Source: Thermoproteota archaeon (GTDB lineage Archaea > Thermoproteota > Thermoprotei_A > EX4484-217-1). From it: a stretch of 64,000 bases of DNA. How positions within the stretch are numbered: position 1 is the first letter of the stretch; the number at the start of each line of letters is the position of its first letter. The position numbers and the translations under genes are program-made. Shown one piece after another: positions 1 to 64,000 of this stretch. Below the pieces are notes generated by a model. The model saw nothing but the letters and a program-made list of their open reading frames with translations, was not told where the DNA came from and made no database searches. The stretch spans positions 124,001 through 188,000 of the forward strand of contig JAPDJU010000002.1 in assembly GCA_029258915.1 (NCBI GenBank), written 5' to 3'.

Positions 1-1
1 A

Positions 2-190
2 TCAGTACATCCAGCTGAAATAAGAGATGAAGTAACGACACCAGCAGGAACCACCATTAGAGGAATTATGGTATTAGAATCTGAAGGTGTAAAAGCAGCG
101 CTAATGAAGACTATAGAAGAATCATATAGGAGATCAGTACAGATAGGTAATGAAATAGATCAGTATATAAGAAGACAGTTAGGCTTATAA
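2..190 (+). CDS. proC: Pyrroline-5-carboxylate reductase, C-terminal fragment
   Basis: The window opens inside a gene; only the last 62 codons are present, in the frame starting at base 2. They read as the C-terminal dimerisation domain of pyrroline-5-carboxylate reductase, with the family signature HPAEIRDEVTTPAGTT followed by a helix beginning with a GVKAALM-type segment. In the family this region forms the dimer or decamer interface and closes the substrate site. The enzyme makes proline from pyrroline-5-carboxylate with NAD(P)H in the cytoplasm. The Rossmann domain lies outside the window, so completeness cannot be judged. The identification is confident because the motif is highly characteristic. 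Confidence 0.9.
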   Translation, partial: SVHPAEIRDEVTTPAGTTIRGIMVLESEGVKAALMKTIEESYRRSVQIGNEIDQYIRRQLGL

Positions 191-376
191 TAATCTTAGA
201 GTCTTTGTAGTTTAGCTTTCCAGTAAAGACTTCTTAATTTGTTCTTATTGTAGTTTAATAGTAGATTTTCGTTGCTGATTTAAAATAGAGTGAAGAGTAA
301 GTAATTTTAATAATACCTTATTTAGGAGAAATGTCCCGGTGACTAGAGTAGTAGCGTTAGGTGTGGATGATAGTTC

Positions 377-2584
377 ATGAAGAAGCCTGTTAGAGCTATA
401 CAGTATAATTTGGAAGATCCTTACGGGTATTTCATAAGTAAATTTACTGCTAAAAAATTAGTAAACTATACTAAAAGAATGCATGCTAACGTTATTGTTG
501 TTTTTGCAAGAGATGCTTGGGGTAGAAGACTTTATTTAAAAGGCAAGGTAGCACCTAAACATCCTAGGCTGACAAAAGAAACCTGCCTTGAAGAACTAGT
601 TAAACTAGCTAGTGAAAACAATATTAAAGTAGTTATCATGGTTGCGCATACAGCTAATAAACACATGTATGAAGAACATCCAGAATGGGTTCAAGTAAAC
701 GTTAAGGGAGAGCCCGTAATTTTAGAACATGTACCGTTTGGAGTAGCAATTAAACATCCTCAATGGCCTCTTCTCTGTTTAAATTCGCCATATATGAGTT
801 ACTTAGAGCAGGAGGTTAAAGAGGCAATAAGTATAATAAAACCCTATGCTGTACTTTTAGATTCTTTCAGATATCAGCCAGATTATCAAAAAGCATGCTA
901 CTGTAAATACTGTAGAGAAAAATTCCGTAAAGAAACAGGGTACGATCTCCCTGAAGAAGAAAACTGGGAGAGCAGAGAGTGGAAGGAGGCTTGGAAATGG
1001 AGATATAAAGTTGTTTTAGAATCTATGAGGAAACTATGGAAAATAGCTAAAGAAGCTAAAAAAGATATAGTATTCATGTACAATAATCATCCAGCAGGAT
1101 GGTCTGGTAGAGCAAACAAAGTACTTGAAGAAGCAAGAGACATCATAGATGCAGTCTTTGCTGAATGCAGTGAAGCAGATCATCAACCTCCAGGATTTAT
1201 TTCTGAAATGGTTAGGCTCACCAAAGCCATGAGCGGAGGCAAACCTGTTTGGGCTTCTAGAAATGCTTTTCACATGTATAGAACAGTTACTTCTACTACA
1301 CCCTTAGCTGTTAAGCAAGGGCTTAGAGAAGCATTTATTGCTGGAGGCTCACCTTGGATCTTATTCTTCTCCTCAACTTTAACTCAAGATGCTAGAATAA
1401 TGGATGCTGTTTCAGAAGTTTATTCCGAAATAGAAAAACTAGAAGACTACATGGAATATGCAGAACCCCTAAAATATGTAGGAATTATAGCGTCTAATAA
1501 TACAAGAGACTGGTATGGCAGAGACAACCCAGCATCCTATGTTGATGAAACTAGAGGATTCTACTATGCATTAATCCATAAACATGTACCTGTAGAGTTC
1601 GTGACTGATAAGGACTTAGAAAATTATGAAAGACTTAAAGACTATAAATTACTGATCCTAGCAAATAACACATGTATTTCTGATAGAGCATTGGATAACA
1701 TTAGAAAATACGTTAAAAATAAAGGTAAACTCTTAGTAACATATCAGGCAACAATATTAAATGAAGAAGGAATTGAAAGAGGAGATTTTGGTTTATCGGA
1801 CATTATGGGCTTCCATTATGAGGGCCTATTTGAAACACCATGGAGTTATACTGTAATAGAAAAAGAAGACATATTGTCTAAAGGTGTACCTAAGACCATA
1901 CTTTTGGGAGACATGAGCTACACCTTTAGAAAAACCCGTGTCGAACATGGCTTAGGAAACCATGCTAGGCTAAGAGTAGAGTCGGATGAGGTAGAAGTTG
2001 TCGCCAAAGTTGCACTACCTTTAGCTGTTTACGGCTACGAATATACTCTAGGTAGAAGCCCACCACCTATAGGTCCTTTAACAGAGGAACCGTCAATAGT
2101 AAGAAGTTCTTCACTAGTTTACTTTTCATTTCAACTTGGCAGACATTATTGGAGGTTAGGACTTCCAGAGTATTCAGGGTTAATAGCTAACAGTATTAAA
2201 TACTTAGTTTCGGAAAGACCAGTAATAGAGGTGGAAGCTCCAGAAACTATTGAAGCAAGTGTTTTTAAAGGAAAAGACTACTACATCGTACATCTACTTA
2301 ACCACACTTATAATCAAAGAATGCTTTCAGCTTTCATAGGAAAATCGAGGCAAGCAACACCCGGATATAGTCAACCGTTTGCGGTCCATCCGCCAAGAAC
2401 AGTAATTCCAATATTAAATGTTAGACTAAAGGCAAACTTAAAGGAAGACTGGCGAAAGGTAAAAATTATCCTTCCATTGAGAGGCATAGAGAAGAAAGTG
2501 AATCTTTCAAGAGAGAACACTATAGTTTACACAATACCTGTGCTTAACGAGTACGAAGTTTTAATACTTGAAAAACTTAGTTAA
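377..2584 (+). CDS. Large glycoside-hydrolase-like protein (GHL6 / beta-galactosidase trimerisation type)
   Basis: This 735-residue cytoplasmic-looking protein has no signal peptide or membrane segment. Residues 1-330 resemble the TIM barrel of hypothetical glycosyl hydrolase families (GHL6, related to GH29/GH42-like barrels). There is a LLDSFRY strand end and then a CYCKYCREKF segment, the CxC..C..F pattern that typically follows the catalytic strand in that family. Residues about 365-480 look like the class I glutamine-amidotransferase-like trimerisation domain of GH42 enzymes. The C-terminal 150 residues are beta-rich. The gene stands alone, with 186 bases in front containing AT-rich promoter-like sequence. 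The substrate is unknown; an alpha-fucosidase or beta-galactosidase activity is possible but not shown. Fold assignment is moderately sure, function is not. Confidence 0.6.
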   Translation: MKKPVRAIQYNLEDPYGYFISKFTAKKLVNYTKRMHANVIVVFARDAWGRRLYLKGKVAPKHPRLTKETCLEELVKLASENNIKVVIMVAHTANKHMYEEHPEWVQVNVKGEPVILEHVPFGVAIKHPQWPLLCLNSPYMSYLEQEVKEAISIIKPYAVLLDSFRYQPDYQKACYCKYCREKFRKETGYDLPEEENWESREWKEAWKWRYKVVLESMRKLWKIAKEAKKDIVFMYNNHPAGWSGRANKVLEEARDIIDAVFAECSEADHQPPGFISEMVRLTKAMSGGKPVWASRNAFHMYRTVTSTTPLAVKQGLREAFIAGGSPWILFFSSTLTQDARIMDAVSEVYSEIEKLEDYMEYAEPLKYVGIIASNNTRDWYGRDNPASYVDETRGFYYALIHKHVPVEFVTDKDLENYERLKDYKLLILANNTCISDRALDNIRKYVKNKGKLLVTYQATILNEEGIERGDFGLSDIMGFHYEGLFETPWSYTVIEKEDILSKGVPKTILLGDMSYTFRKTRVEHGLGNHARLRVESDEVEVVAKVALPLAVYGYEYTLGRSPPPIGPLTEEPSIVRSSSLVYFSFQLGRHYWRLGLPEYSGLIANSIKYLVSERPVIEVEAPETIEASVFKGKDYYIVHLLNHTYNQRMLSAFIGKSRQATPGYSQPFAVHPPRTVIPILNVRLKANLKEDWRKVKIILPLRGIEKKVNLSRENTIVYTIPVLNEYEVLILEKLS

Positions 2585-2626
2585 CTTAACTTTATTTTCC
2601 TTAACAATACAAGACCTCATATAATA

Positions 2627-3441
2627 CTACATTAATTTTGCTCGGACAACCTCAGGAGGACACATAAATCTTACAGGTAAAATACTCATACCTATACCTC
2701 TAGTCACATACATATATGTTTCACTTACTTTAAACAATCCTGAAATATATGCCCCGTATTTACTGGGTAAAGGTACATATATTGGACCTATAATAGGTAG
2801 AATTATTTGTCCCCCATGCGTATGCCCTGTAAATAAATATTATATCTACTTTATTAGCTGTCTTACCTATTATTTCTGGAGAATGTGCAAGTAAAATATA
2901 CATTGCCTCCTTGGCTTTAGGCATAGCTTTTTCAAAGTCAACATGCATAGTATATGGGTCGTCGACACCTATTATATAAAGTCCACCTTCAACTTCAACG
3001 TTTTCATTAAGTAAAACTCTTATTTCACTTATGGATTCAAGAAGTTCTTTAAACATTTTAAGTTTTCCTCCTAAACTCCAATGATCCCAATTACCCCAAA
3101 CAATATATGTTGGCGCTATTTTCGCTAGATCTTCAGCAAATTTCAAAGCATCTTCTATAAATTCTTCTTTTGAAATCAAATCTCCAGTATAAACTATGAG
3201 ATTTGGTCTAAACGATTTAAGGTTAGATAAGACTATTTTTAAGCTTTGTAGGGCCAAAATGGGTATCAGATATATGGGCTACTTTGTAATTTTGCAAATG
3301 AGATGGAAGTTTTTCCTATTTTAAATTCTACACTAGAACACGTCACTATTAATTCAGGTTCTATAATGTAAAAACCACTAATGGTAATGCTACCGCTGAG
3401 GCTATGATTCCTAATAGTTTTCTTCTAGTAATTTTGACCAT
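2627..3441 (-). pseudogene. Decayed metallophosphoesterase (YkuE-like) with several frameshifts
   Basis: Reading the minus strand from an ATG at 3441, I see an N-terminus MVKITRRKLLG followed by a hydrophobic stretch that resembles a Tat or lipoprotein-type signal, and then a stop. In other frames come AHISDTHFGP (metal-binding motif I), VYTGDLI and WGNWDH (central motifs), then GHTHGGQ (last motif) and a family-typical end, VRFMCPPEVV. At least four frame changes are needed to join them. The longest intact piece is about 3257 to 2760. The order and spacing match membrane-associated calcineurin-type phosphoesterases of the YkuE group (about 270 residues), so this is a dead gene and not several small ones. 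Multiple sequencing errors in one gene are possible but less likely. Confidence 0.8.
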
Positions 3442-3540
3442 TCCAAAATACCTTATCTATAATTTACTTAAATTTTAATATTCCAGGTTTTATCTATTAA
3501 AGGTAGAGTGTTTCAATTTCACATATAGGGGTTACAGACT

Positions 3541-3972
3541 ATGAAAGTAAAGTATAGGTTTTTAGATCACCCAGCAGACGCTTTTATTGAAGCTTATGGC
3601 GATAGTTTAGAAGAACTTCTTGAAAACTCTGCTTTAGCTATGTTTGATGTTATGGTTGATGTTAGTAAAGTTGAACCTAAAGTTGAAAGAGAAGTTGAAG
3701 CTAAAGGTTTTGACCTTGAAAACCTACTTTATAATTGGCTTGAAGAATGGCTTTTTTACTATTATTCTGAATCACTTGTTTTCAGCAGGTTTAAAGTTGA
3801 ACAGATAGTTAAAAGAAATGAAGAATATACTGTTAAAGCCAAGGGCTGGGGCGAATTCTTTAATCCGGAAAAACATGAACCTGAAGTCGAAGTTAAAGCT
3901 GCAACTTATTGTCAAATGTTCATAGGTAAGGTTAACGATAAATGGATTGCTAGGTTTATTTTAGATATTTAG
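3541..3972 (+). CDS. Archease (RtcB RNA-ligase cofactor)
   Basis: A 143-residue protein beginning with the archease hallmark FLDHPADAFIEAYG. The conserved acidic residues at the N-terminus (His-Pro-Ala-Asp) and the C-terminal end, with its terminal aspartate in ILDI, match the metal-binding sites of the family. Archease promotes guanylylation and multiple turnover of the tRNA ligase RtcB, needed to join spliced tRNA halves; this fits the intron-containing tRNA at about 33.1 kb. RtcB itself is not in the window. A ggggtt SD-like stretch lies about 10 bases before the ATG. The 3' end overlaps the convergent nucleotidyltransferase gene by 17 bases. Confidence 0.9.
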   Translation: MKVKYRFLDHPADAFIEAYGDSLEELLENSALAMFDVMVDVSKVEPKVEREVEAKGFDLENLLYNWLEEWLFYYYSESLVFSRFKVEQIVKRNEEYTVKAKGWGEFFNPEKHEPEVEVKAATYCQMFIGKVNDKWIARFILDI

Positions 3973-4336
3973 CGATTCCCAAACTATCGTGCAATAATAT
4001 TCCATGTTTAAGCATTTGAAGAACAAGCGGATCGTTTAGTTCATCCTTTTCTAAAACTATAAGGTCTAGATTAAAACCCTTAGGTTTGTATTTTCTAGCT
4101 TCCTTAATAAATTCGAATTTATTATTAATTTCCTCTAAAATAATCACTACATCATAGTCACTATATGGCAATGGTTCACCTTTAGCTCTACTGCCTATAA
4201 GAACTATTGATATCTTAGGAAAACTATCTATTAACCTTTTAATATATGTTTTAAAGTACTCTTCTCTTCTTTTCATCTTCTCTTCAGCTTTTCTTAGAAA
4301 CTTCCTTCTTAACCCACTTAATGATTTCTTTTGCAT
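3956..4336 (-). CDS. MNT-type nucleotidyltransferase (HEPN partner)
   Basis: A 126-residue minimal nucleotidyltransferase of the pol-beta superfamily. The signature GSRAKGEPLPYSDYDVVI gives GS followed by D-x-D, the metal-binding acids, and a third acidic strand appears at NLDLIVLE. It overlaps the 3' end of the HEPN gene by 53 bases and follows it on the same strand, the usual HEPN-first order. In characterised pairs the MNT protein adds AMP to a tyrosine of the HEPN toxin and neutralises it. A later Met at about residue 21 is an alternative start, which would remove most of the overlap. Chromosomal HEPN/MNT pairs are common in thermophilic archaea, and activity is not provable from sequence alone. 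Confidence 0.8.
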   Translation of the reverse strand: MQKKSLSGLRRKFLRKAEEKMKRREEYFKTYIKRLIDSFPKISIVLIGSRAKGEPLPYSDYDVVIILEEINNKFEFIKEARKYKPKGFNLDLIVLEKDELNDPLVLQMLKHGILLHDSLGIAKYLK

Positions 4337-4670
4337 ATTTTAAACACCTCTTAGCTAATTCTCTGTTATATTTAAGAGGCTTTCTTCCAGGATATCTCGC
4401 CATAGTGTAATGTGGTGTTAATGCATCAGCATATGTGTAGAGTTTCTTAGGAACCTTTAACCCTATATCCTTTAGGAAGTCTAATAGTTCAACAAGGTCA
4501 TGTGAGAATGGATGAACACCTGTTAACATTACATGAAATGCTTTAAGATATAATTCTGCTGCTTGTTGGGCATCAAAACATGCTAACCAGTAAACGCCTT
4601 CTCTTAAATGTCTTAAAGAATCTTTTAGGAAAACTTCTGCTTTCTCAATCCACTCTCTAGGAAGTTCCAT
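4284..4670 (-). CDS. HEPN domain protein (MNT partner)
   Basis: A 128-residue all-helical protein starting WIEKAEVFLKDSLRHL, with CFDAQQAAELYLKAF and HPFSHDLVELL, the helix pattern of HEPN proteins paired with minimal nucleotidyltransferases. I do not see a clear R-x4-6-H ribonuclease motif. It may therefore belong to the class of HEPN proteins that are only AMPylation or binding partners, or the motif may be diverged. It is the first gene of a two-gene minus-strand operon with the nucleotidyltransferase. A toxin-antitoxin role is inferred from family and context. Confidence 0.75.
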   Translation of the reverse strand: MELPREWIEKAEVFLKDSLRHLREGVYWLACFDAQQAAELYLKAFHVMLTGVHPFSHDLVELLDFLKDIGLKVPKKLYTYADALTPHYTMARYPGRKPLKYNRELAKRCLKYAKEIIKWVKKEVSKKS

Positions 4671-4806
4671 GACTCTGTCACATTTACATTAAAGGTAGTG
4701 AAGTTAAATAAAGATTTACTGTAACTGGAACTTAACCATACAGATTACCAATATAAGGATAAAGGTTTTTATTTAAAAGTGAAAATAGTGTGTTTTGAGA
4801 TAAAAT

Positions 4807-5964
4807 ATGGAAGGTATAGCTGATTTACCATTACATGAAGGACATGTACCTTTATGGTTAATTAGGCTAATGAAGCGTATGGCTAGAGCTTTAGCTGAGA
4901 TCATGGTTGAGGAGTATGGTCCTGATAAATTTGTTGTTAGGCTTTCTAATCCTTTATGGTTTCAAGCGTTTAATAACATTATAGGTATGGACTGGGATAG
5001 TAGCGGCTCAACTACAGTTACTCTAGGTATTCTTAAGGAGGTTTTAAAGGATGGCCGGTTAGGCGTTATGGTTCTAGGTGGTAAGGGCAAGAAAGCCAGA
5101 AACGTACCTAGTGAAATAATTGATGCATGTAATAAACTCAACATACCTTCCTCCGTAGAAAGAAAACTTGTAAGGTCTTCTAAACTTACAGCTAAAGTTG
5201 ATAGTGCTATGTTACAGGATGGATACACTTTATATCATCACTCAATAATAATTTCCAATTCCGGATTATGGTCTGTTATCCAGCAAGGTATGAATGTTAG
5301 CATAAGTATGGCTAGAAGATATCATTGGCTGTCTAGAAACATTCAAAGCTTTGTTAGAAATCCTCATACAGCAATAGCAGGTAAAAAGAACATAGCATCA
5401 CTAAACTTAGTAGATGAAAACATTGAGTCTACTAGAAAAACAGTGCTTGATTTAGCACGTGAAAATCCTCGAAAAGTTATCACACAGTATCTTGAAGCTT
5501 TAAGAATACTTAAAAGACAGGAAAAAATAACTTCATGGATAAATGTAACTGATGCTTCAGTAACAATGGTATGTTCTAAACCTAAACTAGTTTACTACGC
5601 TCCCTTAACAAGTGCTGAAAGAATATTAAAAGTACTTAAGAAAACCTATGAAACACAACCGTCAACAGTAGAGAAAATGTTAATACAGAAAGGCGTAGGT
5701 CCATCAGTTATTAGGGCTTTAGCTTTAGTTTCAGACCTAATATATAATGAGCCTCCCTCCTGGAATGATCCTGTGACACATCCATTTGACCCCTTTAAAT
5801 ACGCTTTTGCCGTTGGAGGTAAGGATGGAATACCATATCCTATTAACCGGAAAGTTATGCTTGAAGTAATAGAAAACCTTGAAGAAGCCGTTTACAAAGC
5901 TAAAATAGGTGAAAAAGATAAGTTAAGAGCAATAAGAAGACTTAGAAAGCTTATAGAGGAATAG
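4807..5964 (+). CDS. DUF763 family protein
   Basis: A 385-residue protein matching DUF763 (COG1415) from the first residues: GIADLPLHEGHVPLWL, then RLSNPLWFQAFNNIIGMDWDSSG, and a helical C-terminal domain with a KGVGPSVIRALALVSDLIY segment resembling a helix-hairpin-helix. The HhH-like motif suggests nucleic-acid binding. The family is widespread in archaea and thermophilic bacteria and has no proven function that I know of. It is the first gene of a same-strand series, and the next gene starts 6 bases after its stop, so co-transcription is likely. Confidence 0.85.
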   Translation: MEGIADLPLHEGHVPLWLIRLMKRMARALAEIMVEEYGPDKFVVRLSNPLWFQAFNNIIGMDWDSSGSTTVTLGILKEVLKDGRLGVMVLGGKGKKARNVPSEIIDACNKLNIPSSVERKLVRSSKLTAKVDSAMLQDGYTLYHHSIIISNSGLWSVIQQGMNVSISMARRYHWLSRNIQSFVRNPHTAIAGKKNIASLNLVDENIESTRKTVLDLARENPRKVITQYLEALRILKRQEKITSWINVTDASVTMVCSKPKLVYYAPLTSAERILKVLKKTYETQPSTVEKMLIQKGVGPSVIRALALVSDLIYNEPPSWNDPVTHPFDPFKYAFAVGGKDGIPYPINRKVMLEVIENLEEAVYKAKIGEKDKLRAIRRLRKLIEE

Positions 5965-5970
5965 TTAGTA

Positions 5971-6603
5971 ATGCTAAATATGCTAAGAAAGATAGGATTC
6001 AGTAGCTACACTTTTTCTGAAACTATTGTAGTAACAGAGGTTTTAGATAATAAGTGGAACTGTGCACCTATGGGTGTTAAACTAGAAAATGGTAAACTAT
6101 ATTTTTACGTCTATGAAGGTACAAGAACTTTAGAAGCACTTAGAAAAAATAAGTACTTGACCATAAACATAGTTTATGATATAAACGTTTTTACGAAATG
6201 TGTATTTAAAACATTAGACTATAAAAAACTATATGAGTTATCCAATAATTTTCCAGTACCACATATTGTAACTGCTGATGCTTACGTAGAGTGTAAATTA
6301 ATAGATTTGCAAGAAGCTGATGGAAAATTTAAAGCAATATGCGAACCAATCAATGTTGTTGTGAAAAGACGCGTTCCAAGAACGTTTAATAGGGCTTTTC
6401 CAGCCATAATTGAAGCGTTAATCTATTATACAAAGATTAAACCATTTAAGAAAATAGGCTTAGATAAAGAGTTAAATGACTTAATGAAGAAAATAATGCA
6501 TTGCAAATACATAATAAAACACGCTACAACAAATAAGAAGTATTTGGAGATAATTGACAACATTATTTCAAAAGCTTTAGATGAAATAGGAGAGCAGCAA
6601 TAA
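5971..6603 (+). CDS. DUF447 family flavin-reductase-like protein
   Basis: A 210-residue protein of the DUF447 family (COG2457). It opens with a split-barrel FMN-binding-like domain (SETIVVT, then NCAPMGVKLENGKLYFYVYEGTRT) and ends in a small helical domain with an RRVPRTFNRAFPAIIEALIY segment. DUF447 proteins are typical of archaea and methylotrophs. In those genomes they often accompany a CitG-like protein, as here, and have been linked to tetrahydromethanopterin-related genes. That link is from memory of gene neighbourhoods and not from biochemical proof. The start lies 6 bases after the DUF763 stop. Confidence 0.8.
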   Translation: MLNMLRKIGFSSYTFSETIVVTEVLDNKWNCAPMGVKLENGKLYFYVYEGTRTLEALRKNKYLTINIVYDINVFTKCVFKTLDYKKLYELSNNFPVPHIVTADAYVECKLIDLQEADGKFKAICEPINVVVKRRVPRTFNRAFPAIIEALIYYTKIKPFKKIGLDKELNDLMKKIMHCKYIIKHATTNKKYLEIIDNIISKALDEIGEQQ

Positions 6604-6696
6604 TTGGTCTCATGCTTAAATAACTTAAGATATTATCCATCTACGTAGAGAACTATTTAAGCATGAATTATTCTAAGTTTATTAATGTGATAACTG

Positions 6697-7635
6697 ATGC
6701 TTATAATTCACGATGTTGTTACTGCTGCTATTTCTTCAATTCTTCTAGAAGTTTCAGCTACACCGAAGCCTGGAAATATTCATAGATACCATGATTTCTC
6801 AGATACCATGTTTGAGCACTTCATGGTAACTGCAGCTTCAATGCATAAAAGTCTTTTAGACCTGGCAAGTAAAGCTTATGAATCAGCTAAGCAAGGAGCT
6901 AAGAGAAAGCTAGGCATTGGCAAGTTTATCTATGATAGTGTGTGTTATGCTAGAAAATGGTATGTAGGTGGGAATACGAACTTAGGTACATCAACGATTC
7001 TTTCTGTTGAAGTACCTGCTACAATATATTCGAAAGTTTTTTCAGGAACGTATAGTCCGCAAGAGGTTTCTAAATGGGCTAAAAGAATTGCTAAAGAAAC
7101 TACAGTTGAAGACGCAATATACTTTTACAAGGCAATTAGAGAAGTTACACCCTCGTATCTTAGTAAAGTAAGAAAAGCACCTATACCTGACGTTTTCGAT
7201 CCATTATTTGAAGAAAAACTAAGAAAAATAGGAAAAAGCCTTTGGGATATTTGGGAATATTCCTCTTCATGGGATTTAGTTTCTAAAAACTGCGTTACAG
7301 GTTTAAAAACTATTATTGAAGGATATAATGCCATTGAGAATTACTTTGAGTTATTTAAAAACTGGAATTTAGCAGTAATTTCAGCTTATTTAGAATTACT
7401 ATCTAAATACACGGATTCTCTAATTTTAAGAAAACATGGATTAAAAATACAGGAAAAAGTAAACGAAGAAGCTAAAGTAGTCTTAGAAACACTAATTAAT
7501 GATGTTAAGAAAGGTATGAAAGAACTAAAGCTATTTGATGATAAACTCTATAGCAAGAATATAAATCCTGGAAGCATTGCTGATATTATAGCGGGCTCTA
7601 TTATGCTTGCGCTCTTAAACGGTCTAAAACCTTAA
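6697..7635 (+). CDS. CitG-like triphosphoribosyl-dephospho-CoA synthase family protein
   Basis: A 312-residue all-helical protein with the family's opening signature EVSATPKPGNIHRYHDF and later VGGNTNLGTS, both characteristic of COG1767 (triphosphoribosyl-dephospho-CoA synthase). In bacteria CitG transfers a ribosyl group to dephospho-CoA to build the prosthetic group of citrate lyase. No citrate lyase gene is present, so the archaeal protein probably performs a related ribosyl-transfer or cofactor reaction. Its placement after DUF447 is recurrent in archaea. It is followed within 13 bases by the DUF711 gene. Confidence 0.8.
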   Translation: MLIIHDVVTAAISSILLEVSATPKPGNIHRYHDFSDTMFEHFMVTAASMHKSLLDLASKAYESAKQGAKRKLGIGKFIYDSVCYARKWYVGGNTNLGTSTILSVEVPATIYSKVFSGTYSPQEVSKWAKRIAKETTVEDAIYFYKAIREVTPSYLSKVRKAPIPDVFDPLFEEKLRKIGKSLWDIWEYSSSWDLVSKNCVTGLKTIIEGYNAIENYFELFKNWNLAVISAYLELLSKYTDSLILRKHGLKIQEKVNEEAKVVLETLINDVKKGMKELKLFDDKLYSKNINPGSIADIIAGSIMLALLNGLKP

Positions 7636-7648
7636 TGAGGTACGGAAT

Positions 7649-8743
7649 ATGTGTTATATTAGAGCATTAACGTGTTTTTTAAATCCTAAGGAGTGGGGCA
7701 AGGTAAAGCTTAAACAATATCTAGAGAGTAGATGTTCAAAACTAAGAGAAATCCTAGATAAATTACTAAGCATGTATGATGGCTTAGAATTATGGACCTT
7801 TAGAGTAGCTCTACCATACACTCCTAATAGTGTTAATATAAAAGACGTAGCAGAAGTAGCGGAAGACGTGGCTGAATCATGTCAAATAGACTTTATTTCT
7901 GCAATACATTTGAAAGGAAATGAATTTAATAGCAAAGTTATTAAAATTACAGAAGCGCTTGAAAACTACGAGAAAATATTTGCAAGTATTAAAGTAAACT
8001 CTACTAGTGAAGCACGGAAAGTAGCTGAAGTTTATAATAAGGTTGAGGGGTTTATTGGAGCGAAAATAGCTATACATGTAGGTTCAGAATTTATAACACC
8101 ATATTTTCCATTAGCAAAAACCATAGCATCTACTGAAGGGGTTTCTTTAACACCTTTCATAATTAATGAGCTTAAGGAAGCTATAAAGAATAGAAACTAT
8201 CATAGCATTGTTAAAACATTTCAACTATCTGAGAAATTTGGTAAAGACTATTCTAAAGAAATAGGAATAGAGTATTTTGGTATAGACCCGTCGCCTAGCC
8301 CATGGATGGATGCAAGTATTGCTGAAGTAATCGAAATAGCTTCTAACACTTACTTTGGAGACTATGGAACACATTGGGGAATAAAGAAAGTTATGGATGT
8401 TGTTAATAAGGCTGCTTACGAGGCCAAAGTTAAAGTAACAGGCTTTAATGAAATAATGTTGCCTATAGCTGAAGATAACTTGCTTAAAGTTAGAGCAGTT
8501 GAAGAAAGGTATACGGTAAGAGATTTAATGTCATATATTTCAGTTTGTGTTGCAGGTCTTGATATGGTTCCTGTAGCTAAGCCTTTAAAGTATGATATTG
8601 TAGCTAGACTTATAACGGATTTGAAAGCACTATCTATAGCTAAAAAGAAGTCATTAGGGCTAAGACTTATACCTATACAAGCAGAACACGGCTCAATAAT
8701 TGAAATTAAAATGTTCGGTAGAATTCCTGTATTGGAGCTATAG
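7649..8743 (+). CDS. DUF711 (UPF0210) family protein
   Basis: A 364-residue protein. The diagnostic stretch EYFGIDPSPSPWMDASIAEVIE is the family's glycine/proline-rich motif, and the C-terminal FNEIMLPIAEDNLL matches the conserved end. DUF711 proteins have a fold related to pyruvate formate-lyase and ribonucleotide-reductase-like barrels, but no established activity. At about 364 residues it is shorter than bacterial UPF0210 members (about 450), which seems usual for archaea. It starts 13 bases after the CitG-like gene and is very probably co-transcribed with it. Confidence 0.8.
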   Translation: MCYIRALTCFLNPKEWGKVKLKQYLESRCSKLREILDKLLSMYDGLELWTFRVALPYTPNSVNIKDVAEVAEDVAESCQIDFISAIHLKGNEFNSKVIKITEALENYEKIFASIKVNSTSEARKVAEVYNKVEGFIGAKIAIHVGSEFITPYFPLAKTIASTEGVSLTPFIINELKEAIKNRNYHSIVKTFQLSEKFGKDYSKEIGIEYFGIDPSPSPWMDASIAEVIEIASNTYFGDYGTHWGIKKVMDVVNKAAYEAKVKVTGFNEIMLPIAEDNLLKVRAVEERYTVRDLMSYISVCVAGLDMVPVAKPLKYDIVARLITDLKALSIAKKKSLGLRLIPIQAEHGSIIEIKMFGRIPVLEL

Positions 8744-8809
8744 TTATATTTAAGGAAAACTTATGTACGTGTGTACGCCTCAAAGTATGTTGATTACTAG
8801 GGGTCATCT

Positions 8810-9967
8810 ATGAGTAAGGTAGAAATTATTAACTTATACAGAAAGTATGGATTAAAGATAGTTAAAGGATATATGCAGTATATTTGGGATGATAAGGGGA
8901 ACAAGTATTTAGATTGTCATACAAATTATGGAGCAGCATTTTTAGGCCACTGCAATCCGAGAGTAGTTGAACCTATTGTCAAACAGTTAAATAAGTTAAT
9001 GATGATTCCATACTCTTTTGACAATGATGCTAGAGACAAGGTTCTAGAAGATTTAAGCAAAATCCTGCCTAAAAAACTGTGCTATGTTTTCTTCCAAAGT
9101 ACAGGTACAGAAGCTGTAGAAGCTGCCTTGAAATTTTCGAGGAAAGCCACTAGGAGAAAGAAAATAGTTGCTTTTGAACATTCTTTCCACGGCAGAACTA
9201 TGGGTTCTCTTTCAACAACTTGGAAGCCTAAGTATAGAGAACCCTACAAGCCTCTAATACCAGGCGTTATTTTTGGAAAGTTCAATAGTGTAGAAGATGC
9301 TTATAACATAATAGATGATAACACTGCCGCTGTAATAGTCGAACCTATTCAAGGTGAAGGAGGTATTAATGTAGCGTCTCCTGATTTCTTAAAAGCATTA
9401 AGAGAACGAACCTATGAAACAAACTCGTTACTTATATTTGATGAGGTTCAGTGCGGTTTTGGTAGAACAGGCCGTATATGGGCGTTTCAACATTACAATG
9501 TTGAACCTGATATTTTAACCGCAGGTAAAGCTGTTGGAGGAGGATATCCAGTAAGCTTTGTAGCGACATGTAAAGAAGTAGGAGAAGCCATGGATATAGG
9601 GGATCATGGAACAACGTATGGTGGTAATCCTGTAGCTTGTACAGCAGTTTCAGCAGCTATTAATGTTCTATTAGGTGATAATGTTCCAGAGCAAGCTTTA
9701 GAGAAGGGAAGAGTTCTTACTAAGAAGTTTCAAGAGCTTCTTAGTGAACTAAAATTAAACTTTAATGTTAAAGGCTTAGGTTTAATGTTGGGTATAGATT
9801 TTAGAAGAAACCCTGAAGACGAGGCAATAAAGCTTAAAGATTACGGTGTTTTAGCTGTTAGAGCAGGAGAAACAGTACTACGGTTCCTTCCACCATACAT
9901 GATAAATAGTGAAGACATAGAACATGTAATGAGTGCCTTAGAAAAACTCTTGACTAGGAAAACTTAA
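8810..9967 (+). CDS. Class III aminotransferase, LysJ/ArgD-like
   Basis: A 385-residue PLP-dependent fold-type I aminotransferase. Visible motifs are FFQSTGTEAVEAALK (phosphate-binding), EHSFHGRTMGSLS, IFDEVQCGFGRTG (the aspartate that contacts the PLP pyridine) and DILTAGKAVGGGYP, in which the lysine forms the Schiff base. Size and motifs fit the acetylornithine / LysW-gamma-lysine aminotransferase group; 4-aminobutyrate aminotransferase is the main alternative. No LysW, LysX, LysY or LysZ gene is nearby, so I do not assign lysine or arginine biosynthesis firmly. A TATA-like ttatattta lies 60-65 bases upstream, so it may have its own promoter. Confidence 0.75.
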   Translation: MSKVEIINLYRKYGLKIVKGYMQYIWDDKGNKYLDCHTNYGAAFLGHCNPRVVEPIVKQLNKLMMIPYSFDNDARDKVLEDLSKILPKKLCYVFFQSTGTEAVEAALKFSRKATRRKKIVAFEHSFHGRTMGSLSTTWKPKYREPYKPLIPGVIFGKFNSVEDAYNIIDDNTAAVIVEPIQGEGGINVASPDFLKALRERTYETNSLLIFDEVQCGFGRTGRIWAFQHYNVEPDILTAGKAVGGGYPVSFVATCKEVGEAMDIGDHGTTYGGNPVACTAVSAAINVLLGDNVPEQALEKGRVLTKKFQELLSELKLNFNVKGLGLMLGIDFRRNPEDEAIKLKDYGVLAVRAGETVLRFLPPYMINSEDIEHVMSALEKLLTRKT

Positions 9968-10017
9968 TTATCTTTGTTTTACAATATTTTCTACGATAGT
10001 GTCAAGAGGTTAAAGCA

Positions 10018-10692
10018 GTGAAAAATAGCTTATTTGCAAAAAACATGCTATTAGTTTCACTCTTACTTGTAACTATTTTAGTAAGCAGCACCCCACTTCA
10101 TGCTCAGACTTATAGTGTTTCTGAAACTTTAGAAGTGAACCATGACGGAACAGTACATATCAAGGTTGAAATATTAGTTATAGAACCTGGAATATTCACT
10201 CTTAACGTTACATTACATGAAGCACCTGAAGGACTTCTCGTCTATGATGAGAATAACATGCCTTTAAACTATGAAGTTTCAGAAAGCAAAATCAACGTAT
10301 TTATGGTAAATAATACTAAAGCATATATAGAGTACTTGTCAAGAACCCTTACAAGAAAAGAAGGTCCAGTATGGACTATTAGTTTAACTTTCAATGATGG
10401 ACAAGTAAACATAGTCTTTCCTCAAGGAACATCGATCTTAGACATTATAGGTGCACCTAAAGCTATAAAGGAAACAGAAGATGGAAGACTTATAATAACC
10501 TTTGAGCCAGGTGAAATTTCAGTAGACTATGCCTTACCCATACTTACAGCAACACCGATGCCAACGACATCGCCCATAACACCTACAGAAACCCCTGCAC
10601 CAATGCCTATACCTTACAATTACTTGCCATGGGCTATAGGTGGCGGTTTACTTCTCATAGTGTTGGTGGTTATCAGCAAATTTCGTCGCTAA
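10018..10692 (+). CDS. Membrane-anchored regulator, extracytoplasmic part (frameshifted before its winged helix)
   Basis: A 224-residue product with a GTG start. It has an N-terminal signal or membrane segment (about residues 8-28, ending near HAQT), a beta-rich extracytoplasmic domain, a Thr/Pro-rich linker (about 175-198) and a second membrane segment (about 201-220). It ends at a TAA right after FRR. The next frame immediately encodes a winged-helix domain without a start codon of its own. The gene at 60774-61664 has the same order in one reading frame (signal, beta domain, Thr/Pro linker, membrane segment, winged helix), so this looks like a frameshifted copy. A sequencing error near the AAAA run at 10690-10694, a real mutation or programmed frameshifting would all fit. 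Confidence 0.7.
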   Translation: MKNSLFAKNMLLVSLLLVTILVSSTPLHAQTYSVSETLEVNHDGTVHIKVEILVIEPGIFTLNVTLHEAPEGLLVYDENNMPLNYEVSESKINVFMVNNTKAYIEYLSRTLTRKEGPVWTISLTFNDGQVNIVFPQGTSILDIIGAPKAIKETEDGRLIITFEPGEISVDYALPILTATPMPTTSPITPTETPAPMPIPYNYLPWAIGGGLLLIVLVVISKFRR

Positions 10693-10930
10693 AAGGAAAG
10701 GAGAAGTAATTCTAGAAACTGCTCCGCTCATAGATGAAAAAGATAAACAGATACTTGAGGTCCTACGTAGACTAGGCGGAGAAGCTGCACAAACAATAGT
10801 AGTAAAATATACCGGGTTACCTAAATCAACAATTTCCCGTAAGATAAAGAAACTTGAAAAACTGGGTTATATTAAGGTTATTAGGAGAGGAAGGATAAAC
10901 ATCTTAAAAGTTATTAAGGAAGAAACCTAG
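10688..10930 (+). pseudogene. Winged-helix DNA-binding domain, out-of-frame C-terminus of the preceding gene
   Basis: The frame one base ahead of the upstream gene runs from 10688 to a TAG at 10928-10930. It encodes AKRKGEV, then IDEKDKQILEVLRRLGG, TGLPKSTISRKIKKLEKLGYI and a basic wing, RRGRIN. This is a standard MarR/IclR-like winged helix used by archaeal regulators. The frame is closed by a stop at 10658 and contains no ATG, GTG or TTG before the domain, so it is unlikely to be translated alone. Its natural continuation is the membrane-anchored protein that stops at 10692. Together they would give about 300 residues, close to the 297-residue paralogue at 60774-61664. Confidence 0.7.
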
Positions 10931-11632
10931 TTAAAAGCCCTTTGCAAGTACATGTAAAGGTATATTAACGTCAGGTATTTTCCTTTTTAATACATGTCTT
11001 GTAGATTTTGGAGGGAAGCACATACCTTTACTAACAACTCTTATGACATCTTCTCTTCTAATCTGAGGTAGAACAATAACTAAGCTACTATGCCAATACC
11101 TTTCAATAGCGTAATCTGGAACTATTTTAACCGAAAAACATTTGCTCAACATTTCTCTTTCCAGAGAATAAAGTGTTCTGTAAATTTCTAATATTGACCT
11201 TGAAGATTTAATCCTTAGATATTCCTTTCCATTAAAGAACACTACTATGTTCTTGCCTTGAACACTCTGACTTTCTTTGAACATTTTCTGTAAAAATTCA
11301 ATGACATATTTTTTAGCATTCTTACCCGTAAAAATGCGAGCCCAAGAATAGATCTCTGCCTCAGTATAGTCTATAAGTAATGCTGGAATAACTTTAAACC
11401 CTACTTCTCTGGCTATAGTTACTCTATGCGTACCATCGAGAACTATCATAGTGTTCTTATCAACTATAATGGGTTTCTTTAAAACACCATCGCCAAGTAT
11501 CTCCTCTTTCAACCCCTCTAAGTGTTCTTTAATACATTCTTCATGAAGCTTTAAAGCCCTTACATCAATTAGATAAACACCATATATACTATATGGGATG
11601 ATAATGTAGTTAGAAGATAACATAAAAACCAC
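10931..11632 (-). CDS. serK: SerK/SbnI-like free serine kinase (ParB-like fold)
   Basis: A 233-residue protein with a ParB-like N-terminal domain: ALKLHEECIKEHL (family catalytic glutamate region), PIIVDKNTMIVLDGTHR (the DG-x-HR motif) and ALLIDY. Its C-terminal segment has FPPKSTRHV and a PLHVL-type end. This combination is that of archaeal SerK and staphylococcal SbnI, which phosphorylate free L-serine to O-phosphoserine with ADP or ATP in cysteine or siderophore synthesis. The assignment rests on motifs, and a ParB-like DNA-binding protein is the alternative. The stop abuts the end of the convergent winged-helix fragment. The leader between its promoter and start holds a strong nested inverted repeat. 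Confidence 0.65.
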   Translation of the reverse strand: MVFMLSSNYIIIPYSIYGVYLIDVRALKLHEECIKEHLEGLKEEILGDGVLKKPIIVDKNTMIVLDGTHRVTIAREVGFKVIPALLIDYTEAEIYSWARIFTGKNAKKYVIEFLQKMFKESQSVQGKNIVVFFNGKEYLRIKSSRSILEIYRTLYSLEREMLSKCFSVKIVPDYAIERYWHSSLVIVLPQIRREDVIRVVSKGMCFPPKSTRHVLKRKIPDVNIPLHVLAKGF

Positions 11633-11650
11633 CGAAGAAGAAGTTAACTA

Positions 11651-11748
11651 ATTTACCAGCGCCAACAACAAGTGGCCCCTACATAGAAAACACAAGTTGC
11701 ACAAATGTTTTCAGGGGCCACTTCTAATAACACCTATCTCTGGTAAAT
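11651..11748 (-). promoter_or_regulatory. Nested inverted repeat in the leader of the SerK-like gene (candidate structured RNA)
   Basis: Three nested complementary pairs are visible. The outer pair is ATTTACCAG (11651-11659) with CTGGTAAAT (11740-11748). The middle pair is AAGTGGCCCCT (11670-11680) with AGGGGCCACTT (11713-11723), 11 perfect base pairs. The inner pair is GAAAACA with TGTTTTC, leaving a short apical loop. Unpaired asymmetrical segments separate outer and middle stems, as in a folded RNA. The GC-rich middle stem stands out in AT-rich surroundings. On the minus strand the structure ends 18 bases before the ATG of the SerK-like gene, and TATA-like sequence (ttatatattttaaaat, about 11750-11765) lies just upstream. 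A leader regulatory RNA is the favoured reading; a small non-coding RNA or a protein-binding palindrome is possible. Confidence 0.55.
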
Positions 11749-11896
11749 CATTTTAAAATATATAAGTATTGTCCTAAAATATTGTTGAAGAAAACAATTA
11801 TGTAAAATAGTATTCGTACGAAAGAATTAATAAACCCCTGTAAAAATACTTGAATCTGGCGAGAGAGCACCCCTAACACCCCTCTTTCCGACCCTC

Positions 11897-12469
11897 TTAC
11901 CTCTTTTTCATAACAATTACGTTATCCATGTATCTAATAAGCTCTAATACCATGTTCTTTTCTCTAAATGAAATACCTGTTCCATAATCGAAAGAAAGTT
12001 CATCTCCGTAGTAAGCGTTAGCTATAAAGGTTTTTGAAACCATTATACATTCATCTATTAAGTCTAAAGACCCGGCATGTAAATATAAGGTTAAATCGTT
12101 TATCACTAATATCTTGGTAGGAACATTTAGATACCTATAAATTAAGGGTTGCATGTTGTTTCTGTTCATAATAGCTAATTTTAACAGTTCTTCAGCATTG
12201 TTTGCTGATATTCTTGGGGTAAATACTTTTTCAGGAGCTAAATAAGCAAATACTTTAGAGCTGTTAAAACCGAAATCTATGAACCTACCTCCAGCGATGC
12301 CTTTTCTTTTAGGTGCAAAATCAAGAATCGTTATGTACTTACCATACCCATTATCTATAAGTTTATCAACAATTTTCATAGTTAACAGCGTTTTTCCAGA
12401 ACCTAATTCCCCTATTATAAGCGTTCTTTTGCTCAAAATTTTACTTAAGGGTGGTACGTTTGTAAACAT
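11897..12469 (-). CDS. P-loop ATPase encoded with ThiW
   Basis: A 190-residue protein with a clear Walker A, GELGSGKT, near residue 20 and a possible Walker B strand ending in aspartate (ILVINDL, about residue 123). It lacks the ABC signature LSGGQ, so it is not an ordinary ECF ATPase. It begins inside the last codons of thiW (29-base overlap, same strand), which implies translational coupling and a shared job, perhaps in thiamine-precursor uptake or salvage. I do not recognise a named family. KaiC/RecA-like or GTPase-like folds are possible. The segment from 11749 to 11896 downstream has no gene that I can support. Confidence 0.65.
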   Translation of the reverse strand: MFTNVPPLSKILSKRTLIIGELGSGKTLLTMKIVDKLIDNGYGKYITILDFAPKRKGIAGGRFIDFGFNSSKVFAYLAPEKVFTPRISANNAEELLKLAIMNRNNMQPLIYRYLNVPTKILVINDLTLYLHAGSLDLIDECIMVSKTFIANAYYGDELSFDYGTGISFREKNMVLELIRYMDNVIVMKKR

Positions 12470-12971
12470 ACTTAAGCACCTTCAAAATAAAGAAACCAAT
12501 TATAGATCCTGGTATAGAGCTTATTCCGAAAAGAAACCATATAGGAATTAGTGCTCCAGAAACTTTAAGATCACCAATCAATGGAGCCACTATATAAACG
12601 GAAAGAGTACCTCCAATAATAACTGTGCCTATGGGTTCGGTAAGTGCAGCATATTCTATTATCTTAGGCTTTACTTTTTTAAGAATATAAGAAAAAATGC
12701 CTACAATGAAACCTCCAGGTATTCCTCCAGGAAAAGCGTATATTGTTCCAATACCCAAAGCATTTCTTATAACACCTATAATTGTCGCTATAAAAGCCGC
12801 CCATAAGGGACCTAAAAGAACCCCAGCAATAGCGTTTATCATATGTTGACCTGGATAGGCCTTAGCTGTTAAGAACGGTATATATATGAAGGGAGCCAAT
12901 CCTACACCTAATGCTATAAGTATTGCTGAAACAACAACCTTATATGTCAATGTTTGCTTGTTAAGCGCCAT
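12441..12971 (-). CDS. thiW: ThiW, substrate-binding (S) component of an ECF thiamine-precursor transporter
   Basis: A 176-residue membrane protein with five to six hydrophobic segments and the ThiW signature YPGQHMINAIAGVLLGPLWA. It also has the AFPGGIPGGFIVG loop and a GSIIGFF end. ThiW proteins are S components of energy-coupling-factor transporters, predicted to import hydroxyethylthiazole or another thiamine precursor; they use a shared EcfA/A'/T module, which is not in this window. A good SD (ggagg) precedes the ATG. I found no TPP-riboswitch pattern in the 242 bases between this gene and the divergent gene at 13214. Confidence 0.85.
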   Translation of the reverse strand: MALNKQTLTYKVVVSAILIALGVGLAPFIYIPFLTAKAYPGQHMINAIAGVLLGPLWAAFIATIIGVIRNALGIGTIYAFPGGIPGGFIVGIFSYILKKVKPKIIEYAALTEPIGTVIIGGTLSVYIVAPLIGDLKVSGALIPIWFLFGISSIPGSIIGFFILKVLKYVYKRTTLK

Positions 12972-13213
12972 TAAGTTTAGCCTCCTTCAAAGAAAGTGTC
13001 ATGAAAGTCTAATAACTTTTTACCTCATGAAATACCTCTCAGTTTCAAGAATAAGTTTGTATAAACCTTTCTGCAAACGCTCAATAATATATTTCCCTAG
13101 AGCTTCCCGACTAATTCCTTAAGTGCTTTGAACTAAAATCTTATAAGTGCACACATAGTCCTAATCCTATGAGCTAGAGCTTATTAGTATTTGTAACGTC
13201 TATGGTGTAATTA

Positions 13214-13750
13214 ATGAGTAAGATAACTAGTGGAGCTAAAGCCGGTCTTATTGGCGGTATGTTATCAGGGGTCATAGCTGGTTCAATAAACTATATGCAA
13301 ATGATGCTGTTTAAGGAAGAATATGTAAAGATGATGAGAGAAACCCTGAGAGAAGTAATTAGTAAGGCTGGTGGACAAATACCCTCAGGAATGTCTCTAG
13401 AACAGCTTGTTGAACCATCATATAATATTGGTAAAATCTGGGGTAGTATTGGAGCTATGGTAATATTTTTGATAATAGGCGTTATTGCTGGTATCGTATA
13501 TGTTCTGGTTTACGGAAAACTTCCAACCAAAAGCCCTATTTTTAAAGCATTAATTGTAACACTAACAATTTATATTATTTGGACAATTATTTCGAATGTT
13601 TTTGCTTTAAGAATAGGGGTATCAAGTTTTAGAGCAATGCCTCAAACATTCATGGTAATAGGATATATTCTAGGCTTTGTAGAGTACTGCATTTTAGGAT
13701 TAGTTATAGGTGCTCTACATTACAAATGGTACATTAGAACTGCTGAGTGA
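13214..13750 (+). CDS. Small polytopic membrane protein, first gene of an ABC export operon
   Basis: A 178-residue protein with about four membrane segments (near residues 8-28, 76-102, 110-133 and 141-170). The first is glycine-rich (AGLIGGMLSGVIAG) and an amphipathic loop follows it. No named family is recognised. Its TGA overlaps the GTG start of the ABC ATPase, so it is translationally coupled to that gene and probably forms part of, or is regulated with, the MacB-type exporter. A TATA-like gagcttattagtatttg lies about 30-45 bases upstream. Confidence 0.6.
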   Translation: MSKITSGAKAGLIGGMLSGVIAGSINYMQMMLFKEEYVKMMRETLREVISKAGGQIPSGMSLEQLVEPSYNIGKIWGSIGAMVIFLIIGVIAGIVYVLVYGKLPTKSPIFKALIVTLTIYIIWTIISNVFALRIGVSSFRAMPQTFMVIGYILGFVEYCILGLVIGALHYKWYIRTAE

Positions 13751-14499
13751 AAGGCGCAATGGAAGTGAAATTAGCCATGGAAACACCAGTTGAGAGTAAG
13801 CAAAAAGACCTAGTCTACATTTTAGACTCTGTAACTAAAATTTATGGTAAAGGCAGGTTAGCTGTAAAAGCATTAGATAACGTGTCTTTTACTGTTAAAC
13901 AAGGAGAATTTCTAGTGGTAATGGGGCCTTCAGGTTCAGGTAAAACTACGTTGCTCAATATTATGGGCATACTTGACAAACCTACAACTGGCAAAGTGTT
14001 TTTCTTAGGTAAAGACATTGGTAAATTGGATGATGCCGAGGCATCAAAAATAAGAGCTAAACACGTTGGCTTTGTTTTCCAAACCTTTAACCTGATACCT
14101 TGGCTTACAGCTTTAGAAAATGTAGAAATAGCTCTAGCAATAAGCGGATATCCATTCCATAAGCGTAAAAGGAGAGCTAAAGAACTTTTAGAATCAGTAG
14201 GATTAGGAGACCGATTACATCATAGGCCTACAGAATTAAGTGGTGGAGAGCAGCAAAGAGTTGCTATAGCAAGAGCTCTAGCTAACAATCCAGATGTCAT
14301 ATTAGCTGATGAACCTACAGGAAACCTGGATAGTAAGAGCGGTGATGTAATTATAAAAATACTTAAAGAACTTTCCCTAGAACAGAATAAAACAATTATT
14401 GTAGTAACACATAACTTTGAAATAGCTAAAGTTGCAGATAGAATAATTTATCTACACGACGGCAGAGTAGTTAAAGAAGAAGTTAAGGTGGTAAAATGA
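13747..14499 (+). CDS. ABC transporter ATP-binding protein, MacB/LolD family
   Basis: A 250-residue ATPase. Walker A is GPSGSGKTT, the Q-loop is VFQTFNLIPWLTALENVE, the ABC signature is LSGGEQQRVAIARAL, Walker B is ILADEPTGNLDS and the switch histidine lies in VVTHNFE. The signature and NLIPWLTALENVE loop are those of the MacB/LolD/FtsE group, which drives type VII mechanotransmission exporters and not importers. The GTG start overlaps the upstream TGA; an internal ATG four codons later is an alternative. The ATG of the next gene overlaps its TGA. With the FtsX-like permease at 15698 it forms the exporter core. Confidence 0.92.
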   Translation: MKGAMEVKLAMETPVESKQKDLVYILDSVTKIYGKGRLAVKALDNVSFTVKQGEFLVVMGPSGSGKTTLLNIMGILDKPTTGKVFFLGKDIGKLDDAEASKIRAKHVGFVFQTFNLIPWLTALENVEIALAISGYPFHKRKRRAKELLESVGLGDRLHHRPTELSGGEQQRVAIARALANNPDVILADEPTGNLDSKSGDVIIKILKELSLEQNKTIIVVTHNFEIAKVADRIIYLHDGRVVKEEVKVVK

Positions 14500-15713
14500 A
14501 GAAAAGGTATTCGCTCACCATATTAGTATTGATTATCTTAGCTTTATTTGTTTCAGTCAATATTTTAGAAGGAAAAGAAGACATATTGTTTATAGGTGCA
14601 AAATGGGGTGTTGAAGGAGTAGACCATATAGCAACGCCTGGATCCATAGATGCTATTACTGTTTACATAGCCCCAACATTAGCTAACGGACTTAAAGATG
14701 TTATAGCTGAGCTCTATTTACCTAAACCATTAGCAGGACTTGATGGTGGAAAAGTGGTTAAGACAAGCAGTTTAGTATTCATACCTAAAGGCCAAGTATT
14801 GCCATTAACGTTTAAGGTCATCATACCTTTAAATGTTATTGAAGGCAACTATACGTTTAGACTTAAAGTAAAATATACGATATTAGCTCCTTTACCTGAA
14901 GAAAGAAAATGGGAAATAGAATTTAGTCTTCCAATACTAGGCAGAACTGTTGTTTATGCAAAACTTCTCACTAACACTTTAGAAAAAGGTAAGATACAAG
15001 ATGTAAACTTTAACATAACTTATATAGGCAATGAACCGGCTGAAATAAGCGTAGATTTTAGATCTGAAACACTATCAATCCTAGATTATGAACCGAAAAA
15101 ACCTATACTTGCAGATAAACCACATAGCTTTGAAGCTAAAGCTAAGGTATACTGTCCTCCTGACATAAAAATAGATGCCTTACCCATTACCATTACAATA
15201 ACATATAAGACCTTGCAAACAGCAAGCACATATTCTAAAACATACATGATCCCTGTATCTAGAAAAGCTGAAGTTGGGTTCACTGAAATACAGCCTATAG
15301 TTTCAGATAACACAGTAACCATTAGAGGGCAGTTAGTAAACGTTGGAGATTACGATGCAAAATACTTAACAGTTTACGCTACATCGCCAGATAAGGGGTT
15401 AACAATAGAAAATCCAATAACATATATTGGAACATTAACTGCTGGTGAAGGATCAAGCTTTCTAATATATGCTTCTACTACGAAGCCAGGGAAATACAGT
15501 ATAAGTCTTTCAGCGAAATATTATGGACCTGATATGAAATGGCATGAAATTTCAGAAGAAATAAACGTTGAAGTTACGGGTGTGGCTAAGAAAGAAGAAA
15601 TAAGTGTTCCTCTAAGATATGAAGAAGTACTTCCAGCGATAATAGCGCTTTCAGTTGCTACACTAATTGTAGGGATTATTATAGGACGTTATACGAGGTG
15701 GAAAAGTGTTTGA
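14496..15713 (+). CDS. Exported membrane-anchored protein with CARDB/S-layer-like beta domains
   Basis: A 405-residue protein with an N-terminal signal/anchor (about residues 5-22), two or three Ig-like beta domains of about 100 residues and a C-terminal membrane segment (about 380-398, IIALSVATLIVGIIIG). Strand patterns such as VNVGDYDAKYLTVYATSP and GTLTAGEGSSFLIYAST are typical of CARDB/COG1361 domains in archaeal surface proteins. Encoded between the ATPase and permease with overlapping ends, it is probably the extracellular adaptor of the exporter, in a role comparable to MacA. It is not homologous to MacA as far as I can see. Confidence 0.7.
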   Translation: MKKRYSLTILVLIILALFVSVNILEGKEDILFIGAKWGVEGVDHIATPGSIDAITVYIAPTLANGLKDVIAELYLPKPLAGLDGGKVVKTSSLVFIPKGQVLPLTFKVIIPLNVIEGNYTFRLKVKYTILAPLPEERKWEIEFSLPILGRTVVYAKLLTNTLEKGKIQDVNFNITYIGNEPAEISVDFRSETLSILDYEPKKPILADKPHSFEAKAKVYCPPDIKIDALPITITITYKTLQTASTYSKTYMIPVSRKAEVGFTEIQPIVSDNTVTIRGQLVNVGDYDAKYLTVYATSPDKGLTIENPITYIGTLTAGEGSSFLIYASTTKPGKYSISLSAKYYGPDMKWHEISEEINVEVTGVAKKEEISVPLRYEEVLPAIIALSVATLIVGIIIGRYTRWKSV

Positions 15714-16918
15714 ACCTGTTAGACCTGTTAAGATTATCTGTTAAAGGACTTAAAAGTAGAACACTAAGAAGTATTTTAACGCTTCTAGGTATTCTAATAG
15801 GTGTAGTATTGCTTACCATAGTTTTAACAGTAAGCGACAGTACTACGTATTCTTTAACTTCAATATTTACTAAGGGAGGTTTAAACAATGTATACTTAGT
15901 AAGCAGGGGAACAATTAGTTTTCCATGGACTGATATTTCGCAAATGGAAAGAATACCCCATGTAATGGCTGTTTCACCATATTTAACTATAAGAGCCATG
16001 GTGAATTATGGAGGTTACAGAACAAGTGTAACGATTATTGGCTTACCTAAAGAAAAAATATCATTTGTAATACCGGATCTTGAAGTTAAAGAAGGATCTA
16101 AAATACTTATGGAAGGATGTTTTGTAGGAGCCTCTTTAGTAGAGGAAGCTGAGGAAAGAGGATTAAAAGTTAGGATTGGAGATCCTATCTACATTAATTT
16201 CCAAGGAGCGCGAACAGCATTAAGAGTTGAAGGAATTTTAGAGCAATACGGATTTACGTTTATAGGTCCCATAGACAATTCGTTAATAGTACCTCATCAT
16301 GTAGTACAGAAACTTGTTGAAGAAGTTATAGGTTCTAAAATGAGCGGATTCCAAACAGTAATAATTTCAGTTGATAATGTAGATAATGTAGACTTTGTGA
16401 TTGAACATTTAAAATACCTTTATAGTGGGCAAGTTAACATTTTTGCTGTTAAAGACATAGTCAAGGCTGTAACAGAAGGTTTGAGAAGTTTTACGATCCT
16501 TATAGGTAGTATTGCATCTGTTACTTTAGTTGTTGCATCTGTAGGTGTTATGAATGCAATGTTTACTACAGTAATGGAGAGAATAAGGATAATAGGTGTA
16601 TTAAGAGCTTTAGGTGCAAGAAGATATGAAATCTTACTTAACATAGTTTTAGAAGCTCTAACACTGGCCGTAATAGCTATAGTTGTAGGTATTCCCTTAG
16701 GAGTGTTTACAAGCTCACTACTTATTCAAGGAGGCATTATAGGTGGTTTAAGGGGCCCTGGAAGAGCGGGAGGTTTAGGTAGCATAGAGTTCGTTGTTAA
16801 CAATCAAACGTTAATGTTAGTTGCCTTTGTAACATTAGCTTTAACATTAGTAGGTACCTTGCCTCCAGCATATAGAGCTGCAAAACTTGAACCAGCTCAG
16901 GCCCTAAGGTACGAATAA
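15698..16918 (+). CDS. ABC transporter permease, MacB/FtsX family
   Basis: A 406-residue permease. The first membrane helix follows SVKGLKSRTLRSILTLLGILIGVVLL, the usual MacB N-terminus. Next comes a large extracytoplasmic domain (about residues 40-270), then three helices with the FtsX segment GVMNAMFTTVMERIRIIGVLRALGARR and a C-terminal PAYRAAKLEPAQALRYE. It overlaps the 3' end of the upstream gene by 16 bases with a GTG start; a TTG 12 bases later is also possible. The substrate is unknown; lipids, peptides or small toxic molecules are typical for the family. Confidence 0.9.
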   Translation: MEKCLNLLDLLRLSVKGLKSRTLRSILTLLGILIGVVLLTIVLTVSDSTTYSLTSIFTKGGLNNVYLVSRGTISFPWTDISQMERIPHVMAVSPYLTIRAMVNYGGYRTSVTIIGLPKEKISFVIPDLEVKEGSKILMEGCFVGASLVEEAEERGLKVRIGDPIYINFQGARTALRVEGILEQYGFTFIGPIDNSLIVPHHVVQKLVEEVIGSKMSGFQTVIISVDNVDNVDFVIEHLKYLYSGQVNIFAVKDIVKAVTEGLRSFTILIGSIASVTLVVASVGVMNAMFTTVMERIRIIGVLRALGARRYEILLNIVLEALTLAVIAIVVGIPLGVFTSSLLIQGGIIGGLRGPGRAGGLGSIEFVVNNQTLMLVAFVTLALTLVGTLPPAYRAAKLEPAQALRYE

Positions 16919-17817
16919 TGGCGCACCTACTTATTTGTAATGAGTATGATTTAGACCTAACTATGTTCCCTTCATTTACATCATCACTATTCGATAAAGT
17001 AAGCAGAAACTATTGGATTAAAATACATGGTTCATTTAAAGGTTTAAAACTTAAATTTAATGGTAGATTTTTAGAAGCAAACATAGATAACATAGATGTA
17101 ATCAATACGCTTTCCGGCTTATGGTACGACCCAAAAGAACATCTACGCAGATTAAGTAGAAGTTTAAGGCAAAAAGTAGACCCTATAGTTGAAGTTTATG
17201 GGAAAGTGAGGCTTTCAATAAACCCTTACGATAAGGAACTCGTATTTTTAGCTACTGTTCTTTCTCAGAGAACAAATTATCATACCAATGTGGTAAAGTG
17301 GGTTAGACGTATAGCTTTACTTATGGAAAGAGGTATGGATATTAGGTCAGTAAATATGACAAGTTTTGGTAAAAGCTATCAGCTAAGGAGAGCTAATATA
17401 GTTGTTAAACAATGCATAGACCTAGTAAGGTTAGACTCAGCACTCAATATGGAAGATATTTGGAAAATTAAAAGAGAGCTTCTCAAATGCAAATTTGTAG
17501 GACCTAAGGTTGCTAATGCCTATTTAATGTTTACACGTAGAGCACCCTACATAGCTCCCATAGATGTACATTTCTTAAGATTCATAAGAAACCTGGGACT
17601 CTTAGAGTTTAAAAGAAAACCTTTGAAAAGCGTTTGCCAAAAATACACATGTAGTATTTGCACTTTTAAACATGAATGCGTAGAAGCATTAGTTATGAAA
17701 GAATTTAAAACGCTTTCATCATGGATTCAAACTGTAGCTTACGTTCACGATAAAGTCTATTGTGCGAAGAAGAAATGTAATGTATGCCCATTTAAGGATT
17801 TATGCGTAAGACTTTAG
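16918..17817 (+). CDS. HhH-GPD DNA glycosylase with two tandem four-cysteine motifs
   Basis: A 299-residue protein. A central HhH-GPD domain (about residues 85-230) contains SQRTNYHT, the hairpin KCKFVGPKVANAYL with lysine at the bifunctional-glycosylase position, and PIDVHFLRF with the catalytic aspartate. Cys240, 245, 248 and 254 follow, spaced C-x4-C-x2-C-x5-C. Cys282, 287, 290 and 296 repeat the same spacing at the very end. Endonuclease III-type enzymes normally carry one such [4Fe-4S] loop. The N-terminal 80 residues resemble the N-domain of OGG/AlkA-like enzymes. The ATG overlaps the permease stop (TAATG). The target lesion cannot be read from sequence. Confidence 0.8.
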   Translation: MAHLLICNEYDLDLTMFPSFTSSLFDKVSRNYWIKIHGSFKGLKLKFNGRFLEANIDNIDVINTLSGLWYDPKEHLRRLSRSLRQKVDPIVEVYGKVRLSINPYDKELVFLATVLSQRTNYHTNVVKWVRRIALLMERGMDIRSVNMTSFGKSYQLRRANIVVKQCIDLVRLDSALNMEDIWKIKRELLKCKFVGPKVANAYLMFTRRAPYIAPIDVHFLRFIRNLGLLEFKRKPLKSVCQKYTCSICTFKHECVEALVMKEFKTLSSWIQTVAYVHDKVYCAKKKCNVCPFKDLCVRL

Positions 17818-17819
17818 GT

Positions 17820-18587
17820 TTAAATAAGTTCTTCGGGAATATTGTTAGGACTATAAGCTAAACGTGGTTTTAAACCATGTTTTTTCATAAGCTTCACTAC
17901 ATGAGGATATAGGAAAACATATTCTGGCTCAAGTTCTTCAACTAATTCTTCATCTATCCTTCTAAGCTCTTCTGTAAGTCTTTCTAAGCTCTCTTTAGAA
18001 CTAAAACTCAACATGACAGCTGGATGCATAGAAACCCCAAAGTCTAATAGGTTTTTCAAGGCTTTGAGTTGAAGCTGGAAAGCTTCAGGGTTAGCACCTG
18101 TAAGTTTAGAAAATTCTTCAGGAGTACATCCTTTGAGAGAAACTCTCACATGTACATTTTTAAACCTTGAAATTTCCTTTGCATAATCTCTAAACGCTCC
18201 TAAAAGTATACCGTTCGTTTCTAAAATGAAAAGATAACTTGTTTTCTCGAAAAGTTCTAAAAGCTGTATTAAATGTCTTCTCCCTATGGTTGGTTCTCCA
18301 CCGCTAACTCTGAGTTGTCTATATCCTCTTCTTGAAGCAATGCTTGTAAGCCTCATATATACTTCTTTAGGTGAGTAAAAGTGTCCATATTTACCCATGT
18401 TATCTCTGGGTTTCCAGCTCCAGCAAAATTTGCATCTTAAATTACATCCTACACTATCAGCGGTAGCTATTCCACCGTACCATCGGCCTCCGCGAAATCT
18501 ATAATATTTTCTAAGCTGAAATTTTTCTTCATTACGAACCACAATTTTCCTTACTGCCTCAGTAATTCTCAATGGGTCATAATACAT
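17820..18587 (-). CDS. Radical SAM protein
   Basis: A 255-residue radical SAM enzyme. The cluster-binding motif is GCNLRCKFCW (C-x3-C-x2-C), the SAM-binding strand is RVSGGEPTIG, and ETNG and RVSLKG mark later strands of the partial barrel. There is no obvious auxiliary-cluster or SPASM cysteine set; the C-terminus is short and helical. The family resembles uncharacterised archaeal activating-enzyme-like proteins, and the substrate is unknown. It is convergent with the DNA glycosylase gene (2 bases apart) and starts only 27 bases from the divergent gene at 18615. Confidence 0.85.
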   Translation of the reverse strand: MYYDPLRITEAVRKIVVRNEEKFQLRKYYRFRGGRWYGGIATADSVGCNLRCKFCWSWKPRDNMGKYGHFYSPKEVYMRLTSIASRRGYRQLRVSGGEPTIGRRHLIQLLELFEKTSYLFILETNGILLGAFRDYAKEISRFKNVHVRVSLKGCTPEEFSKLTGANPEAFQLQLKALKNLLDFGVSMHPAVMLSFSSKESLERLTEELRRIDEELVEELEPEYVFLYPHVVKLMKKHGLKPRLAYSPNNIPEELI

Positions 18588-18614
18588 TATTTAGCAACAC
18601 CCATATATTTTCCG

Positions 18615-19565
18615 ATGCATTTTTTCCTTCCAGACAAATCTATTAAGGATATGTTAGAAATGAGTTTCGAAACAATAGCTGAAGCTGTAAATGTTAAACT
18701 AAATGTACCTAAGGGTACTCCTTACAGTTTCTACGATTCACCATATATTGGACATAGAAAAACAACTGCAGTAGATATTTACTTTAAAGATAGGGAAGCA
18801 CTATTACCTGTTAATGAAGCTAAAGTTAAGGAAATAAGGTGGTTTAATGCTCCAAAATATAGAGACGATGGATGGGAAAGGGAACCATTAATACTTTTTG
18901 AAATAAATGAAAACATAGTTCTCAAAGTACTCCATGTTAACCCTAAGGTTAATGTCGGTGAAAAATTCAGTTTGGGAGATTTTATAGGAGAATGTATTGT
19001 TTCAGGGTATTTATGCCCATGGAGCGATAGCCATGCTCATTTCGAAATAAGATCCTCAAAAGACCCTTACAGAGCTAGAGGAGCCTACACCCTAAATATA
19101 GAGCCAACGGTAAGCAAAATAAAAAATATCTGTCAAGTGAAATCAAACACGTTTACCATAGTTGAAATTAAAAAACATTATATATGGGTAAAACCGCATT
19201 ACAGAGAATCTTCATACTTAACTCCATTGACGGCTAAAATAGGTAATATCATAGGGTATGTTGATGCGGGTGTACCGCATTATGGAATGGGTGGTGTAAT
19301 TTTCAAAAATAATGTAAGTGGCAAGATTACGGAAGGTAATGAAGTAAAATGTAATAGTTCAAGCTTAGGCTATGTGGTTATTATTAATCCTTTAAGCGTG
19401 CTATTCATAGCACCCATTGAAGTGCTTATTAATGGAAGAAAAGTTAGAGGTATAGGAACATATATAAACGGAGAATATCTCAAAGTGATTCCAATAGAGA
19501 AGGAACCGTGGAAAGAAGGTGACGAAATACTATTAGAAACGAAAATAGCAGGGTTAAGCAAATGA
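18615..19565 (+). CDS. Hypothetical protein with M23 peptidase-like (duplicated hybrid motif) segment
   Basis: A 316-residue, beta-rich protein with no signal peptide. The segment VNVGEKFSLGDFIGECIVSG followed by SDSHAHFEIR resembles the LytM/M23 core, where H-x-H binds zinc. The upstream H-x8-D motif of active enzymes is not clear, so it may be a non-peptidase hybrid-motif protein. The C-terminal third holds repeated beta strands. Its TGA overlaps the ATG of the HAD gene, so the two are coupled. With only 27 bases to the divergent start there is little room for two promoters; a later start near MLEMSFETIAEAV is possible. Confidence 0.5.
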   Translation: MHFFLPDKSIKDMLEMSFETIAEAVNVKLNVPKGTPYSFYDSPYIGHRKTTAVDIYFKDREALLPVNEAKVKEIRWFNAPKYRDDGWEREPLILFEINENIVLKVLHVNPKVNVGEKFSLGDFIGECIVSGYLCPWSDSHAHFEIRSSKDPYRARGAYTLNIEPTVSKIKNICQVKSNTFTIVEIKKHYIWVKPHYRESSYLTPLTAKIGNIIGYVDAGVPHYGMGGVIFKNNVSGKITEGNEVKCNSSSLGYVVIINPLSVLFIAPIEVLINGRKVRGIGTYINGEYLKVIPIEKEPWKEGDEILLETKIAGLSK

Positions 19566-20293
19566 TAGAAGAGAAGAAAATAGAATTAATTGCTTTAGAC
19601 TACCATGGAACGCTATCGTTTAAGAAAGAAAGAGGCATTTGGAATGTAAGTCCGGACGTAGTAGAAGCACTTATTAGAGCTAAGAAGTACGGGTTAAAAT
19701 TAGCTATTTTAACCAGTGGTTCAGGGAAAACAGTCCCTGAGGATATAAGGTCTTTAAGCGATATCCTAGCTTTTGAAAATGGAACAGTATTTCTAGTTAA
19801 CAATAAGTGTATAATGTATAAGCCTAAAGAATGGGCTGAGATAAGGGAAATATTTCTATCGGAAAATGTAAAACCTAGGTCCATAGGAAAGGTAGTTATA
19901 GTCTATAGCGGTTCTTACATTAGAAGATTAGAAGAAATAATTATGAAGCACGGTTTACAAGACTACGTGGATACTATAAGAAACATCAATAGAGTAGTAA
20001 TAGCCCCTAAAAATAGTGGAAAAGATGTAGCCCTTAAAAGAATTAGAAAGATACTCAACATTAAGGGATTAGTTTTAGCCTTAGGTGATGGAGAAAACGA
20101 TGTAAAATTGCTTGAAGAAGCAGATATAGGCATTGCACCAGCAAATGCTGTTAAAGAAGTAAAGAGTGTAGCAGACTATATATGTGATGAAGCTAATGGC
20201 GAATGCGTTAAAAAAGTTATAAATGACATACTATCAACTAATGGAGTATTTGGTTCTCATTTAAGAAAACCTAAACATCTAAATATTAAATAA
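19562..20293 (+). CDS. HAD-superfamily hydrolase (Cof/SPP-like) with variant motif I
   Basis: A 243-residue HAD protein. Motif I is ALDYHGTLS, where the usual second aspartate is replaced by histidine. Motif II is ILTSGSG, motif III is GKDVALKRI and motif IV is LGDGENDVKLLEEADIGIA. The C2-type cap and GDGENDVKLL motif match Cof, sucrose-6-phosphate phosphatase and phosphoglycolate phosphatase relatives. The first aspartate (nucleophile) is intact; the missing general acid may lower or change activity. The start ATG overlaps the stop of the previous gene. Mannosyl-3-phosphoglycerate phosphatase was considered because mpgS is in the window, but its typical motifs are not seen. Confidence 0.75.
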   Translation: MIEEKKIELIALDYHGTLSFKKERGIWNVSPDVVEALIRAKKYGLKLAILTSGSGKTVPEDIRSLSDILAFENGTVFLVNNKCIMYKPKEWAEIREIFLSENVKPRSIGKVVIVYSGSYIRRLEEIIMKHGLQDYVDTIRNINRVVIAPKNSGKDVALKRIRKILNIKGLVLALGDGENDVKLLEEADIGIAPANAVKEVKSVADYICDEANGECVKKVINDILSTNGVFGSHLRKPKHLNIK

Positions 20294-20333
20294 AGTCTGA
20301 AACTAAATTATTATTGAAAAACAGCATTCAGGA

Positions 20334-21902
20334 TTGGACGATATGAGATCGGCGTTGCTGCTCATATCGGTGCTTATACTTGCTACAGTAATACTTAGTA
20401 CACCTAATGAAATACTTATAAACTATGTATTAAAACAAAGCACAGGAGTTAGTGTTCCATCAGAACAATATCAAATGCTACCTTATGTTGAACCTAAACA
20501 AGCTGAATATAGAGAAAACATTGTTGCTACAGCAACAGGAGGTTCAAGATATCTTAGACTAATAGCACTTGATGTATATACCGGTAAAGGATGGACTATT
20601 TCAGAAGTATCTTTAGAAAAGTATACGAAAACAACAATTATAGCATATAAGAGAGGATCGTTTGAAGACTTTGAAATTGTTCTTAGACTTAATGTTAATA
20701 GAATTCCTAAACTAGGAGAATTTTACCTAATACCCTATCCTCAACCAATGATTGTTCCTGAAGGGGTATTATATATTAAAGCACCTTATGAAATATTTTA
20801 TGAACCCTCAGGTATGTTTTTTGGTAGCTTAAATTTAACGAGGGAATTAATTTTCGGACTTATACCTTCTGATGTTTATCCTAGAAGTATGCTCATAGTT
20901 TCTAGGCTGGAAGTAAAGGAAATAATTAAGGCAACTAATAAAACTCAAAGCGACTGGATTAAAGAACATACTTTAAGCATATCACCTAAAGTACGTGTTT
21001 TATCTAAAGAAATATATTCCCTATTTGAAAATAGAACTTTAGCTGAGTTACTATTATATATTGATAGTTATCTAAAAACAAATACAAAATATTCTAAAGA
21101 AGACGTTGAAATACCCCCAGGCAAAGACCTTGTAGAATATTTTCTATTTGAAAAAAAGAAAGGTACATGCGTACATTACGCTAGTGCAGTTGCCATAATT
21201 TTAAGACTTATGGGCTTTAAAACAAGAGTTGTTGTTGGATATTTAGGTGAAGCATTAGAAAATGGAACAATAGTTTATAAAGAGCCAGGGCATATGTGGA
21301 TGGAATTATTAATACCTGGAGTAGGATGGGTTCCTTATGATCCTTCGCCTGGGGTACCTACCATCAGCGAAACTTTTAGAAGAACTTTAAGGATAGCATT
21401 AGAAAACATAGCTATTGTGGAGGGCAATTTCTCCATTATAAGAACCAAAAAAGGTATGAGAATAAAATTCAAAAAACTTGAATTTGAAAATGAAACATAT
21501 CAATTGCCAAGTCCGAAAGAAGAATTGCTAACAACTATAAGCATGGAGATGTGGGATATTATTCCTTACTTAATAATAGGATACATAGTTTTCACATATT
21601 CTACATCGGACATAAGATCTATAATTAAGGATATTTTCAAGGCCCATAGGAGAGCAGGTAATGTAGGTGATAAGTTTAGGAAAATACTTGAAAAAATAGG
21701 GAAAAAGCATGGGCTGATTATAAGTGATTATGAAACACCTAGAGAAGCTGTAGAGAAAGTGATTACACGTATAAATAATCTTAGCATTAAAAACATTTTA
21801 AGAGAAGTTCTTAAAGCATATGAAGATTTCAGCTATGGAAAAGGCAGTGTAAAGGAGTTCTATAAGAAACTTAGAGAACTAGTGAAGCAGAGGATGGAAT
21901 AA
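20334..21902 (+). CDS. Membrane-bound transglutaminase-like protein (TgpA/DUF4129 type)
   Basis: A 522-residue protein with an N-terminal membrane segment, an extracytoplasmic domain and a transglutaminase core. The triad residues are Cys in KGTCVHYASAVAIILR, His in EPGHMWMELL and Asp in VPYDPSPG. After a second membrane segment (about residues 405-425) comes a helical cytoplasmic tail like DUF4129. In bacteria and archaea such proteins are encoded with DUF58 and MoxR genes, as here. The operon's role is unknown, but a cell-surface or envelope function is usual. The TTG at 20334 or the ATG three codons later may start it. The next gene follows almost directly. Confidence 0.85.
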   Translation: MDDMRSALLLISVLILATVILSTPNEILINYVLKQSTGVSVPSEQYQMLPYVEPKQAEYRENIVATATGGSRYLRLIALDVYTGKGWTISEVSLEKYTKTTIIAYKRGSFEDFEIVLRLNVNRIPKLGEFYLIPYPQPMIVPEGVLYIKAPYEIFYEPSGMFFGSLNLTRELIFGLIPSDVYPRSMLIVSRLEVKEIIKATNKTQSDWIKEHTLSISPKVRVLSKEIYSLFENRTLAELLLYIDSYLKTNTKYSKEDVEIPPGKDLVEYFLFEKKKGTCVHYASAVAIILRLMGFKTRVVVGYLGEALENGTIVYKEPGHMWMELLIPGVGWVPYDPSPGVPTISETFRRTLRIALENIAIVEGNFSIIRTKKGMRIKFKKLEFENETYQLPSPKEELLTTISMEMWDIIPYLIIGYIVFTYSTSDIRSIIKDIFKAHRRAGNVGDKFRKILEKIGKKHGLIISDYETPREAVEKVITRINNLSIKNILREVLKAYEDFSYGKGSVKEFYKKLRELVKQRME

Positions 21903-21920
21903 ATGATTATAGGAGGATTT

Positions 21921-22229
21921 ATGCTTGAAATTTTAATTCTTATAGTTTTATCCGCATTATTGCTAGCAATTATTAGAAGTATAAGCATAGAAAATTTACC
22001 GTTATTAATGGAAAGAATTCATATTATCTATAACGACAAGGTAATGTACCTAGAGGAAGCTTTGCTCCACCGTATTTCTAAGGAGCTCTTAGTATTAAAT
22101 AGATTTAAACAGATTAAACTGGTAGCTACATTAGTTAAACTAAAGAAAGCAGTTGAAAATCAGAGAGATTATGTTATTCTTGGAAGAATGTACGAGAAAA
22201 TAAACACTATGTTAAGTGAGAAAAAATGA
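21921..22229 (+). CDS. Small membrane-anchored protein in the transglutaminase/DUF58 operon
   Basis: About 102 residues from the ATG at 21921, which has a strong SD (aggagg) seven bases upstream; an earlier ATG at 21903 lacks one. One N-terminal membrane segment (EILILIVLSALLLAII) is followed by a helical, charged domain without recognisable motifs. Its stop overlaps the ATG of the DUF58 gene (ATGA). It probably works with its neighbours. No family recognised. Confidence 0.6.
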   Translation: MLEILILIVLSALLLAIIRSISIENLPLLMERIHIIYNDKVMYLEEALLHRISKELLVLNRFKQIKLVATLVKLKKAVENQRDYVILGRMYEKINTMLSEKK

Positions 22230-23413
22230 TATACGTTACCGATAAAACTAAAAAAATTATTTTAAGCTCAGCAATCATATTGCTCCTAACATTCACTATG
22301 TATCCTTCAATGATTACTGCTGTTCTACCTTCAGCTGTAATACTCTTTCTGGCAATTATACTAATTACATTTAAACCTAAAATCTCAGTTACATCTTACG
22401 TAACTCCTGAAACAATTAATTTTAAAGAATATGCTGAAGTATACATTAAAATAAAGAGCTCCAAGCAAATATATGTTGAAATATATGATGAATTTCCTAA
22501 AACAGTTGAAATAATAGAAGGAAAACCATGCTATAAAGGTGTAGTAAGTGAAGGAGAACATATAGAGTTTAAGTATTTAGTAACTCCTTTAACTCCAGGA
22601 ATTCATGCCTGGAACATTTTGCGAATTCATGCGAGAGATAGTTTAAATCTCTTTGAAACGATTTTATCTTACGATATTCCTAGAAAGCTAAGTGTAAAAA
22701 TACCTAAAACTTATGCTAAACCATCCTATGGCGCTTTAAGATATAGAACTTTAGGTTTTAAGGAACACTATGAACCGCTATTTGACAAAGTAAAAGCTTA
22801 TTCTCCCGGCGTCAGTTTAAAACAGGTAATTCCAAGAAGCATATTGATACCTGGAGGGCTTCGTGTAAAAAGCTTCATTAGTGAAACATACGGTAAAACA
22901 TTGAAGCCACGGGAAATAAGAATCATTCCAGTGTTCAGTAAAGATCTGGTATTAAAATTTCAGAGAACCTACAGTTTACTTCTTCATATAATTTATAGTC
23001 TTTATATGGAAGGCCTTATCCGAGGCTATCTAATTAACATAGTAACGCCCAGCGGTTTAAGATCTGTAACCAGTTTTAACGATATTAATAAGAACTTAGA
23101 AGAACTTAGAAAATACTCTGAAGAAGAAATAGCAAGTGTTTTGAGAAAACGTATTGAGGGAGTAATGGTTATCGATTACACCCTATTTACTAGGTTTTAC
23201 AATCTAATAAGACAATCGGAATCGCATGTTCTTATAATTATGCCTATTCCCGACTACTACGAATTACTCGCTGAAATACCCGGTATATGCACGCTGTTAA
23301 ACGAGATAAGTAAGGAAAATATGAGAAAAATTTACACAGCCAAAACCAAAGGGAGAATCTACATTATTTCACATTCTACAGATCTGAACAACTTCGTAAG
23401 GGAATGTTTATGA
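22226..23413 (+). CDS. DUF58-like membrane protein
   Basis: A 395-residue protein with two N-terminal membrane segments (about residues 10-50), a beta domain (about 55-160) and a C-terminal domain. YSPGVSLKQVIPRSILIPGGLRVK replaces the usual YxxGDDxRxIDW motif of DUF58, so the match is diverged. Position between a transglutaminase-like gene and a membrane-protein gene, with moxR nearby, supports the assignment. In other systems DUF58 proteins resemble von Willebrand A-fold proteins and are thought to be MoxR clients. It overlaps the next gene by 10 bases. Confidence 0.65.
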   Translation: MIYVTDKTKKIILSSAIILLLTFTMYPSMITAVLPSAVILFLAIILITFKPKISVTSYVTPETINFKEYAEVYIKIKSSKQIYVEIYDEFPKTVEIIEGKPCYKGVVSEGEHIEFKYLVTPLTPGIHAWNILRIHARDSLNLFETILSYDIPRKLSVKIPKTYAKPSYGALRYRTLGFKEHYEPLFDKVKAYSPGVSLKQVIPRSILIPGGLRVKSFISETYGKTLKPREIRIIPVFSKDLVLKFQRTYSLLLHIIYSLYMEGLIRGYLINIVTPSGLRSVTSFNDINKNLEELRKYSEEEIASVLRKRIEGVMVIDYTLFTRFYNLIRQSESHVLIIMPIPDYYELLAEIPGICTLLNEISKENMRKIYTAKTKGRIYIISHSTDLNNFVRECL

Positions 23414-24027
23414 AGAATAGTTACGACTACTTCATGTTAGTTATTTCAAGCATGTTGCCTGCGCTATATATTGCTGAAACACTAGTGGAAAATGTTCTCT
23501 ATAGTCTACTATGTATAATCTATTTTGCTGCATCATCGTACACTGTACTTAGCGGGAATACTAAGTTATACGTGCTTCTGCTACTTATAGGGTTCATATT
23601 TTCCATGTATAAAACAATGTACTTTCCCTTAGTCCTATCATTATGGCTGCTTTCGCAAATATTTTCCAGAAAACCATACTTAGTACTGCTTGGTTCAGGA
23701 TTTGCTTACGCTATTTTGTTAAAAGCTAAAGCAATGGGTTTAGAAAGTAGCTTAGCACCATGTAGTTTCATAATTTTAAACTTAAATCTAAACTATCTTG
23801 AACTTTCTCTCGTTTTACTAGGTCTTATATCTGTAATTGCTGTTGCTTTTACTGCTGACATAGGTCATTTTGAAGTAGGTGGTTTAGCTCAAAACTTAGC
23901 TTTAATAGTTATTGTAGAAGCTGTTTTAATAGCTATTTCATGGGTTAACGTTTTAACTTCAGTTGTAACAATTTATGGTATTTCAATAGTTTTACTTATT
24001 AGAACTATTGAAAAGTATAAGACGTAG
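23404..24027 (+). CDS. Polytopic membrane protein, end of the DUF58 operon
   Basis: A 207-residue hydrophobic protein with about six membrane segments and very few charged residues. It has no named family. The start (ATG at 23404 or the next ATG two codons later) lies inside the end of the DUF58 gene, so translation is coupled. It ends three bases before the stop of convergent moxR. It is probably the membrane platform of the transglutaminase/DUF58 system; this is inferred from context only. Confidence 0.55.
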   Translation: MFMKNSYDYFMLVISSMLPALYIAETLVENVLYSLLCIIYFAASSYTVLSGNTKLYVLLLLIGFIFSMYKTMYFPLVLSLWLLSQIFSRKPYLVLLGSGFAYAILLKAKAMGLESSLAPCSFIILNLNLNYLELSLVLLGLISVIAVAFTADIGHFEVGGLAQNLALIVIVEAVLIAISWVNVLTSVVTIYGISIVLLIRTIEKYKT

Positions 24028-24030
24028 AAA

Positions 24031-24993
24031 TTACCAGGGAACTTTTACTTTTCCTAAAACTTCATCGTTTATCATACTCACTATTTTCGTGTACTTTTCT
24101 TCTGGAGTTATAAAACTGGCTATTCTAGGGCTTAATTTTATTCTATGCCATAAAACATACGGAGTAAGGTACTTTATATCATCTGGAATAACATATTTTC
24201 TTCCACGAATTGCTGCAAGCGCTTTAGCCGTTCTTAAAAGGATTACCGATGTTCTTGGTGAAACGCCTAAAACTATTTCAGGCATTTCTCTTGTTTTTCT
24301 AACTATCTCTACTATGTATTTCATAATTTTCTCTTCAACATGGATCTCTGAAGACTCAGCTATTGCTTTTAAAAGTTCCTCCTTAGAAATAATGGGTTCT
24401 ATTTTGGGTTCTAAGCCCTTCAACTCATGATCTTTAGCTAGAATACTAAGTTCTACATCAGGGCTAGGGTAACTTACACTTATAGCTAGGCTAAATCGGT
24501 CAATTTGTGTTTCTGGTAAGGGAAATACACCTTCGGTTTCCCAAGGATTTTGCGTAGCTATTACCAAGAAGGGATCAGGTAATTTATGCGTGTCTCCTTC
24601 TATTGTTACATGTCTTTCCTGCATGGCCTCTAATAATGCGCTTTGCGTTTTCGGGGAAGCTCTATTTATTTCATCTATTAAAACTATATTTGCAAATATT
24701 GGTCCTAAGACTAGTCTTAAATCGCCTGTTTTAGGATCTATAATTTTTGCCCCAATAATATCCGCAGGTATCATGTCAGGTGTCATCTGTATTCTTTTAA
24801 ATGTTAAGCCTAGAGCTTCTGCGAAGAGCTTGGCCATAAGTGTTTTAGCTGTTCCAGGAGGCCCTTCTATTAGCATATGCCCTCTGCTTAGAAGTGTTAC
24901 TGTCATAAGCTCTAATTCCTTAAACCTATCTATGACATATTTGCCAACAATTTTCTCTATTTTTTCAAATATTTTTTGCGAAAGTGTGGACAA
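24031..24993 (-). CDS. MoxR-family AAA+ ATPase
   Basis: A 320-residue AAA+ ATPase of the MoxR branch. Walker A is GPPGTAKT, Walker B is VLIDEINRASPKTQSALLEAMQE, sensor I is VIATQNPWETEG and the arginine-finger region is PLPETQIDRF. The C-terminal helical lid has VSPRTSVILLRTAKALAAIRGR. MoxR ATPases act as chaperones for DUF58 or VWA-domain proteins; here it faces the DUF58 operon tail-to-tail and not within it. It is co-oriented with, and three bases downstream of, the flavoprotein gene. Confidence 0.92.
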   Translation of the reverse strand: MSTLSQKIFEKIEKIVGKYVIDRFKELELMTVTLLSRGHMLIEGPPGTAKTLMAKLFAEALGLTFKRIQMTPDMIPADIIGAKIIDPKTGDLRLVLGPIFANIVLIDEINRASPKTQSALLEAMQERHVTIEGDTHKLPDPFLVIATQNPWETEGVFPLPETQIDRFSLAISVSYPSPDVELSILAKDHELKGLEPKIEPIISKEELLKAIAESSEIHVEEKIMKYIVEIVRKTREMPEIVLGVSPRTSVILLRTAKALAAIRGRKYVIPDDIKYLTPYVLWHRIKLSPRIASFITPEEKYTKIVSMINDEVLGKVKVPW

Positions 24994-24996
24994 TGC

Positions 24997-25716
24997 TTAT
25001 TCCCGCATAAGCTTTGTTATTACTTGTATTCTTTCTCTAAATATTTTCTCCCTGTTGTCTTTAATTACTTTCTTTACCTCGCTCTTAACTTTAGGGATCC
25101 ATTCTTTTAGCTTCACATCGAACCATATGTTTTTAAAGTCTTTCACTAACCTAGCCATTAATGTGACCGATCTGCCAACATTAGCAGCCTCAAGTAAGGT
25201 CTCTTCATCATCCATGACATCATCCTTCTGATTAAAGAAGGATGATGCAAAAGGTGGTATTATGAAGCCCATAGAGTTAAGCGTAGCATACATTAATGAA
25301 ATTAGCTGTATTTCACCGCTATCATTACCTACAGCTATAATGCCCGCAACCTTACCTTCAACCCAGCTTCTACCATCAATGAAAACCATATTTTCTAATG
25401 CTGTTAACCTATCTATAACCCTTTTAATTATTGCTGATGGAGCATACCAGTATATTGGAGTTGCAAAAATCACACCATCCGCTTTAAGTATTTTATCATA
25501 GATTGCTTTCATATCATCCTCTATAACACACGGATACCTACATGAAAGAGGTTCATCAGTCAAGCAACCAATGCAGTCTTTAATATCGTATTCATAAAGG
25601 TTAATAAGCTCAGTTTCTGCTCCGGTTTTTTCTGAAGCTTTTAAGGCTATTTTTAACAATTTATATGTATTACCATAGGTCCTCGGCGAACCATTTAAGC
25701 CTAGAATATAAACCAT
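24997..25716 (-). CDS. Flavodoxin-like NAD(P)H/FMN oxidoreductase (iron-sulfur flavoprotein family)
   Basis: About 239 residues from the ATG at 25716, preceded by a good SD (aggtggg); longer readings start in a non-homologous stretch. The N-terminus ILGLNGSPRTYGNT binds FMN phosphate. DIKDCIGCLTD gives a compact C-x2-C pair and ATPIYWYAPSAIIKRVIDR is the conserved flavin loop. This is the NADPH-dependent FMN reductase/ISF family used in redox stress or electron-carrier reactions. A full four-cysteine ISF cluster motif is not certain. moxR follows after three bases, so the two may be co-transcribed. Confidence 0.82.
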   Translation of the reverse strand: MVYILGLNGSPRTYGNTYKLLKIALKASEKTGAETELINLYEYDIKDCIGCLTDEPLSCRYPCVIEDDMKAIYDKILKADGVIFATPIYWYAPSAIIKRVIDRLTALENMVFIDGRSWVEGKVAGIIAVGNDSGEIQLISLMYATLNSMGFIIPPFASSFFNQKDDVMDDEETLLEAANVGRSVTLMARLVKDFKNIWFDVKLKEWIPKVKSEVKKVIKDNREKIFRERIQVITKLMRE

Positions 25717-25780
25717 GATCCCACCTAAATTATGTCTCTTTTGAAAATTATTGTTAATTGTTAATTTATAATTACCAGTT

Positions 25781-26509
25781 TCATAAAATAAATATTTTCT
25801 TAAAGTTTTCATAAATTACATTTCTGACTTCCTCAATATTTAAATCCTTAATTTCCGCAATATATTTCACCGTTCCCTTTATCATTCTGGGATTCAGTTT
25901 TAATCCCCGATAATTATATGGTCCATCGCTTTCAGTAACTATGTACTCTAAATCTACATAATCTACTACTTTTCTATGTTTTTCTTGTATAGTATAGGCC
26001 GGGTTTATTGAAATATAGTAGCCGACATCTACAATTTCATCTATTAACTCTAATGGTCCAGTATACCAGTGGAAAACTGCTCTTTCAATATCGTATTTCC
26101 TAAGTAGTCCTAAAACTTCAGTCCATGTGTTTACAGCGTGAATGTTCACCGTTAAATCATAGTCTCGCGCTATTTGAAGCAATTGGGTAAAGAATTCTCT
26201 TTGCCTATCTATAGTTTCTGGGACAAACCTCCTATCTAAACCTATTTCACCTAAACATTTAACTTCATATTTACTTACTAAGTCCACTATTTTACCGATG
26301 TGTTCTCTAGGCGTACTACCTATTTCCCATGGATGTATGCCAACACACGGTATAATGTTATTATACTTTGAAGCTATAGTTAAAGTCTTAAGAGAAGAAT
26401 ATACATCATCGGAAACCGCTGCTATTAAGAAACAGCTTGTAAACTCTTTTACCTCATTCTCGCTATATTCGTAAAGATGACAATGAGAGTCAACATAAGC
26501 TATCTTCAA
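25781..26509 (-). CDS. TatD-family metal-dependent hydrolase
   Basis: A 242-residue TIM-barrel hydrolase. The metal ligands are visible: VDSHCHLYE (H-x-H), LGEIGLDRRF (bridging glutamate), NIHAVNTW and VFHWYTG (histidines) and TESDGPYNY (aspartate). These are the TatD/COG1099 signatures, linked to 3'-5' DNase activity. The gene is single and is followed at some distance by the flavoprotein gene. It is divergent from the thioredoxin-fold gene at 26680 across a 170-base AT-rich region that must hold both promoters. Confidence 0.85.
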   Translation of the reverse strand: MKIAYVDSHCHLYEYSENEVKEFTSCFLIAAVSDDVYSSLKTLTIASKYNNIIPCVGIHPWEIGSTPREHIGKIVDLVSKYEVKCLGEIGLDRRFVPETIDRQREFFTQLLQIARDYDLTVNIHAVNTWTEVLGLLRKYDIERAVFHWYTGPLELIDEIVDVGYYISINPAYTIQEKHRKVVDYVDLEYIVTESDGPYNYRGLKLNPRMIKGTVKYIAEIKDLNIEEVRNVIYENFKKIFIL

Positions 26510-26679
26510 TACTATACAACCTTAGAATATTTTTCGTAAAATAGGTATTCTAAAATATTCTTAAAACATTACTGTATAAGGTTTATAATAACATATGTAA
26601 GGTATCTTTATCTATAAGACAACATTAGACTACCTATGAACAGTGTAGCTTAATAGATTTTATTGGAGCGTATATCGTC

Positions 26680-27279
26680 ATGGGAGATAAGTTAGTAGAA
26701 ATTTATGTAGGACCAGGATGTGTTACATGTAAGGAAATGATAGAGGAAATAAGCAATACTGCAAGGAAGCTAAACATAGCTTTAAAATTAAAAACCATCA
26801 ATAGAGAACATGAATATTTTAAGAAGACAAAAGCACCAATGACAATATTTTATGGGGTTTTTGAAGGAAGACTTAGATACATTGGTTGGATGTGCTGCCA
26901 TATGGAGAGAATTATTGAGAGAACTTTAGCAATACTTGTAAATCCTATGGAAGCAAAAGTACCTGACCAGGTTCGTGCTTCTATAAGTTCTCTAAATAGA
27001 GTTGACGTTAGAATGTTTACATCTCCTCTCTGTCCTACAGGCTGCCCTGATATTGCAGAGGCCTTAGTTAACATTACTGCTATATGTAACAATGTTTATT
27101 GTACAATTATAGGTGCTATTGAAGCATTAGATTTAATGGACGAGTTAGGTGTTTCAAAAATACCAACAGTAATTTTAAACGATAAAGTTAGGTGTTCTTT
27201 AAACGCAAAGTCTGTTAATGAAGCTTATGAAAACATATTGGACGTTATAAGTAAGAATATTGAGAAGTTCAAGCAGTAA
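26680..27279 (+). CDS. Two-domain thioredoxin-fold protein (PDO-like)
   Basis: A 199-residue cytoplasmic protein with two thioredoxin-like halves. The first starts EIYVGPGCVTCKEM with a C-x2-C site. The second starts RMFTSPLCPTGCPDIAEA, giving C-x3-C instead of C-x2-C, and carries the cis-proline strand SKIPTVILNDKVR. Two additional adjacent cysteines occur in GWMCCHME. The layout resembles archaeal protein disulfide oxidoreductase (PDO), which forms or isomerises disulfides in thermophiles, but the second site is atypical. A redox or metal-handling role is possible. The gene is monocistronic as far as can be seen. Confidence 0.65.
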   Translation: MGDKLVEIYVGPGCVTCKEMIEEISNTARKLNIALKLKTINREHEYFKKTKAPMTIFYGVFEGRLRYIGWMCCHMERIIERTLAILVNPMEAKVPDQVRASISSLNRVDVRMFTSPLCPTGCPDIAEALVNITAICNNVYCTIIGAIEALDLMDELGVSKIPTVILNDKVRCSLNAKSVNEAYENILDVISKNIEKFKQ

Positions 27280-27355
27280 TTAGCATCATCTATTTGTCGA
27301 AGAAGTTAAATAGTATTTTATATACCTTAAGCTGTTAGGTGAAAATTTTGTACCA

Positions 27356-28702
27356 ATGGAATTAAAGCTTTTTAAATCAGTGCTTAAACCTGAATTTCTG
27401 CCAGATAAATGGTATAATATTGTTCCGGAACTTCCAGAGCCTTTACCGCCTCCTTTGGATCCTCAAACGTTAAGGCCGGTAAGTATTTCTAAACTTGAAA
27501 GATTATTTGCAAAAGAACTTATTAAGCAAGAAGTAGCTACGGATGTTTTCATAAAAATTCCCGAAGATGTTAGAGAAGCCTATGTTGAGCTTGGTAGACC
27601 AACACCTCTCTTTAGAGCCCATAGACTTGAAATAGCGTTGAAAACGCCGGCTAAAATATATTTTAAATATGAAGGTGTTTTGCCGACAGGAGCTCATAAG
27701 GTAAACACCGCCATAGCGCAAGTATATTATAATAAGCTTCAAGATGTTGAAAGAGTTGTCACGGAAACTGGTGCTGGACAGTGGGGCAGTGCTTTAGCAT
27801 TAGCTGGAGCAATGTACGGTGTTAAAGTTAGAGTTTTCATGGTGAAAAGCAGCTACATGCAGAAACCGTATAGAAGAATTTTAATGGAAATATATGGTGC
27901 TGAAGTATATCCAAGTCCTAGTACAATAACAAGTGTTGGTAGGGAAATTTTAAAAGAAGATCATGAACATCCTGGGAGCTTAGGTATAGCAATTAGTGAG
28001 GCTATAGAGGATGTTTTAAGCGATGAAAAAAGCAGGTATTGTTTAGGTAGCGTTTTAAACCATGTGCTTTTACATCAAACAGTAATTGGATTGGAAACTA
28101 AGCATCAAATGGAGGAGCTTGGAGAATATCCTGATTACGTTATTGGATGTGTTGGCGGTGGAAGCAACTTTGCAGGAATATCCTATCCCTTCATAAGAGA
28201 TAGGTTAAAAGGAAAAAGTGAAACGAAGTTTATAGCTGTTGAGCCTAAAGCAGCGCCAACAATGACACGTGGAAAATGCATGTACGATTACGGAGACACA
28301 GGTAGATTAACTCCATTACTTAAAATGCATACTATAGGCCATATGTATAGAGTACCTCCAATACACGCTGGTGGTTTAAGATATCATGGAGTAGCACCAA
28401 CAATAAGTATTTTAGTAAAACATGGAATAGTAGAGCCTATAGCATATCATCAGAATGAAGCTTTTGAAGCAGCAGTTTTCTTTGCAAAACATGAGGGAAT
28501 AGTTCCAGCGCCAGAATCAGCCCATGCTGTTAAAGCAGCAATAGACATTGCTAGAAAGCTAAAGGAAAAGAAAACAATACTATTCAACCTAAGCGGCCAC
28601 GGATTATTAGACCTATTGGGATACCAAGAATACCTTGAAGGCAAGCTTCCGGACTATGAACCCAAGAAAATCGACTTAACGTATCTACCAAAAACAACAT
28701 AA
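27356..28702 (+). CDS. trpB: Tryptophan synthase beta chain, TrpB2 type
   Basis: A 448-residue fold-type II PLP enzyme, about 50 residues longer than TrpB1. The N-terminal extension with [18 protein letters not shown] is the TrpB2 hallmark. The PLP lysine lies in GAHKVNTA, the substrate loop is [11 protein letters not shown] and the phosphate loop is [11 protein letters not shown]. TrpB2 enzymes condense indole with serine, and some archaeal orphans prefer O-phosphoserine. No trpA or other trp gene is in the window, so it is an orphan beta chain here. A T-rich stretch follows the stop. Confidence 0.92.
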
Positions 28703-28705
28703 ATT

Positions 28706-28725
28706 CTTTATTTTAATTTTTAGTA
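28706..28725 (+). terminator. T-rich stretch after trpB
   Basis: Immediately after the trpB stop the sequence reads ttctttattttaatttttag, a run of short T tracts without a hairpin. Archaeal RNA polymerase terminates at such oligo-T stretches. It lies between trpB and the promoter of the ribbon-helix-helix gene. Assignment is by composition only. Confidence 0.4.
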
Positions 28726-28774
28726 ATTATTTCAACTCTTTTTAGGAAACATTAACATTTATTGTAAGGTTAAA

Positions 28775-28805
28775 TTTAAATATAATGGTAGTAAATTTTA
28801 CTACC
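28775..28805 (+). promoter_or_regulatory. Promoter and palindromic operator of the RHH / aspartic-protease-like pair
   Basis: A TATA-like TTTAAATATAA occupies 28775-28785. Right after it is a perfect palindrome, GGTAGTAAA-T-TTTACTACC, at 28787-28805 (two 9-base arms around one T). With the usual 25-base spacing, transcription would start at the right edge of the palindrome, about 10 bases before the ATG at 28816. A repressor bound here would cover the start site. Ribbon-helix-helix proteins bind such inverted repeats as dimers of dimers and often autoregulate; this is inferred, not shown. Confidence 0.7.
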
Positions 28806-28815
28806 AGGTAGGAAT

Positions 28816-29079
28816 ATGGGTGTTCGTAAAGTTAGTGTAAGCTTACCTGAGGATATGTTAAGAAAAATAGATGAAATAGCTTTAGAACTCGGTATTAGTA
28901 GAAGCGAACTCATAACATGGGTTTTAGAGGAAAAGTTTGGTAAAAGAAGAGTAAAAGAGGAAAGATATCCTACAGCTCTTTGGCGTCTAAGATCTGTTGG
29001 TTATTTAAAATATAGGACTCCAAGGTATCCATATAGGAGGATTAGAGGGGATTGGATAGTAGAAGAGATAAGAGAATAA
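28816..29079 (+). CDS. Ribbon-helix-helix (CopG/Arc-type) DNA-binding protein
   Basis: An 87-residue protein. The beta strand RKVSVSLPEDMLRKIDEIA and helix LGISRSELITWVLEE form a classic ribbon-helix-helix fold. The basic C-terminal tail (TALWRLRSVGYLKYRTPRYP) is unusual and may contact the partner or DNA. An aggtagg SD precedes the ATG. The last 28 bases overlap the start of the aspartic-protease-like gene, so both are made together, as in toxin-antitoxin operons. A palindromic operator sits directly upstream. Confidence 0.82.
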   Translation: MGVRKVSVSLPEDMLRKIDEIALELGISRSELITWVLEEKFGKRRVKEERYPTALWRLRSVGYLKYRTPRYPYRRIRGDWIVEEIRE

Positions 29080-29501
29080 TTTTCCACTATATTAGTGCTG
29101 GTTTTACACATTTTGGAGAAAAAATAGCAGAAGTTCCTGTAATAAGCTTAGCAGTAAAAGCCGGTAAGAAGAGAGCTAGAGGATTAGCAATAATAGATAC
29201 GGGATTTGATGGAGGAATATATCCTAATATACAAGTACTAGAGATTCTTGAAGGGTTAAAACCTGAAAGAACAGTTTACCTTGAAAATCCCCTTTACGGA
29301 TTATCTGAATTTGAAATATATAGTGTTGATACTTTCATCTACTATAATGGAGAATACATAGGATTAGGGGAAGCTAAAGTGTATGCACCAACGCAACCTG
29401 AAATGGTTTCAGAAGAAGTAACCATTGGTAGAGAATTTTTAAACAAATTTAAACTGGTTTTAGATCCTGTAACCAAGGTTGTAATTGTAGAAATACCTTA
29501 A
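29052..29501 (+). CDS. Retropepsin-like (clan AA) aspartic protease-family protein paired with an RHH regulator
   Basis: A 149-residue protein with a TTG start inside the end of the RHH gene. The core AIIDTGFDGGIYP contains the D-T-G active-site triad of clan AA aspartic peptidases. The later VTIGREFLNKFKLVLDP matches the (I/L)GxxFL..F.L..D ending seen in single-domain retropepsin-like proteins. Such proteins act as homodimers. RHH antidotes normally pair with RNases; a protease-like partner is unusual. It could cleave the regulator or another target, or have no peptidase activity. Family assignment is good; biological role is unknown. Confidence 0.7.
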   Translation: MDSRRDKRIIFHYISAGFTHFGEKIAEVPVISLAVKAGKKRARGLAIIDTGFDGGIYPNIQVLEILEGLKPERTVYLENPLYGLSEFEIYSVDTFIYYNGEYIGLGEAKVYAPTQPEMVSEEVTIGREFLNKFKLVLDPVTKVVIVEIP

Positions 29502-29503
29502 GA

Positions 29504-30688
29504 CTACGTTTCTGTCGCAATAAAGGATTCAGCATGTCCAGCTAGTATCTCAAGTACCTTATTAGCATTAATACTTCCTATAGGTGGTATTGCCCTCTGC
29601 TTAGGAGGCATTTCTCCTGGTCTTAAAATACCTCTAGTAATAAGCTCATCTAATATTAGTTCTTTTAACTCCTCATCACATAATGAACTGTGATATATTA
29701 TTGAGAGAGACTTTAAAATCATCTCCTTAATATGTTCTGCACCTCGCTCCTCATGAACATGAGGGTTTCTAGGTTCTACCTGGAAAACCTCAACTCCTTT
29801 ACTTATTACATCTTCGTATTTTGTTGGCTTAAACCCGCTAAACTCTTCAATTAAATATATTAGCTCATAGGGTTCAATACCAAAACCGCCCATAAACTGC
29901 ATAACTTCAGCAAGCTTCATGGTCATTGCATGATCTCCTGAATTTCCTGTTTTAACGATATCGGTTTCAAAACGGGTTAGCCTACCTAATAACAGGTTAA
30001 TGTACTTATTCGTTATTCCCGAAACTCTTCCTCTTCTTCTAAAGTAGAAGCCTTTACCTACAAACTTCGTTTTGTAAGGCCATCTAATTCTAACCATAGC
30101 ATAAGGTGTTCTGGATGACAAAAATGTTGAGGCATATATTTTAGCATATTCATAAACAGCTCCTGGAATGTAATTATCAGAGTCTACAAAACCAACATAA
30201 TCCTTACCTAACGCCTTAGCAAGTATCATACCTAAAACCATACCTTCTCCTTTACCATCTCTAACAGTATCGCCTTCAAGTATTTCCGTATAGCCTACTT
30301 CCTTTAAAGCTAAACCCCATGCATGGTCTTTCTGATGAATCATAATAAAAGACCTTCTAGAAAACCTGTAAAAATGGAGCATTGTATCTACTTCTATTTG
30401 ATACCTATCTATAGGGGCTCTTGAAGAGTTAGATACAACAATAACTAGAACATCATGTGGTATACCGCTTAAAACACCCTCTAAAATATTTGGTTTCTCA
30501 TTTTTAACAGGAAGAACTATAGCCATCCTACTTTCTATTTCCTTTATTTCTTCACTACTAAACCTTATAACATGGAAGTCTTCACCTAAACTCTTTAACC
30601 CACCACTATCAATTTCTATAACACGTTGGACATCATGTATTCTCAATGCACCAAGCCTTTCAGAGTATCTAGGAATTTCAATTCTCAT
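29504..30688 (-). CDS. mpgS: Mannosyl-3-phosphoglycerate synthase
   Basis: About 394 residues from the ATG at 30688, which has a proper SD (aggtg); earlier in-frame ATGs precede a non-conserved stretch. The start MRIEIPRYSERLGAL, the nucleotide-sugar strand RMAIVLPVKNEKPNILEGVLSG, the metal motif FVDSDNYIPGAV (D-x-D) and KTGNSGDHAMT are GT55 signatures. The enzyme transfers mannose from GDP-mannose to 3-phosphoglycerate, the first step to mannosylglycerate, a compatible solute of thermophiles. The phosphatase MpgP was not found in the window. The gene is convergent with the RHH pair. Confidence 0.9.
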   Translation of the reverse strand: MRIEIPRYSERLGALRIHDVQRVIEIDSGGLKSLGEDFHVIRFSSEEIKEIESRMAIVLPVKNEKPNILEGVLSGIPHDVLVIVVSNSSRAPIDRYQIEVDTMLHFYRFSRRSFIMIHQKDHAWGLALKEVGYTEILEGDTVRDGKGEGMVLGMILAKALGKDYVGFVDSDNYIPGAVYEYAKIYASTFLSSRTPYAMVRIRWPYKTKFVGKGFYFRRRGRVSGITNKYINLLLGRLTRFETDIVKTGNSGDHAMTMKLAEVMQFMGGFGIEPYELIYLIEEFSGFKPTKYEDVISKGVEVFQVEPRNPHVHEERGAEHIKEMILKSLSIIYHSSLCDEELKELILDELITRGILRPGEMPPKQRAIPPIGSINANKVLEILAGHAESFIATET

Positions 30689-30849
30689 AATAAACACCTT
30701 TAACCATTTTTGCTGAGCAATTTTAGTTGGCGACAGTTCTTTTATCAAACTATATGGCTTAGGTTGGATTTAATGTTTCCCAAAAATTAGGTTTTTGTTT
30801 AAAATATTAAATGTTTAAAGTAAAGAAGTTAGAATAAGGTGAATCAGTT

Positions 30850-31101
30850 ATGGTATGCTTAAAAATTGTTGTTAAAGGAGATAAAACCAGCTACTATGTT
30901 AGAACGATAATAGATTGGCTACATGAAATTAAGGACATTATTGAAGACGAATACTCGGCGAAAATGGAAATAAAGCATGCTAAAAATTCTTCGGAAATAC
31001 CTGAAGTATATATTTGTGGTCGTTTTGCTTTTTCAGGCTTACCTGATAATGAAGGAGAACTTATTGAAATTATAAAGTCCATTATCGAGGGAAATTTATA
31101 A
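30850..31101 (+). CDS. Small thioredoxin-like protein without active-site cysteines
   Basis: An 83-residue protein. The second half IPEVYICGRFAFSGLPDNEGELIEIIKSII looks like the cis-proline strand and last helix of thioredoxin-fold proteins, while the first half has lost any C-x2-C motif. Many archaea carry similar short proteins of unknown role. It is followed 45 bases later by the HD hydrolase gene and may be co-transcribed with it. Function not assigned. Confidence 0.6.
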   Translation: MVCLKIVVKGDKTSYYVRTIIDWLHEIKDIIEDEYSAKMEIKHAKNSSEIPEVYICGRFAFSGLPDNEGELIEIIKSIIEGNL

Positions 31102-31146
31102 GTTAAAGCACTATTAACTTATGTTCTAAGGAGGGAATGTAATAGA

Positions 31147-31791
31147 ATGATGAGAGAACCTGAAGTTAGAAAAGCGGCTGACAGCATTAACGACGATGCA
31201 AACCATGGAAAGACAATTTCAGAAATCGAACACATGGTTATGGACACCTTAGGTTACGACCCTGTACATGGATTTCCACATATTGAGAGAGTTATGAAGC
31301 TCGCATTTAAGCTAGCGGAAGATTTTAGAGAAGTAAATTTTCTGGTTCTTAAATTAGCGGTTTTACTTCACGATATAGGTAGGGTTGAAGAAGAAACTTT
31401 ACATAAGCATCATGCTCTCCTTAGTGCTGAAATGGCTAAAAATATTTTAGCACAATACGGTTTCACGGAGAACATCATAAATAATGTTACAGATGCTATC
31501 TTAGCACACAGTTATACTTTAAGGTATGAACCTAAGACCATTGAAGGTAGAATTTTAAGTGATGCAGATAAGCTTGATGCATTAGGTGCTGTGGGAATTA
31601 TGAGGGTTTTCATGGAGTCTGCTTATAGAAGAAGAACACTTGAAGAGACAATAAGCCATTTTTATGAAAAACTTTTCAAACTAAAAGACCTCATGTGGAC
31701 TGAAAAAGCTAAGAAAATGGCGGAGAAGAGACATCGATACATGATTGAGTTTTTAGATAGACTAGAGAAAGAAATAGAAGCTGAGGAGTAA
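31147..31791 (+). CDS. HD-domain phosphohydrolase
   Basis: A 214-residue HD-superfamily protein. The metal ligands are HGFPHIERVMKLA (first His), VLLHDIGR (the HD doublet), HHALLSAEMA, AHSYTL and DADKLDALGAVG (last Asp). The arrangement matches the YedJ/uncharacterised HD subfamily that acts on nucleotides or phosphoesters. A good ggaggga SD lies upstream; ATG at 31147 or the next codon can start it. The LysE-type gene starts two bases after its stop. Confidence 0.85.
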   Translation: MMREPEVRKAADSINDDANHGKTISEIEHMVMDTLGYDPVHGFPHIERVMKLAFKLAEDFREVNFLVLKLAVLLHDIGRVEEETLHKHHALLSAEMAKNILAQYGFTENIINNVTDAILAHSYTLRYEPKTIEGRILSDADKLDALGAVGIMRVFMESAYRRRTLEETISHFYEKLFKLKDLMWTEKAKKMAEKRHRYMIEFLDRLEKEIEAEE

Positions 31792-31793
31792 GC

Positions 31794-32453
31794 ATGATAA
31801 CTGAAGAGCTATTGCACTTACTGATAACTGTTCAGTTACTTTCAGCCACAGGTGCTTTAGCTCCAGGCCCTCTTTTCATAATAAATCTCATCTATGGAAG
31901 CTATGGTGGCTGGAAAAATGGATTCAAAATGGCTTTAGGCCACATGTTAGTAGAATTCCCATTATACTTAGCAATAGGCTTAGGACTGATCTCGCTAATG
32001 TATATGGCTGATGTAAAGATTTACTTAGGCATTACGGGAGGCATAGTTATGATAGCTTTCGGTATTCTACAGTTTACAAGTCTTAGAAAAAGGAAAAACT
32101 ATGTATCTAACACTAATATTGCATTTAAGAAACATGGTCCATTGCTTATGGGGGTTCTTTTATCAGCTTTTAATCCGTTTTTCATACTTTGGTGGATTTT
32201 TATAGGTTCAACTTTCATTTATGGTACAATAAATATTCTTTCATACTATGGTTTACCTTTAATTTACATGTCACATGTATGGATGGACTTTGTATGGTTA
32301 ACGTTTACCGCTCATATGGCTTTTTTAGGTAGGAATTTATTAAAAGAAAAATTCTATAACTTTTTTGTTGCAGCACTAAGCTTGCTACTTGTAGTTTTTG
32401 GAATACATTTCATATCTAAGAGCCTATGGGGCATTAGTATTCTGCCGTTATAG
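31794..32453 (+). CDS. LysE-family amino-acid exporter-like membrane protein
   Basis: A 219-residue protein with six membrane segments. The first loop SATGALAPGPLFIINLIYGSYGGWKNGFKMALGHMLVE reproduces the LysE/RhtB opening (APGP followed by G-x-x-x-G-x-x-x-A-x-G). The later SAFNPFFILWW matches the second conserved NP motif. The family exports basic or neutral amino acids and related solutes; the substrate is not predictable here. It follows the HD gene by two bases. Confidence 0.82.
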   Translation: MITEELLHLLITVQLLSATGALAPGPLFIINLIYGSYGGWKNGFKMALGHMLVEFPLYLAIGLGLISLMYMADVKIYLGITGGIVMIAFGILQFTSLRKRKNYVSNTNIAFKKHGPLLMGVLLSAFNPFFILWWIFIGSTFIYGTINILSYYGLPLIYMSHVWMDFVWLTFTAHMAFLGRNLLKEKFYNFFVAALSLLLVVFGIHFISKSLWGISILPL

Positions 32454-32472
32454 CAGTTAATAAAATATTACA

Positions 32473-32922
32473 TTACTCACTATAGGTTACTTTCTTTACG
32501 AATTTCATTTTAGTTAGCGCTTTAAGTTTAGCTATATTTTTAGGTATAACAACTTCGTTTACAAAAACTATGGAGTGCACTTTCTTGTTAAAGGTTTCTA
32601 AATCTACTGTATTATCAAATATTAGTTTTTTAATGTTTCTAAACCTTACCCTACCTTCAACACTTTCAAGGTCACTTTTAGACACTGTTAATTCATCTAA
32701 GTCTCCTACAACAACTGTTTTTAACGTTGTTTCTACTCCTTCTCTCATTTTCTGTACTAATTCGTAGGATCCTTCAGCTAATGATAAAAAAACTCTTAAA
32801 GCTTCGTTAATTACTTCACCGACAGTTTCACCTATAGATCTAGCTAAAGCTGATGCTTTAGCGTAAAGTTCTTCATCTATATTCCTTATTGTAATAGTTT
32901 TCTTCTTTTTCTCCTCAGACAT
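32473..32922 (-). CDS. Ribbon-helix-helix domain protein with extra C-terminal domain
   Basis: About 149 residues from the ATG at 32922, placed seven bases after a ggtga SD; a GTG at 32931 lies inside that SD. Residues 8-50 (KTITIRNIDEELYAKASALARSIGETVGEVINEALRVF) fit a ribbon-helix-helix or coiled regulator. The C-terminal 100 residues alternate short strands and helices and include FVNEVVIPKNIAKLKALT. No partner gene is adjacent on this strand. A DNA-binding role is likely, the target unknown. Confidence 0.6.
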   Translation of the reverse strand: MSEEKKKKTITIRNIDEELYAKASALARSIGETVGEVINEALRVFLSLAEGSYELVQKMREGVETTLKTVVVGDLDELTVSKSDLESVEGRVRFRNIKKLIFDNTVDLETFNKKVHSIVFVNEVVIPKNIAKLKALTKMKFVKKVTYSE

Positions 32923-32985
32923 GTATGTCACCTATGTAATACTTGTAATACATATAATATAAGCTTTACTGTTCAAGCTGGGAAA

Positions 32986-32994
32986 GTTTAAAAG
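32986..32994 (+). promoter_or_regulatory. TATA box of the tRNA gene
   Basis: GTTTAAAAG is preceded by purine-rich ggaaa (BRE-like). Its centre lies about 26 bases before position 33016, which would place the transcription start about 9 bases ahead of the tRNA 5' end, the normal geometry for archaeal tRNA promoters. Confidence 0.5.
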
Positions 32995-33024
32995 AAAAAT
33001 AGTGGATAATGTTTCAAATAGAGA

Positions 33025-33154
33025 AGCCGGGTCGTCTAGCGGTCAAGGATGCGGGGCAGGTTCCTTTCTCCCTTTAGCAGGGAGAACCCTCGACTCTGGA
33101 CCTTAAAGGGGGAGAACCCCCGTGACCGGGGTTCGAATCCCCGCCCGGCTACCA
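33025..33154 (+). tRNA. tRNA-Gln (CUG), interrupted by probably two introns
   Basis: The acceptor stem pairs AGCCGGG (33025-33031) with CCCGGCT (33144-33150), followed by A73 and an encoded CCA. The D arm is GTCT/GGAT. The T arm is CGGGG TTCGAAT CCCCG. The anticodon stem pairs CGGGG (33052-33056) with CCCCG (33118-33122). Between them is about 60 bases, not 7. Removing about 37 bases (near 33057-33093, holding a TTCTCCCT/AGGGAGAA hairpin) and about 17 bases (near 33100-33116) leaves loop CTCTGG plus one base, anticodon CUG, and a normal 76-base tRNA. The A1-U72 pair also fits archaeal tRNA-Gln. Exact splice sites may shift by one or two bases. Confidence 0.8.
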
Positions 33155-33301
33155 TTAAATATTTCATTAACTTCATTGTTTGATAAATGCAGGTAATTGT
33201 GTTTCAATATAAGTTTTTCGATTTAATTACTATATTCTTCAATTTTGGAAAGTAATATTTAACTATCATGGGTTCTTATACTATGAAGGTAGGGATGAAT
33301 A

Positions 33302-33799
33302 TTGGGGACTGCTGTTGAAAGTGCCTCTATAGAAGTTTCTGCTGAAAGTAGGGTTCTGGTTCATGATAACTCAAAGTGTACAGCATGTACTACATGTATG
33401 ATTGCTTGTTCTATGAAGCATTTCGGTGTTGCCGATTATGAGAAGTCTTTTATAAAAATAATATTTAACCCCGTTGTTAAGGCTTTTGAAGCAGCATATT
33501 GTCACCATTGTGACGAACCTTACTGCTTAAACATATGTCCTGTAGATGCTATTTATAAAGACAAGTTGTCAGATGGAACAGTAATTGTACGTATAAGTAC
33601 TCTTAAGTGCATAGGTTGTGGTTCATGCAGGCTGGCTTGCCCTATGTCCATACCTCATGAAGACCCAGTTATGAGGGTTGCTGTTAAATGTGATTTATGT
33701 GATGGAGACCCTGAATGTGTTAAAGCCTGTCCTACACAAGCACTAAGATTTGTTCCTAGAAGTGAAGCATTAAACTTCCTTAAAAAAGTCTATGGGTGA
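33302..33799 (+). CDS. HycB/HydN-like ferredoxin with four [4Fe-4S] motifs
   Basis: A 165-residue protein with a TTG start after a ggtaggga SD. Sixteen cysteines fall into four cluster motifs: CTACTTCMIAC, CHHCDEPYCLNICP, CIGCGSCRLACP and CDLCDGDPECVKACP. This is the DmsB/HycB/HydN pattern, not the two-cluster NuoI pattern. HycB carries electrons between a partner oxidoreductase and the membrane hydrogenase in formate hydrogenlyase. Here it opens the hydrogenase operon and overlaps the antiporter-like gene by four bases. No formate dehydrogenase gene is seen, so its electron partner is unknown and may be HdrB-linked. Confidence 0.85.
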   Translation: MGTAVESASIEVSAESRVLVHDNSKCTACTTCMIACSMKHFGVADYEKSFIKIIFNPVVKAFEAAYCHHCDEPYCLNICPVDAIYKDKLSDGTVIVRISTLKCIGCGSCRLACPMSIPHEDPVMRVAVKCDLCDGDPECVKACPTQALRFVPRSEALNFLKKVYG

Positions 33800-34950
33800 C
33801 AGGATTAATGTTCATAATTATCGCGACGTTTGGTGTAATAACATTACTTATTACAGCTTTCTTAGCTCTCATAGAAAACGATATGAAGAGGATTATTGCT
33901 TATTCTACGGTAAGCCAGATGGGGTACATTATCTTAGCTTTAGGTTTTGGTTCTGCTTTAGGTTTAACGGCAGCACTATTTCACATGTTTAACCACGCTC
34001 TTCTGAAATCAATGCTCTTCTTAGCAGCTGGAGCAGTTATTTACGCTACTGGAACACGTGATATAACAAAGCTTGGAGGATTAATAAGCAGGACACCAAT
34101 TACAGCTTTAGCTGTTTTAGTAGGTGGCTTAGCTGTTGCAGGATTACCTCCATTGAACGGTTTTGCAAGTAAACTTCTAATATATGAAGCAGGTTTAGAA
34201 GCATCATTTAGAATAGGAGGTATTATTGGAAGGCTTTACTTACTATATACCTTAATAGCCATATTTGTTAGCGCACTAACACTACTCTACTTCATGAGAC
34301 TATTTTACTCTGTATTCCTAGGTCTGTCTTCAAAACTAACGTTGGAAGCACGGAAAGTACCGTTAATTATGAAAGCGGCTTTAATGATCTTAGCAACACT
34401 CTCTATAATTATTGGTGTTGCCCCCCAAATTGTTGTAGGTTCTTTAATAAACCCTGCGGTAGTAAACATTCTGGGCTTAAGTAGGCCGGCTGTTGAAGTA
34501 ACTTTCCTCGGATATAGTACTAGTATAGGATTCTACGGTGCAACCATTTTAACATTAGTGCTACTAGCTTCCGCATCCATAGTATTCTTAATGTACTACA
34601 TTAGCCTAACGTTCTATAAAAGAACAACATTACCTCCAGCTAAGGTTGCTGAAGAATTAAAAGACTTTAAGTATGAAGTTTTCACGGGAGGTGAAGCTAC
34701 ACCACCACTGTTACCTCTAGAGGAAACTAAGGTAACACCTGAAGAATTTGTGTTTGCGTTGAAAACGGCGTTTTCCAAGCCTTACGCATTTTCTATGAGG
34801 GGAGGATATGAGCGTTTAATAGTACGTGCTGCAGAGAAAATTTTCGGTTTTAGCAAGGAACTTGATATTATAAGGTTTGAAAATGTAAGTAGCTATGTAA
34901 CCCTATACGTTTTAATAGCATTAATAATGCTCTTGTATGTGCTAAGGTGA
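33796..34950 (+). CDS. Antiporter-like membrane subunit of group 4 hydrogenase, N-terminally truncated
   Basis: A 384-residue protein related to HyfB/HycC, NuoL/M and MrpD. It begins directly at the helix containing ENDMKRIIAYSTVSQMGYIIL, which is transmembrane helix 8 in NuoM. Helices 1-7, including the helix 5 glutamate and helix 7 lysine used for ion translocation, are absent; a full protein would have about 480-650 residues. HMFNHALLKSMLFLAAGAV and GGLAVAGLPPLNGF are the expected later motifs. No remnant of the missing part lies upstream, where the ferredoxin gene sits. It could still pair with another subunit, or be a rearranged relic. Starts at GTG 33796 or ATG 33808. Confidence 0.82.
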   Translation: MTGLMFIIIATFGVITLLITAFLALIENDMKRIIAYSTVSQMGYIILALGFGSALGLTAALFHMFNHALLKSMLFLAAGAVIYATGTRDITKLGGLISRTPITALAVLVGGLAVAGLPPLNGFASKLLIYEAGLEASFRIGGIIGRLYLLYTLIAIFVSALTLLYFMRLFYSVFLGLSSKLTLEARKVPLIMKAALMILATLSIIIGVAPQIVVGSLINPAVVNILGLSRPAVEVTFLGYSTSIGFYGATILTLVLLASASIVFLMYYISLTFYKRTTLPPAKVAEELKDFKYEVFTGGEATPPLLPLEETKVTPEEFVFALKTAFSKPYAFSMRGGYERLIVRAAEKIFGFSKELDIIRFENVSSYVTLYVLIALIMLLYVLR

Positions 34951-35588
34951 AGCTTATGGAGGAGTTTCTAAGCAAAATTCTTGAAAAACATAAGGATAAA
35001 ATTGTTAAGGTTAAAGAAATTGTACCATGGAGAGTAATATTTGAAGTACCTAATGGGAGGTTAAAGGAACTAGCAAAAGATGTCTTTGAAATCCACGGGT
35101 TCAGATTATCAACAATATCTACTTTAGACCAAGGATTCTACTTTGAATTACTTTACCACTTCGTAAAGGATAAATACGTATTAACACTAAAAACTGTTAT
35201 ATCTAAAGAAAATCCGAGAATACCCTCATTAACAGATATTATTCCCGGAGCAAACTGGCTTGAAAGAGAAGTCAGAGACTTATTCGGAATAGAATTTGAA
35301 GGACATGTAGAACCCGAAAGGATTGTTTTACCACCAGATTGGTCTCTCGAACCACCGCTTAGAAAACCTATTGCACCTAAACTTCCACCAACATATGCTG
35401 AGTACCTAGTAAACCTTATAAGTAAAGCAGCTTTAGCATCCATAACAGGCATTGTTAAGAGAAGAAGAACTAAAATGGGTCTACCTGAAGTAGTGGCACC
35501 TGTTTTAGAATCTAAGAAAGTCATTGAGGAGATAAGGAAGATTTCCAAAGAACTCGAAATAGATAGGAAAGTACCTGTCAGGAAGTGA
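34947..35588 (+). CDS. NuoC-like (30 kDa) hydrogenase subunit
   Basis: A 213-residue protein whose region about 80-130 has IPSLTDIIPGANWLEREVRDLFGIEFEGH, the signature of the NuoC/30-kDa family. PPDWSLEPPLRKP follows, as in HyfG/HycE-type N-terminal domains. In many group 4 hydrogenases this is fused to the catalytic subunit; here it is a separate gene, and the HdrB gene lies between the two. The start overlaps the stop of the antiporter-like gene. It is expected to sit in the cytoplasmic arm, contacting the small and large subunits. Confidence 0.88.
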   Translation: MKLMEEFLSKILEKHKDKIVKVKEIVPWRVIFEVPNGRLKELAKDVFEIHGFRLSTISTLDQGFYFELLYHFVKDKYVLTLKTVISKENPRIPSLTDIIPGANWLEREVRDLFGIEFEGHVEPERIVLPPDWSLEPPLRKPIAPKLPPTYAEYLVNLISKAALASITGIVKRRRTKMGLPEVVAPVLESKKVIEEIRKISKELEIDRKVPVRK

Positions 35589-35591
35589 TAG

Positions 35592-36470
35592 ATGATGCTC
35601 AAATACATATTTTACCCTGGTTGCTACGTTTCAACAATGCTCCCGCATGTTGAAGCAGCTATTAGGTTTATTCTTAAAAAGTTCAATGTTGAAACCATAG
35701 AGCTCGAGGATTTATCTTGCTGCCCGCCTAAAATTAATAGCATAGCGGATGAGCTTTTCTGGTTAACCGTAGCCGTTAGGAACCTTGCAATAGCTGAAAG
35801 TAAAGGATTAGACATCTTAACCCCATGTAATGGATGTTTTGAATCATTTTTCGAAGCTAAAATGATGTATATGGAGGGAAAGGATCTTAGAGAGAAAGTT
35901 TCCAACATACTTTCTAAGCTAGGATACAAGTTTGAAGGTAAGATCAAGCCTAAACACTTAATTGAAGTCTTATATGAAGATGTGGGTTTAGAGAAGATAA
36001 AGGAAAATATAGTCAAACCCCTTGGAGCGCTAAGGGTTGCTGTTCATTACGGATGCCACTTATTTATTGTAGAGCACGGTGGAGATGTTTGGAAGAAACC
36101 TAGAATGACCGACGAGCTGATAAAAGTTACTAGAGCCGAACTTGTTAGAGATGGGCTAGAAAGACTATGCTGCGGCTTTGTACCTTCAACAGTAGATGAT
36201 GCTTTCAGCTTAACCTACAGAACAGAAGTTAGGTTGAAAAGCGTTAAGGAATTAGGCGTTGATGCTCTTGTAACACCATGTCCACAGTGCCTAATGAGGC
36301 TTGAATTCGGTCAAGTAAGGCTTAGGGCTAAAGCAAGATACGATGTACCTATAATTCATTTAGCAGAGCTTCTAGCATTAGCTTTAGGTTTAGACCCTAA
36401 GAAATTTGGTTTTACAGTATATCATAAATCTCCTACAAAACTTATTCTTCAGAAAATTGGTTTAGGGTGA
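35592..36470 (+). CDS. hdrB: HdrB-like cysteine-rich (CCG domain) subunit
   Basis: A 292-residue protein. It begins YIFYPGCYVSTM and has two CCG modules: ELEDLSCCPPK with TPCNGCFESF, and VHYGCHLFIVEHGG with LCCGFVPS and TPCPQCLMRLEF. These are the two C-x(n)-CCG-x(n)-C-x-x-C motifs of heterodisulfide reductase subunit B, which bind the non-cubane [4Fe-4S] clusters that split disulfides in methanogens. No HdrA or HdrC is adjacent; the HycB-like ferredoxin may take the HdrC role. Location inside a hydrogenase operon (3 bases after NuoC-like, 4 before the large subunit) suggests a hydrogenase-linked disulfide or quinone-like reductase. Substrate unknown. Confidence 0.88.
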   Translation: MMLKYIFYPGCYVSTMLPHVEAAIRFILKKFNVETIELEDLSCCPPKINSIADELFWLTVAVRNLAIAESKGLDILTPCNGCFESFFEAKMMYMEGKDLREKVSNILSKLGYKFEGKIKPKHLIEVLYEDVGLEKIKENIVKPLGALRVAVHYGCHLFIVEHGGDVWKKPRMTDELIKVTRAELVRDGLERLCCGFVPSTVDDAFSLTYRTEVRLKSVKELGVDALVTPCPQCLMRLEFGQVRLRAKARYDVPIIHLAELLALALGLDPKKFGFTVYHKSPTKLILQKIGLG

Positions 36471-36474
36471 AAAC

Positions 36475-37650
36475 ATGGGTATGTGTAGTCGTAAAGTTTA
36501 CTCCGTACCTGTAGGCCCATATCACCCTGCACTTGAGGAAATGGCTTTCTATAAGGTTTACGTTGAAGGAGAAAGAATAGTTGATGCTTTAATTAAACCC
36601 GGTTTTAACCATAGAGGTATAGAGAAACTTGCTATGAAAAGAAGCTACCGTAGAAACGTTCAGCTTTTTGAGAGAGTTTGTGGAATATGCTCGGCTGCTC
36701 ATACTACAGCCTATTGTGTTGCTGTTGAGAGATGTTTAAAAATTGATGTCCCTAAAAGAGCACAGTACATTAGAGCTGTTCAAGCTGAAGCAAATAGGAT
36801 CCATAGCCATCTTCTATGGTTTGGTGTTGCAATGCACGTAATAGGTTTCGACACATTATTCATGCACTCATGGGCTATTAGAGAGGATATTTTAGATGTT
36901 GTAGAGACATTGACAGGCAACAGAGTAAACTACTCCGTGAACACTATTGGTGGTGTTCGTAGAGACATAACACCAGAAATGGGTAAGTACATTCTCGAGA
37001 AACTAAATAAAGTCGAGAAGGGGACAAAATACCTTATTAGAGCAGTTAAGGAAGACCTGACAATAAAAGCTAGAACGAAGGAGGTAGGTGTTTTAACTAA
37101 GGAAGAGGCTAGGAAATACTGTGATGTTGGACCTACAGCTAGAGCCTCAGGAATAGAGGAAGATGTTAGAAGAGCTGATCCACACATAAACTACGAAGAT
37201 TTCGACTTCGAAGTATGTGTCGAAGACACATGCGATGTTTACGCTAGGATTATGGTAAGGCTTAGAGAGGCCTTAGAATCCATAAAGATAGTGAGGCAGG
37301 CTATCAAAAACTTACCTAAAGGACCTTTAATGGCTGAGTTAACTGTTCCTAGACCAAATGAGGATATTGGTAGAACGGAAGCACCAAGAGGAGAACTAAT
37401 ATACTATATTAAGTCAAATTACACCAATGTTCCGGAAAGAGTGAAATTGAGAACACCAACATTCGTAAACTTACCCTCAACTAAGCCCATGCTCATAGGC
37501 GATAAATTAGCTGATGCGCCTCAAATAATTGTAAGTATAGATCCATGCTTATCATGTAATGATAGGGTTATCATAATAGATGTGAGAACAGGTAAGGAAA
37601 AAACAATGCTTCTTGATGAAATCATAAGGAGGAAGGGTAAGGTATGGTAG
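36475..37650 (+). CDS. [NiFe] hydrogenase large (catalytic) subunit, group 4
   Basis: A 391-residue NuoD-like protein with both metal-binding pairs: Cys69/Cys72 in ERVCGICSAAHT and Cys358/Cys361 in DPCLSCNDR. All four cysteine ligands for the NiFe centre are therefore present, unlike the true NuoD of complex I. The motifs match Ech/Hyc/Mbh-type group 4 enzymes. After DPCLSCNDR a 27-residue tail follows, the place where HycE is cleaved by HycI, so a maturation protease should exist; none is in the window. The enzyme should oxidise H2 or reduce protons, coupled to the membrane arm. Confidence 0.93.
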   Translation: MGMCSRKVYSVPVGPYHPALEEMAFYKVYVEGERIVDALIKPGFNHRGIEKLAMKRSYRRNVQLFERVCGICSAAHTTAYCVAVERCLKIDVPKRAQYIRAVQAEANRIHSHLLWFGVAMHVIGFDTLFMHSWAIREDILDVVETLTGNRVNYSVNTIGGVRRDITPEMGKYILEKLNKVEKGTKYLIRAVKEDLTIKARTKEVGVLTKEEARKYCDVGPTARASGIEEDVRRADPHINYEDFDFEVCVEDTCDVYARIMVRLREALESIKIVRQAIKNLPKGPLMAELTVPRPNEDIGRTEAPRGELIYYIKSNYTNVPERVKLRTPTFVNLPSTKPMLIGDKLADAPQIIVSIDPCLSCNDRVIIIDVRTGKEKTMLLDEIIRRKGKVW

Positions 37651-38585
37651 CTCAATTATTGTTAATAATAGGCTTATTAGTGTATCCAGGCTTCGTTTTC
37701 TCAATACTTTACGGAGGAATCTTAATCTGGATTTATCGTAAGATAAGAGCTAGAATGCAAGGTAGAAGAGGGCCTCCATGGTATCAGACGTACGCTGACA
37801 TTATGAAACTATTATCTAAAGAAACTATAATTCCGAGAAATGCTTGGAGAGTAGGATTTATCGGAGCACCCATAATATCCATAGTTTCTCTGGCTACCGC
37901 TATGCTTCTTATCCCAATTTGGTCTAGTAAACCCTTACTAGGCTTTGTAGGAGACACTATTGTGCTATTGTATTTACTAACTGTGCCTACATTTGCCATA
38001 ATTTTAGCAGGTATTTCATCTAATAGCCCATACGGTATTGTTGGAGCGAGCAGGGAAGCTTCACTGCTAGTATGGTATGAGCTACCCTTCTGGTTCTCTA
38101 TAGCAACAATTCTCATTCTAACCGGAACTTTAAGTGTTGAAAAAATAGTTAGCATCCAAGCTACCCTAGGCCCCAATATTATTAGAGCGCCGCTAGCTTT
38201 CATAGCCTTCATAATAGCTGCTCAAGCGAAATTAGCAAAAAGACCATTTGACATACCTCATGCTGAAACAGAAATTGTCGCCGGCCCATACACTGAGTAT
38301 TCAGGTGTTCTAAGAGGATTTTTTGAAATAAATGAAGCTCTGAAATGGCTTACAATATCGTCTGTAACAGCTACGTTCTTCCTTGGATGGCCTATTACAG
38401 GTAATCCCGTATTTAATGCCCTATTGTTCATGGTTAAAGTAGCACTATTCGCTATAATATTCGCAGTAATAGACATAATCAATCCAAGGTTTAGAATTGA
38501 ACAAGCACATTGGCCCCTATGGAAGGTAGCATTGATTATAGCATTAATTGATCTTGTAAGAATACTTGCTGGAATAGGTGTGTAG
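37644..38585 (+). CDS. NuoH/HyfC-like membrane subunit
   Basis: A 313-residue protein with eight membrane segments. The signature IRARMQGRRGPPWYQTYADIMKLLSKE in the first cytoplasmic loop and RPFDIPHAETEIVAGPYTEYSG in a later one are those of NuoH, HycD and EchB, the subunit that joins the hydrogenase arm to the membrane. The start overlaps the large-subunit stop by seven bases. All conserved loops look intact, in contrast to the truncated antiporter-like subunit. Confidence 0.92.
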   Translation: MVAQLLLIIGLLVYPGFVFSILYGGILIWIYRKIRARMQGRRGPPWYQTYADIMKLLSKETIIPRNAWRVGFIGAPIISIVSLATAMLLIPIWSSKPLLGFVGDTIVLLYLLTVPTFAIILAGISSNSPYGIVGASREASLLVWYELPFWFSIATILILTGTLSVEKIVSIQATLGPNIIRAPLAFIAFIIAAQAKLAKRPFDIPHAETEIVAGPYTEYSGVLRGFFEINEALKWLTISSVTATFFLGWPITGNPVFNALLFMVKVALFAIIFAVIDIINPRFRIEQAHWPLWKVALIIALIDLVRILAGIGV

Positions 38586-38587
38586 AA

Positions 38588-39142
38588 ATGAAGGTAAATA
38601 TTCTTAAAGAAGCTGCAAAGTATTTCGTAAAACCAGCTACAGTACCCTTTCCAGCAGTTCAGCCTCACTTTCCTAAGAAATTTAGAGGTCCACCAAGATA
38701 TGATCCTGAAACATGTATTGGATGTGGAGCCTGTGCACATGTATGTCCATCTGATGCTATAACGGTTACAACAAAGGATGGGAAGAAAATATTAGAGGTC
38801 TGGTTCGGTAAATGCACATTCTGTGCTAGATGTGAAGAAGCATGTCCAGTAGATTCTATAAAGCTAATGGAAATTTATAGTACGCCTTCACCGAACAAGT
38901 TCGATTTCGTCTCTAGAGTAGAACATGACATGGTTAAATGCCGTATATGCGGAAAATACTTTGCCACAGTAAAGCATGTTGAATGGATAATTAAAAATGT
39001 TAGAGAAAAAATGGGAGAGACTGTTTCAATAAGTGAACTTAAAAACTATTTAATGACATGTCCTGAATGCAGACATAAAGTAGAAAATGTTCCTAGTTTT
39101 AGGAAGCTTCTCATGAGAGTTCTTGTTAAAGAGGTGAAATAA
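38588..39142 (+). CDS. NuoI/HyfH-like two-cluster ferredoxin subunit with C-terminal zinc-ribbon-like segment
   Basis: A 184-residue protein. Residues about 40-90 carry two [4Fe-4S] motifs: CIGCGACAHVCP and CTFCARCEEACP. The C-terminal 70 residues add VKCRICGKYF and TCPECRHKVE, two C-x2-C pairs about 40 residues apart, suggesting a zinc ribbon or treble clef not found in NuoI. Similar tails occur in some archaeal and HycF-type subunits. It passes electrons from the small subunit towards a soluble donor or acceptor. The start is two bases after the NuoH-like stop. Confidence 0.88.
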   Translation: MKVNILKEAAKYFVKPATVPFPAVQPHFPKKFRGPPRYDPETCIGCGACAHVCPSDAITVTTKDGKKILEVWFGKCTFCARCEEACPVDSIKLMEIYSTPSPNKFDFVSRVEHDMVKCRICGKYFATVKHVEWIIKNVREKMGETVSISELKNYLMTCPECRHKVENVPSFRKLLMRVLVKEVK

Positions 39143-39145
39143 CTC

Positions 39146-39601
39146 ATGTGTGGTTTACTTTGCAAATTAGCTGCATGGGCTAGAAAGAAGTCTCCATGGA
39201 TTTTCCACTTACCGGCAGGAGGTCTATGTAACGGATGCGATATTGAAATAGTTGCAGCATTAACTCCAAGATATGATGTTGAACGCTTCGGAATCCTGTT
39301 AGCGCCAAGCCCTAAACATGCAGACATACTCGTAGTTGCAGGTCAAGTAACTAAGCACACAAAAGAACGATTACTGAGGGTTTATCAGCAAGTACCTGAA
39401 CCTAAAGCTGTTGTAGCTGTAGGTTCATGCGCTATCTCAGGAAATGTTTTTGGAACAGAAAACTACCCGCTAGCAGGAACAGTTGATCAATTTATTCCTG
39501 TTGACGTATATGTCCCTGGATGCCCACCTAAGCCAGAAGCAATAATTTTAGGAATTGTTGAAGCAATAAAGAAGCTTGAGGGGGAAACTAGAAAATCATA
39601 G
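39146..39601 (+). CDS. [NiFe] hydrogenase small subunit, NuoB-like
   Basis: A 151-residue protein with the NuoB/EchC pattern. GGLCNGCDIEIVAAL gives C-x2-C, then GSCAISGN and VYVPGCPPKPEAI supply the remaining cysteines that bind the proximal [4Fe-4S] cluster. It pairs with the large subunit at 36475. It starts three bases after the previous gene and ends the operon; the convergent hypD stops six bases later. Confidence 0.92.
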   Translation: MCGLLCKLAAWARKKSPWIFHLPAGGLCNGCDIEIVAALTPRYDVERFGILLAPSPKHADILVVAGQVTKHTKERLLRVYQQVPEPKAVVAVGSCAISGNVFGTENYPLAGTVDQFIPVDVYVPGCPPKPEAIILGIVEAIKKLEGETRKS

Positions 39602-39607
39602 CTTTAT

Positions 39608-40774
39608 TTAAACTATATTATCTAGCCCAAGAATTTTAGCTAACTCCTTAACCTTACCCTCACCTCCAAATCTAGCCCAAACAGCACATGTTCCTTCGGA
39701 GGAAACCATACAAGGCCCATAGGGTCTACTTGGCGTACAAGCCCTCATAAACAAGGGGCAATCGGTAGGTACAGCTTTTCCTAAAGTAACGTCACCACAT
39801 TTACATCCTGGAGGAAGATCTATTGAATAATCTATTTTAACATCAAATAATGTCCTTGAATCATAGTCTTTGAATTTTTCTTTCAATTCCAATCCGCTTC
39901 TAGGTATAACACCTATACCTCTCCAGTCAGCGTTTATAACGTTAAATGCTTGTTCCACATATTTTTGGGCAACAATGTTTCCTTCCCAACTATCAACCCT
40001 AGAATATTCATTATATACTCTAAACTTACCTTCTAAATGCTGTTTTAAAATTTCTAGAATAGCTAAGAGCACATCTAATGGTTCAAAACCAGCCACAACA
40101 GCAGGTATATTGTATTTTTCAGGGATAAATTTCCAAGCCTTAGCGCCGGTGATCGATGTTACATGTCCTGGAGCAATAATTCCGTTTAAAGGTATATCTG
40201 GTTGGTTTAAAACATAGTCTACAGCAGGAACAGTTAATCTATAAGCTATGATTAACTTTAAATTCTTAGGTATTGATTTTAAAACAATATGACTAGCTGT
40301 TGTTGGCTGTGTTGTTTCAAAACCTACGGCTAAAAATATGCACGGCTTGTTTTGTTTTTTAGCTATCTTAATAGCATCTAAGAACCCATAAACTATTCTT
40401 ACATCTCCACCTAGACTTCTAGCTGCAGCTAAGCTCATTTTTGTTCCAGGAACCTTATACATGTCACCGTAAGTTAGTAAGGTTACGTCATAGTTTAAGG
40501 AAAGCTCTATGGCTTCATCAATTATTCTGGTTGGTGCAATGCACACAGGGCATCCAGGTCCAGCAATTAATTCTAAGTTTTCCGGCATAAGGCTTCTTAA
40601 ACCATAATATGTTATAGTGTGTTCATGTGTTCCGCAAACATGCATTATTTTCAGCTTATCAGCGCCATATTTTCTCATAACCTTAGGTGCTAGTTTATGT
40701 ATTCCTTTAACTATATCCTTAATAATGCTTAGTTCTCTATACACTTTGATAATTTCTCGAAGCCCTTTCCTCAT
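39608..40774 (-). CDS. hypD: Hydrogenase maturation protein HypD
   Basis: A 388-residue protein. IMHVCGTHEHTI, IAGPGCPVCIAP, VGFETTQPTTA and DLPPGCKCGDV plus CPLFMRACTP are the conserved cysteine motifs of HypD, which holds a [4Fe-4S] cluster and builds the Fe(CN)2CO unit with HypC. The gene lies on the minus strand facing the hydrogenase operon and is divergent from hypE with a 95-base gap that holds both promoters. Confidence 0.93.
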   Translation of the reverse strand: MRKGLREIIKVYRELSIIKDIVKGIHKLAPKVMRKYGADKLKIMHVCGTHEHTITYYGLRSLMPENLELIAGPGCPVCIAPTRIIDEAIELSLNYDVTLLTYGDMYKVPGTKMSLAAARSLGGDVRIVYGFLDAIKIAKKQNKPCIFLAVGFETTQPTTASHIVLKSIPKNLKLIIAYRLTVPAVDYVLNQPDIPLNGIIAPGHVTSITGAKAWKFIPEKYNIPAVVAGFEPLDVLLAILEILKQHLEGKFRVYNEYSRVDSWEGNIVAQKYVEQAFNVINADWRGIGVIPRSGLELKEKFKDYDSRTLFDVKIDYSIDLPPGCKCGDVTLGKAVPTDCPLFMRACTPSRPYGPCMVSSEGTCAVWARFGGEGKVKELAKILGLDNIV

Positions 40775-40869
40775 AAGCGCTAATACCTGCTAGTTCCTTA
40801 CCCTTCCAAAACCTTATAGCTCGATAGGTTAAAAACGTATTGTAAGGTATTAGTGTAGAGGAGGTTGCA

Positions 40870-41901
40870 ATGAGAATATTGAAGACAATAACTTTAGCCC
40901 ATGGTGCTGGAGGCAGGGAAACAGGGGAAATTATTGAGAAATTCTTTGTTAACCTGTTTAAAATTAAGAGAGTAGGTGAGGGTATAGGTTTAGATGATTT
41001 AGAGGATTCAGCAACAATACCTTTAAGCGATGGAGGTCATTTAGCTTTTACAATAGATAGCTATACTGTAAACCCTATTTTCTTTCCGGGAGGTAATATA
41101 GGAAAGCTTGCAGCAACAGGAACAATTAATGACTTGGCAGTAATGGGTGCTAAGCCTTTAGCAGCAATGGACTCTATGGTTATTGAAGAAGGATTTAGTA
41201 TAGAAGATCTTGAGAAAATATTAAACTCCATGAAAGGGGTTTTAGAGAAATATAACATAGCCTTAATAGGTGGAGATTTTAAAGTCATGCCGAAAGACCA
41301 GGTAGATAAAATAGTTTTAACAATGGCAGGTATTGGCCTGATACCTAAAGGAAGACTAATAAAGGATTCTTATGTTAAACCAGGAGATAAAATAGTTGTT
41401 ACAGGACCTATAGGTGAGCATGGAGCAGCAATTATGATTGCACAAGCAGGTCTTGAAGCAGAAGCACCAACTATTAGAAGCGACTGCGCACCCGTAATAG
41501 ACGCTATAGAGGCAGCTTTCACGGTAAGAGGAATACACGCTGCTAAAGACCCTACAAGAGGAGGACTAGCTATGGCACTAAATGATTGGGCTAAGAAGGC
41601 AAAAGTATCTATAATTATTTGGGAGGAAAAAGTACCGTTAAGAGAAGAAGTTAGGATTTATAGTGAAATGTTAGGAATAGATCCGTTCACATTAGCTTCA
41701 GAAGGAATAGCATTAATAGCTGTAGAACAAAGTAGAGCTGAAGAACTCGTAAATAAGCTTAAAGACATAGGGTATAAAAGAGCAGAAATAATAGGGGAAG
41801 TAAGGAAGGAAAGAGAAGGCTATGTGCTAGTAGAAACCATCAGTGGAGGTTTAAGAATATTGGAACCTCCTGTAGGAGAAATAGTACCTAGAATATGTTA
41901 A
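40870..41901 (+). CDS. hypE: Hydrogenase maturation protein HypE
   Basis: A 343-residue AIR-synthase-fold protein. Markers are LAHGAGGRETGEII, GGDFKVMP, RGIHAAKDPTRGGLAMAL and the essential C-terminal cysteine in PRIC, which HypF carbamoylates and HypE dehydrates to thiocyanate, the source of the cyanide ligands. A gaggagg SD precedes the ATG. It is followed closely by the PspC gene. Confidence 0.94.
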   Translation: MRILKTITLAHGAGGRETGEIIEKFFVNLFKIKRVGEGIGLDDLEDSATIPLSDGGHLAFTIDSYTVNPIFFPGGNIGKLAATGTINDLAVMGAKPLAAMDSMVIEEGFSIEDLEKILNSMKGVLEKYNIALIGGDFKVMPKDQVDKIVLTMAGIGLIPKGRLIKDSYVKPGDKIVVTGPIGEHGAAIMIAQAGLEAEAPTIRSDCAPVIDAIEAAFTVRGIHAAKDPTRGGLAMALNDWAKKAKVSIIIWEEKVPLREEVRIYSEMLGIDPFTLASEGIALIAVEQSRAEELVNKLKDIGYKRAEIIGEVRKEREGYVLVETISGGLRILEPPVGEIVPRIC

Positions 41902-41902
41902 G

Positions 41903-42319
41903 GTGGTGCTTTTGAGTTCAGAAGAAGCTCCTAGAAAGCTATACCGTTCATGTGTAGATAGAATTCTTGGAGGAGTATGTGGCGGACTAGCAGAACATTT
42001 TAACATAGACTCAACCATAGTTAGACTATTGTTCGTAGCATTTTTCGTGATTAACCCTGCAGCTGCAGCTATAATTTACATTGCTGCATGGGTTATAATC
42101 CCCGAGAAACCTTACTTAACTCCTGAAGAAAGAATGGCCTTAGAAAAAGCTGGCGTAAAGAAGAGAGAAGAAGGCCTTATCTTAATAGGTCTTTTACTAA
42201 TACTAGCTGGAGTAATTGGAGCAGCGAGAATGCTTGTTATTCTAAGAGATATTTCAAGCATGATATTAATTATCACAGGATTATTCATAGTAATTGTAGC
42301 ATTGTTTAAGAGAAAGTAG
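41903..42319 (+). CDS. PspC-domain membrane protein
   Basis: A 138-residue protein. The segment KLYRSCVDRILGGVCGGLAEHFNIDSTIVRLLFV is the PspC domain, with its first membrane helix in VAFFVINPAAAAIIYIAAWVIIP. Two more membrane segments follow (about residues 85-105 and 112-132). Several starts are possible (GTG at 41903 or 41906, TTG at 41912 after an aaggtggtg SD). PspC proteins respond to membrane stress in bacteria; the archaeal role is unknown. It directly follows hypE. Confidence 0.85.
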   Translation: MVLLSSEEAPRKLYRSCVDRILGGVCGGLAEHFNIDSTIVRLLFVAFFVINPAAAAIIYIAAWVIIPEKPYLTPEERMALEKAGVKKREEGLILIGLLLILAGVIGAARMLVILRDISSMILIITGLFIVIVALFKRK

Positions 42320-42337
42320 AAACTAAGTAATTACTGA

Positions 42338-42565
42338 TTACATCTCGTATAGAGCCTCTAAAACTTCGCGCCAAGCCTTAATAGTTTCTTCGGCTTCCTC
42401 AGGGCTAAGTTTAGAAATAATTGCACCAGCATGTACTATAACGTAATCTCCAGGCTTAATATTTGGTACGAGTAAACTATCAACTTCCCTTTTAACACCG
42501 CCGAAATCCACTATGGCAATCGTGCCCTTAACTTCAACAACTACCCCGGGTATACCTAAACACAT
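42338..42565 (-). CDS. hypC: Hydrogenase assembly chaperone HypC
   Basis: A 75-residue OB-fold protein starting MCLGIPG, where Cys2 is the functional ligand to iron. The later VHAGAIISKLSPEEAEET matches the conserved VHxGxAxxKxxxEEA region. It escorts the Fe(CN)2CO group with HypD to the large subunit. It stands alone on the minus strand, divergent from hypF across 70 bases. Confidence 0.93.
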   Translation of the reverse strand: MCLGIPGVVVEVKGTIAIVDFGGVKREVDSLLVPNIKPGDYVIVHAGAIISKLSPEEAEETIKAWREVLEALYEM

Positions 42566-42635
42566 GGCATATTGCCTTACTACTTTCTCTATAGCTAATA
42601 CGTAAGCAGTAACTTATATGTTAAACCTTAGGTAA

Positions 42636-44990
42636 ATGATTAGAGGGCATAGTGTACTAATGGATAAGATAGCATTAAAGCTTAGGGTTTCAGGAGTAGT
42701 TCAAGGAGTTGGTTTTAGACCTTTCATTCATAGAATAGCTTGTAAAAGCAATGTTAAAGGCTATGTGAGAAACTTAGGGGGTAGTGAAGTAGAGGTTCAT
42801 GTAGAGGGAGAATTAAGTCAAGTACTTAGATTCCTAAACTTGCTTGAACTGGAGAAACCACCACCTGCAGTTATAGAGGAATTAGAGATAGAAAAAACAT
42901 GTTTACTGAGTTTTAAAAACTTCTCAATTCTTAAAAGCGGTTCAGAGCATAAACTTTACTCTATGATACCCCCCGATATAGGGCTATGTGAATACTGCTT
43001 AAATGAAATACTTAACCCTAAAAGTAGATGGTATATGTATCCGTTCAATAGTTGTGCATGGTGTGGTCCAAGATTCTCAATTATGGAGAAGGTTCCTTAT
43101 GATAGAGAAAATACAACGATGATAGACTTTCCCTTATGTAGTGAATGTCTTAAAGAATACAGAGACCCTAATAATGTAAGAAGATTTCATGCCCAAGGAA
43201 TTAGCTGTCCTAAGTGCGGACCTAAAGTATGGTTAACTGATAGAAATGGGGAAACATTGTCTGTAAAAAACCCTATACTTGAAGCAGCTAAGCTAATAGA
43301 TGAAGGCTTCATAGTTGCAATTAAAGGCATTGGCGGTTTTCACATAGCCTCATTAGCTACGGATGATGAAGTTATTTTAACTTTAAGAAAACGTAAGCGG
43401 AGACCTCAAAAACCCTTTGCACTAATGGCTTTAAACCTTGAAGTTGTGGACAAAATAGCCGTTTTAAATGAGAAAATAGTGAAAGTACTAACTTCACCTG
43501 AAAAACCAATAGTACTCATACCTAAAAGGGAAAATAATATTGTTTCAGAATATGTGGCACCAGGACTTGATACACTAGGTATAATGTTACCTTACACAGG
43601 TTTACATTACATGTTACTAAGTGAAACTAAAGATAAATTTCTAATAATGACAAGTGGTAATCCAAAAGGTAAACCTATGTGTATCGATGAAAAATGCGCT
43701 TTTGACAAATTATCAAAGTATGTTGACTACTTCTTATTACATAATAGGAGAATAGTGAATAGAGTTGATGATAGTGTTGTTAGACTAACTTGCGATAAGG
43801 TAGTGTTTTTACGTAGAAGTAGAGGTTATGCTCCTAAGTGGTTTAAATCCCCCGTAAAAATATTGAAACCTATTGTAGCTTTCGGAGCAGAACTTGTCAA
43901 TGTTGGCGCTATAGCGCTGAAAAAGCATATAATACCCACGCAGTATATCGGAGATATGGATGATTACGAAACATTAAATTTCCTAGAAGAAGCATTAATA
44001 TTCCTAATAAAAACCTACAATGTGAATCTAAGTAGAGCCATTTTCGTATCAGATATGCATCCACAATACGCTACAACTAGATTGGCTAAAGAGTGGGCTA
44101 CAAGATACTGTTCCAAGCTGATAACAGTTCAACATCATCATGCCCACATAGCCTCTTTAATGGTAGAGCAAAAAATACCGCCTCATAGAAATGTTGTAGG
44201 CGTAGCTATCGACGGCATAGGGTACGGTGTTGATGGTAATATTTGGGGAGGCGAAGTTTTAATAGCATCATATAATGCTTTCAGAAGAGTAGGTCATTTA
44301 TCGTATCAAGTTATGCCTGGAGGCGACCTAGCAACAATATACCCTGTAAGAATGCTAATAAGCTACCTCATAACTGTTTACGGTGAAGAATATGCTAAAA
44401 AGTATGTTACTAATAGTGGGCTTTACAAGTGGCTAAAATACGGTCTTCGAGAATTAAATATTATAGTAAACCAAGTAATTAACAGCTTATCACCTAAAGC
44501 GTCTAGTACTGGCAGATTTCTTGACGCTGTTTCAGCTTTACTCGGTATATGCTATTTAAGAACTTATGAAGGAGAACCCGCAATGAAACTTGAAGCCTAT
44601 TCTAAAAGACGTAAGGGCAGAGTTCTTGACTATCAGCCTAAAATAGATGCTGTGAACGGCGTTTTCATAGTTAACGTTGCAGATATGTTTAAATGGGCTT
44701 TCGAAAATATGAATGCTAAGCGTAAAGAAGACATTGCAGCAACAGTACAATACTGTTTAGGCGAGGCATTAGCAGAAATAGCATTAAAAGCTATTAAAGG
44801 GACAGAATTACTACCTAAGATTTTAATTAGCGGAGGGGCTGCAGTAAATGATTTCATAGTTAAAGCAGTAATTGAGAAAGCTAAGGAGGAAGATGTAGAA
44901 GTTATTTTAAATAAGCAAGTACCTCCAGGAGATGGAGGATTAGCCTTAGGTCAAGCAGCCATAGCAGCTTCCCACATAGTTGAAGAGTAG
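42636..44990 (+). CDS. hypF: Carbamoyltransferase HypF
   Basis: A 784-residue multi-domain protein. The acylphosphatase domain comes first (SGVVQGVGFRPFIHR). Two zinc fingers follow (CEYC...CAWC, CSEC...CPKC), then a YrdC-like domain (KGIGGFHIASLATDD) and a Kae1-like domain (VQHHHAHIASLMVEQ, GGDLATIYPVRM). HypF converts carbamoyl phosphate to carbamoyl-AMP and loads HypE. The homology starts at about residue 9, so an ATG at 42660 may be the true start. Length is normal for the family. Confidence 0.93.
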   Translation: MIRGHSVLMDKIALKLRVSGVVQGVGFRPFIHRIACKSNVKGYVRNLGGSEVEVHVEGELSQVLRFLNLLELEKPPPAVIEELEIEKTCLLSFKNFSILKSGSEHKLYSMIPPDIGLCEYCLNEILNPKSRWYMYPFNSCAWCGPRFSIMEKVPYDRENTTMIDFPLCSECLKEYRDPNNVRRFHAQGISCPKCGPKVWLTDRNGETLSVKNPILEAAKLIDEGFIVAIKGIGGFHIASLATDDEVILTLRKRKRRPQKPFALMALNLEVVDKIAVLNEKIVKVLTSPEKPIVLIPKRENNIVSEYVAPGLDTLGIMLPYTGLHYMLLSETKDKFLIMTSGNPKGKPMCIDEKCAFDKLSKYVDYFLLHNRRIVNRVDDSVVRLTCDKVVFLRRSRGYAPKWFKSPVKILKPIVAFGAELVNVGAIALKKHIIPTQYIGDMDDYETLNFLEEALIFLIKTYNVNLSRAIFVSDMHPQYATTRLAKEWATRYCSKLITVQHHHAHIASLMVEQKIPPHRNVVGVAIDGIGYGVDGNIWGGEVLIASYNAFRRVGHLSYQVMPGGDLATIYPVRMLISYLITVYGEEYAKKYVTNSGLYKWLKYGLRELNIIVNQVINSLSPKASSTGRFLDAVSALLGICYLRTYEGEPAMKLEAYSKRRKGRVLDYQPKIDAVNGVFIVNVADMFKWAFENMNAKRKEDIAATVQYCLGEALAEIALKAIKGTELLPKILISGGAAVNDFIVKAVIEKAKEEDVEVILNKQVPPGDGGLALGQAAIAASHIVEE

Positions 44991-45073
44991 AGTATTGTGA
45001 AACTCTTCTTTTATTGAACCTTATCATTCAAAGTTTAAATTTTAAAAAGCAAATAGTTAAAGTGGGGTAGACT

Positions 45074-45457
45074 ATGGTAACTTTAAAGTTTACTACTAGA
45101 GCAGCAAACGACCCAGCATATGTAATTACCGTAGGCCTTTCAAGACCATTAAAAGACGCATTTGCAGGTATGGAGAAGACAAAGGTAAATAAAATAGGTA
45201 GAAAACTGACAAAATATCTGTCTTATAGAGTAGCTGGTGCATTAATAAAAAATGGCTATGAATTACCGCTTCCAGAAGGCTATCTACTCAGAGTTAGAGG
45301 TGAAGTAACGTTTGATTACAATGAAGAGGGAGGAGAAATAAACGTTAACGTTAAAGGAGCAAAACTATCCATAGATATATTCAAGAGAGAAAAATCAATA
45401 AGCTATTCTGAAGGAACATTAGAACATTCTATTGAAAGGCCTACTGCAGAGAAATAA
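45074..45457 (+). CDS. Hypothetical protein, first of an unknown gene pair
   Basis: A 127-residue protein, not recognised. It has a lysine-rich helix (KTKVNKIGRKLTKYLSYRVAGALIKNG) and a beta-rich, acidic C-terminal half (TFDYNEEGGEINVNVKG). It has no signal peptide or membrane segment. A TATA-like aaagtttaaattttaaa and a ggggt SD precede it, so it probably has its own promoter. The next gene starts 10 bases after its stop, so the two are likely co-expressed. Confidence 0.6.
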   Translation: MVTLKFTTRAANDPAYVITVGLSRPLKDAFAGMEKTKVNKIGRKLTKYLSYRVAGALIKNGYELPLPEGYLLRVRGEVTFDYNEEGGEINVNVKGAKLSIDIFKREKSISYSEGTLEHSIERPTAEK

Positions 45458-45467
45458 GTGATTATAA

Positions 45468-46658
45468 ATGCCACTAGCAATAAACAATGAGCTTAAAGTA
45501 GTTTTTAGCAAAGAGTTTTATGCTAAAAAACACGTATTGTGGGGTATTCTTGAAGATGGTAGGGTAGTTGATGCATCCGACATAGCGTCTAAAACATCAG
45601 CTATGTTAGGTGAAACAGTACATGTAAGAACAGAAGATACAGAGAAAAGAGCGTTTACATTCTATACTAAAACCTCAACACTAGGCACGATATATTTTGG
45701 AAGCCCTGAAGAACACTATGTTAAAGCCACGGCTATAAGGCATGAACTATATTGTAGCATTTTAGAGAAAATACTTAAGACAGTATCAGCTGAAGGGGAA
45801 CATCCTTTAACCATAGAAATAGTTGAGGAATTAGAGAATCCTAAGCAAATATCTATAAATATACTGCCTAAACTATATTTAAAAACACATGAAAATATAT
45901 GGAAAAACATTTCAGAAAAAGCAGGTGAAATTACAAGCATACCGAGGTCTCTACTTGAAGACCTTATCAGAAAACATACCGAATACGGTGTAATAGCAGT
46001 CTTTATTAAAAATAAAGAAAAAAGGATAATGCAACCAACATGTAAACCTCCTAAACATAATATTCCATTACTGCCCAGTTCATGCCCTATAGGATTTATT
46101 GTAGGTTATACCCCTAACCTAGCTGAATGGCTGGTTATCTACTATGATCCCATAGGATACTATGGTATAGGATATTATAAAATAAATAGTGAAGGTAAGA
46201 AATTCATAAACCTATGGAAACTTAAGTTTTCAGAAAAGGAAAAACTGGGAGACTACAGGTTAGTTGAAATACGTGGAAAAGTAAGTGTGAGAAACTGGAT
46301 GGATATTTTAAGTAAAAACATAAGCCTAAGTTCTAAATTAGAGGAAGTAATAGTAAAGAACAATTTTAGCGTAGAAAATCCTAATGTCTTTTCAGCGTTT
46401 TTCATGGTTCCTGTTAGGAAAGTAAGTAAAAGCGTTGAAGAATATGAGGTCTACGTTTATAGTAAGTACTGGACATCACCTAAACTTATAAGAACCAAGG
46501 TTAAACTAGCATCTGAACATTATTTAACAGGGCTAAACTGGGTAAAAAAGGTCAACTTAACACCTTCAATGAAATGGTCTAAAATACTAAAACAGTGGAG
46601 AGTTTTAGGTAGAATTTCACTTATAACAGCATGTGTTTTAAGTATTCTAAAAGGTTAA
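45468..46658 (+). CDS. Hypothetical protein, second of an unknown gene pair
   Basis: A 396-residue soluble protein that I do not recognise. It starts with beta-rich sequence (WGILEDGRVVDASDIASKT), has mixed alpha/beta content, no P-loop, no metal-binding cysteine set and no membrane helix. Tyrosine-rich YYDPIGYYGIGYYKINS is notable. It follows the 127-residue gene by 10 bases and overlaps the convergent radical SAM gene by four bases. No function is proposed. Confidence 0.6.
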   Translation: MPLAINNELKVVFSKEFYAKKHVLWGILEDGRVVDASDIASKTSAMLGETVHVRTEDTEKRAFTFYTKTSTLGTIYFGSPEEHYVKATAIRHELYCSILEKILKTVSAEGEHPLTIEIVEELENPKQISINILPKLYLKTHENIWKNISEKAGEITSIPRSLLEDLIRKHTEYGVIAVFIKNKEKRIMQPTCKPPKHNIPLLPSSCPIGFIVGYTPNLAEWLVIYYDPIGYYGIGYYKINSEGKKFINLWKLKFSEKEKLGDYRLVEIRGKVSVRNWMDILSKNISLSSKLEEVIVKNNFSVENPNVFSAFFMVPVRKVSKSVEEYEVYVYSKYWTSPKLIRTKVKLASEHYLTGLNWVKKVNLTPSMKWSKILKQWRVLGRISLITACVLSILKG

Positions 46659-47728
46659 AAGAGCATTATAGGGGACTTATTTTCAACATATTTTCCGACA
46701 ATATGTATTTTAGCTCCACAATATGGGCATCTATTATCGCCAGTAACATTATATTTTAAAACTCTATATCCTACTCTCATAATCAGTGGTTTATTACATT
46801 TTGGACAATATGTTGATTCATAACGCCAATCTCCAATATTTCCCAAGTAAACATAAGCTATATTATATTCTTCCTTAGCCACATGATATGTCTTAACAAG
46901 TTTTCCTATATCAGTTGATGGCTCATGGTATTTCCAAACAGGATAGTACCTGTTTATATGTAGTGGTACGTTCTCGCCTAAAATTTCCACATGTCTTTTT
47001 AAAACCCAGTGTACACATTCTTCCCAGTCATTAGCCTTAGTTATCATCAAATATACCATTTCCACATGAACTCCTAGATCTAAAGCCATTCTAGCATTAC
47101 GGAAAACAACCATCGGGTCTAAGGCTCCGATAAATCTATTATATGTTTCAAAACAACCTTTAATGTCAAAGTTTAAACCGTCAAGACCTGCTTCATAGAG
47201 AGCCTTAAGAGCCTCTGAGGTCATATATCCATTACTTACAATACTATTGTATAAGCCTTCCTTCTTAGCTAGTTTGAAAACGTCAACTAAATATTCTAAC
47301 TGTGTTGTAGGCTCATTAAAACTTGCACATAAACCTTCATCACCATTCTTAAGAGCTAATTTCACAAGCTTAGCAGGAGGATATATTTTCTGACGTCTAA
47401 TGTCTGGTACTTGGAAACTTAAATGATAGTTTTGACACCAAGGGCAGTGAAAGTTACATCCCCAATTAGAGAACGTTAAAGCTGTACTGTTAGGCCAAAA
47501 ATGGAAAAGAGGCTTAATTTCTATAGGTCTACTTTCTATAGCACTTAGAAGCCCGTAACCTATAACATGAACTTTTCCATTTACGTTAACCCTATTTCCA
47601 CAATAGCCTTTTTCACCATTTTTAAGTAAACATCTTCTCTCACAAACTCTACACATAACATATTTATCACTAAGTTTTATAGAAAAAGAACTTACAGGTG
47701 CATCTTCAAATTTACTGTACCTATCCAT
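46655..47728 (-). CDS. AmmeMemoRadiSam-type radical SAM protein
   Basis: A 357-residue protein related to PflA-like COG1180 enzymes. The N-terminus has CRVCERRCLLKNGEKGYCGNR, a four-cysteine motif. The radical SAM motif is WGCNFHCPWCQN and SFNEPTTQLEYLVD follows. The C-terminus has CPKC and CPYC, a zinc ribbon. These enzymes often accompany AmmeMemoRadiSam A and B proteins, which are not seen here. The natural substrate is debated. It is the downstream partner of the small gene at 47735. Confidence 0.85.
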   Translation of the reverse strand: MDRYSKFEDAPVSSFSIKLSDKYVMCRVCERRCLLKNGEKGYCGNRVNVNGKVHVIGYGLLSAIESRPIEIKPLFHFWPNSTALTFSNWGCNFHCPWCQNYHLSFQVPDIRRQKIYPPAKLVKLALKNGDEGLCASFNEPTTQLEYLVDVFKLAKKEGLYNSIVSNGYMTSEALKALYEAGLDGLNFDIKGCFETYNRFIGALDPMVVFRNARMALDLGVHVEMVYLMITKANDWEECVHWVLKRHVEILGENVPLHINRYYPVWKYHEPSTDIGKLVKTYHVAKEEYNIAYVYLGNIGDWRYESTYCPKCNKPLIMRVGYRVLKYNVTGDNRCPYCGAKIHIVGKYVENKSPIMLF

Positions 47729-47734
47729 TATTTC

Positions 47735-48103
47735 TTACCTAAAAGTAGCTAATGCATCTTCCTCATACTCTACTTCGTCCTCACTAATTTCTATAAATTT
47801 TAATGGTTTATCAACTATTTTGAAAAACCTTATTCTCTTATTATTCTCTTTAGCTTGTTTTATCTCCCTTAATACACCATCGCTAATTTCTCCGAAAACC
47901 CAAAGTTCATCACATATATTTAGGAGTTTAGAGTTTGCTTCTCTAACTTTGTTTCTTTCAACAGTATCTAAAAGGAAATAGTCAAAACACATGAACGGAT
48001 TAATTGGAATAGCTCCTTGTTCAAAAACAAACTTTGAAATATGAGCTCTAAGATAGAAACGTTTCTTAGACATAGCTGTGAAAACTAGCATTCCAAGTAG
48101 CAC
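47735..48103 (-). CDS. Nucleoside 2-deoxyribosyltransferase-like (DUF4406-like) protein
   Basis: A 122-residue protein. Features are VFTAMSKKRFYLRAHISKFVFEQGAIPINPFMCFDY, NICDELWVFGEISDGVLREIKQA and a short C-terminal tail, as in small Rossmann-like DUF4406/nucleoside deoxyribosyltransferase relatives. The catalytic glutamate of that family may be that in VLREIKQA. It starts with several Met codons; the one at about residue 5 is equally possible. Six bases separate it from the downstream radical SAM gene, so co-transcription is likely. Confidence 0.65.
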   Translation of the reverse strand: MLLGMLVFTAMSKKRFYLRAHISKFVFEQGAIPINPFMCFDYFLLDTVERNKVREANSKLLNICDELWVFGEISDGVLREIKQAKENNKRIRFFKIVDKPLKFIEISEDEVEYEEDALATFR

Positions 48104-48167
48104 CTAAGGAATCAAGGAAAATAATTGGTTATAAAAATTTAGGTTTAAACTATAGTAATGGAGAAAA

Positions 48168-49277
48168 CTATCTTTCCCTTACGCCTCTAATAAATTCTTC
48201 AAACCAATGTCTAGCTGTTTCATCATCCGGTGCTTGAACTGGTGGATGTTTGAAGAAGAAAGCTGACGGACTTACTATAATTCCTCCTATTCCTCTATCT
48301 AAAGCTATTTTAGCTGATCTTATAGCGTCTATGAGAATACCTGAAATCATAGATTTATCGTCTACTGTAAGTTTAACTTCTAATGTTACTGGAAAATTAG
48401 CAAACGATGTTCCTTTAATGTAAATGTATGCTATCTTAGTATTTCCTAGAAACGGTATGTAGTCGCTTGGCCCTATTCTTACTTTACCTTCCTTTTCAAG
48501 TTCTTTACCGTAGGGTAGTATTGAAGTAACAGCTTCTGTTTTGCTTATTCTCTTACTCTTTAACCTTTCTTCAACAGTCATATTTAAGAAGTCTGTATTT
48601 CCACCTACATTTAACTGATATGTTTCTTCAACTCTAACTCCTCTCATATGAAGAAGTCTTACTAGAGTCCTATGTAATATTGTAGCACCTATTTGACCTT
48701 TCACATCATCTCCAAGCAGTGGCACGTTTCTCTCTTCAAACAGTTTAGGCCAATACCCTTCAGGATCACTTGCTATAAATACTGGTATGGCATTAACAAA
48801 TGCGACGCCTGCTTCTAAAGCAGCCTTCGCGTAGAACCTTGTGGCTTCTTCGCTACCTACAGGTAGCAGGTTTACTAAAACATTAGTATTTGTTTCTTTT
48901 AATTCATCTACTATACTCTCTAATGTAATATCGTCGTCGCTATCTACTGGTTTGAACGTTTCTCTCATATGTTCAGCTACACCATCAAGTACTTTACCTT
49001 TCCTAACAACGACACCTAGTTTTGGTATATCAGCAAATTTCGGTGTAATATTGGGATATGAGAAAATAGCTTCACTAAGATCTTTACCTACCTTCTCTTT
49101 AGAAACATCAAACGCTATTGAGAATTCAATATCACCTATGTGATATGATCCTAACCTTACATGGGCTATTCCTGGAATGTTTATGTTTTCATCTACATTC
49201 TTATAATAGTATACTCCTTGAACTAAGGCTGAAGCTGCATTACCAACACCAACTATTCCAACACGGATTTTACCCAT
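48168..49277 (-). CDS. ino1: myo-Inositol-1-phosphate synthase
   Basis: About 369 residues from the ATG at 49277, which follows a strong aggtggg SD; the longer reading lacks support. The NAD-binding GIVGVGNAASALVQGVYYY, then NLLPVGSEEATRFYA, AFVNAIPVFIAS, GDDVKGQIGATI and YQLNVGGNTDFLNM are the family motifs, including the catalytic lysine regions. It turns glucose-6-phosphate into inositol-1-phosphate, used for archaeal inositol phospholipids and, in hyperthermophiles, di-myo-inositol phosphate. It is divergent from the PadR-like gene. Confidence 0.92.
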   Translation of the reverse strand: MGKIRVGIVGVGNAASALVQGVYYYKNVDENINIPGIAHVRLGSYHIGDIEFSIAFDVSKEKVGKDLSEAIFSYPNITPKFADIPKLGVVVRKGKVLDGVAEHMRETFKPVDSDDDITLESIVDELKETNTNVLVNLLPVGSEEATRFYAKAALEAGVAFVNAIPVFIASDPEGYWPKLFEERNVPLLGDDVKGQIGATILHRTLVRLLHMRGVRVEETYQLNVGGNTDFLNMTVEERLKSKRISKTEAVTSILPYGKELEKEGKVRIGPSDYIPFLGNTKIAYIYIKGTSFANFPVTLEVKLTVDDKSMISGILIDAIRSAKIALDRGIGGIIVSPSAFFFKHPPVQAPDDETARHWFEEFIRGVRER

Positions 49278-49411
49278 AATCCCACCTAACCTTGTATTTA
49301 ACATTGTAAATATATATCTAGATAAATATGTATATGCATAAATATGCTATTCGTAAATATAAACATTTATATACGTAAAATATTTTTGAAAATTAATAAC
49401 GGTAGGGGTTA
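49278..49411. promoter_or_regulatory. Divergent AT-rich promoter region between ino1 and the PadR-like gene
   Basis: This 134-base region is nearly all A and T and must hold two opposite promoters. It contains TATGCATA (49333-49340), a perfect 8-base palindrome, next to related tatgtata and aatatgc segments, and several TATA-like stretches. PadR proteins usually autoregulate through short AT-rich inverted repeats in their own promoter, so an operator here is plausible. No binding site is proven. Confidence 0.45.
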
Positions 49412-49732
49412 ATGGATTTGCTTAAAACTAAAGCTCTCGATAGGCTCCGCAGAAAAATAACTATTGAAACCCTTTGGCTATACATTATTTCAGTTCTTAA
49501 AGATGAACCAACATACGCTTATGAAGTTAAAGTTAGAATAAGAGAAAAGTTCGGATTTAATCCTACAACAATAACACTATACGTTGTTTTATATAGGCTA
49601 GTTAAGGAAGGCCTTTTAGAAGTTTTCGTTGATGAAGGTGTTAAGAAATATAAAGTTACAAGGAAAGGGGAAAACACATATAATAATGCTTTAAAAATGA
49701 TAAACGAACTATTGGAAAAGCTAAGATCTTAG
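49412..49732 (+). CDS. PadR-family winged-helix transcription regulator
   Basis: A 106-residue protein. [51 protein letters not shown] is the PadR winged helix, and the wing is [15 protein letters not shown] dimerising helix ends the protein. A ggggtt SD precedes the ATG. It lies between ino1 (divergent) and argF (same strand, 34 bases later), either of which it may control. Confidence 0.82.
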
Positions 49733-49766
49733 TTTAAATCGAAATACATCAACTAAGCGGTTTAGG

Positions 49767-50708
49767 GTGAGTAATTTGAGTATTAGAGGAAAACATTTTC
49801 TATGGTTAGGTGATTTCACAAGTGAGGAATTAGAACTTATTTTGAAGAAAGCTAAAGAACTTAAGTTAAGGTACTATGCAGGAGAGAAAATAATACCCTT
49901 ACTTAAAGGAAAAACGCTAGTAATGATATTTCAGAAGCCAAGTACAAGAACCCGTATTAGCTTTGAGGTAGCTATGAAACAGCTTGGTGGTTTTACTATA
50001 TCTCTTAACTGGTATGAAATGCAGCTTGGAAGAGGAGAAACAGTAGCTGATACTGCCAGAACACTAAGTAGATATGTTGACGGTATTGTAGCTAGAGTTT
50101 ATAATCATAAAGACCTTGAAGAAATGGCTAAACATTCTAACGTACCTGTAATTAACGGTCTAAGCGACTTATTTCACCCCGTACAAGCTATTTCAGATAT
50201 GTTTACAATTCTTGAAAAGAAAGGTAGGCTTCAAGGGTTGAAACTCGTTTTCCTAGGCGATGGAGGTAACAATGTAGCCCAAAGTTTACTAATAGCTTCA
50301 ACAAAACTTGGATTAAATATAACCATAGCATCACCTGTAAAATATAGACCCAGACAAGAAGTTATTAAAATAGCTGAAGAAGCAGCTCAAGAAAGCGGAG
50401 CTGAAATAGTTTTTGAAGAAGTCCCTGAAAAAGCTGTAGAAAATGCAGACATAATATATACTGATGTATGGGTTAGTATAGGTCAAGAGAAAGAAGCTAA
50501 GGAGAGAGTTAAGGATTTATCAAAGTACCAAGTCAATGTCAGCTTGGTTAAGAAAGCAAAAAAAGATGTTATTTTCATGCATTGTTTACCAGCACATAGG
50601 GGTCAAGAAGTAACAGACGAGGTTATTGATGGACCCTGGTCTATAGTATGGGATCAGGCGGAAAATAGATTACATGTACAAAAAGCAATTTTGTCATTGC
50701 TACTCTGA
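49767..50708 (+). CDS. argF: Ornithine carbamoyltransferase
   Basis: A 313-residue enzyme with the carbamoyl-phosphate motif [20 protein letters not shown], the ornithine-binding DVWVSIGQE segment and the catalytic [11 protein letters not shown]. All signature residues are present. It makes citrulline from carbamoyl phosphate and ornithine in arginine synthesis. Starts possible are GTG at 49767 or TTG at 49776 behind a gggtga SD. The stop overlaps the convergent membrane-protein gene by nine bases. No other arg gene is adjacent. Confidence 0.94.
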
Positions 50709-51164
50709 GGTACCTGAAGCTTTACCTGCAATCTCCATAATAGATGCTAGAACAGCGGGAAAAATTACGAGAATACCATATAAGTATATAAATATGCTTA
50801 TGTTGACTGTTGCTATTACTTCGTATCCCTCTATAACACCACTATAGTTTAGTATTCCCCCTCCAAGGAGTGTGTATAGTACAAGAAAACCGGCTATCAT
50901 AATAAATATCTTTAATGCAGCGCCTAGAGTTCTCCATGTTTCGTGCTCTTCAATAATGGCTATTAGCACATATAGAAATACTAAAACTATGATTATCTCC
51001 TCAATGGAATAGCCGGGTCTTATTTCTTTAAAAATAAGAGGAGCTTCAGGTATTGCTGAGAGATATCTTGTAGCTAATGTGTATATTACGTATATTGGAA
51101 TAACTATACTTACCATAACTTCGGCTAATCCTCTTAAAGCACCTTTAATTATTGTCTTAAACAA
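50700..51164 (-). CDS. Membrane protein of an unknown three-gene cluster (last gene)
   Basis: A 154-residue protein with four membrane segments (about residues 8-30, 52-68, 78-100 and 118-145) and no recognised motif. It is three bases downstream of the exported-protein gene at 51168, both on the minus strand. The same-strand 92-residue membrane protein at 51995 precedes them. Function unknown. Confidence 0.6.
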
Positions 51165-51167
51165 GGC

Positions 51168-51938
51168 TTACACCTTTAAAATACCTTCGTTTAATACTAA
51201 TTCAACATCTGGCTCTATTTTTAGCAGCAAAACATAGGGTATACCCTTTTCTAAATCCTCGTTTAAAGCTGAAAACGTTACTGTTATTGCCGTTAAATAG
51301 CATTCCTTTGCTTTTATTTCCTTTATAACTTTATAATTTAGCTTAGACCCCTGAGCTAAGAAATAGATTTTACCTTCAATAGGTACAGGCAATGTATTGA
51401 TCACTGTAAAGCCTAAAGTTACGTCCTTATATCCAGGATTTACAGATTTAGATGTTAGCATATGTTGTAGTTGTACTTGAGGTCTGAATGTGAGAGGAGT
51501 TTTTGTAAGAATTTCTACACCAAATATACCGTCATAGAAGAAGCTTAGCCCAAAGTACAGCGTAGTGTTTTCTCTAAGTGTTTCTCTAACTTTATCTATA
51601 GGAATGAATACTTTGAGTTTAAAGGTTTTCGTAGATTTAGCTTCAAGTGTTACAGGTTTAGATTTGAACTTAAAAATAGATTCTGTAGTATTAACTAACG
51701 ATACTACCCTTGTATCCTTAAGAATATGGGAACCATTGTATGTTATCCTTACTGGAATTTCTAAAACACCCACTGTACCATTAAATCTACATGCTGCTTC
51801 TTCTAAACTTGGCTCTAAAGCTATGTTTTGAGAAGTAAAATCATTAAGCATGAAGTAGAGCTCTGCAACTATCACTATTACTATGATGGCTGCTAAAGCT
51901 AACCCTATGGTTCTAATAGCTTTCGCTGCGCCTTTCAA
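51168..51938 (-). CDS. Membrane-anchored extracytoplasmic beta-domain protein (middle gene)
   Basis: A 256-residue protein with one N-terminal membrane anchor (about residues 10-32) and a long extracytoplasmic region with two beta-sandwich-like domains of about 100 residues, rich in Thr and Val and with N-glycosylation sequons such as NGT, NGS and NTT. No catalytic motif is seen. It probably forms a small envelope complex with the two neighbouring membrane proteins. Confidence 0.6.
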   Translation of the reverse strand: MKGAAKAIRTIGLALAAIIVIVIVAELYFMLNDFTSQNIALEPSLEEAACRFNGTVGVLEIPVRITYNGSHILKDTRVVSLVNTTESIFKFKSKPVTLEAKSTKTFKLKVFIPIDKVRETLRENTTLYFGLSFFYDGIFGVEILTKTPLTFRPQVQLQHMLTSKSVNPGYKDVTLGFTVINTLPVPIEGKIYFLAQGSKLNYKVIKEIKAKECYLTAITVTFSALNEDLEKGIPYVLLLKIEPDVELVLNEGILKV

Positions 51939-51994
51939 CTCTTAGGCACCACTAAGCTATGAGGTGTTATAGTGATTACGTTTTTATCTAAAGT

Positions 51995-52273
51995 TTATTC
52001 TGTGATTATTCTTTCTGAAGGAGCCGTTAGCAAGCTAACGGCTCTCATGGTTATTATTGAACCAACCCAGCCCATAACACCTAAGAAAGCAACTTTCATT
52101 ACTATGTAAGCACCCCATTCCATAATCCATGTTATCATGCTTTCAACACCTGTTGTCGTTGGTTTTTCTACATTCAAATACTCGTTATATGCAAGGAAGA
52201 ATACAACAAATAATACTACTAAGCCAACAATTAGTAGGGCTAATCCACTATATTTGCCAGTCTTAGCTGCCAT
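51995..52273 (-). CDS. Small two-helix membrane protein (first gene of cluster)
   Basis: A 92-residue protein with two membrane segments (about residues 9-29 and 52-78) and no recognised family. It is transcribed towards the exported-protein gene 56 bases away. About 200 bases upstream (52274-52480) contain only AT-rich sequence, presumably its promoter and the end of the peptidase gene region. I see no RNA or small ORF there that I can support. Confidence 0.55.
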   Translation of the reverse strand: MAAKTGKYSGLALLIVGLVVLFVVFFLAYNEYLNVEKPTTTGVESMITWIMEWGAYIVMKVAFLGVMGWVGSIITMRAVSLLTAPSERIITE

Positions 52274-52480
52274 ATCTTAAACACCTGACACGTAAGACCT
52301 TCTACCATACTTTGTTTAGCTATTACCAATTAAAACTTACTGTTTCTCTTTAAACGTTTGCTCTAATTATTTTAACAAATGTACTGCTGCGTCTAAGATG
52401 CTATAAGCGTTTTATAGTTTTCAATATTTGACGGTATAAAAAGTGCTTATGTATAAAAGCTAAAATTCTGTAGTTGTTTT

Positions 52481-54355
52481 TCACATTATTTCTATGTATC
52501 CTATTTTAATTAGAACATCTATAATCTTGTCTAATTTTTCTTCATGTATTATCCCGTATTCTGCTAGTAATGAGGCTATTATATCATCGTATTTTACATG
52601 GCTATCCCAAAGCAGCATCATAGCAGAATAAAGTAAAGTACTTAGCTCTCTGGCTTCTTCCATAAGTTTCACTATTTCTTCATATTCCCTAGGAGTTAGT
52701 TTTTCCCCTAACATTCTGATGCTTATGAACTTACGTTCTTTCAGTTTTAAAACCTTACCTTTAAATTTACTCTTAATCTTAACCTTACGAGTTTTACCTC
52801 TAGGTGCTATAAGTACTCTATTTAAGCTCCTCATATACTTTCTAACAAGTTCCTTAGATTCCGGCCATAAGTTATCAAGTTCTCTCATTGCTTTAAGTGT
52901 TTTCCATTTTAATTCTCTACGCCTAATATTATATACTTCAATATTTTCTAGAGACGACTTAGACATTTTATGATAGAATTCTATTAGCCAATGGTATGCT
53001 ATGTTTAAAAGCATTCTATAATATTCCTTAGATGCAATAATATATGCTGTAGTTAAAGAAATAGTACCTGCTATTCTAAGCATTTCCGGATCCACTTTAT
53101 CCGGAGAATCTAGGTCTGTATGGTAGAATTTATCAGGCCACTGATTCAACATTATAGACGGTATTCCTAAAATGTTAAAAACATCATGATCGCTTCCCGG
53201 CGAATACTGTTCAAAACTATACTTTATTAGTGGAAGTTTACCTAAGCCACCGAATGTTTTTAGTCTTCCTATAACATTTTCTGTAACATACTCTACTATG
53301 GCATTTAATAGAGAAAACCTAGACCATGGAGTTCTAAAGATTATAAAGGTTGAACCTGTTTTCTCCTGAGCTTCGCCAACCATATCCAAGTTAATGACAT
53401 AAGCCATGTTTTTAACGTAGTTTGGTTTAAGAGAAGCTAAAGCATAGGTTCCTGTATATTCGGGAACCCATATAAACCTAAAACCTAAATCAGGTTTCCT
53501 AAGCTTATTACCAACTATTGATTTAACTACCCTAGCTGCTTCCATTAGAGTTGCTGTTCCAGAAGCATTATCATTAGCGCTTGGACTTGGATGGCAATAA
53601 TGTGCAATAAACCCTACAAAACTATCCTCTTTACCTTCATAATCCGCTACAATAACTCTTCCTTTATTTGTCCTAAACTCGGATTTGACGTAGGCCTTTA
53701 AAACAACTTCTGTTCCTTTCTCTAGATACGATAGAAGTTTTTTAGCAGTATTTTCTGATATGGAAAGAGCAATGGTATTGCTATATTTTTCTGCCTCCTC
53801 TCTAGTTAAGAATAATCCATAATACGGTACTGCTCTGGGAACCTTAGAGTCTTTGCGGAAAACAAGAACTCCAGCGGCACCTCTACTAGCAGCTTCAGTA
53901 AAAACCCTATGTGCCCCGCCGTATGTTAAAACAAATTTTCCACTTACATCCTTATTTTTAAAGTTTTCACTAAAGCCTGGACCTACATAAACAAGTTTGC
54001 CTTCAACAAACCTTCCTTTAGTACTCGGACTATGTGCTATAACTAATGTTGGTGAGTCTATAAATCTATGTAGGATTGCATTCTTAGGTTTAACTAAGTG
54101 TAGTGAAGCGTCATAGACATCCCATCCTACACTAACTTTTACTCCGTAAAATTCTGAAACCCCATCGTAGAGAAATTCTACTACTTTAACATCATAATCT
54201 AAACTCTTCACATAATTCTCTATAAACTCTGATGCTTTAACAAGACCAGTAGATCCCTGAATTCTATGATACTTTGAAATTTCATAAAGTATATTTAGAG
54301 AGTTTTTCGGAGAAAATTCACTAGCAATAATGCTTATTAAACCTGTTATCTTCAT
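52481..54355 (-). CDS. M28-family aminopeptidase-like metallopeptidase with inserted PA domain
   Basis: A 624-residue protein without signal peptide. Zinc-ligand motifs are FIAHYCHPSPSANDNASG (His and Asp), PEYTGTYA (Glu), VINLDMVG (Asp) and DKFYHTDLDSPDKVD (His). A protease-associated domain (about residues 85-235, with GGAHRVFTEAASRGAAGVLVF) is inserted before the catalytic core. The C-terminal 170 residues are helical and basic and resemble a winged-helix-like tail. It is expected to cleave N-terminal residues from peptides in the cytoplasm. Gene is single; 54356-54599 upstream holds no gene. Confidence 0.85.
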   Translation of the reverse strand: MKITGLISIIASEFSPKNSLNILYEISKYHRIQGSTGLVKASEFIENYVKSLDYDVKVVEFLYDGVSEFYGVKVSVGWDVYDASLHLVKPKNAILHRFIDSPTLVIAHSPSTKGRFVEGKLVYVGPGFSENFKNKDVSGKFVLTYGGAHRVFTEAASRGAAGVLVFRKDSKVPRAVPYYGLFLTREEAEKYSNTIALSISENTAKKLLSYLEKGTEVVLKAYVKSEFRTNKGRVIVADYEGKEDSFVGFIAHYCHPSPSANDNASGTATLMEAARVVKSIVGNKLRKPDLGFRFIWVPEYTGTYALASLKPNYVKNMAYVINLDMVGEAQEKTGSTFIIFRTPWSRFSLLNAIVEYVTENVIGRLKTFGGLGKLPLIKYSFEQYSPGSDHDVFNILGIPSIMLNQWPDKFYHTDLDSPDKVDPEMLRIAGTISLTTAYIIASKEYYRMLLNIAYHWLIEFYHKMSKSSLENIEVYNIRRRELKWKTLKAMRELDNLWPESKELVRKYMRSLNRVLIAPRGKTRKVKIKSKFKGKVLKLKERKFISIRMLGEKLTPREYEEIVKLMEEARELSTLLYSAMMLLWDSHVKYDDIIASLLAEYGIIHEEKLDKIIDVLIKIGYIEIM

Positions 54356-54599
54356 ATGCGTCTACACCATAAATTCTGCTAGGTTACTATAATTTTTTGC
54401 CTAAGCTATTTTAAGCAAAGACTAGCAAAGATATTAAGTTTTTACTATCATTATACCATAGTTTCCACTATTTAAACAGTTTCTTAAGCTTACTATAGGT
54501 TGTTTTACTAGCCAACATCAATAAACACTGTAAAGGTTAGTGCTTCTTTTCACTAGTTGTATTCATTCCGTTCCCGCACGCAACATCAATGTACAGTTT

Positions 54600-56186
54600 T
54601 TAGCATTTCTTAACAACTATTATTCTATATAACTGAGTGTTATAGCAAGCCTTAGCTACAACATGTTCCACAACTGTCAAATACCCTTTTGCGATTAGTT
54701 CCTCTAGGAAATCTGTACAGCGACTTTTTAACGGAAGAATAAGTATTAATAATGTTTTATTTTCATTTTCTTTTAAAAATATTTTTAGATCATCTAGGGA
54801 AACATGTCTTTTAAATAAATTGAGCGGGGGGTAAATATTTAATTTTTCAAGAACAGCTATTTCATAAACTATTAATGTTACTTGGTTTTTCAAAGAAAAT
54901 TCTACAAAAATGGGTGTTTCCTCACCAAACCTACTTTTTATACTACTTATTGTTTCTAAGAAAACTTCGTTAGTACATTTCCCCTGGGCGATAAAACTAT
55001 ACACAGCAAGCATGTTTGTACAAGGCCATATAACTATGAGCAATAACACTACTGCAGATATTAATGAACTCTTCACCTTACCTATTCTTCTTAAACGGTA
55101 AAGTATTACACTTAATACTTCAGCCATGAACATAGAGTTTAAAGGTAGAAGCTGCTGTAAATAATGGGGACCCCATGCAAACCCAAATATGTTTAATGAC
55201 ATCGCTCCTTTAGTCCCTATAGATAATATTAAAAGTGCGATTAGAGAATAGATAAGCAAAAACCTTGCTAAAACGCTTTTTAAGAGCGCATAAATGGTAA
55301 TAATGAGGAAAATAGCCAAGTACATGTAGAACATAGGTTTCTTAACTAAGTATTGTATGGATAATATAGGTACACCCGAAATTATCATGGTCGCATATTC
55401 CGTAAAAATAAAAACTATTCTTCTGATAAACTCCCCAAACGACATGCTGCCATGAAAACCTGTCCAAGGAGCCTTAAACATAGCTACAATAGAGCCTAAA
55501 GGGTTAATTATGTTAAAGATTAGCATGTTTAAATAACCTATGATGAACCCTAAGAAACAGTATTTAACAAACTTAACACTAGATAGCAGCTTTTTATCAA
55601 ATAATAGTAACCAAGAAGCCGTAAAAGCAATATAGGAAGCTATAGTTGATGGATGGGATTGTAATGCTAAACCAGCTGTTAAGCCGAAAATAAAAATGTC
55701 CTTTTTACTTTCAATCTCTAAGGTTTTTACTAAATATAGAAGGGAAATTGTAAGAAAGAATGGAGCTAAGCTAGCTGACCAAGCTACGTGGCTTGAAATT
55801 AAAATGTGGGCGGGTGATAGAGCAAGTATTAAAGATGCCAGCAGTGCTTTTAAGCTGTTTTTAGTTATTCTTAACGTTAAAAAGTAAAGCAAAGGTATAG
55901 TTAATGAACCAAAAATGGCAATTACAAATCTTGATAATAATATGCTAGGTTTTATCATATAAACAAGTGCTATTAGGTAGTTATAAAGTGCTCCAATAAA
56001 TTCCGCGTTATTAGTTAGCGGTATGAAACCGTACTCTACTATAGCTAAACCTCTAATATTTTCCCCAAGTTCATCGACACGGAAAATAGGATAAAGATTC
56101 AAGAATGGTAATCTTACGATAAATGAGAAAAGGAAAAGCGGGATTGCAACTTTAATGTTTTTATTGAGGAGCCTGTGAAGAAACAT
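54600..56186 (-). CDS. GT39/PMT-like membrane glycosyltransferase
   Basis: A 528-residue polytopic protein with about 11-12 membrane segments. After the first helix comes YPIFRVDELGENIRG, the D-E motif of dolichyl-phosphate-sugar:protein transferases in the first outside loop, followed by family-typical helices. A soluble C-terminal domain of about 120 residues follows. Such enzymes use polyprenyl-phosphate sugars to glycosylate lipids or surface proteins. Acceptor and sugar are not predictable. Gene is single. Confidence 0.75.
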   Translation of the reverse strand: MFLHRLLNKNIKVAIPLFLFSFIVRLPFLNLYPIFRVDELGENIRGLAIVEYGFIPLTNNAEFIGALYNYLIALVYMIKPSILLSRFVIAIFGSLTIPLLYFLTLRITKNSLKALLASLILALSPAHILISSHVAWSASLAPFFLTISLLYLVKTLEIESKKDIFIFGLTAGLALQSHPSTIASYIAFTASWLLLFDKKLLSSVKFVKYCFLGFIIGYLNMLIFNIINPLGSIVAMFKAPWTGFHGSMSFGEFIRRIVFIFTEYATMIISGVPILSIQYLVKKPMFYMYLAIFLIITIYALLKSVLARFLLIYSLIALLILSIGTKGAMSLNIFGFAWGPHYLQQLLPLNSMFMAEVLSVILYRLRRIGKVKSSLISAVVLLLIVIWPCTNMLAVYSFIAQGKCTNEVFLETISSIKSRFGEETPIFVEFSLKNQVTLIVYEIAVLEKLNIYPPLNLFKRHVSLDDLKIFLKENENKTLLILILPLKSRCTDFLEELIAKGYLTVVEHVVAKACYNTQLYRIIVVKKC

Positions 56187-56281
56187 GTAACCTCAATAAT
56201 TACTTTGTAAGAAACGCTAAATTAATTATTGTCTTGCCATTTCTTTTATAACACCGTATTCGCTTAGTCTCACATTATGCT

Positions 56282-56677
56282 TTAAAGCTTAGGTGTATAA
56301 ACAGTAATTTGTTTCCATCGGACTTTAATCCCTTTCTTCAGCCTTTCTTCTAGTTCTTTTTTCAATGTAGACCTTGTTATTACAGTTTTCACAATAACGT
56401 TAGAGTTTTTATCAATACTACATATTAAAACATAGTTTTTTGTCCAAACAATTACCTTATCTGTAAAGGTTTTAAATTCCCCGTCTCTAAATACGTTTCT
56501 AACAATGTTAACTATTGCTTCTTTACTTACTCCCTTAAAGCCCCAATGTCTTCTCTCTATAAATCTTTCAATAGCGTGCTTAGACAAGTGAATATTTACT
56601 TTACCTTCTTTAGCAAGATATTTGAAAGCTATTCTACAGTCAACAAAATCACAGCATTCTTCAGACATATAGAACAC
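56282..56677 (-). CDS. Small protein with a DUF4258-like core
   Basis: A 131-residue protein. The segment NIHLSKHAIERFIERRHWG recalls the S-x-HA-x-ER-x-x-ER motif of DUF4258 and related RelE-fold proteins, followed by beta strands (KTFTDKVIVWTKNYVLICSI, VIVKTVITRS). An N-terminal Cys pair and a basic C-terminus are present. RelE-like or BrnT-like toxins share this fold, but no antitoxin is adjacent. It lies eight bases downstream of asnS on the same strand. Function unknown. Confidence 0.5.
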   Translation of the reverse strand: MFYMSEECCDFVDCRIAFKYLAKEGKVNIHLSKHAIERFIERRHWGFKGVSKEAIVNIVRNVFRDGEFKTFTDKVIVWTKNYVLICSIDKNSNVIVKTVITRSTLKKELEERLKKGIKVRWKQITVYTPKL

Positions 56678-56685
56678 TTTACATG

Positions 56686-57972
56686 TTAAGGTCTCAGTCT
56701 TTCTCTAAACCTGGGGAACGGTATTGCATCTCTAATGTGATCTAAACCTGCAACCCACATGACAGTTCTTTCAATACCTAAACCGAATCCTGAGTGAGGC
56801 ACTGAACCATATTTTCTAAGGTCAAGATACCACTTATATTCTTCAGGGTTTAGCCCAAACTCTGATATCCTTTTAAGTAAAGTGTTGTAGTCATTCTCTC
56901 TTACACTTCCACCCACTATTTCACCATATCCTTCAGGTGCAAGTAGGTCGAATCCTAAAACAAACCTAGGGTCTTCAGGGTCAAGTTTCATATAGAATGC
57001 TTTAATTTGTCTTGGAAAATGAGTTATGAAGAATGGTTTGTCAAATTCCTGAGTTAATATTCTTTCTTCATCTGCTCCTAAATCATCGCCCCATTTCACA
57101 TCGACACCTTTCTTCTGCAATATTTCAATAGCATCATCGTATCTTATTCTCGGATATGGTGGTTTAGCATTTTCCAAAAACTTAACATTTCTCTTTAAGA
57201 ATTCTAATTCCTCTATTCTTTCATCTAAAACCTTACGTACAATATAGCTGACAAGTTCTTCAGTAATTTTCACCATATCCTCCATACCATACCATGCTGC
57301 TTCAGCTTCTAAATGCCAATATTCTGCAAGATGCCTCCTTGTTCTAGATTTTTCAGCTCTAAATGATGGTGTTAGGCTCCAAACCTTATCTAAAACATAA
57401 ATTAAGGATTCAAGGTAGAGTTGAGCGCTTTGACTAAGATATGCTTTCTGACCGAAATAGTTTATTTCGAACTGTGTTGCACCGCTTTCGCATGCAGACC
57501 CTGTAATTATTGGGGGTGTTACTTCCCACCAGCCATTTTTATTGAAATATTCTCTACCTGCCTGTAGTACGGCATGTTTAATCTTCATGATTGCTTGAAG
57601 TTTTCTAGATCTAAGCCATAGATGTCTATTATCTAAAAGATAGTCTACTCCTTCACCTCCTCTTATAGGGAACCAGTCGGATAACCCGACTATTTTCAGT
57701 TTAAAAACATGGACCTCGTAGCCTGTAGGTGCTCTGGGCTCTTTTCTAACTACTCCTTCGACTATACAGCTGCTTTCCCTAGTTATTTTCTCCGCATTAA
57801 TCCATGTTTTACTATCTACATTTCCCCTATCAATAACGCATTGAATTATACCGCTAGAGTCTCTAAGAACAATAAATACTTTGCCCCCAACTACTCTCTT
57901 CCTATAAACCCATCCTTTAAGTTTGACAGTAAGCCCTACTGCTTCATCTTTTAAAGTTTCTTTAATAAGCAT
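56686..57972 (-). CDS. asnS: Asparaginyl-tRNA synthetase
   Basis: About 428 residues from the ATG at 57972; the longer reading to 58011 adds 13 residues that do not fit the family. The OB-fold anticodon domain is at the N-terminus (LKGWVYRKRVVGGKVFIVLRDSSGIIQ). Class II motif 2 is TPSFRAEKSRTRRHLAEYWHLEAE and motif 3 is GSVPHSGFGLGIERTVMWVAGL. The sequence follows archaeal AsnRS closely and keeps the anticodon domain, unlike archaeal asparagine synthetase paralogues. It charges tRNA-Asn with asparagine. Confidence 0.92.
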   Translation of the reverse strand: MLIKETLKDEAVGLTVKLKGWVYRKRVVGGKVFIVLRDSSGIIQCVIDRGNVDSKTWINAEKITRESSCIVEGVVRKEPRAPTGYEVHVFKLKIVGLSDWFPIRGGEGVDYLLDNRHLWLRSRKLQAIMKIKHAVLQAGREYFNKNGWWEVTPPIITGSACESGATQFEINYFGQKAYLSQSAQLYLESLIYVLDKVWSLTPSFRAEKSRTRRHLAEYWHLEAEAAWYGMEDMVKITEELVSYIVRKVLDERIEELEFLKRNVKFLENAKPPYPRIRYDDAIEILQKKGVDVKWGDDLGADEERILTQEFDKPFFITHFPRQIKAFYMKLDPEDPRFVLGFDLLAPEGYGEIVGGSVRENDYNTLLKRISEFGLNPEEYKWYLDLRKYGSVPHSGFGLGIERTVMWVAGLDHIRDAIPFPRFRERLRP

Positions 57973-58049
57973 TGCATATCGCGCCTCTAAGTACCTACAG
58001 TAGTAGTTCAAAAATTCAGATTCTAAAAATGTTATGGTAATGTTGAATA

Positions 58050-58862
58050 TTAAACTGTAGAAGCGTATTGATTGCCTGATTTATGTTTCTCTAAAATTAT
58101 GAACTCACAGTAGTTATCCCCTTTAGCTATACATTTAATTTCTTTAGCAACCATGCTTTTTCCAAGTATATAACTTGCGAATCCGCTGATAATTCCCCTT
58201 ATGAAATGGCTTTGTGGTGTTTTGAATTTCCCTTTTACCATATTGCATTCCCAGTTATCAGTCATTCTTAAAACAATGATATTATTCTTTAAATGTATGT
58301 CAACATGGCTTATGACAAACCATCCTAAAACAATGCCCCTAAGTTTAAGCATCGCAAAATAGTCCTCTATATTCTCAAACTTATATTTCTCTTTAAACTC
58401 CTTCGCCACACCTAATCCTCCCTGATATCCTATGTTCCATAGAAGTATTGGTCCAGCTGTTTTACCATATTCCTTCTTTATACCTCCTACTATACTTTTT
58501 AGCACTGGTTCACCAAACATAACAATCCTCATCCCATGGAATCTTAAGGGATAATATTTTAAAGGAATAGCTTTGTAAGGAAGTTCACCATATGAAACAT
58601 GATCTATGCCTTCAATTTCTAAGAGATCCCTTACAACATCAGTTAATTCTCCTACATCTCTAGCTCCAACAATTAATGTCATATCTATTTTTTCATCAGA
58701 CCTTTTATTGGCATAGCTTAATACCTTGGTTCCTTCGCGAGTTACCATGTTTAAAATACCGTCTAAAAGAAATGGTTTCGAAATTTTTACTTTTAATACA
58801 TAGAGCTTTCCCCAACACTCTATATAGGAGCCTAAGTCAAATTCCTTTAATTTTTCCACCAT
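58050..58862 (-). CDS. V4R-domain sensor protein with N-terminal ACT-like domain
   Basis: A 270-residue soluble protein. Residues 1-85 form an ACT-like beta-alpha fold (GTKVLSYANKR, MTLIVGARDVG). The C-terminal half is a V4R domain, ending in the hallmark CIAKGDNYCEFIILEK. V4R domains bind small hydrophobic molecules in signalling and in bacteriochlorophyll-related proteins. No output domain is present, so it may regulate a partner protein or bind a ligand. It is upstream of asnS on the same strand but 77 bases away. Confidence 0.75.
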   Translation of the reverse strand: MVEKLKEFDLGSYIECWGKLYVLKVKISKPFLLDGILNMVTREGTKVLSYANKRSDEKIDMTLIVGARDVGELTDVVRDLLEIEGIDHVSYGELPYKAIPLKYYPLRFHGMRIVMFGEPVLKSIVGGIKKEYGKTAGPILLWNIGYQGGLGVAKEFKEKYKFENIEDYFAMLKLRGIVLGWFVISHVDIHLKNNIIVLRMTDNWECNMVKGKFKTPQSHFIRGIISGFASYILGKSMVAKEIKCIAKGDNYCEFIILEKHKSGNQYASTV

Positions 58863-58929
58863 TCCAAAACACCTTATTTAGGAGAAAATGTATACTGTAA
58901 TTGCATGCTCCACTATTCTACTGTTATTC

Positions 58930-60681
58930 TTAATATTTTAGTTCACTCACTATTTCTTCTAAGTTATCGACTATCTCTTTAAGTTTATCTAGTAATGCTT
59001 TAGCTTTTTCAAACATCTCTTCAGCCTTGTCTATTGATTCTTCTTCTAAATATGATTTCATATCTGAAATTGTAGATTTTAATTCGTCATATGTTTCCTT
59101 GAATTGTTGCACAAGCGAATATGCCTCCGTTGAATTTTCAACATAGGCTTCTGGATTAAGCTCAAGATATTCATTATATATGCTATTAGCTTCTTCTTCC
59201 AGCTCTTCCATTTTACCTTCTAATTCTTCCTCTTCTTCTGCTTCTTCTAGAATATCTTCTGCTTCTTCAACATATTCATTAGCTTTTTCAATTAATTCTT
59301 TAGCATCGTTTAGAGCCTCTTTGGCAGCTGTAAAGTTTTCATGTTCAATAGCCTCTTCGGCTACTGCTACCATTTCTGAAGCATTTGCTACCAATTCTTC
59401 GGCTGTTCTTAAGTATTCTAGGGCTTCAGTTGCATTAGCGGCTTCAGCTTCTTCTGTAAGCCTATTTATCTTGTCTGATAGCTTGTTTATTTTATTCCTT
59501 AGCTCCTCTACTTTCTCCTTAAGCTCTTCTTCTTCCTCTACCATTTTCTCTAACACATCTTTTACTTCGTCTATTATTTCTTCAGCTTTTTTGACAATAA
59601 TATCCGCTTCAGAAATTAACTCTAATGCTTTAGTATAATTACCATCCTCTGCTAAAGCTTGGACTTCCCGGAGAATTTCCTGGGCATTACCAATTAGTTC
59701 TCTTGACTTGTTAAGTAACGGTAATGCTTCAGTTACATTGTACTCTAATGACTTATTTTCTAACGTTTCAATTTTAGCTGATAATTTTCCTATTTTCTTT
59801 TGCAATTCCTCTATTTTTTCGACAAGGTCTTCCTCAAACTCTTCTTCTACAATTGTTTTTACTTTCTCTCCGTATAACCCCTCAATTCTTGCTAAAACAT
59901 CTGCTAACACGGTAACAGTGTGGTTAAGATTTATTATAGCTCGGTCTATTGCTTCTATTGCGGCTTCAGAAGCATTAACTCTCTGTAATAACTCTCTCAC
60001 TTTTTGTAATAACATTATTGTTCTATTAATATTTTCGATACTTAATTCTACACCTTTAGTTACATTAACATCTACTTTCTTCTCAGATATCCTTTTAACT
60101 AAGTTGAAAACTGTTTTAATTGTTTTCTTAGAAACCTCTTTGACTTCATTTTCTTTTATTCTCTTACTAATTTCCTTAAGTATTTTAATTGTTTTCTTAA
60201 GTTCACCTTTCTTAAGAGCTACCGATGCATTTTCAAGTTCAGGCAATACACCAGTTATGTTTAGTATTATAACTTTCTTGTAAGCTATGTTAATTGCTTC
60301 TTCAACTTTTGAAACTTCTATAACTATCGAAATATTTACTGTAATATTCATGTTGGATTTTAACAATTCAAAATATTTTTCTAAAGTGATTTTTAACTCT
60401 GAAAGCTCATCTTCACTCATATCAAATAATTCGTCATCAGTAATGTTTACCGCATCTTCTATTTCAATAAGTAATTGTTTATCAACGTTTATGGAGGCTT
60501 GGAGAAGCCTCTTAATAAGCTCTCTATATGCTTTTATGGTTTCTATTAATCCTGCTATATTTCCATGAGCCTCCATTTCTTGAGCCTTAAATACGGGTAA
60601 ACTGCTAACTACTATGCTCATTAGTAGCATTAATACTAAGGCTATAGCTTTTAACTCTACCTTTATATATGATGCTCTCAT
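58930..60681 (-). CDS. Exported coiled-coil protein
   Basis: About 583 residues from the ATG at 60681 (SD aaggtgg upstream; a GTG four codons earlier lies inside that SD). A signal peptide or anchor covers about residues 10-33. The rest is almost entirely Glu/Lys/Leu heptad repeat, with recurring units around KIEELQKKIGKLSAKIETLENK and ELRNKINKLSDKINRLTEEA, and many NVT/NIT/NYT sequons. It is probably a long extracellular or surface-attached rod. The wHTH regulator gene ends 92 bases upstream and the RND exporter precedes that, all on this strand. Confidence 0.75.
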   Translation of the reverse strand: MRASYIKVELKAIALVLMLLMSIVVSSLPVFKAQEMEAHGNIAGLIETIKAYRELIKRLLQASINVDKQLLIEIEDAVNITDDELFDMSEDELSELKITLEKYFELLKSNMNITVNISIVIEVSKVEEAINIAYKKVIILNITGVLPELENASVALKKGELKKTIKILKEISKRIKENEVKEVSKKTIKTVFNLVKRISEKKVDVNVTKGVELSIENINRTIMLLQKVRELLQRVNASEAAIEAIDRAIINLNHTVTVLADVLARIEGLYGEKVKTIVEEEFEEDLVEKIEELQKKIGKLSAKIETLENKSLEYNVTEALPLLNKSRELIGNAQEILREVQALAEDGNYTKALELISEADIIVKKAEEIIDEVKDVLEKMVEEEEELKEKVEELRNKINKLSDKINRLTEEAEAANATEALEYLRTAEELVANASEMVAVAEEAIEHENFTAAKEALNDAKELIEKANEYVEEAEDILEEAEEEEELEGKMEELEEEANSIYNEYLELNPEAYVENSTEAYSLVQQFKETYDELKSTISDMKSYLEEESIDKAEEMFEKAKALLDKLKEIVDNLEEIVSELKY

Positions 60682-60749
60682 TATACTTTCCACCTTGCCT
60701 TTACATATCTAATCTTAACTAGGATGTTTCATGCTTTTAAGAAACCCCG

Positions 60750-60773
60750 TGAAACGGAAATGAAACCGTTTCA
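60750..60773. promoter_or_regulatory. GAAAC/GTTTC inverted repeat between the regulator and coiled-coil genes
   Basis: TGAAACGG (60750-60757) and CCGTTTCA (60766-60773) form an 8-base inverted repeat around AAATGAAA. A second overlapping palindrome ATGAAAC-C-GTTTCAT covers 60760-60774. Further GTTTC/GAAAC units lie at 60725-60745. The cluster sits at the 3' end of the winged-helix gene and about 80 bases upstream of the coiled-coil gene start. It could be the operator bound by that regulator, or a transcript-end hairpin; there is no T-run after it on the minus strand, which argues against a terminator. Confidence 0.5.
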
Positions 60774-61664
60774 TCAATCTTTCTTCTTTAAAATAAGTTC
60801 GCTTACACGACCTTTTTTCCTTATTTCAATATATCCTAGTTTCTCTAGTCTTTTAACATGTCTCCAAAATGTTGCCTTAGGTATACCGAGTTTCTTACGT
60901 AATTCGCTTTGAAGCGCTATTCCTTTAGAAGCTTCTAATTCCTTTAGAATTTTTCTATCTAGTTCATCAAGTTCTATTATAGTTATTTCTTCTTCAGCAA
61001 GAGCCCTATGTTTCTTCCATTTTCTAACAGCAGTAATTACTAAAATAACTATTACAAAGCTTAGAACGGTGATGTATTCTAAGGGTATTTGAAAAGGCAA
61101 TACAGGGGCTTCTCTTTTAGGAGATGCCGTAGGGGCTATTGGAGTAGTTGTTACAGTAGTAATAGTGTATTCTAATCTAGTAGGCCCATAGAATATTATA
61201 ACTAAGTTACTGTTTTCATAATACGTTTTCACTATATTGGTTGGCAATGAAAGCAGTATTACACCAGGTTCTATGATTAAAGTTAATTCCTGAGCACTAA
61301 TTATTTCCAGCACAGACTTACCATCGATAGTAGTTGTATTTGCAACGTATTCTATAGTAAGAAAGCCTTTACCAGATGACGGTATATAGACTGAGTTATT
61401 AATTAAAATTGAAGGTATTAAGGTGTCATTTACATAGACTTCTAAACTTATGGGAACAGGTTTAATAGGTAAGAATATCTCATTAAGACCTTCCTTAACT
61501 TCACCAATTATCTTAACATATACGGCACCAGTATTTCTTATTTTAACTCTATTAGATGCCGATACTGTAGAAACGGGAGGAACAGAGATTAAAACAGCTA
61601 AAAGAAAGAAACAAAGTAAAGCAAGACCCACTAGCTTGATGCGTGTATTGATTATTTTAACCAT
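60774..61664 (-). CDS. Membrane-anchored winged-helix regulator
   Basis: About 297 residues from the ATG at 61664; an upstream in-frame start adds an implausible stretch. Order: signal/membrane segment (about residues 10-30), extracytoplasmic beta domain (about 35-165) with EVYVNDTLIP-type strands, Thr/Pro linker, membrane segment (about 190-212, ITVLSFVIVILVITAV), then a basic stop-transfer and a winged helix (about 230-295) with ELDRKILKELEASKG and KLGIPKATFWRHVKRLEKLGY. This design would pass an outside signal directly to DNA. The same design occurs, frameshifted, at 10018-10930. Confidence 0.8.
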   Translation of the reverse strand: MVKIINTRIKLVGLALLCFFLLAVLISVPPVSTVSASNRVKIRNTGAVYVKIIGEVKEGLNEIFLPIKPVPISLEVYVNDTLIPSILINNSVYIPSSGKGFLTIEYVANTTTIDGKSVLEIISAQELTLIIEPGVILLSLPTNIVKTYYENSNLVIIFYGPTRLEYTITTVTTTPIAPTASPKREAPVLPFQIPLEYITVLSFVIVILVITAVRKWKKHRALAEEEITIIELDELDRKILKELEASKGIALQSELRKKLGIPKATFWRHVKRLEKLGYIEIRKKGRVSELILKKKD

Positions 61665-61793
61665 TCTGATTACCTTATTCGAGAATAATAGGAAATATGT
61701 TAAATAAAAAAGTATTGACCCGTTTCCACAGACAAGTAGAATTATAGGTTTAATCATTTTTGTTTAGACTATGTTTCACAATACTTCAGAAAT

Positions 61794-64000
61794 CTACGAT
61801 TTTCCTCGTATGCTCATAGGCCACCATGCCTTTTTACCTAGTACTGATAGTATTGTTGGACCAGTTATATAGGGTATTGTAAGTCCTGTAAATAGAACTC
61901 CTGTTGCAAGTATAAATCCAAATTCTTTCATAGCCCATGATGAACCAAGTGTCAACGAACCATAAGCTGCCACAACTATTAATGCTAACCCTATAATCAA
62001 CTTTCCAATACTACTTGATGCTGCTATTATTGCTTCTTGCAAACTAATCTTTCCTAAATCTTCTTTTACCCTATTTATGAAATATGATATATAGTCTATG
62101 TTTATTCCTAGCATTGCCGAGAAAACTACTATGTGAGTAAACCATATTAGAGGTTTCTTAAGTATATATGTAAATAATACTATTGTTGTTGACATTGCTA
62201 TACCTATATTGAAAACTATTATTGCTATTGAAGCTAAGGCTAAAGGAATGCTTCTAAGCAAAATAGCTAATATTATAAACATAGAGATTACGGCTGCAGT
62301 TAATATTCTTTCTTTAAAAGCCCCGGTAAGTACATGGTCTAAATCTATTATTCTAGCTGTAATGCCTCCAACCATAATTCTTGAAATAAGCGGGTTTTTA
62401 TAAGCTTTAACTGTTTTCTTTATGTTTTCAACAACATATGATGCTTCATCACTTGTTGGGAAGTATTCTAGGATAACTTTGACCATAACTGTTCTGTTAT
62501 CGTCAGCAACAAAGTCTAAGGACCCTTTTTCCTCCATTTTACTCATATTATATGGTTTTTCAAGGGGAACACCTAAGGGTCTTGTTGGCGAATATATTTT
62601 AGCAACACCTTTAATTACCTCTATTTTCTCGCAAACTTCTTCAACTATACTCAGTGATTCATTATTCCATACATTTTCCTTAAATTCCATGATAATAGTT
62701 GTTGGTGAAAAAATCCCTTGGTCAATAACGCCTCTTAAGTTCCTAATATTTTGTATTGTCATTGATTCTTCAGGTAGTAAAATGCTATAGTCGTGGCTGC
62801 CCTTAAACGACAAAGCTATCATGGCCATAGGTAGGGATATCGCCAAAGCCATTATTAGAACTATTGGAGCATACTGTATGATTTTTGCAGAGACATTAGA
62901 ATATCGGACTTCCTTTAAAGGCTTAATTTTAGGCAGCCATATTCTCCCTTTAGTGATTTTCAGCAGTGCTGGTGTTAAAGTTAAGGAAACTATTAGTGCA
63001 GCGAGAACACCTATAGGTATAGTTAGTCCTAGTACTCTTACAAATGGAAAGTCCCACGCAAAAGTTAAACATGCAAAGCCTGCAGCTGTTGTTAAACCGC
63101 TTATCAATATTGGTACGGTAACTTTGCTTATAGTGTTTTTCATAGCTAAGTCCGCAACACCTACAACTCTTAGCTCATCTTTAAACCTTAGCAGATAATA
63201 TGTCGTATAGTCTATTGCAGCACCTAAAGTAGTTACTATGGTAAATATTCTTGCCCAATGGATAACATCCATGACTCTTGTAGCTATAAAATACATTATC
63301 GCAAAAGCTACAACTAAAGCGATGCCAACGTTTATTAAAGGAATAAAGAGGGCAATAATGCTAGCTAAAACCAAAACTAGGACGGCAAGTGTAAGTATGG
63401 ATGAAACTCTATCTATTATTTCAATATCCTTACTGCCATAAATTTCTAGTTCGCCAGCACTAAGAGCTGGCCCTAAAACGTATAATTTAACCTCGTTATT
63501 CCCTGAAAATCCAAAAATTCCTCCTCCTTTTCCAAATATTGCCTTTGCTTTTTCAAAAATCTTAAGCGAATAATGATATCTTTCAACAGCGTCTTCACCT
63601 AATGGTTTAGCAAGAATAAGAAAAACATCGTTTTTAGGAACATAAATTTTAACTACTTCTTCAGGTAAGTCATCTATGTTTTCAGGTCTAGGATGCTCTT
63701 CCATAATGTCCTCTACTAACGCTTCAACTATTGTTTCCGTGTGTTTCTCAGCTATGTTTTCGATATCTTCTGTTGAAGCTATTGGGCCTAGATCGTAAAC
63801 GTCTTCAATAAATTTTTTAACATCTATCTTAGAGAACGTTTCATTAAGTTCTTCATGTTCCTCAATAGCTTCCATGAATTCTTTATAAATAATATCTACT
63901 GTTATTTGTTTAAATTCTTCTTCGCTCAAAGGAGGTTTTCTACTAAATACTTCGTCAGCTATTTTCTCTAAAGTTTCTAATTCTACATCGAATTCGTCAG
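61794..64000 (-). CDS. RND-superfamily (MmpL-like) transporter, 5' end outside the window
   Basis: The reading frame is open to the window's right edge, so the N-terminus and first helix are missing; a TTG at 63929 is only an internal possible start. The visible part has an extracytoplasmic domain, a helix bundle with VTTLGAAIDYTTYYLLRF, a second outside domain and a second bundle with SAMLGINIDYISYFINRV. These twin G-x-x-x-D-Y motifs carry the proton-relay aspartates of MmpL/HAE3 transporters. Substrates are usually lipids or hydrophobic compounds. The regulator, coiled-coil and exporter genes share orientation and may form one envelope-stress unit. Confidence 0.85.
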   Translation of the reverse strand, partial: DEFDVELETLEKIADEVFSRKPPLSEEEFKQITVDIIYKEFMEAIEEHEELNETFSKIDVKKFIEDVYDLGPIASTEDIENIAEKHTETIVEALVEDIMEEHPRPENIDDLPEEVVKIYVPKNDVFLILAKPLGEDAVERYHYSLKIFEKAKAIFGKGGGIFGFSGNNEVKLYVLGPALSAGELEIYGSKDIEIIDRVSSILTLAVLVLVLASIIALFIPLINVGIALVVAFAIMYFIATRVMDVIHWARIFTIVTTLGAAIDYTTYYLLRFKDELRVVGVADLAMKNTISKVTVPILISGLTTAAGFACLTFAWDFPFVRVLGLTIPIGVLAALIVSLTLTPALLKITKGRIWLPKIKPLKEVRYSNVSAKIIQYAPIVLIMALAISLPMAMIALSFKGSHDYSILLPEESMTIQNIRNLRGVIDQGIFSPTTIIMEFKENVWNNESLSIVEEVCEKIEVIKGVAKIYSPTRPLGVPLEKPYNMSKMEEKGSLDFVADDNRTVMVKVILEYFPTSDEASYVVENIKKTVKAYKNPLISRIMVGGITARIIDLDHVLTGAFKERILTAAVISMFIILAILLRSIPLALASIAIIVFNIGIAMSTTIVLFTYILKKPLIWFTHIVVFSAMLGINIDYISYFINRVKEDLGKISLQEAIIAASSSIGKLIIGLALIVVAAYGSLTLGSSWAMKEFGFILATGVLFTGLTIPYITGPTILSVLGKKAWWPMSIRGKS

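Follow-up and report, generated by a model that had tools for sequence, protein, structure and literature searches.

A bulged hairpin before a SerK-like gene of a Thermoproteota archaeon and its possible role as an mRNA leader stem-loop

The question which this locus raises is whether a set of nested complementary segments in front of a gene for a serine-kinase-like (SerK-like) protein is part of a leader RNA, and what such a leader could do. The window, i.e., the whole stretch of 64,000 nucleotides analysed here, had been described in an earlier note, which postulated a new archaeal leader RNA that might sense an amino acid or a cofactor. The answer which we favour is a more modest one. We propose tentatively, giving it somewhat less than an even chance, that the hairpin is a lineage-specific stem-loop in the 5' leader of the SerK-like mRNA, which would stabilise the messenger or bind a protein.

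Architecture and strength of the hairpin

The site is intergenic (11650-11749) and is located between two genes which are read in the same direction, the SerK-like gene (10931-11623, minus strand) and, upstream of the hairpin, a P-loop ATPase-like gene (11897-12469, minus strand) without any Pfam or NCBIfam match. The hairpin and the SerK-like gene are placed on one strand, and no open reading frame of at least 60 aa separates them. A ThiW transporter gene (12441-12971, minus strand) overlaps the P-loop ATPase-like gene.

Three nested and roughly co-centred complementary segments are found, and the earlier note gave their pair counts correctly as 9, 11 and 7. The outer stem is formed by a 5' arm at 11740-11749 and a 3' arm at 11650-11659 on the minus strand; it has a core of nine Watson-Crick pairs (11651-11659/11740-11748), comprises 9-10 bp overall, can be extended to 14 bp at 86% pairing, and is only partly paired at 75 C. 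The middle stem pairs 11713-11723 (5' arm, minus strand) with 11670-11680 (3' arm, minus strand) in 11 of 11 positions, seven of the 11 being G+C. The apical stem has seven of seven pairs between 11706-11712 (5' arm, minus strand) and 11686-11692 (3' arm, minus strand), the latter adjoining a bulge of 5 nt at 11681-11685. The internal loops are asymmetrical, as the note had it, and measure 10 nt against 16 nt between the outer and middle stems and 5 nt against 0 between the middle and apical stems. On the minus strand, which carries the sense of the SerK-like gene, the stems are linked by wobble pairs, so that a single, unbranched and nearly continuous hairpin with bulges results. The stem arms match exactly and the intervening loops are unalike, which fits better with a constraint on pairing than with an evenly decaying inverted duplication.

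The fold energy at 37 C is -42.9 kcal/mol (z -4.9) on the minus strand and -31.5 kcal/mol (z -4.2) on the plus strand. The background was obtained by scanning both strands in 120-nt windows with energies corrected for base composition (GC), and against this background the minus-strand hairpin ranks first among 12,776 folds in the window (z -4.9) and first among 28,428 window-strand values in the 213-kb contig (z -5.0, the runner-up having -4.1). None of 10,000 dinucleotide shuffles was as stable as the hairpin; the best of them reached -42.0 kcal/mol against -42.7 for the hairpin, a gap of 0.7, so that p is only bounded near 1e-4. Given the approximately 3,500 independent window-strands which we estimate for the contig, a chance origin of the fold is unlikely. 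That the structure exists in the sequence, where it lies and how it stands out from the background are plain from these measurements. A strand difference of this size is found in 25% of 59 strong windows and is not significant; the stronger fold on the minus strand is therefore uninformative. It should be noted that the RNase P RNA of the same genome is unremarkable on the same measure and that the fold ranked second in the window after GC correction (1241-1360, plus strand, z -4.1) lies within an open frame of 735 aa, so that strong folding is neither a requirement for function nor a proof of it. In the minimum-energy structure the middle stem retains 10 of its 11 pairs from 75 to 85 C.

The SerK-like gene and its presumed leader

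Judged from sequence comparison the SerK-like protein is a distant homologue of SerK and SbnI. It matches a solved free serine kinase with E 5.7e-13, and HE, DGxHR and PKxTRHVL motifs are common to it and the solved free serine kinases in an alignment; SbnI, annotated as a bifunctional transcriptional regulator and O-phosphoserine synthase, is also matched. The protein can be compared with Thermococcus kodakarensis SerK (PMC5120207), with the difference that it is a distant relative which matches the NCBIfam SerK family with E 4.5e-19 but scores 68.5 bits where the cut-off is 380. The available part of the same paper states that serK adjoins the 3-phosphoglycerate dehydrogenase gene in Desulfurococcales, and no mention of an RNA leader of serK was found in that part (PMC5120207). 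Nor did a search of open-licence papers yield any that treats a leader of this kind upstream of SerK.

The listed start codon, GTG at 11632, falls within a Shine-Dalgarno-like GGUG (11630-11633, minus strand) which lies 6 nt before an ATG at 11623. For this reason the start was re-assigned to ATG 11623, where the gene probably begins. In the contig a strong Shine-Dalgarno sequence accompanies a start candidate in 43 of 113 genes which are far-spaced and in 33 of 67 which are close-spaced, but is found at four of 126 control positions; these statistics, like the TATA counts, come from a single contig whose genes were listed simply by longest ORF. Shine-Dalgarno-led initiation is thus in use in the contig, which makes a leader before the SerK-like gene, and a long one, plausible.

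TATA-like hexamers are present near the hairpin at 11765-11759 (TTATAT/TATATA) and at 11757-11751 (TTTAAA/TTAAAA). TTATAT (11760-11765, minus strand) is a consensus match only, and on sequence grounds it is the likeliest TATA box; with the gene on the minus strand the hairpin does lie between a TATA-like sequence and the SerK-like start, which is where the earlier note had put it. The usual distance from a TATA box to the transcript start is approximately 26 bp, and with this spacing the two starts are predicted near 11736 and 11728, both inside the structure. A start near 11736 would leave the 5' arm of the outer stem out of the RNA. The middle and apical stems are still predicted to fold in a leader beginning at 11737. 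Inspection also reveals a weaker TATA-like stretch near 11779, from which the whole structure would be transcribed.

The hairpin ends 16 nt before the Shine-Dalgarno-like GGUG, and in the predicted fold it pairs neither with this sequence nor with the start codon. At 37 C the Shine-Dalgarno sequence is predicted to be part of a small separate hairpin with the downstream coding sequence; at 75 C the predicted probabilities of being unpaired are 0.46-0.63 for its bases and 0.73-0.85 for the ATG, the middle stem persisting. Since the hairpin stops short of the ribosome-binding site without pairing with it, direct masking of this site is not the predicted mechanism. Among thermophilic crenarchaea the nearest precedent which we found for regulation by a 5' leader is the l7ae mRNA leader of Sulfolobus acidocaldarius, in which a kink-turn bound by L7Ae masks the Shine-Dalgarno sequence (PMC5539422). 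Both are from a thermophilic archaeon and combine a structured leader, here a presumed one, with a Shine-Dalgarno sequence close by, but by inspection the hairpin contains no kink-turn and the Shine-Dalgarno sequence is outside it.

Search for relatives of the hairpin and its gene

At the gathering cut-off Rfam gave no matches in the 64 kb, and a relaxed search (E up to 10, positions 11500-12000) gave five sub-threshold matches to unrelated families, two of them overlapping the hairpin. No Rfam family was thus matched at either threshold, in accordance with the earlier note, which saw no fit to TPP, fluoride, SAM or cobalamin switches. The covariance model used in the further searches, R1, was made from two identical copies and so holds one distinct sequence, and the genome searches used strict filters, for which reasons diverged homologues could be missed. 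With this single-sequence model and the stricter filters there was no match in 97 relatives, the window alone being found (one of 98 genomes), and a phylum-wide search of 398 genomes, some shared with the set of relatives, likewise found the window alone. The single-sequence model did not match any of 37 further SerK and ATPase loci, including all 29 SerK loci other than that of the window, nor any of 15 other loci; the locus search also returned a weak plus-strand match of the hairpin to itself. The 1.6-Mb genome from which the window is taken holds no second copy. With no homologue found there is no covariation and there are no compensatory changes to compare.

BLASTN matches in relatives were short. 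One of them, in contig C30 of the same-order genome G003 (25 bases, E 0.002), overlaps the 3' arm; it is inside an open frame of 762 aa and folds no better than shuffled sequences, 19 of 200 being as good, and it was therefore treated as a coincidence. The pattern of the 11-bp arms matched three viral contigs, which were compared further by the R1 search only, and a shorter 8+8 arm pattern was found at two places in one other genome (G090). The outer-arm pattern occurs once in each of three other genomes, where the interiors are unrelated, and a 17-mer matched two viral contigs, which is within the estimated chance expectation. BLASTN against phage and plasmid sequences gave two records each, all with E 0.7 or worse.

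SerK-like genes are present in 83 of the 98 genomes (own included), and the best full-length matches outside the window are approximately 33-36% identical. In the same-genus (67% complete) and same-family (59% complete) genomes none of the three proteins (SerK-like, ATPase and ThiW) found a match. In the same-order genome G003 the ThiW-ATPase pair is retained (locus L065), followed by a different gene and without the hairpin; relatives of the P-loop ATPase-like gene occur in nine of the 98 genomes, own included. No SerK was found in viral contigs, and the genome contig collection gave two bacterial loci which are 45-50% identical over short stretches. Before SerK homologues no equivalent hairpin was found, in a comparison of folds which was partial and with R1 as a single-sequence model. 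The upstream folds were taken from 30 loci, one of which is the window, and 21 gave a usable frame (the nine others being L032, L036, L044, L045, L048, L052, L055, L057, and L059); the comparison is partial because some of the 21 frames (e.g., L033, L037, L046, L051, and L058) look shorter than the gene and could be misassigned. By eye the DNA before the gene looks coding in some of the SerK relatives in this partial comparison, so that there is hardly space for a leader in them.

Possible explanations of the hairpin

The main rival of a leader stem-loop is a fold-back without function, which in this AT-rich intergenic DNA could have arisen by chance complementarity or be left over from a small duplication in inverted orientation. 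It would explain why the hairpin occurs once and was found in none of the other genomes searched, and it draws further weight from the best shuffle coming within 0.7 kcal/mol and from coding DNA in the window reaching z -4.1. It accounts less well for a hairpin that is first of the 28,428 contig folds and whose three stems pair exactly and nearly share a centre while the loops differ, and we hold it to be rather unlikely. We think it quite unlikely that the hairpin is a free-standing gene for a small non-coding RNA, with its own promoter at 11765-11760 and ending before the SerK-like gene. The structure is compact and placed downstream of a TATA-like box, and it is a GC-rich structured island, which in AT-rich thermophile genomes is often an RNA gene; against this, there is no Rfam match, inspection finds no H/ACA ANA box, kink-turn or C/D box pair, and no homologue was found in 97 relatives, which would be unusual for a housekeeping RNA. 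In its build the hairpin resembles the archaeal H/ACA guide RNA, in which the basal stem measures about 9 bp and the upper stem about 11 bp, with an internal loop between them. The hairpin has these proportions but differs from such RNAs in lacking, besides the kink-turn and the Rfam match, an ANA box on either strand: 3' of the basal stem AGU (or UAG) is found on the minus strand and AUU (or CAU) on the plus strand. A kink-turn with tandem G-A pairs was rejected because each internal loop has at least one strand without a suitable GA. A C/D box RNA, in which box C (RUGAUGA) pairs with box D (CUGA), was rejected by inspection since AUGAUUU is without the second GA of box C and the CUGA is found at the end of the middle stem.

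The 11-bp inverted repeats could also act as DNA and be an operator for a regulator, which might be the SerK/SbnI-like protein itself with its ParB fold. Their location just downstream of the TATA-like box and the match of the protein to a bifunctional transcriptional regulator speak for this idea; the arms, however, are nested and 32 and 80 nt apart, typical of a fold-back and not of adjacent half-sites, and a second copy was not found in the genome, which makes an operator improbable. The least probable explanation in our judgement is a metabolite riboswitch for serine, O-phosphoserine, cysteine or a thiamine compound. A gene of serine metabolism follows the hairpin and a ThiW transporter gene is found upstream, but the structure is one unbranched bulged hairpin without an Rfam match, has no homologue found before other SerK genes and does not pair with the Shine-Dalgarno sequence in the predicted fold.

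The leader stem-loop is favoured since the strongest GC-corrected fold of the contig is on the sense strand of the gene with none of 10,000 shuffles equalling it, since it ends before the Shine-Dalgarno sequence and the ATG in a contig where such sequences are commonly used, and since the middle stem is heat-stable and would fold with the apical stem even in a leader from 11737. It is weakened by the lack of a homologue, and hence of covariation, and by the fact that a strong fold alone is no mark of function and the strand bias is not significant. In the mechanism which we propose, transcription of the minus strand would place the hairpin in the leader of the SerK-like mRNA, where it would fold as a single long hairpin with bulges, which has a GC-rich middle stem predicted to persist at high temperature and which would stop short of the Shine-Dalgarno sequence and the ATG, pairing with neither. 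The likeliest role would be a passive one, in which the 5' end is shielded from decay or the hairpin serves as a standby or protein-binding structure, and not that of a metabolite switch; an effect on mRNA stability or translation may follow.

Of the leader RNA postulated in the earlier note there remains a structured element of no known family in a presumed SerK-like leader. The sensing of an amino acid or cofactor found no support: the genomes searched yielded no homologue of the hairpin that could display covariation or a conserved core, and no pairing with the Shine-Dalgarno sequence or the start codon is predicted. Because no relative of the hairpin was found it is most likely an ordinary leader structure rather than a sensor. 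To our knowledge only a small number of regulatory RNA leaders have been described from this part of the archaea, so a proven one here would be useful. That the hairpin is the first member of a class of archaeal leader RNAs restricted to a poorly sampled order, in which a bound metabolite or the bound kinase itself controls the serine-kinase gene, is highly improbable; as a single hairpin without a known relative its value is mainly that of a candidate for re-testing.

Elsewhere in the window, ARAGORN with introns allowed found an intron-containing tRNA-Ser(CGA) at 33025-33154 (plus strand), a gene with a 34-nt intron which was missed by another tRNA search and at the Rfam gathering cut-off.

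Follow-up and report, generated by a model that had tools for sequence, protein, structure and literature searches.

A Thermoproteota archaeon (Thermoprotei_A; EX4484-217-1) carries a gene for a ribbon-helix-helix (RHH) protein overlapped by a gene for a retropepsin-like aspartic protease, a pair that lies behind a palindromic operator. The initial annotation had described a toxin-antitoxin (TA)-like architecture with a protease-like partner; the layout of RHH gene, protease gene and operator holds and recurs in distant archaea, and for its function we tentatively favour an autoregulated type II TA-like module, in which the protease may take the position of the toxin and the tail of the RHH protein may bind and restrain it. 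The window, the whole stretch of DNA analysed, comprises 64,000 nt (assembly GCA_029258915.1, contig JAPDJU010000002.1, positions 124,001-188,000, forward strand), and all coordinates are positions within these 64 kb. The locus under study occupies 28775-29501 and is flanked by a trpB-like gene and, on the opposite strand, by a gene for mannosyl-3-phosphoglycerate synthase, both assigned with Pfam.

The promoter region begins with the TATA-like element TTTAAATATA (28775-28784, + strand), recognised as a TATA box from the start, and a T/A-rich run occupies the same place before the operator at many orthologous loci. The operator itself, TGGTAGTAAATTTTACTACCA (28786-28806), is a palindrome positioned over the expected transcription start. 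It is perfect, as first described, but its length is 21 bp rather than 19, with the form TGGTAGTAAA-T-TTTACTACCA, that is, perfect 10-bp arms around a single base. The core, GTAGTA-N5-TACTAC, places the half-site centres 11 bp, or one helical turn, apart; in Arc/CopG-type operators such a distance would let two RHH dimers sit on the same face of the DNA. Perfect palindromes with arms of at least 10 bp number two in the 64 kb, the operator being one of them, compared with about 0.1 in base-shuffled windows. The other is TAATAAATTCGAATTTATTA, at 4105-4124. Between the operator and the first gene, GGTAGG (28808-28813, +) may be an RBS-like element or a third half-site, judging from its promoter register and from GGTRGTA in orthologues.

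Both genes proposed initially are present, including the overlap of 28 bases. The first (28816-29079, +) encodes an 87-residue CopG-type RHH protein that matches Pfam RHH_1 above the cut-off (E=2e-8, 34.3 bits against 20.5) and belongs to a 13-member family; AF2 predicts helices at residues 12-25 and 29-41, with a core pLDDT of about 80. Its C-terminal tail, residues 51-87 (28966-29076, +), reads YPTALWRL...RTPR...GDWIVEE. The second gene (29052-29501, +) encodes a 149-residue single-domain protease of clan AA from a TTG codon. The catalytic DTG, within a DTGFDGG motif, lies at 29196-29204 (+), and the hydrophobic-hydrophobic-Gly motif of the clan, IGREFL, at 29424-29441 (+); the DTG and GRE columns are invariant in the protease family. 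No RNA element was found in the locus region, and PADLOC returned no match of note. A comparison with empty sites gave nothing: the closest genomes that were searched, from the same genus, family and order, contained no match to either flanking gene.

The reading of the DTG and the IGREFL ending as signs of a clan AA protease proved correct. Against NCBIfam TIGR03698 (clan_AA_DTGF) the protease scores E=1e-4 and 22.3 bits, below the cut-off of 57.35, which makes it by sequence a relative of that family and not a formal member; no Pfam family was matched. A profile-profile comparison (hhalign) that set six orthologues against seven TIGR03698-type proteins gave 98.2% and E=5e-14, and aligned IGREFL with the LxGREL of the TIGR03698-type proteases. 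The AF2 model (pLDDT 80.5) found aspartic and retropepsin-like proteases as its best Foldseek matches in a viral library (E 3e-5, TM 0.62) and, weakly (E 0.4-0.5), Rv0977 and the EIAV protease in the PDB; a sequence search of the PDB with the protease or its profile found nothing. Because of the profile-profile match and the predicted fold we regard the retropepsin identity as firm. TIGR03698 and COG5550-like proteases share the motifs (DTGF...G, LxGREL) and a related fold, and the window clade differs from them by its below-cut-off score, by an N-terminal extension of ~25-30 residues and by its own type of partner. The TTG is the likely start. Since ATGA/GTGA-type overlaps mark the start in orthologues that share the frame type of the window, the true start could lie nearer the RHH stop, at a rare start codon.

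Orthologues of the protease were sought in 84,980 species and in 398 genomes of the phylum. They share 41-51% identity with it and come from further archaeal lineages within the phylum, whose records bear the names Brockarchaeota, Bathyarchaeota and Thermoproteota. A wide gap, from 4e-29 to 7e-4, separates them from the next matches. After merging of duplicates, 12 loci with an intact protease were counted, and the same RHH gene lies directly upstream, overlapping or abutting, in 12/12, amid unrelated flanking genes. The lack of any recurrent pairing elsewhere, which would have spoken against the initial proposal, is thus not what we observe. Two overlap arrangements are found across the loci, of about 4 bases or about 28-50 bases. 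RHH and protease distances are correlated (Mantel r=0.78, 0/5000 permutations), and in the only close pair dN/dS is about 0.14 for the protease and 0.20 for the RHH protein, so that this pair is under purifying selection. HEPN/nucleotidyltransferase or nucleotidyltransferase genes, of the kind typical of TA loci, adjoin five loci. The distribution is patchy and the flanks vary among loci.

RHH genes are common in such archaea, as are TIGR03698-type proteases, and the two genes could in principle have come together by chance, the protease-like ORF having no relation to the RHH gene and the palindrome being accidental. This is barely credible in view of the gene order kept in all the intact orthologous loci, the correlated divergence of the two proteins and the conserved operator; moreover, on a tree of 134 proteases the difference between partnered and unpartnered members amounts to one change. 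We rejected chance adjacency on the recurrence of the pair.

Conservation of the operator was assessed upstream of the RHH start at 13 loci. Matches to GTAGTA/TACTAC with free spacing gave a summed score of 128, a sum that counts the window's own 12/12, the consensus being derived from the window; dinucleotide shuffles gave 104.8 +/- 2.8 (maximum 113 in 1000) and the region further upstream 95. Taken singly, 6/13 loci beat their own shuffles at p<0.05, and 10/13 score at least 9/12 with a fixed 5-bp spacer. Across the genome the pattern shows no excess, with 149 sites against 157 for a reversed control, and a second perfect site sits within an ORF. Self-regulation is therefore the simplest reading: from the conserved operator and its position, the RHH protein would repress its own operon via the palindrome.

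Within the RHH protein, conservation is highest in the tail, which has a mean pairwise identity of 0.56 compared with 0.39 for the rest, which includes the DNA-binding part, and 0.49 for the protease. Its consensus from residue 51 is YPTxLWKLxxxGxLRLRSPRxxGRxIxGxWVVEE. When the RHH protein is modelled alone with AF2 the tail has a pLDDT of about 32, that is, it is predicted to be disordered. It is also rich in Arg/Lys and could bind nucleic acid. Among the 398 genomes, all 15 RHH proteins with a full tail stand at loci of this pair, the protease there being intact, damaged or missing; one further RHH protein (L163) has a diverged tail and stands without a protease, and the remaining RHH matches cover only the first 45-70 model positions.

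Loss within the window clade was seen on one side only. Six further loci keep the RHH gene with the protease damaged or gone: in L047 the protease is truncated and carries NTG, in L048 it is interrupted by a stop that could be a sequencing error, in L155 it is reduced to a C-terminal remnant, in L161 it is deleted in frame across the core, and in L158 and L162 it is absent. The truncated gene of L047 runs into CRISPR-repeat-like sequence; a Cas6-like gene (weak Pfam match) lies upstream there. No intact protease without an RHH partner was found among the window-clade loci. The asymmetry is suggestive only, because the six losses represent about four independent events (three fall in one genus and two in another), with two-sided p values of 0.03 for 6:0 and 0.125 for 4:0. 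The initial annotation had named loss of the DTG in homologues as evidence against its proposal; all intact members of the window clade that have a partner retain the motif, which within this clade is lost only in the truncated L047, and in the wider partnered group there is an NTG pair in Sulfolobaceae-like genomes (L004/L005). In this sister pair the RHH protein is truncated only where the protease carries NTG (L004), and the RHH gene is whole in L005. At L004:98-1324 a transposase-like gene lies just upstream of the truncated partner. A partial exception is L019, in which the RHH domain is lost, the DTG is intact and the C-terminal part of the partner remains.

For function, the initial annotation had put forward regulated proteolysis of the RHH protein or a new class of stress module, both still conjectural. 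How the two proteins would work together may be pictured as follows. Two dimers of the RHH protein would occupy the palindrome over its promoter, repressing the operon, and the disordered tail would bind the co-translated protease and hold it inactive, perhaps as a pseudo-substrate lying across the active site of the protease dimer. Degradation or titration of the RHH protein would open the promoter, and free protease may then attack cellular proteins. This TA-like reading is supported by a tail that, as in many type II antitoxins, is predicted to be disordered and that is the most conserved part of its protein, and likewise by the invariable pairing, the correlated distances, the operator with no excess elsewhere in the genome, the one-sided loss, the HEPN/MNT neighbours and purifying selection. 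It is weakened by the finding of no copies on plasmids, phages or viral contigs.

The same genetic logic is found in pairs of an Xre regulator with a COG2856 Zn-protease, and we consider it possible, if rather unlikely, that the present pair works as ImmR-ImmA or DdrO-IrrE do: a protease activated by a signal would cut the RHH protein, probably in or near the tail, and derepress the operon and possibly other genes, with no need for toxicity. The conserved, disordered tail would make a good substrate, the catalytic DTG is retained in intact members, and the unrelated partners of the wider family, described below, share only a C-terminal domain and tail before the protease. However, a cut site needs no conservation over about 37 residues, an operator with no genomic regulon leaves little to derepress besides its own operon, and a protease with the RHH protein as its only substrate predicts equal loss either way. 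We favour restraint over cleavage, since of the two genes the protease alone is seen to be lost by itself and the operator shows no sign of a regulon. The near-universal intact catalytic motif would be just as expected of a protease with a dedicated substrate, and the step at which the protease meets the RHH tail is common to the TA-like and ImmA-like readings. Tails retained in RHH genes after protease loss may have a different function.

Sequence searches of class and phylum genomes gathered 142 TIGR03698-type proteins. Those of the DTGF kind lie behind an overlapping or abutting gene in 60/65 cases, and those of the DTGA/DSGA kind in 8/54. The RHH-tail group forms a single fully supported clade inside the partnered part of the 134-protein tree. 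Elsewhere the preceding gene encodes one of several kinds of protein: RHH proteins whose C-terminal part resembles DUF5678 (with weak support from Pfam), CRISPR ring nucleases (NF040951, APE2256/CARF; E=6e-202), Csx7-like type III RAMP proteins with an extra C-terminal segment (L006, L014, L015, L017, L063, L089), or a lone or tandem domain of roughly 45 residues (L027, L066, L067, L075). The ring nuclease gene is followed directly by the DTGF protease gene, usually with an overlap, in eight genomes of one family (L009-L013, L016, L023, L061), and we found no paper linking a ring nuclease with an aspartic protease in the open-access literature. The lone domain of L027 matches the ring nuclease C-terminus at 4.5e-8. 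What the partners have in common is not a DNA-binding domain but a C-terminal segment that immediately precedes the protease gene; homology among these segments is demonstrated only between the ring nuclease and the lone domain. The shared segment favours a protease that acts directly on, or is restrained by, the C-terminus of its partner.

Other pairs and relatives were noted as well. The genome that contains the window encodes a second RHH-like and clan AA protease pair on contig C7 (L002:1057-1833), with the genes abutting in one frame. A clade of retropepsin-like proteins in which NSG (or SSG) replaces DTG (L037:2308-2730, reverse complement; L133, L083, L114, L115) is probably inactive. 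Within the window, 32473-32931 on the minus strand encodes a protein of 152 aa that begins with an RHH/VapB-like stretch at its N-terminus and matches none of the listed families above the cut-off.

An extra C-terminal part before the protease gene in ring nuclease, RAMP, RHH and lone-domain partners would also fit a non-toxic role, in which the protease constitutively matures the C-terminus of its partner, or assists it as a chaperone or in dimerisation, with the RHH protein as an ordinary regulator. A precedent is RimB, a clan AA protein and the dedicated partner of the co-operonic RimK, which it binds and regulates in Pseudomonas (PMC12239564). That the protease was lost repeatedly while the RHH protein and its tail stayed argues against obligatory maturation, and an ordinary regulator sits poorly with the absence of any operator excess elsewhere in the genome; we judge this role improbable. 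RimB and RloA of Pseudomonas are likewise single-domain clan AA proteases with operon partners, which are ATP-grasp and transglutaminase-like proteins; unlike here, neither has a DNA-binding partner (PMC12239564).

Under the favoured TA-like reading the closest parallels are type II TA systems with RHH antitoxins (CopG/FitA/VapB/BrnA), which likewise consist of a small overlapping two-gene operon with the RHH gene first, a predicted disordered C-terminal tail and a palindromic operator over their own promoter, and show patchy distribution, HEPN/MNT neighbours at several loci and one-sided decay. In contrast, their toxins are RNases, kinases or gyrase poisons and the second protein here is a retropepsin-like protease; compared with type II antitoxins, the RHH tail is also unusually well conserved. 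ImmR-ImmA and DdrO-IrrE likewise combine a repressor gene with a small protease gene, and cleavage of the repressor is possible in both cases, but they pair an Xre protein with an HEXXH zinc protease, with no ancestry shared with an RHH protein and a clan AA aspartic protease. A 2009 survey of type II TA systems treats the Xre and Zn-protease pairs and documents that ImmA inactivates ImmR by proteolysis; searched by word, the survey contained 'aspart' once, no retropepsin and no aspartic protease pair (PMC2701414). In the open-access literature we found no description of an RHH and aspartic protease pair, nor of an aspartic protease in connection with toxin-antitoxin or CARF.

These pairs may reflect a general archaeal design, a retropepsin-like protease restrained by the C-terminal domain or tail of the preceding protein, with swappable fronts (RHH, cyclic-oligoadenylate-binding ring nuclease, RAMP or none). 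We hold this generalisation to be doubtful; if true, it would be, as far as we have found, the first effector family, TA and CRISPR-linked, to be based on an aspartic protease. To our knowledge hardly anything is known about the roles of single-domain retropepsin-like proteases in archaea, and one clade of them now has a defined partner, a candidate segment for binding or cleavage and an operator. A toxic protease would represent an enzyme class that we did not find among the type II toxins described so far, and a protease that cuts the RHH protein would be the equivalent of ImmA/IrrE among aspartic proteases. For type III immunity, the same question is posed by the sister pairs with ring nucleases.

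Follow-up and report, generated by a model that had tools for sequence, protein, structure and literature searches.

Organization of the locus

Within the window, by which we mean the whole stretch of 64,000 nucleotides analysed, from an uncultured archaeon, eight genes on the + strand occupy positions 33302-39601, each overlapping its neighbour or lying a few bases from it. An ORF check reproduced the coordinates, strand and tight packing that the first-pass annotation had described for this operon. The first gene (33302..33799) encodes a HycB/NrfC-like ferredoxin of 165 aa, whose 16 Cys make up four [4Fe-4S] motifs and which matches FHL HycB/HycB3-type chains among solved structures. It is followed by the gene for an antiporter-like subunit of 384 aa (33796..34950; family and PDB-chain matches), which corresponds to the C-terminal half of HyfB/HycC, and whose start overlaps the hycB stop in the sequence GTGA. 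A NuoC-like (30 kDa) subunit of 213 aa (34947..35588; PF00329, 96 bits), the counterpart of the N-terminal portion of HycE, precedes HdrB, which has 292 aa and two PF02754 domains (35592..36470).

The gene downstream of hdrB encodes the group 4 [NiFe] hydrogenase large subunit, which is NuoD/HycE-C-like and has 391 aa (36475..37650); its closest solved structures are FHL HycE (7z0s) and MBH (6cfw). The remaining genes encode a NuoH/HycD-like membrane subunit of 313 aa (37644..38585; family matches), a NuoI/HycF-like subunit of 184 aa with two [4Fe-4S] motifs and a C-terminal CXXC...CXXC pair (38588..39142), and a NuoB/HycG-like small subunit of 151 aa with a hydrogenase-type CXXC, here CNGC (39146..39601). 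Metal ligands are intact in both the large and the small hydrogenase subunits. A motif check located all of the Cys residues that had been claimed for the two complete C-x(n)-CC-x(n)-CxxC motifs of HdrB (C11, C43-C44 and C79/C82; C155, C193-C194 and C230/C233) and for the four Ni ligands of the large subunit (RVCGIC, C69 and C72; DPCLSC, C358 and C361).

Genes for [NiFe] maturation lie downstream of the operon: HypD on the opposite strand (39608..40774, -; family matches), then HypE (40870..41901, +; family matches) and a HypF-like carbamoyltransferase (42636..44990, +), the last identified by its translation and by its place after hypD and hypE. The same order is found in a close relative (G001), where hypD also has the same place and orientation and hypE is likewise present.

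HdrB aligns over its full length with the solved methanogen HdrB (E 1e-61), which is its nearest relative among solved chains, and it matches TIGR03288 at 233 bits, under the 345-bit equivalog cut-off. It is the sole CCG-domain protein detected in the genome, and there is thus no rival HdrB, HdrD, GlpC or SdhE for its role.

A half-length antiporter and an in-frame TAG in a related hdrB

The first-pass annotation assigned the second gene to the correct family in calling it an antiporter-like subunit, but only the C-terminal half is present. TM1-8 are gone, including the TM5 Glu, TM7 Lys and TM8 Lys (the equivalents of NuoL E144, NuoL K229 and NuoM K265); the TM12 Lys is retained (K126, equivalent to NuoL K399). 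The protein aligns to Pfam Proton_antipo_M starting at position 147 and to PDB chains starting at about residue 280, and no remnant of the absent half was found elsewhere within the 64-kb window. With the N-terminal channel gone, ion pumping might be lost, be reduced, or proceed via NuoH and the remaining half-channel, and the half antiporter offers a natural experiment on which parts complex I-like pumps need.

The shortened antiporter gene may itself be undergoing decay. In G001, moreover, hdrB carries an in-frame TAG at a Trp position while the hydrogenase genes are intact, which reflects either a sequencing error or an HdrB that is dispensable in that organism. A reading of this TAG as pyrrolysine was rejected: TAG is an ordinary stop that ends 16 of the 65 ORFs of the window, and most hydrogenase-linked HdrBs have Trp at this site. 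Loss of the N-terminal half of the antiporter in the window and the interrupted hdrB of G001 could be regarded as steps of loss in a decaying or inactive locus, of which the remainder would be an ordinary ferredoxin- or HycB-linked hydrogenase. We consider such decay improbable, because the remaining cofactor motifs in the window are intact, neighbouring genes overlap at their junctions in the manner of a translated operon, and hypDEF are retained downstream in both the window genome and G001. In addition, extra half-antiporter modules are found in two other genomes (G294 and G422), so that antiporter halves recur among HdrB-linked hydrogenases.

Conservation of the HdrB-hydrogenase linkage

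The first-pass annotation proposed a gene-order search and an HdrB tree, and both bear out its view that HdrB belongs to the hydrogenase unit. Within the phylum, HycB-(antiporter)-NuoC-HdrB-NuoD is repeated at about 13 other loci, one of which, in a genome of another family (G294), has the identical eight-gene order; related HycB-HdrB-NuoB orders occur in seven more. A scan of the genome collection with the window HdrB returned only an unrelated Rhizobiaceae CCG protein (21%), and the relatives of the HdrB locus considered here were taken from a separate genome search. About 20 further loci or genomes retain the linkage of HdrB and hydrogenase, well beyond what chance would produce; these loci rule out the possibility, set beforehand as grounds for abandoning the association, that HdrB adjoins the hydrogenase in this genome only. 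Across the linked loci the constant neighbour of HdrB is the HycB-like protein, not HdrC, and the conserved unit can be identified as HycB-NuoC-HdrB-NuoD.

Hydrogenase-linked HdrBs form a single clade (support 96/94) in which the ten Cys are conserved, and distances for HdrB, NuoD and HycB correlate with r of 0.89-0.94, with none of 2000 permutations as high. In the NuoD tree, which was built without the published sequences of the Ehd, Ehe and Drh hydrogenases (see below), the window NuoD falls into one clade (99/96) with other HdrB-linked NuoDs, among them those of loci with Ehe-like gene content, and with FHL/Hyf and a CooS-linked hydrogenase. A single origin of the HdrB-linked NuoD type was not rejected (p-AU 0.415).

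These patterns bear on the idea that HdrB is shared with an HdrA-Mvh-MetVF complex encoded elsewhere and resides in the hydrogenase operon for co-expression only. The genome does encode two HdrA-like proteins, accompanied by genes for an Mvh-type hydrogenase and by MetV/MetF-like genes, and it has no second HdrB. However, the window HdrB, which co-varies with NuoD, belongs to a clade drawn from group 4 hydrogenase operons, and no HdrC gene turned up beside the HdrAs; we regard sharing of this kind as quite improbable.

Relationship to known systems

The annotation's statement that no such enzyme had been described does not hold, because HdrB-interacting group 4 [NiFe] hydrogenases were named and modelled by Kohtz et al. 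2022 (PMC9723716). These are Ehd in Methanomethylicia, Ehe in Culexarchaeia, Drh in Methanocellales and Ehg in Nezhaarchaeia; an antiporter subunit is found in Ehd and Ehe but not in Drh, and Ehe, whose hosts are non-methanogenic, includes gcvH (PMC9723716). All share with the window operon a group 4 [NiFe] core with hdrB in the same gene cluster. Judged from its genes, the operon is therefore of the little-studied but already named Ehd/Ehe/Drh kind and not a new kind, and it adds a further non-methanogenic lineage of archaea to those with HdrB-linked hydrogenases.

There are nonetheless several differences. In the window NuoC is separate and upstream of HdrB, in an FHL-like order that distinguishes it from all four published types, and the antiporter is reduced to its C-terminal half, unlike that of Ehd and Ehe. 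Ehd, Ehe and Drh were published with HdrBC; the partner in the window is the four-cluster HycB-like protein, which may or may not correspond to their HdrC. The window operon also lacks SdhA, CdhA, FdhF, HdrA and GcvH. Two of the related loci (L117 and L118) resemble published Ehe, with HdrA/HdrB, a 123-aa gene between, a 558-aa gene in the place of SdhA, and GcvH.

The E. coli hyc/hyf operons contain counterparts in nearly the same order (HycB, HycC, HycE(N), HycE(C), HycD, HycF and HycG), and the large subunits belong to one clade. Relative to hycBCDEFG, hycE is split into NuoC and NuoD, which flank HdrB, and hycD has moved behind NuoD. Formate hydrogenlyase differs further in that the window operon has half an antiporter and is without a formate dehydrogenase, no FdhF being present in or beside it.

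Soluble HdrABC and membrane-bound HdrDE have in common with the window operon a protein of the HdrB family that carries both motifs for non-cubane clusters; however, the window HdrB has no adjacent HdrA, HdrC or cytochrome b HdrE, and its hosts lack MCR. In the sHdr system of sulfur oxidation, HdrB-type proteins are linked to a lipoyl carrier, the lipoate-binding protein LbpA (PMC6067878). That system has paired HdrB paralogues along with HdrA/HdrC and LbpA; the window genome has one CCG protein, is without the sHdr gene set, and pairs HdrB with a hydrogenase. An hdrB gene within a complex I-like operon is also known from Bathyarchaeia Family-4.3, where the case is described as fpo with hdrB2 and the likeness is one of description (PMC8407382).

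A possible function of the complex

The sequence evidence suggests that the product of the operon is an FHL-type group 4 [NiFe] hydrogenase, anchored in the membrane, in which HdrB is a second catalytic module replacing formate dehydrogenase, and we put the probability of this at roughly 0.7. HdrB would occupy the site held by FdhF in formate hydrogenlyase, and the HycB-like ferredoxin would conduct electrons from one to the other of HdrB and the hydrogenase arm. Electrons could pass reversibly between H2 and the NiFe site of NuoD, the NuoB cluster, the NuoI clusters, the HycB clusters, the non-cubane clusters of HdrB and, finally, a disulfide/dithiol pair. Such a path would make the complex a putative H2:disulfide oxidoreductase.

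One candidate for the disulfide is CoM-S-S-CoB, since Ehd and Drh of methanogens have been proposed to couple its reduction to H2; the methanogen HdrB is also the nearest solved chain to the window HdrB. Yet the operon has neither HdrA nor HdrC, and MCR alpha is absent from the window genome and 23 others, most of them operon carriers, while two methanogen controls were positive. Because MCR is absent from all 24 genomes, CoM-S-S-CoB is a very improbable substrate. The genome is small and has only one HdrB, and neither MCR nor a recognisable dihydrolipoyl dehydrogenase (DLDH, the L-protein of glycine cleavage) is present, so few candidate disulfides are left. With less confidence than for the electron path, we infer a non-methanogenic disulfide, of which the lipoyl group of GcvH is the most plausible choice.

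In its specific form, this would mean that the complex replaces the missing L-protein and exchanges electrons between lipoyl-GcvH and H2. The window genome (G000) has GcvPA, GcvPB, GcvT and GcvH, it has no TIGR01350 match at E<=1e-55, and the CXXXXC redox disulfide is absent from the one PF02852 protein that it encodes. The gcvH gene lies directly before hycB in four genomes (G282, G342, G412 and G437), with one gene between in G294, and a GcvH-HdrB interaction was already suggested for Ehe (PMC9723716). In addition, recognisable DLDH is missing in 9 of 10 GcvP-positive genomes with an HdrB-hydrogenase, compared with 24 of 138 without one (p 4e-6 by genome).

There are also several points against such a route. 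Phylogeny confounds the association: counted by family, the ratio of lineages lacking DLDH to those having it is 8:1 with the HdrB-hydrogenase and 14:17 without it (p=0.027), so that many GcvP-positive lineages are without DLDH even where the HdrB-hydrogenase is missing. The association is weaker by family and is therefore not taken as proof. Many carriers of the HdrB-hydrogenase are without GcvP, and gcvH of G000 lies outside the operon, grouped with gcvT, gcvPA and gcvPB. Finally, G000 encodes a CoA-disulfide-reductase-like flavoprotein (L189) that may be the real L-protein, and a relative of L189 adjoins gcvH in G294.

A link between the HdrB-hydrogenase and a lipoyl protein is thus suggestive, and replacement of the L-protein by the complex is a tentative and on the whole unlikely proposal. 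It is a still more speculative suggestion that the HycB-HdrB-hydrogenase is a lipoyl-protein:H2 oxidoreductase, which would run glycine cleavage or synthesis directly against H2 in archaea that lack DLDH. If the lipoyl link is true, H2 would be coupled directly to glycine metabolism without NAD(H).

The HdrB-hydrogenase operon and its half antiporter

The eight-gene operon at 33302-39601 (+) was confirmed gene by gene as the first-pass annotation had described it, with one correction concerning the antiporter-like gene. By Pfam and NCBIfam, the products are a HycB-like protein, an antiporter-like protein, NuoC, HdrB, the [NiFe] large subunit (NuoD), NuoH, NuoI/HycF and NuoB, and adjacent genes overlap at their start/stop codons or are separated by a few bases. 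HdrB has two complete CCG motifs (C11, C43-44, C79/82 and C155, C193-194, C230/233), all four Ni ligands are present in the large subunit (C69, C72, C358, C361), HycB has 16 Cys, corresponding to four clusters, and NuoB carries a hydrogenase-type CNGC motif. Directly downstream are hypD, hypE and a hypF-like gene, and the hydrogenase-hyp order is the same in G001, a close relative of the same family. A small PspC-like membrane protein gene lies between hypE and hypF (41903-42319), with a counterpart at the same place in the G001 locus (L095, 6325-6738).

The antiporter-like gene (33796..34950, +) does match its assigned family, but it encodes half a subunit rather than a full-length one. The Pfam antiporter model is matched from position 147 of 294, and in alignments with solved homologues the match starts at approximately their residue 280. 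The protein lacks the counterparts of NuoL E144, NuoL K229 and NuoM K265 and retains the TM12 lysine (K126 = NuoL K399), H67 and K71. The upstream hycB is complete, with a ...YG-stop end as in genome G294 and a GTGA overlap, and no remnant of the missing half was found elsewhere in the 64-kb window. The half antiporter is known from one assembled genome. In other loci, an extra C-terminal half module (~250 aa) is fused to the antiporter-like subunit or follows it (L098, 9427-11997; L096, 6959-8304): G294 has, at the position of the window's half antiporter, an 857-aa protein made up of a full subunit plus an additional C-terminal half, and in G422 a separate 258-aa half comes after.

Distribution and phylogeny

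Only four genomes represent the window's taxonomic order. One of them, G001, also has the operon (56% identity for HdrB, ~82% for NuoD), and because its contig starts within hdrB, hycB and the antiporter gene fall outside that comparison. The hdrB reading frame of G001 (L095, G001:C55, 1-828) is interrupted by a TAG codon where the window has Trp57, with nuoD, nuoH, nuoI, nuoB and the hyp genes all intact; in these genomes TAG serves as an ordinary stop codon.

NuoD and HdrB searches in a 398-genome sample of this one phylum, followed by inspection of fetched neighbourhoods, gave three layouts, with the HycB gene as the constant neighbour. Layout A, HycB-(antiporter)-NuoC-HdrB-NuoD-NuoH-NuoI-NuoB, occurs in the window, in G294 with identical gene order, in G422, and in G365, which has no antiporter gene. 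Layout B, HycB-NuoC-HdrB-NuoD-(NuoB/NuoI fusion), is found at about 10 loci (L100, L104, L105, L116, L119, L129 and others) with no NuoH, antiporter or other membrane gene nearby, and may be a soluble H2:disulfide oxidoreductase of group 4 type. Layout C (seven loci) has HycB, a small gene and HdrB, then NuoB, NuoCD, NuoH and NuoI in variable order; several of these loci include gcvH and HdrA/HdrB-like genes, and the layout resembles published Ehe. Separately, L127 and L128 (G337, G317) hold an HdrB-HycB-NuoI-636 aa-HdrA-137 aa-NuoC-NuoD-NuoH-NuoB-antiporter cluster resembling the published Ehg (formate dehydrogenase/HdrA/MvhD) type.

The first-pass statement that no such enzyme had been described was wrong in kind, because the HdrB-interacting group 4 [NiFe] hydrogenases Ehd, Ehe, Drh and Ehg have been reported (Kohtz et al. 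2022, PMC9723716), as has hdrB2 in an fpo operon of some Bathyarchaeia (PMC8407382). In the literature searched, no description was found of the precise arrangement in which NuoC precedes HdrB and the antiporter is a half.

In trees built without the published Ehd, Ehe and Drh sequences, HdrB-linked large subunits form one clade (99/96) with E. coli HycE/HyfG and the CooS-linked hydrogenase of the window genome, other group 4 forms lying outside; the data allow the HdrB-linked type to have arisen once (p-AU 0.415). The HdrBs from these hydrogenase operons, including that of the window, also form one clade (96/94), separate from other HdrBs and from the sHdr type, which is carried by Sulfolobaceae-like members of the class. 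Judged by these members, with taxonomy deduced from relatedness, the class is probably Thermoproteia. Ten Cys are kept across this clade, except in G001, where the contig end removes C11, and the pairwise distances of HdrB, NuoD and HycB correlate (0.89-0.94). HdrB, NuoD and HycB thus move together as a unit.

Possible mechanism and substrate

The window order matches that of the formate hydrogenlyase operon (hycB, C, D, E, F, G), with hdrB sitting between two hycE parts and hycD shifted behind. In formate hydrogenlyase, HycB receives electrons from formate dehydrogenase and hands them on to HycF/HycG and the NiFe site. Judged by gene content and by what is known of the family, the simplest interpretation is that HdrB would occupy the place of formate dehydrogenase in a complex of this type.

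For the HdrB-interacting hydrogenases, H2-linked reduction of CoM-S-S-CoB or an unknown disulfide has been proposed, and GcvH was noted in the Ehe cluster (PMC9723716). CoM-S-S-CoB is an unlikely substrate here, because MCR was found in none of the 24 genomes searched, while both methanogen controls matched. The best lead is a lipoyl protein, a candidate suggested by gene neighbourhoods and genome content. gcvH lies directly before hycB in G282, G342, G412 and G437, and upstream of it in G294, with one flavoprotein gene between. The window genome encodes GcvPA, GcvPB, GcvT and GcvH, and has no recognisable dihydrolipoyl dehydrogenase (DLDH). Among genomes with GcvP, DLDH is absent from 9/10 with the HdrB-hydrogenase versus 24/138 without it (counted by family, 8:1 versus 14:17, p 0.027); G001, with the in-frame TAG in hdrB, has a canonical DLDH-like protein. 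Against a lipoyl route, half of the HdrB-hydrogenase carriers lack GcvP. Also against it, a CoA-disulfide-reductase-like flavoprotein may act as the L-protein, since it is present in the window genome and a relative adjoins gcvH in G294. If a lipoyl protein is the partner, textbook potentials (lipoamide, approximately -0.29 V; H+/H2, -0.41 V) would put the point of reversal of the reaction near 10 Pa H2, which makes its direction not deducible from sequence.

The window genome has two further loci of related content. In one (L103, G000:C2:30000-49000, 1933-16483), another group 4 hydrogenase is associated with a CO dehydrogenase of the CooS type (TIGR01702, 753 bits), together with a HycB/CooF-like protein and an Mrp-like antiporter set; this is probably a CO-dehydrogenase/hydrogenase complex. 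The other (L146, G000:C5:14000-33000, 2597-17009) has two HdrA-like genes, without HdrB or HdrC, beside Mvh-type hydrogenase genes, and is neighboured by genes resembling acetyl-CoA synthase subunits and MetV/MetF of the Wood-Ljungdahl pathway.
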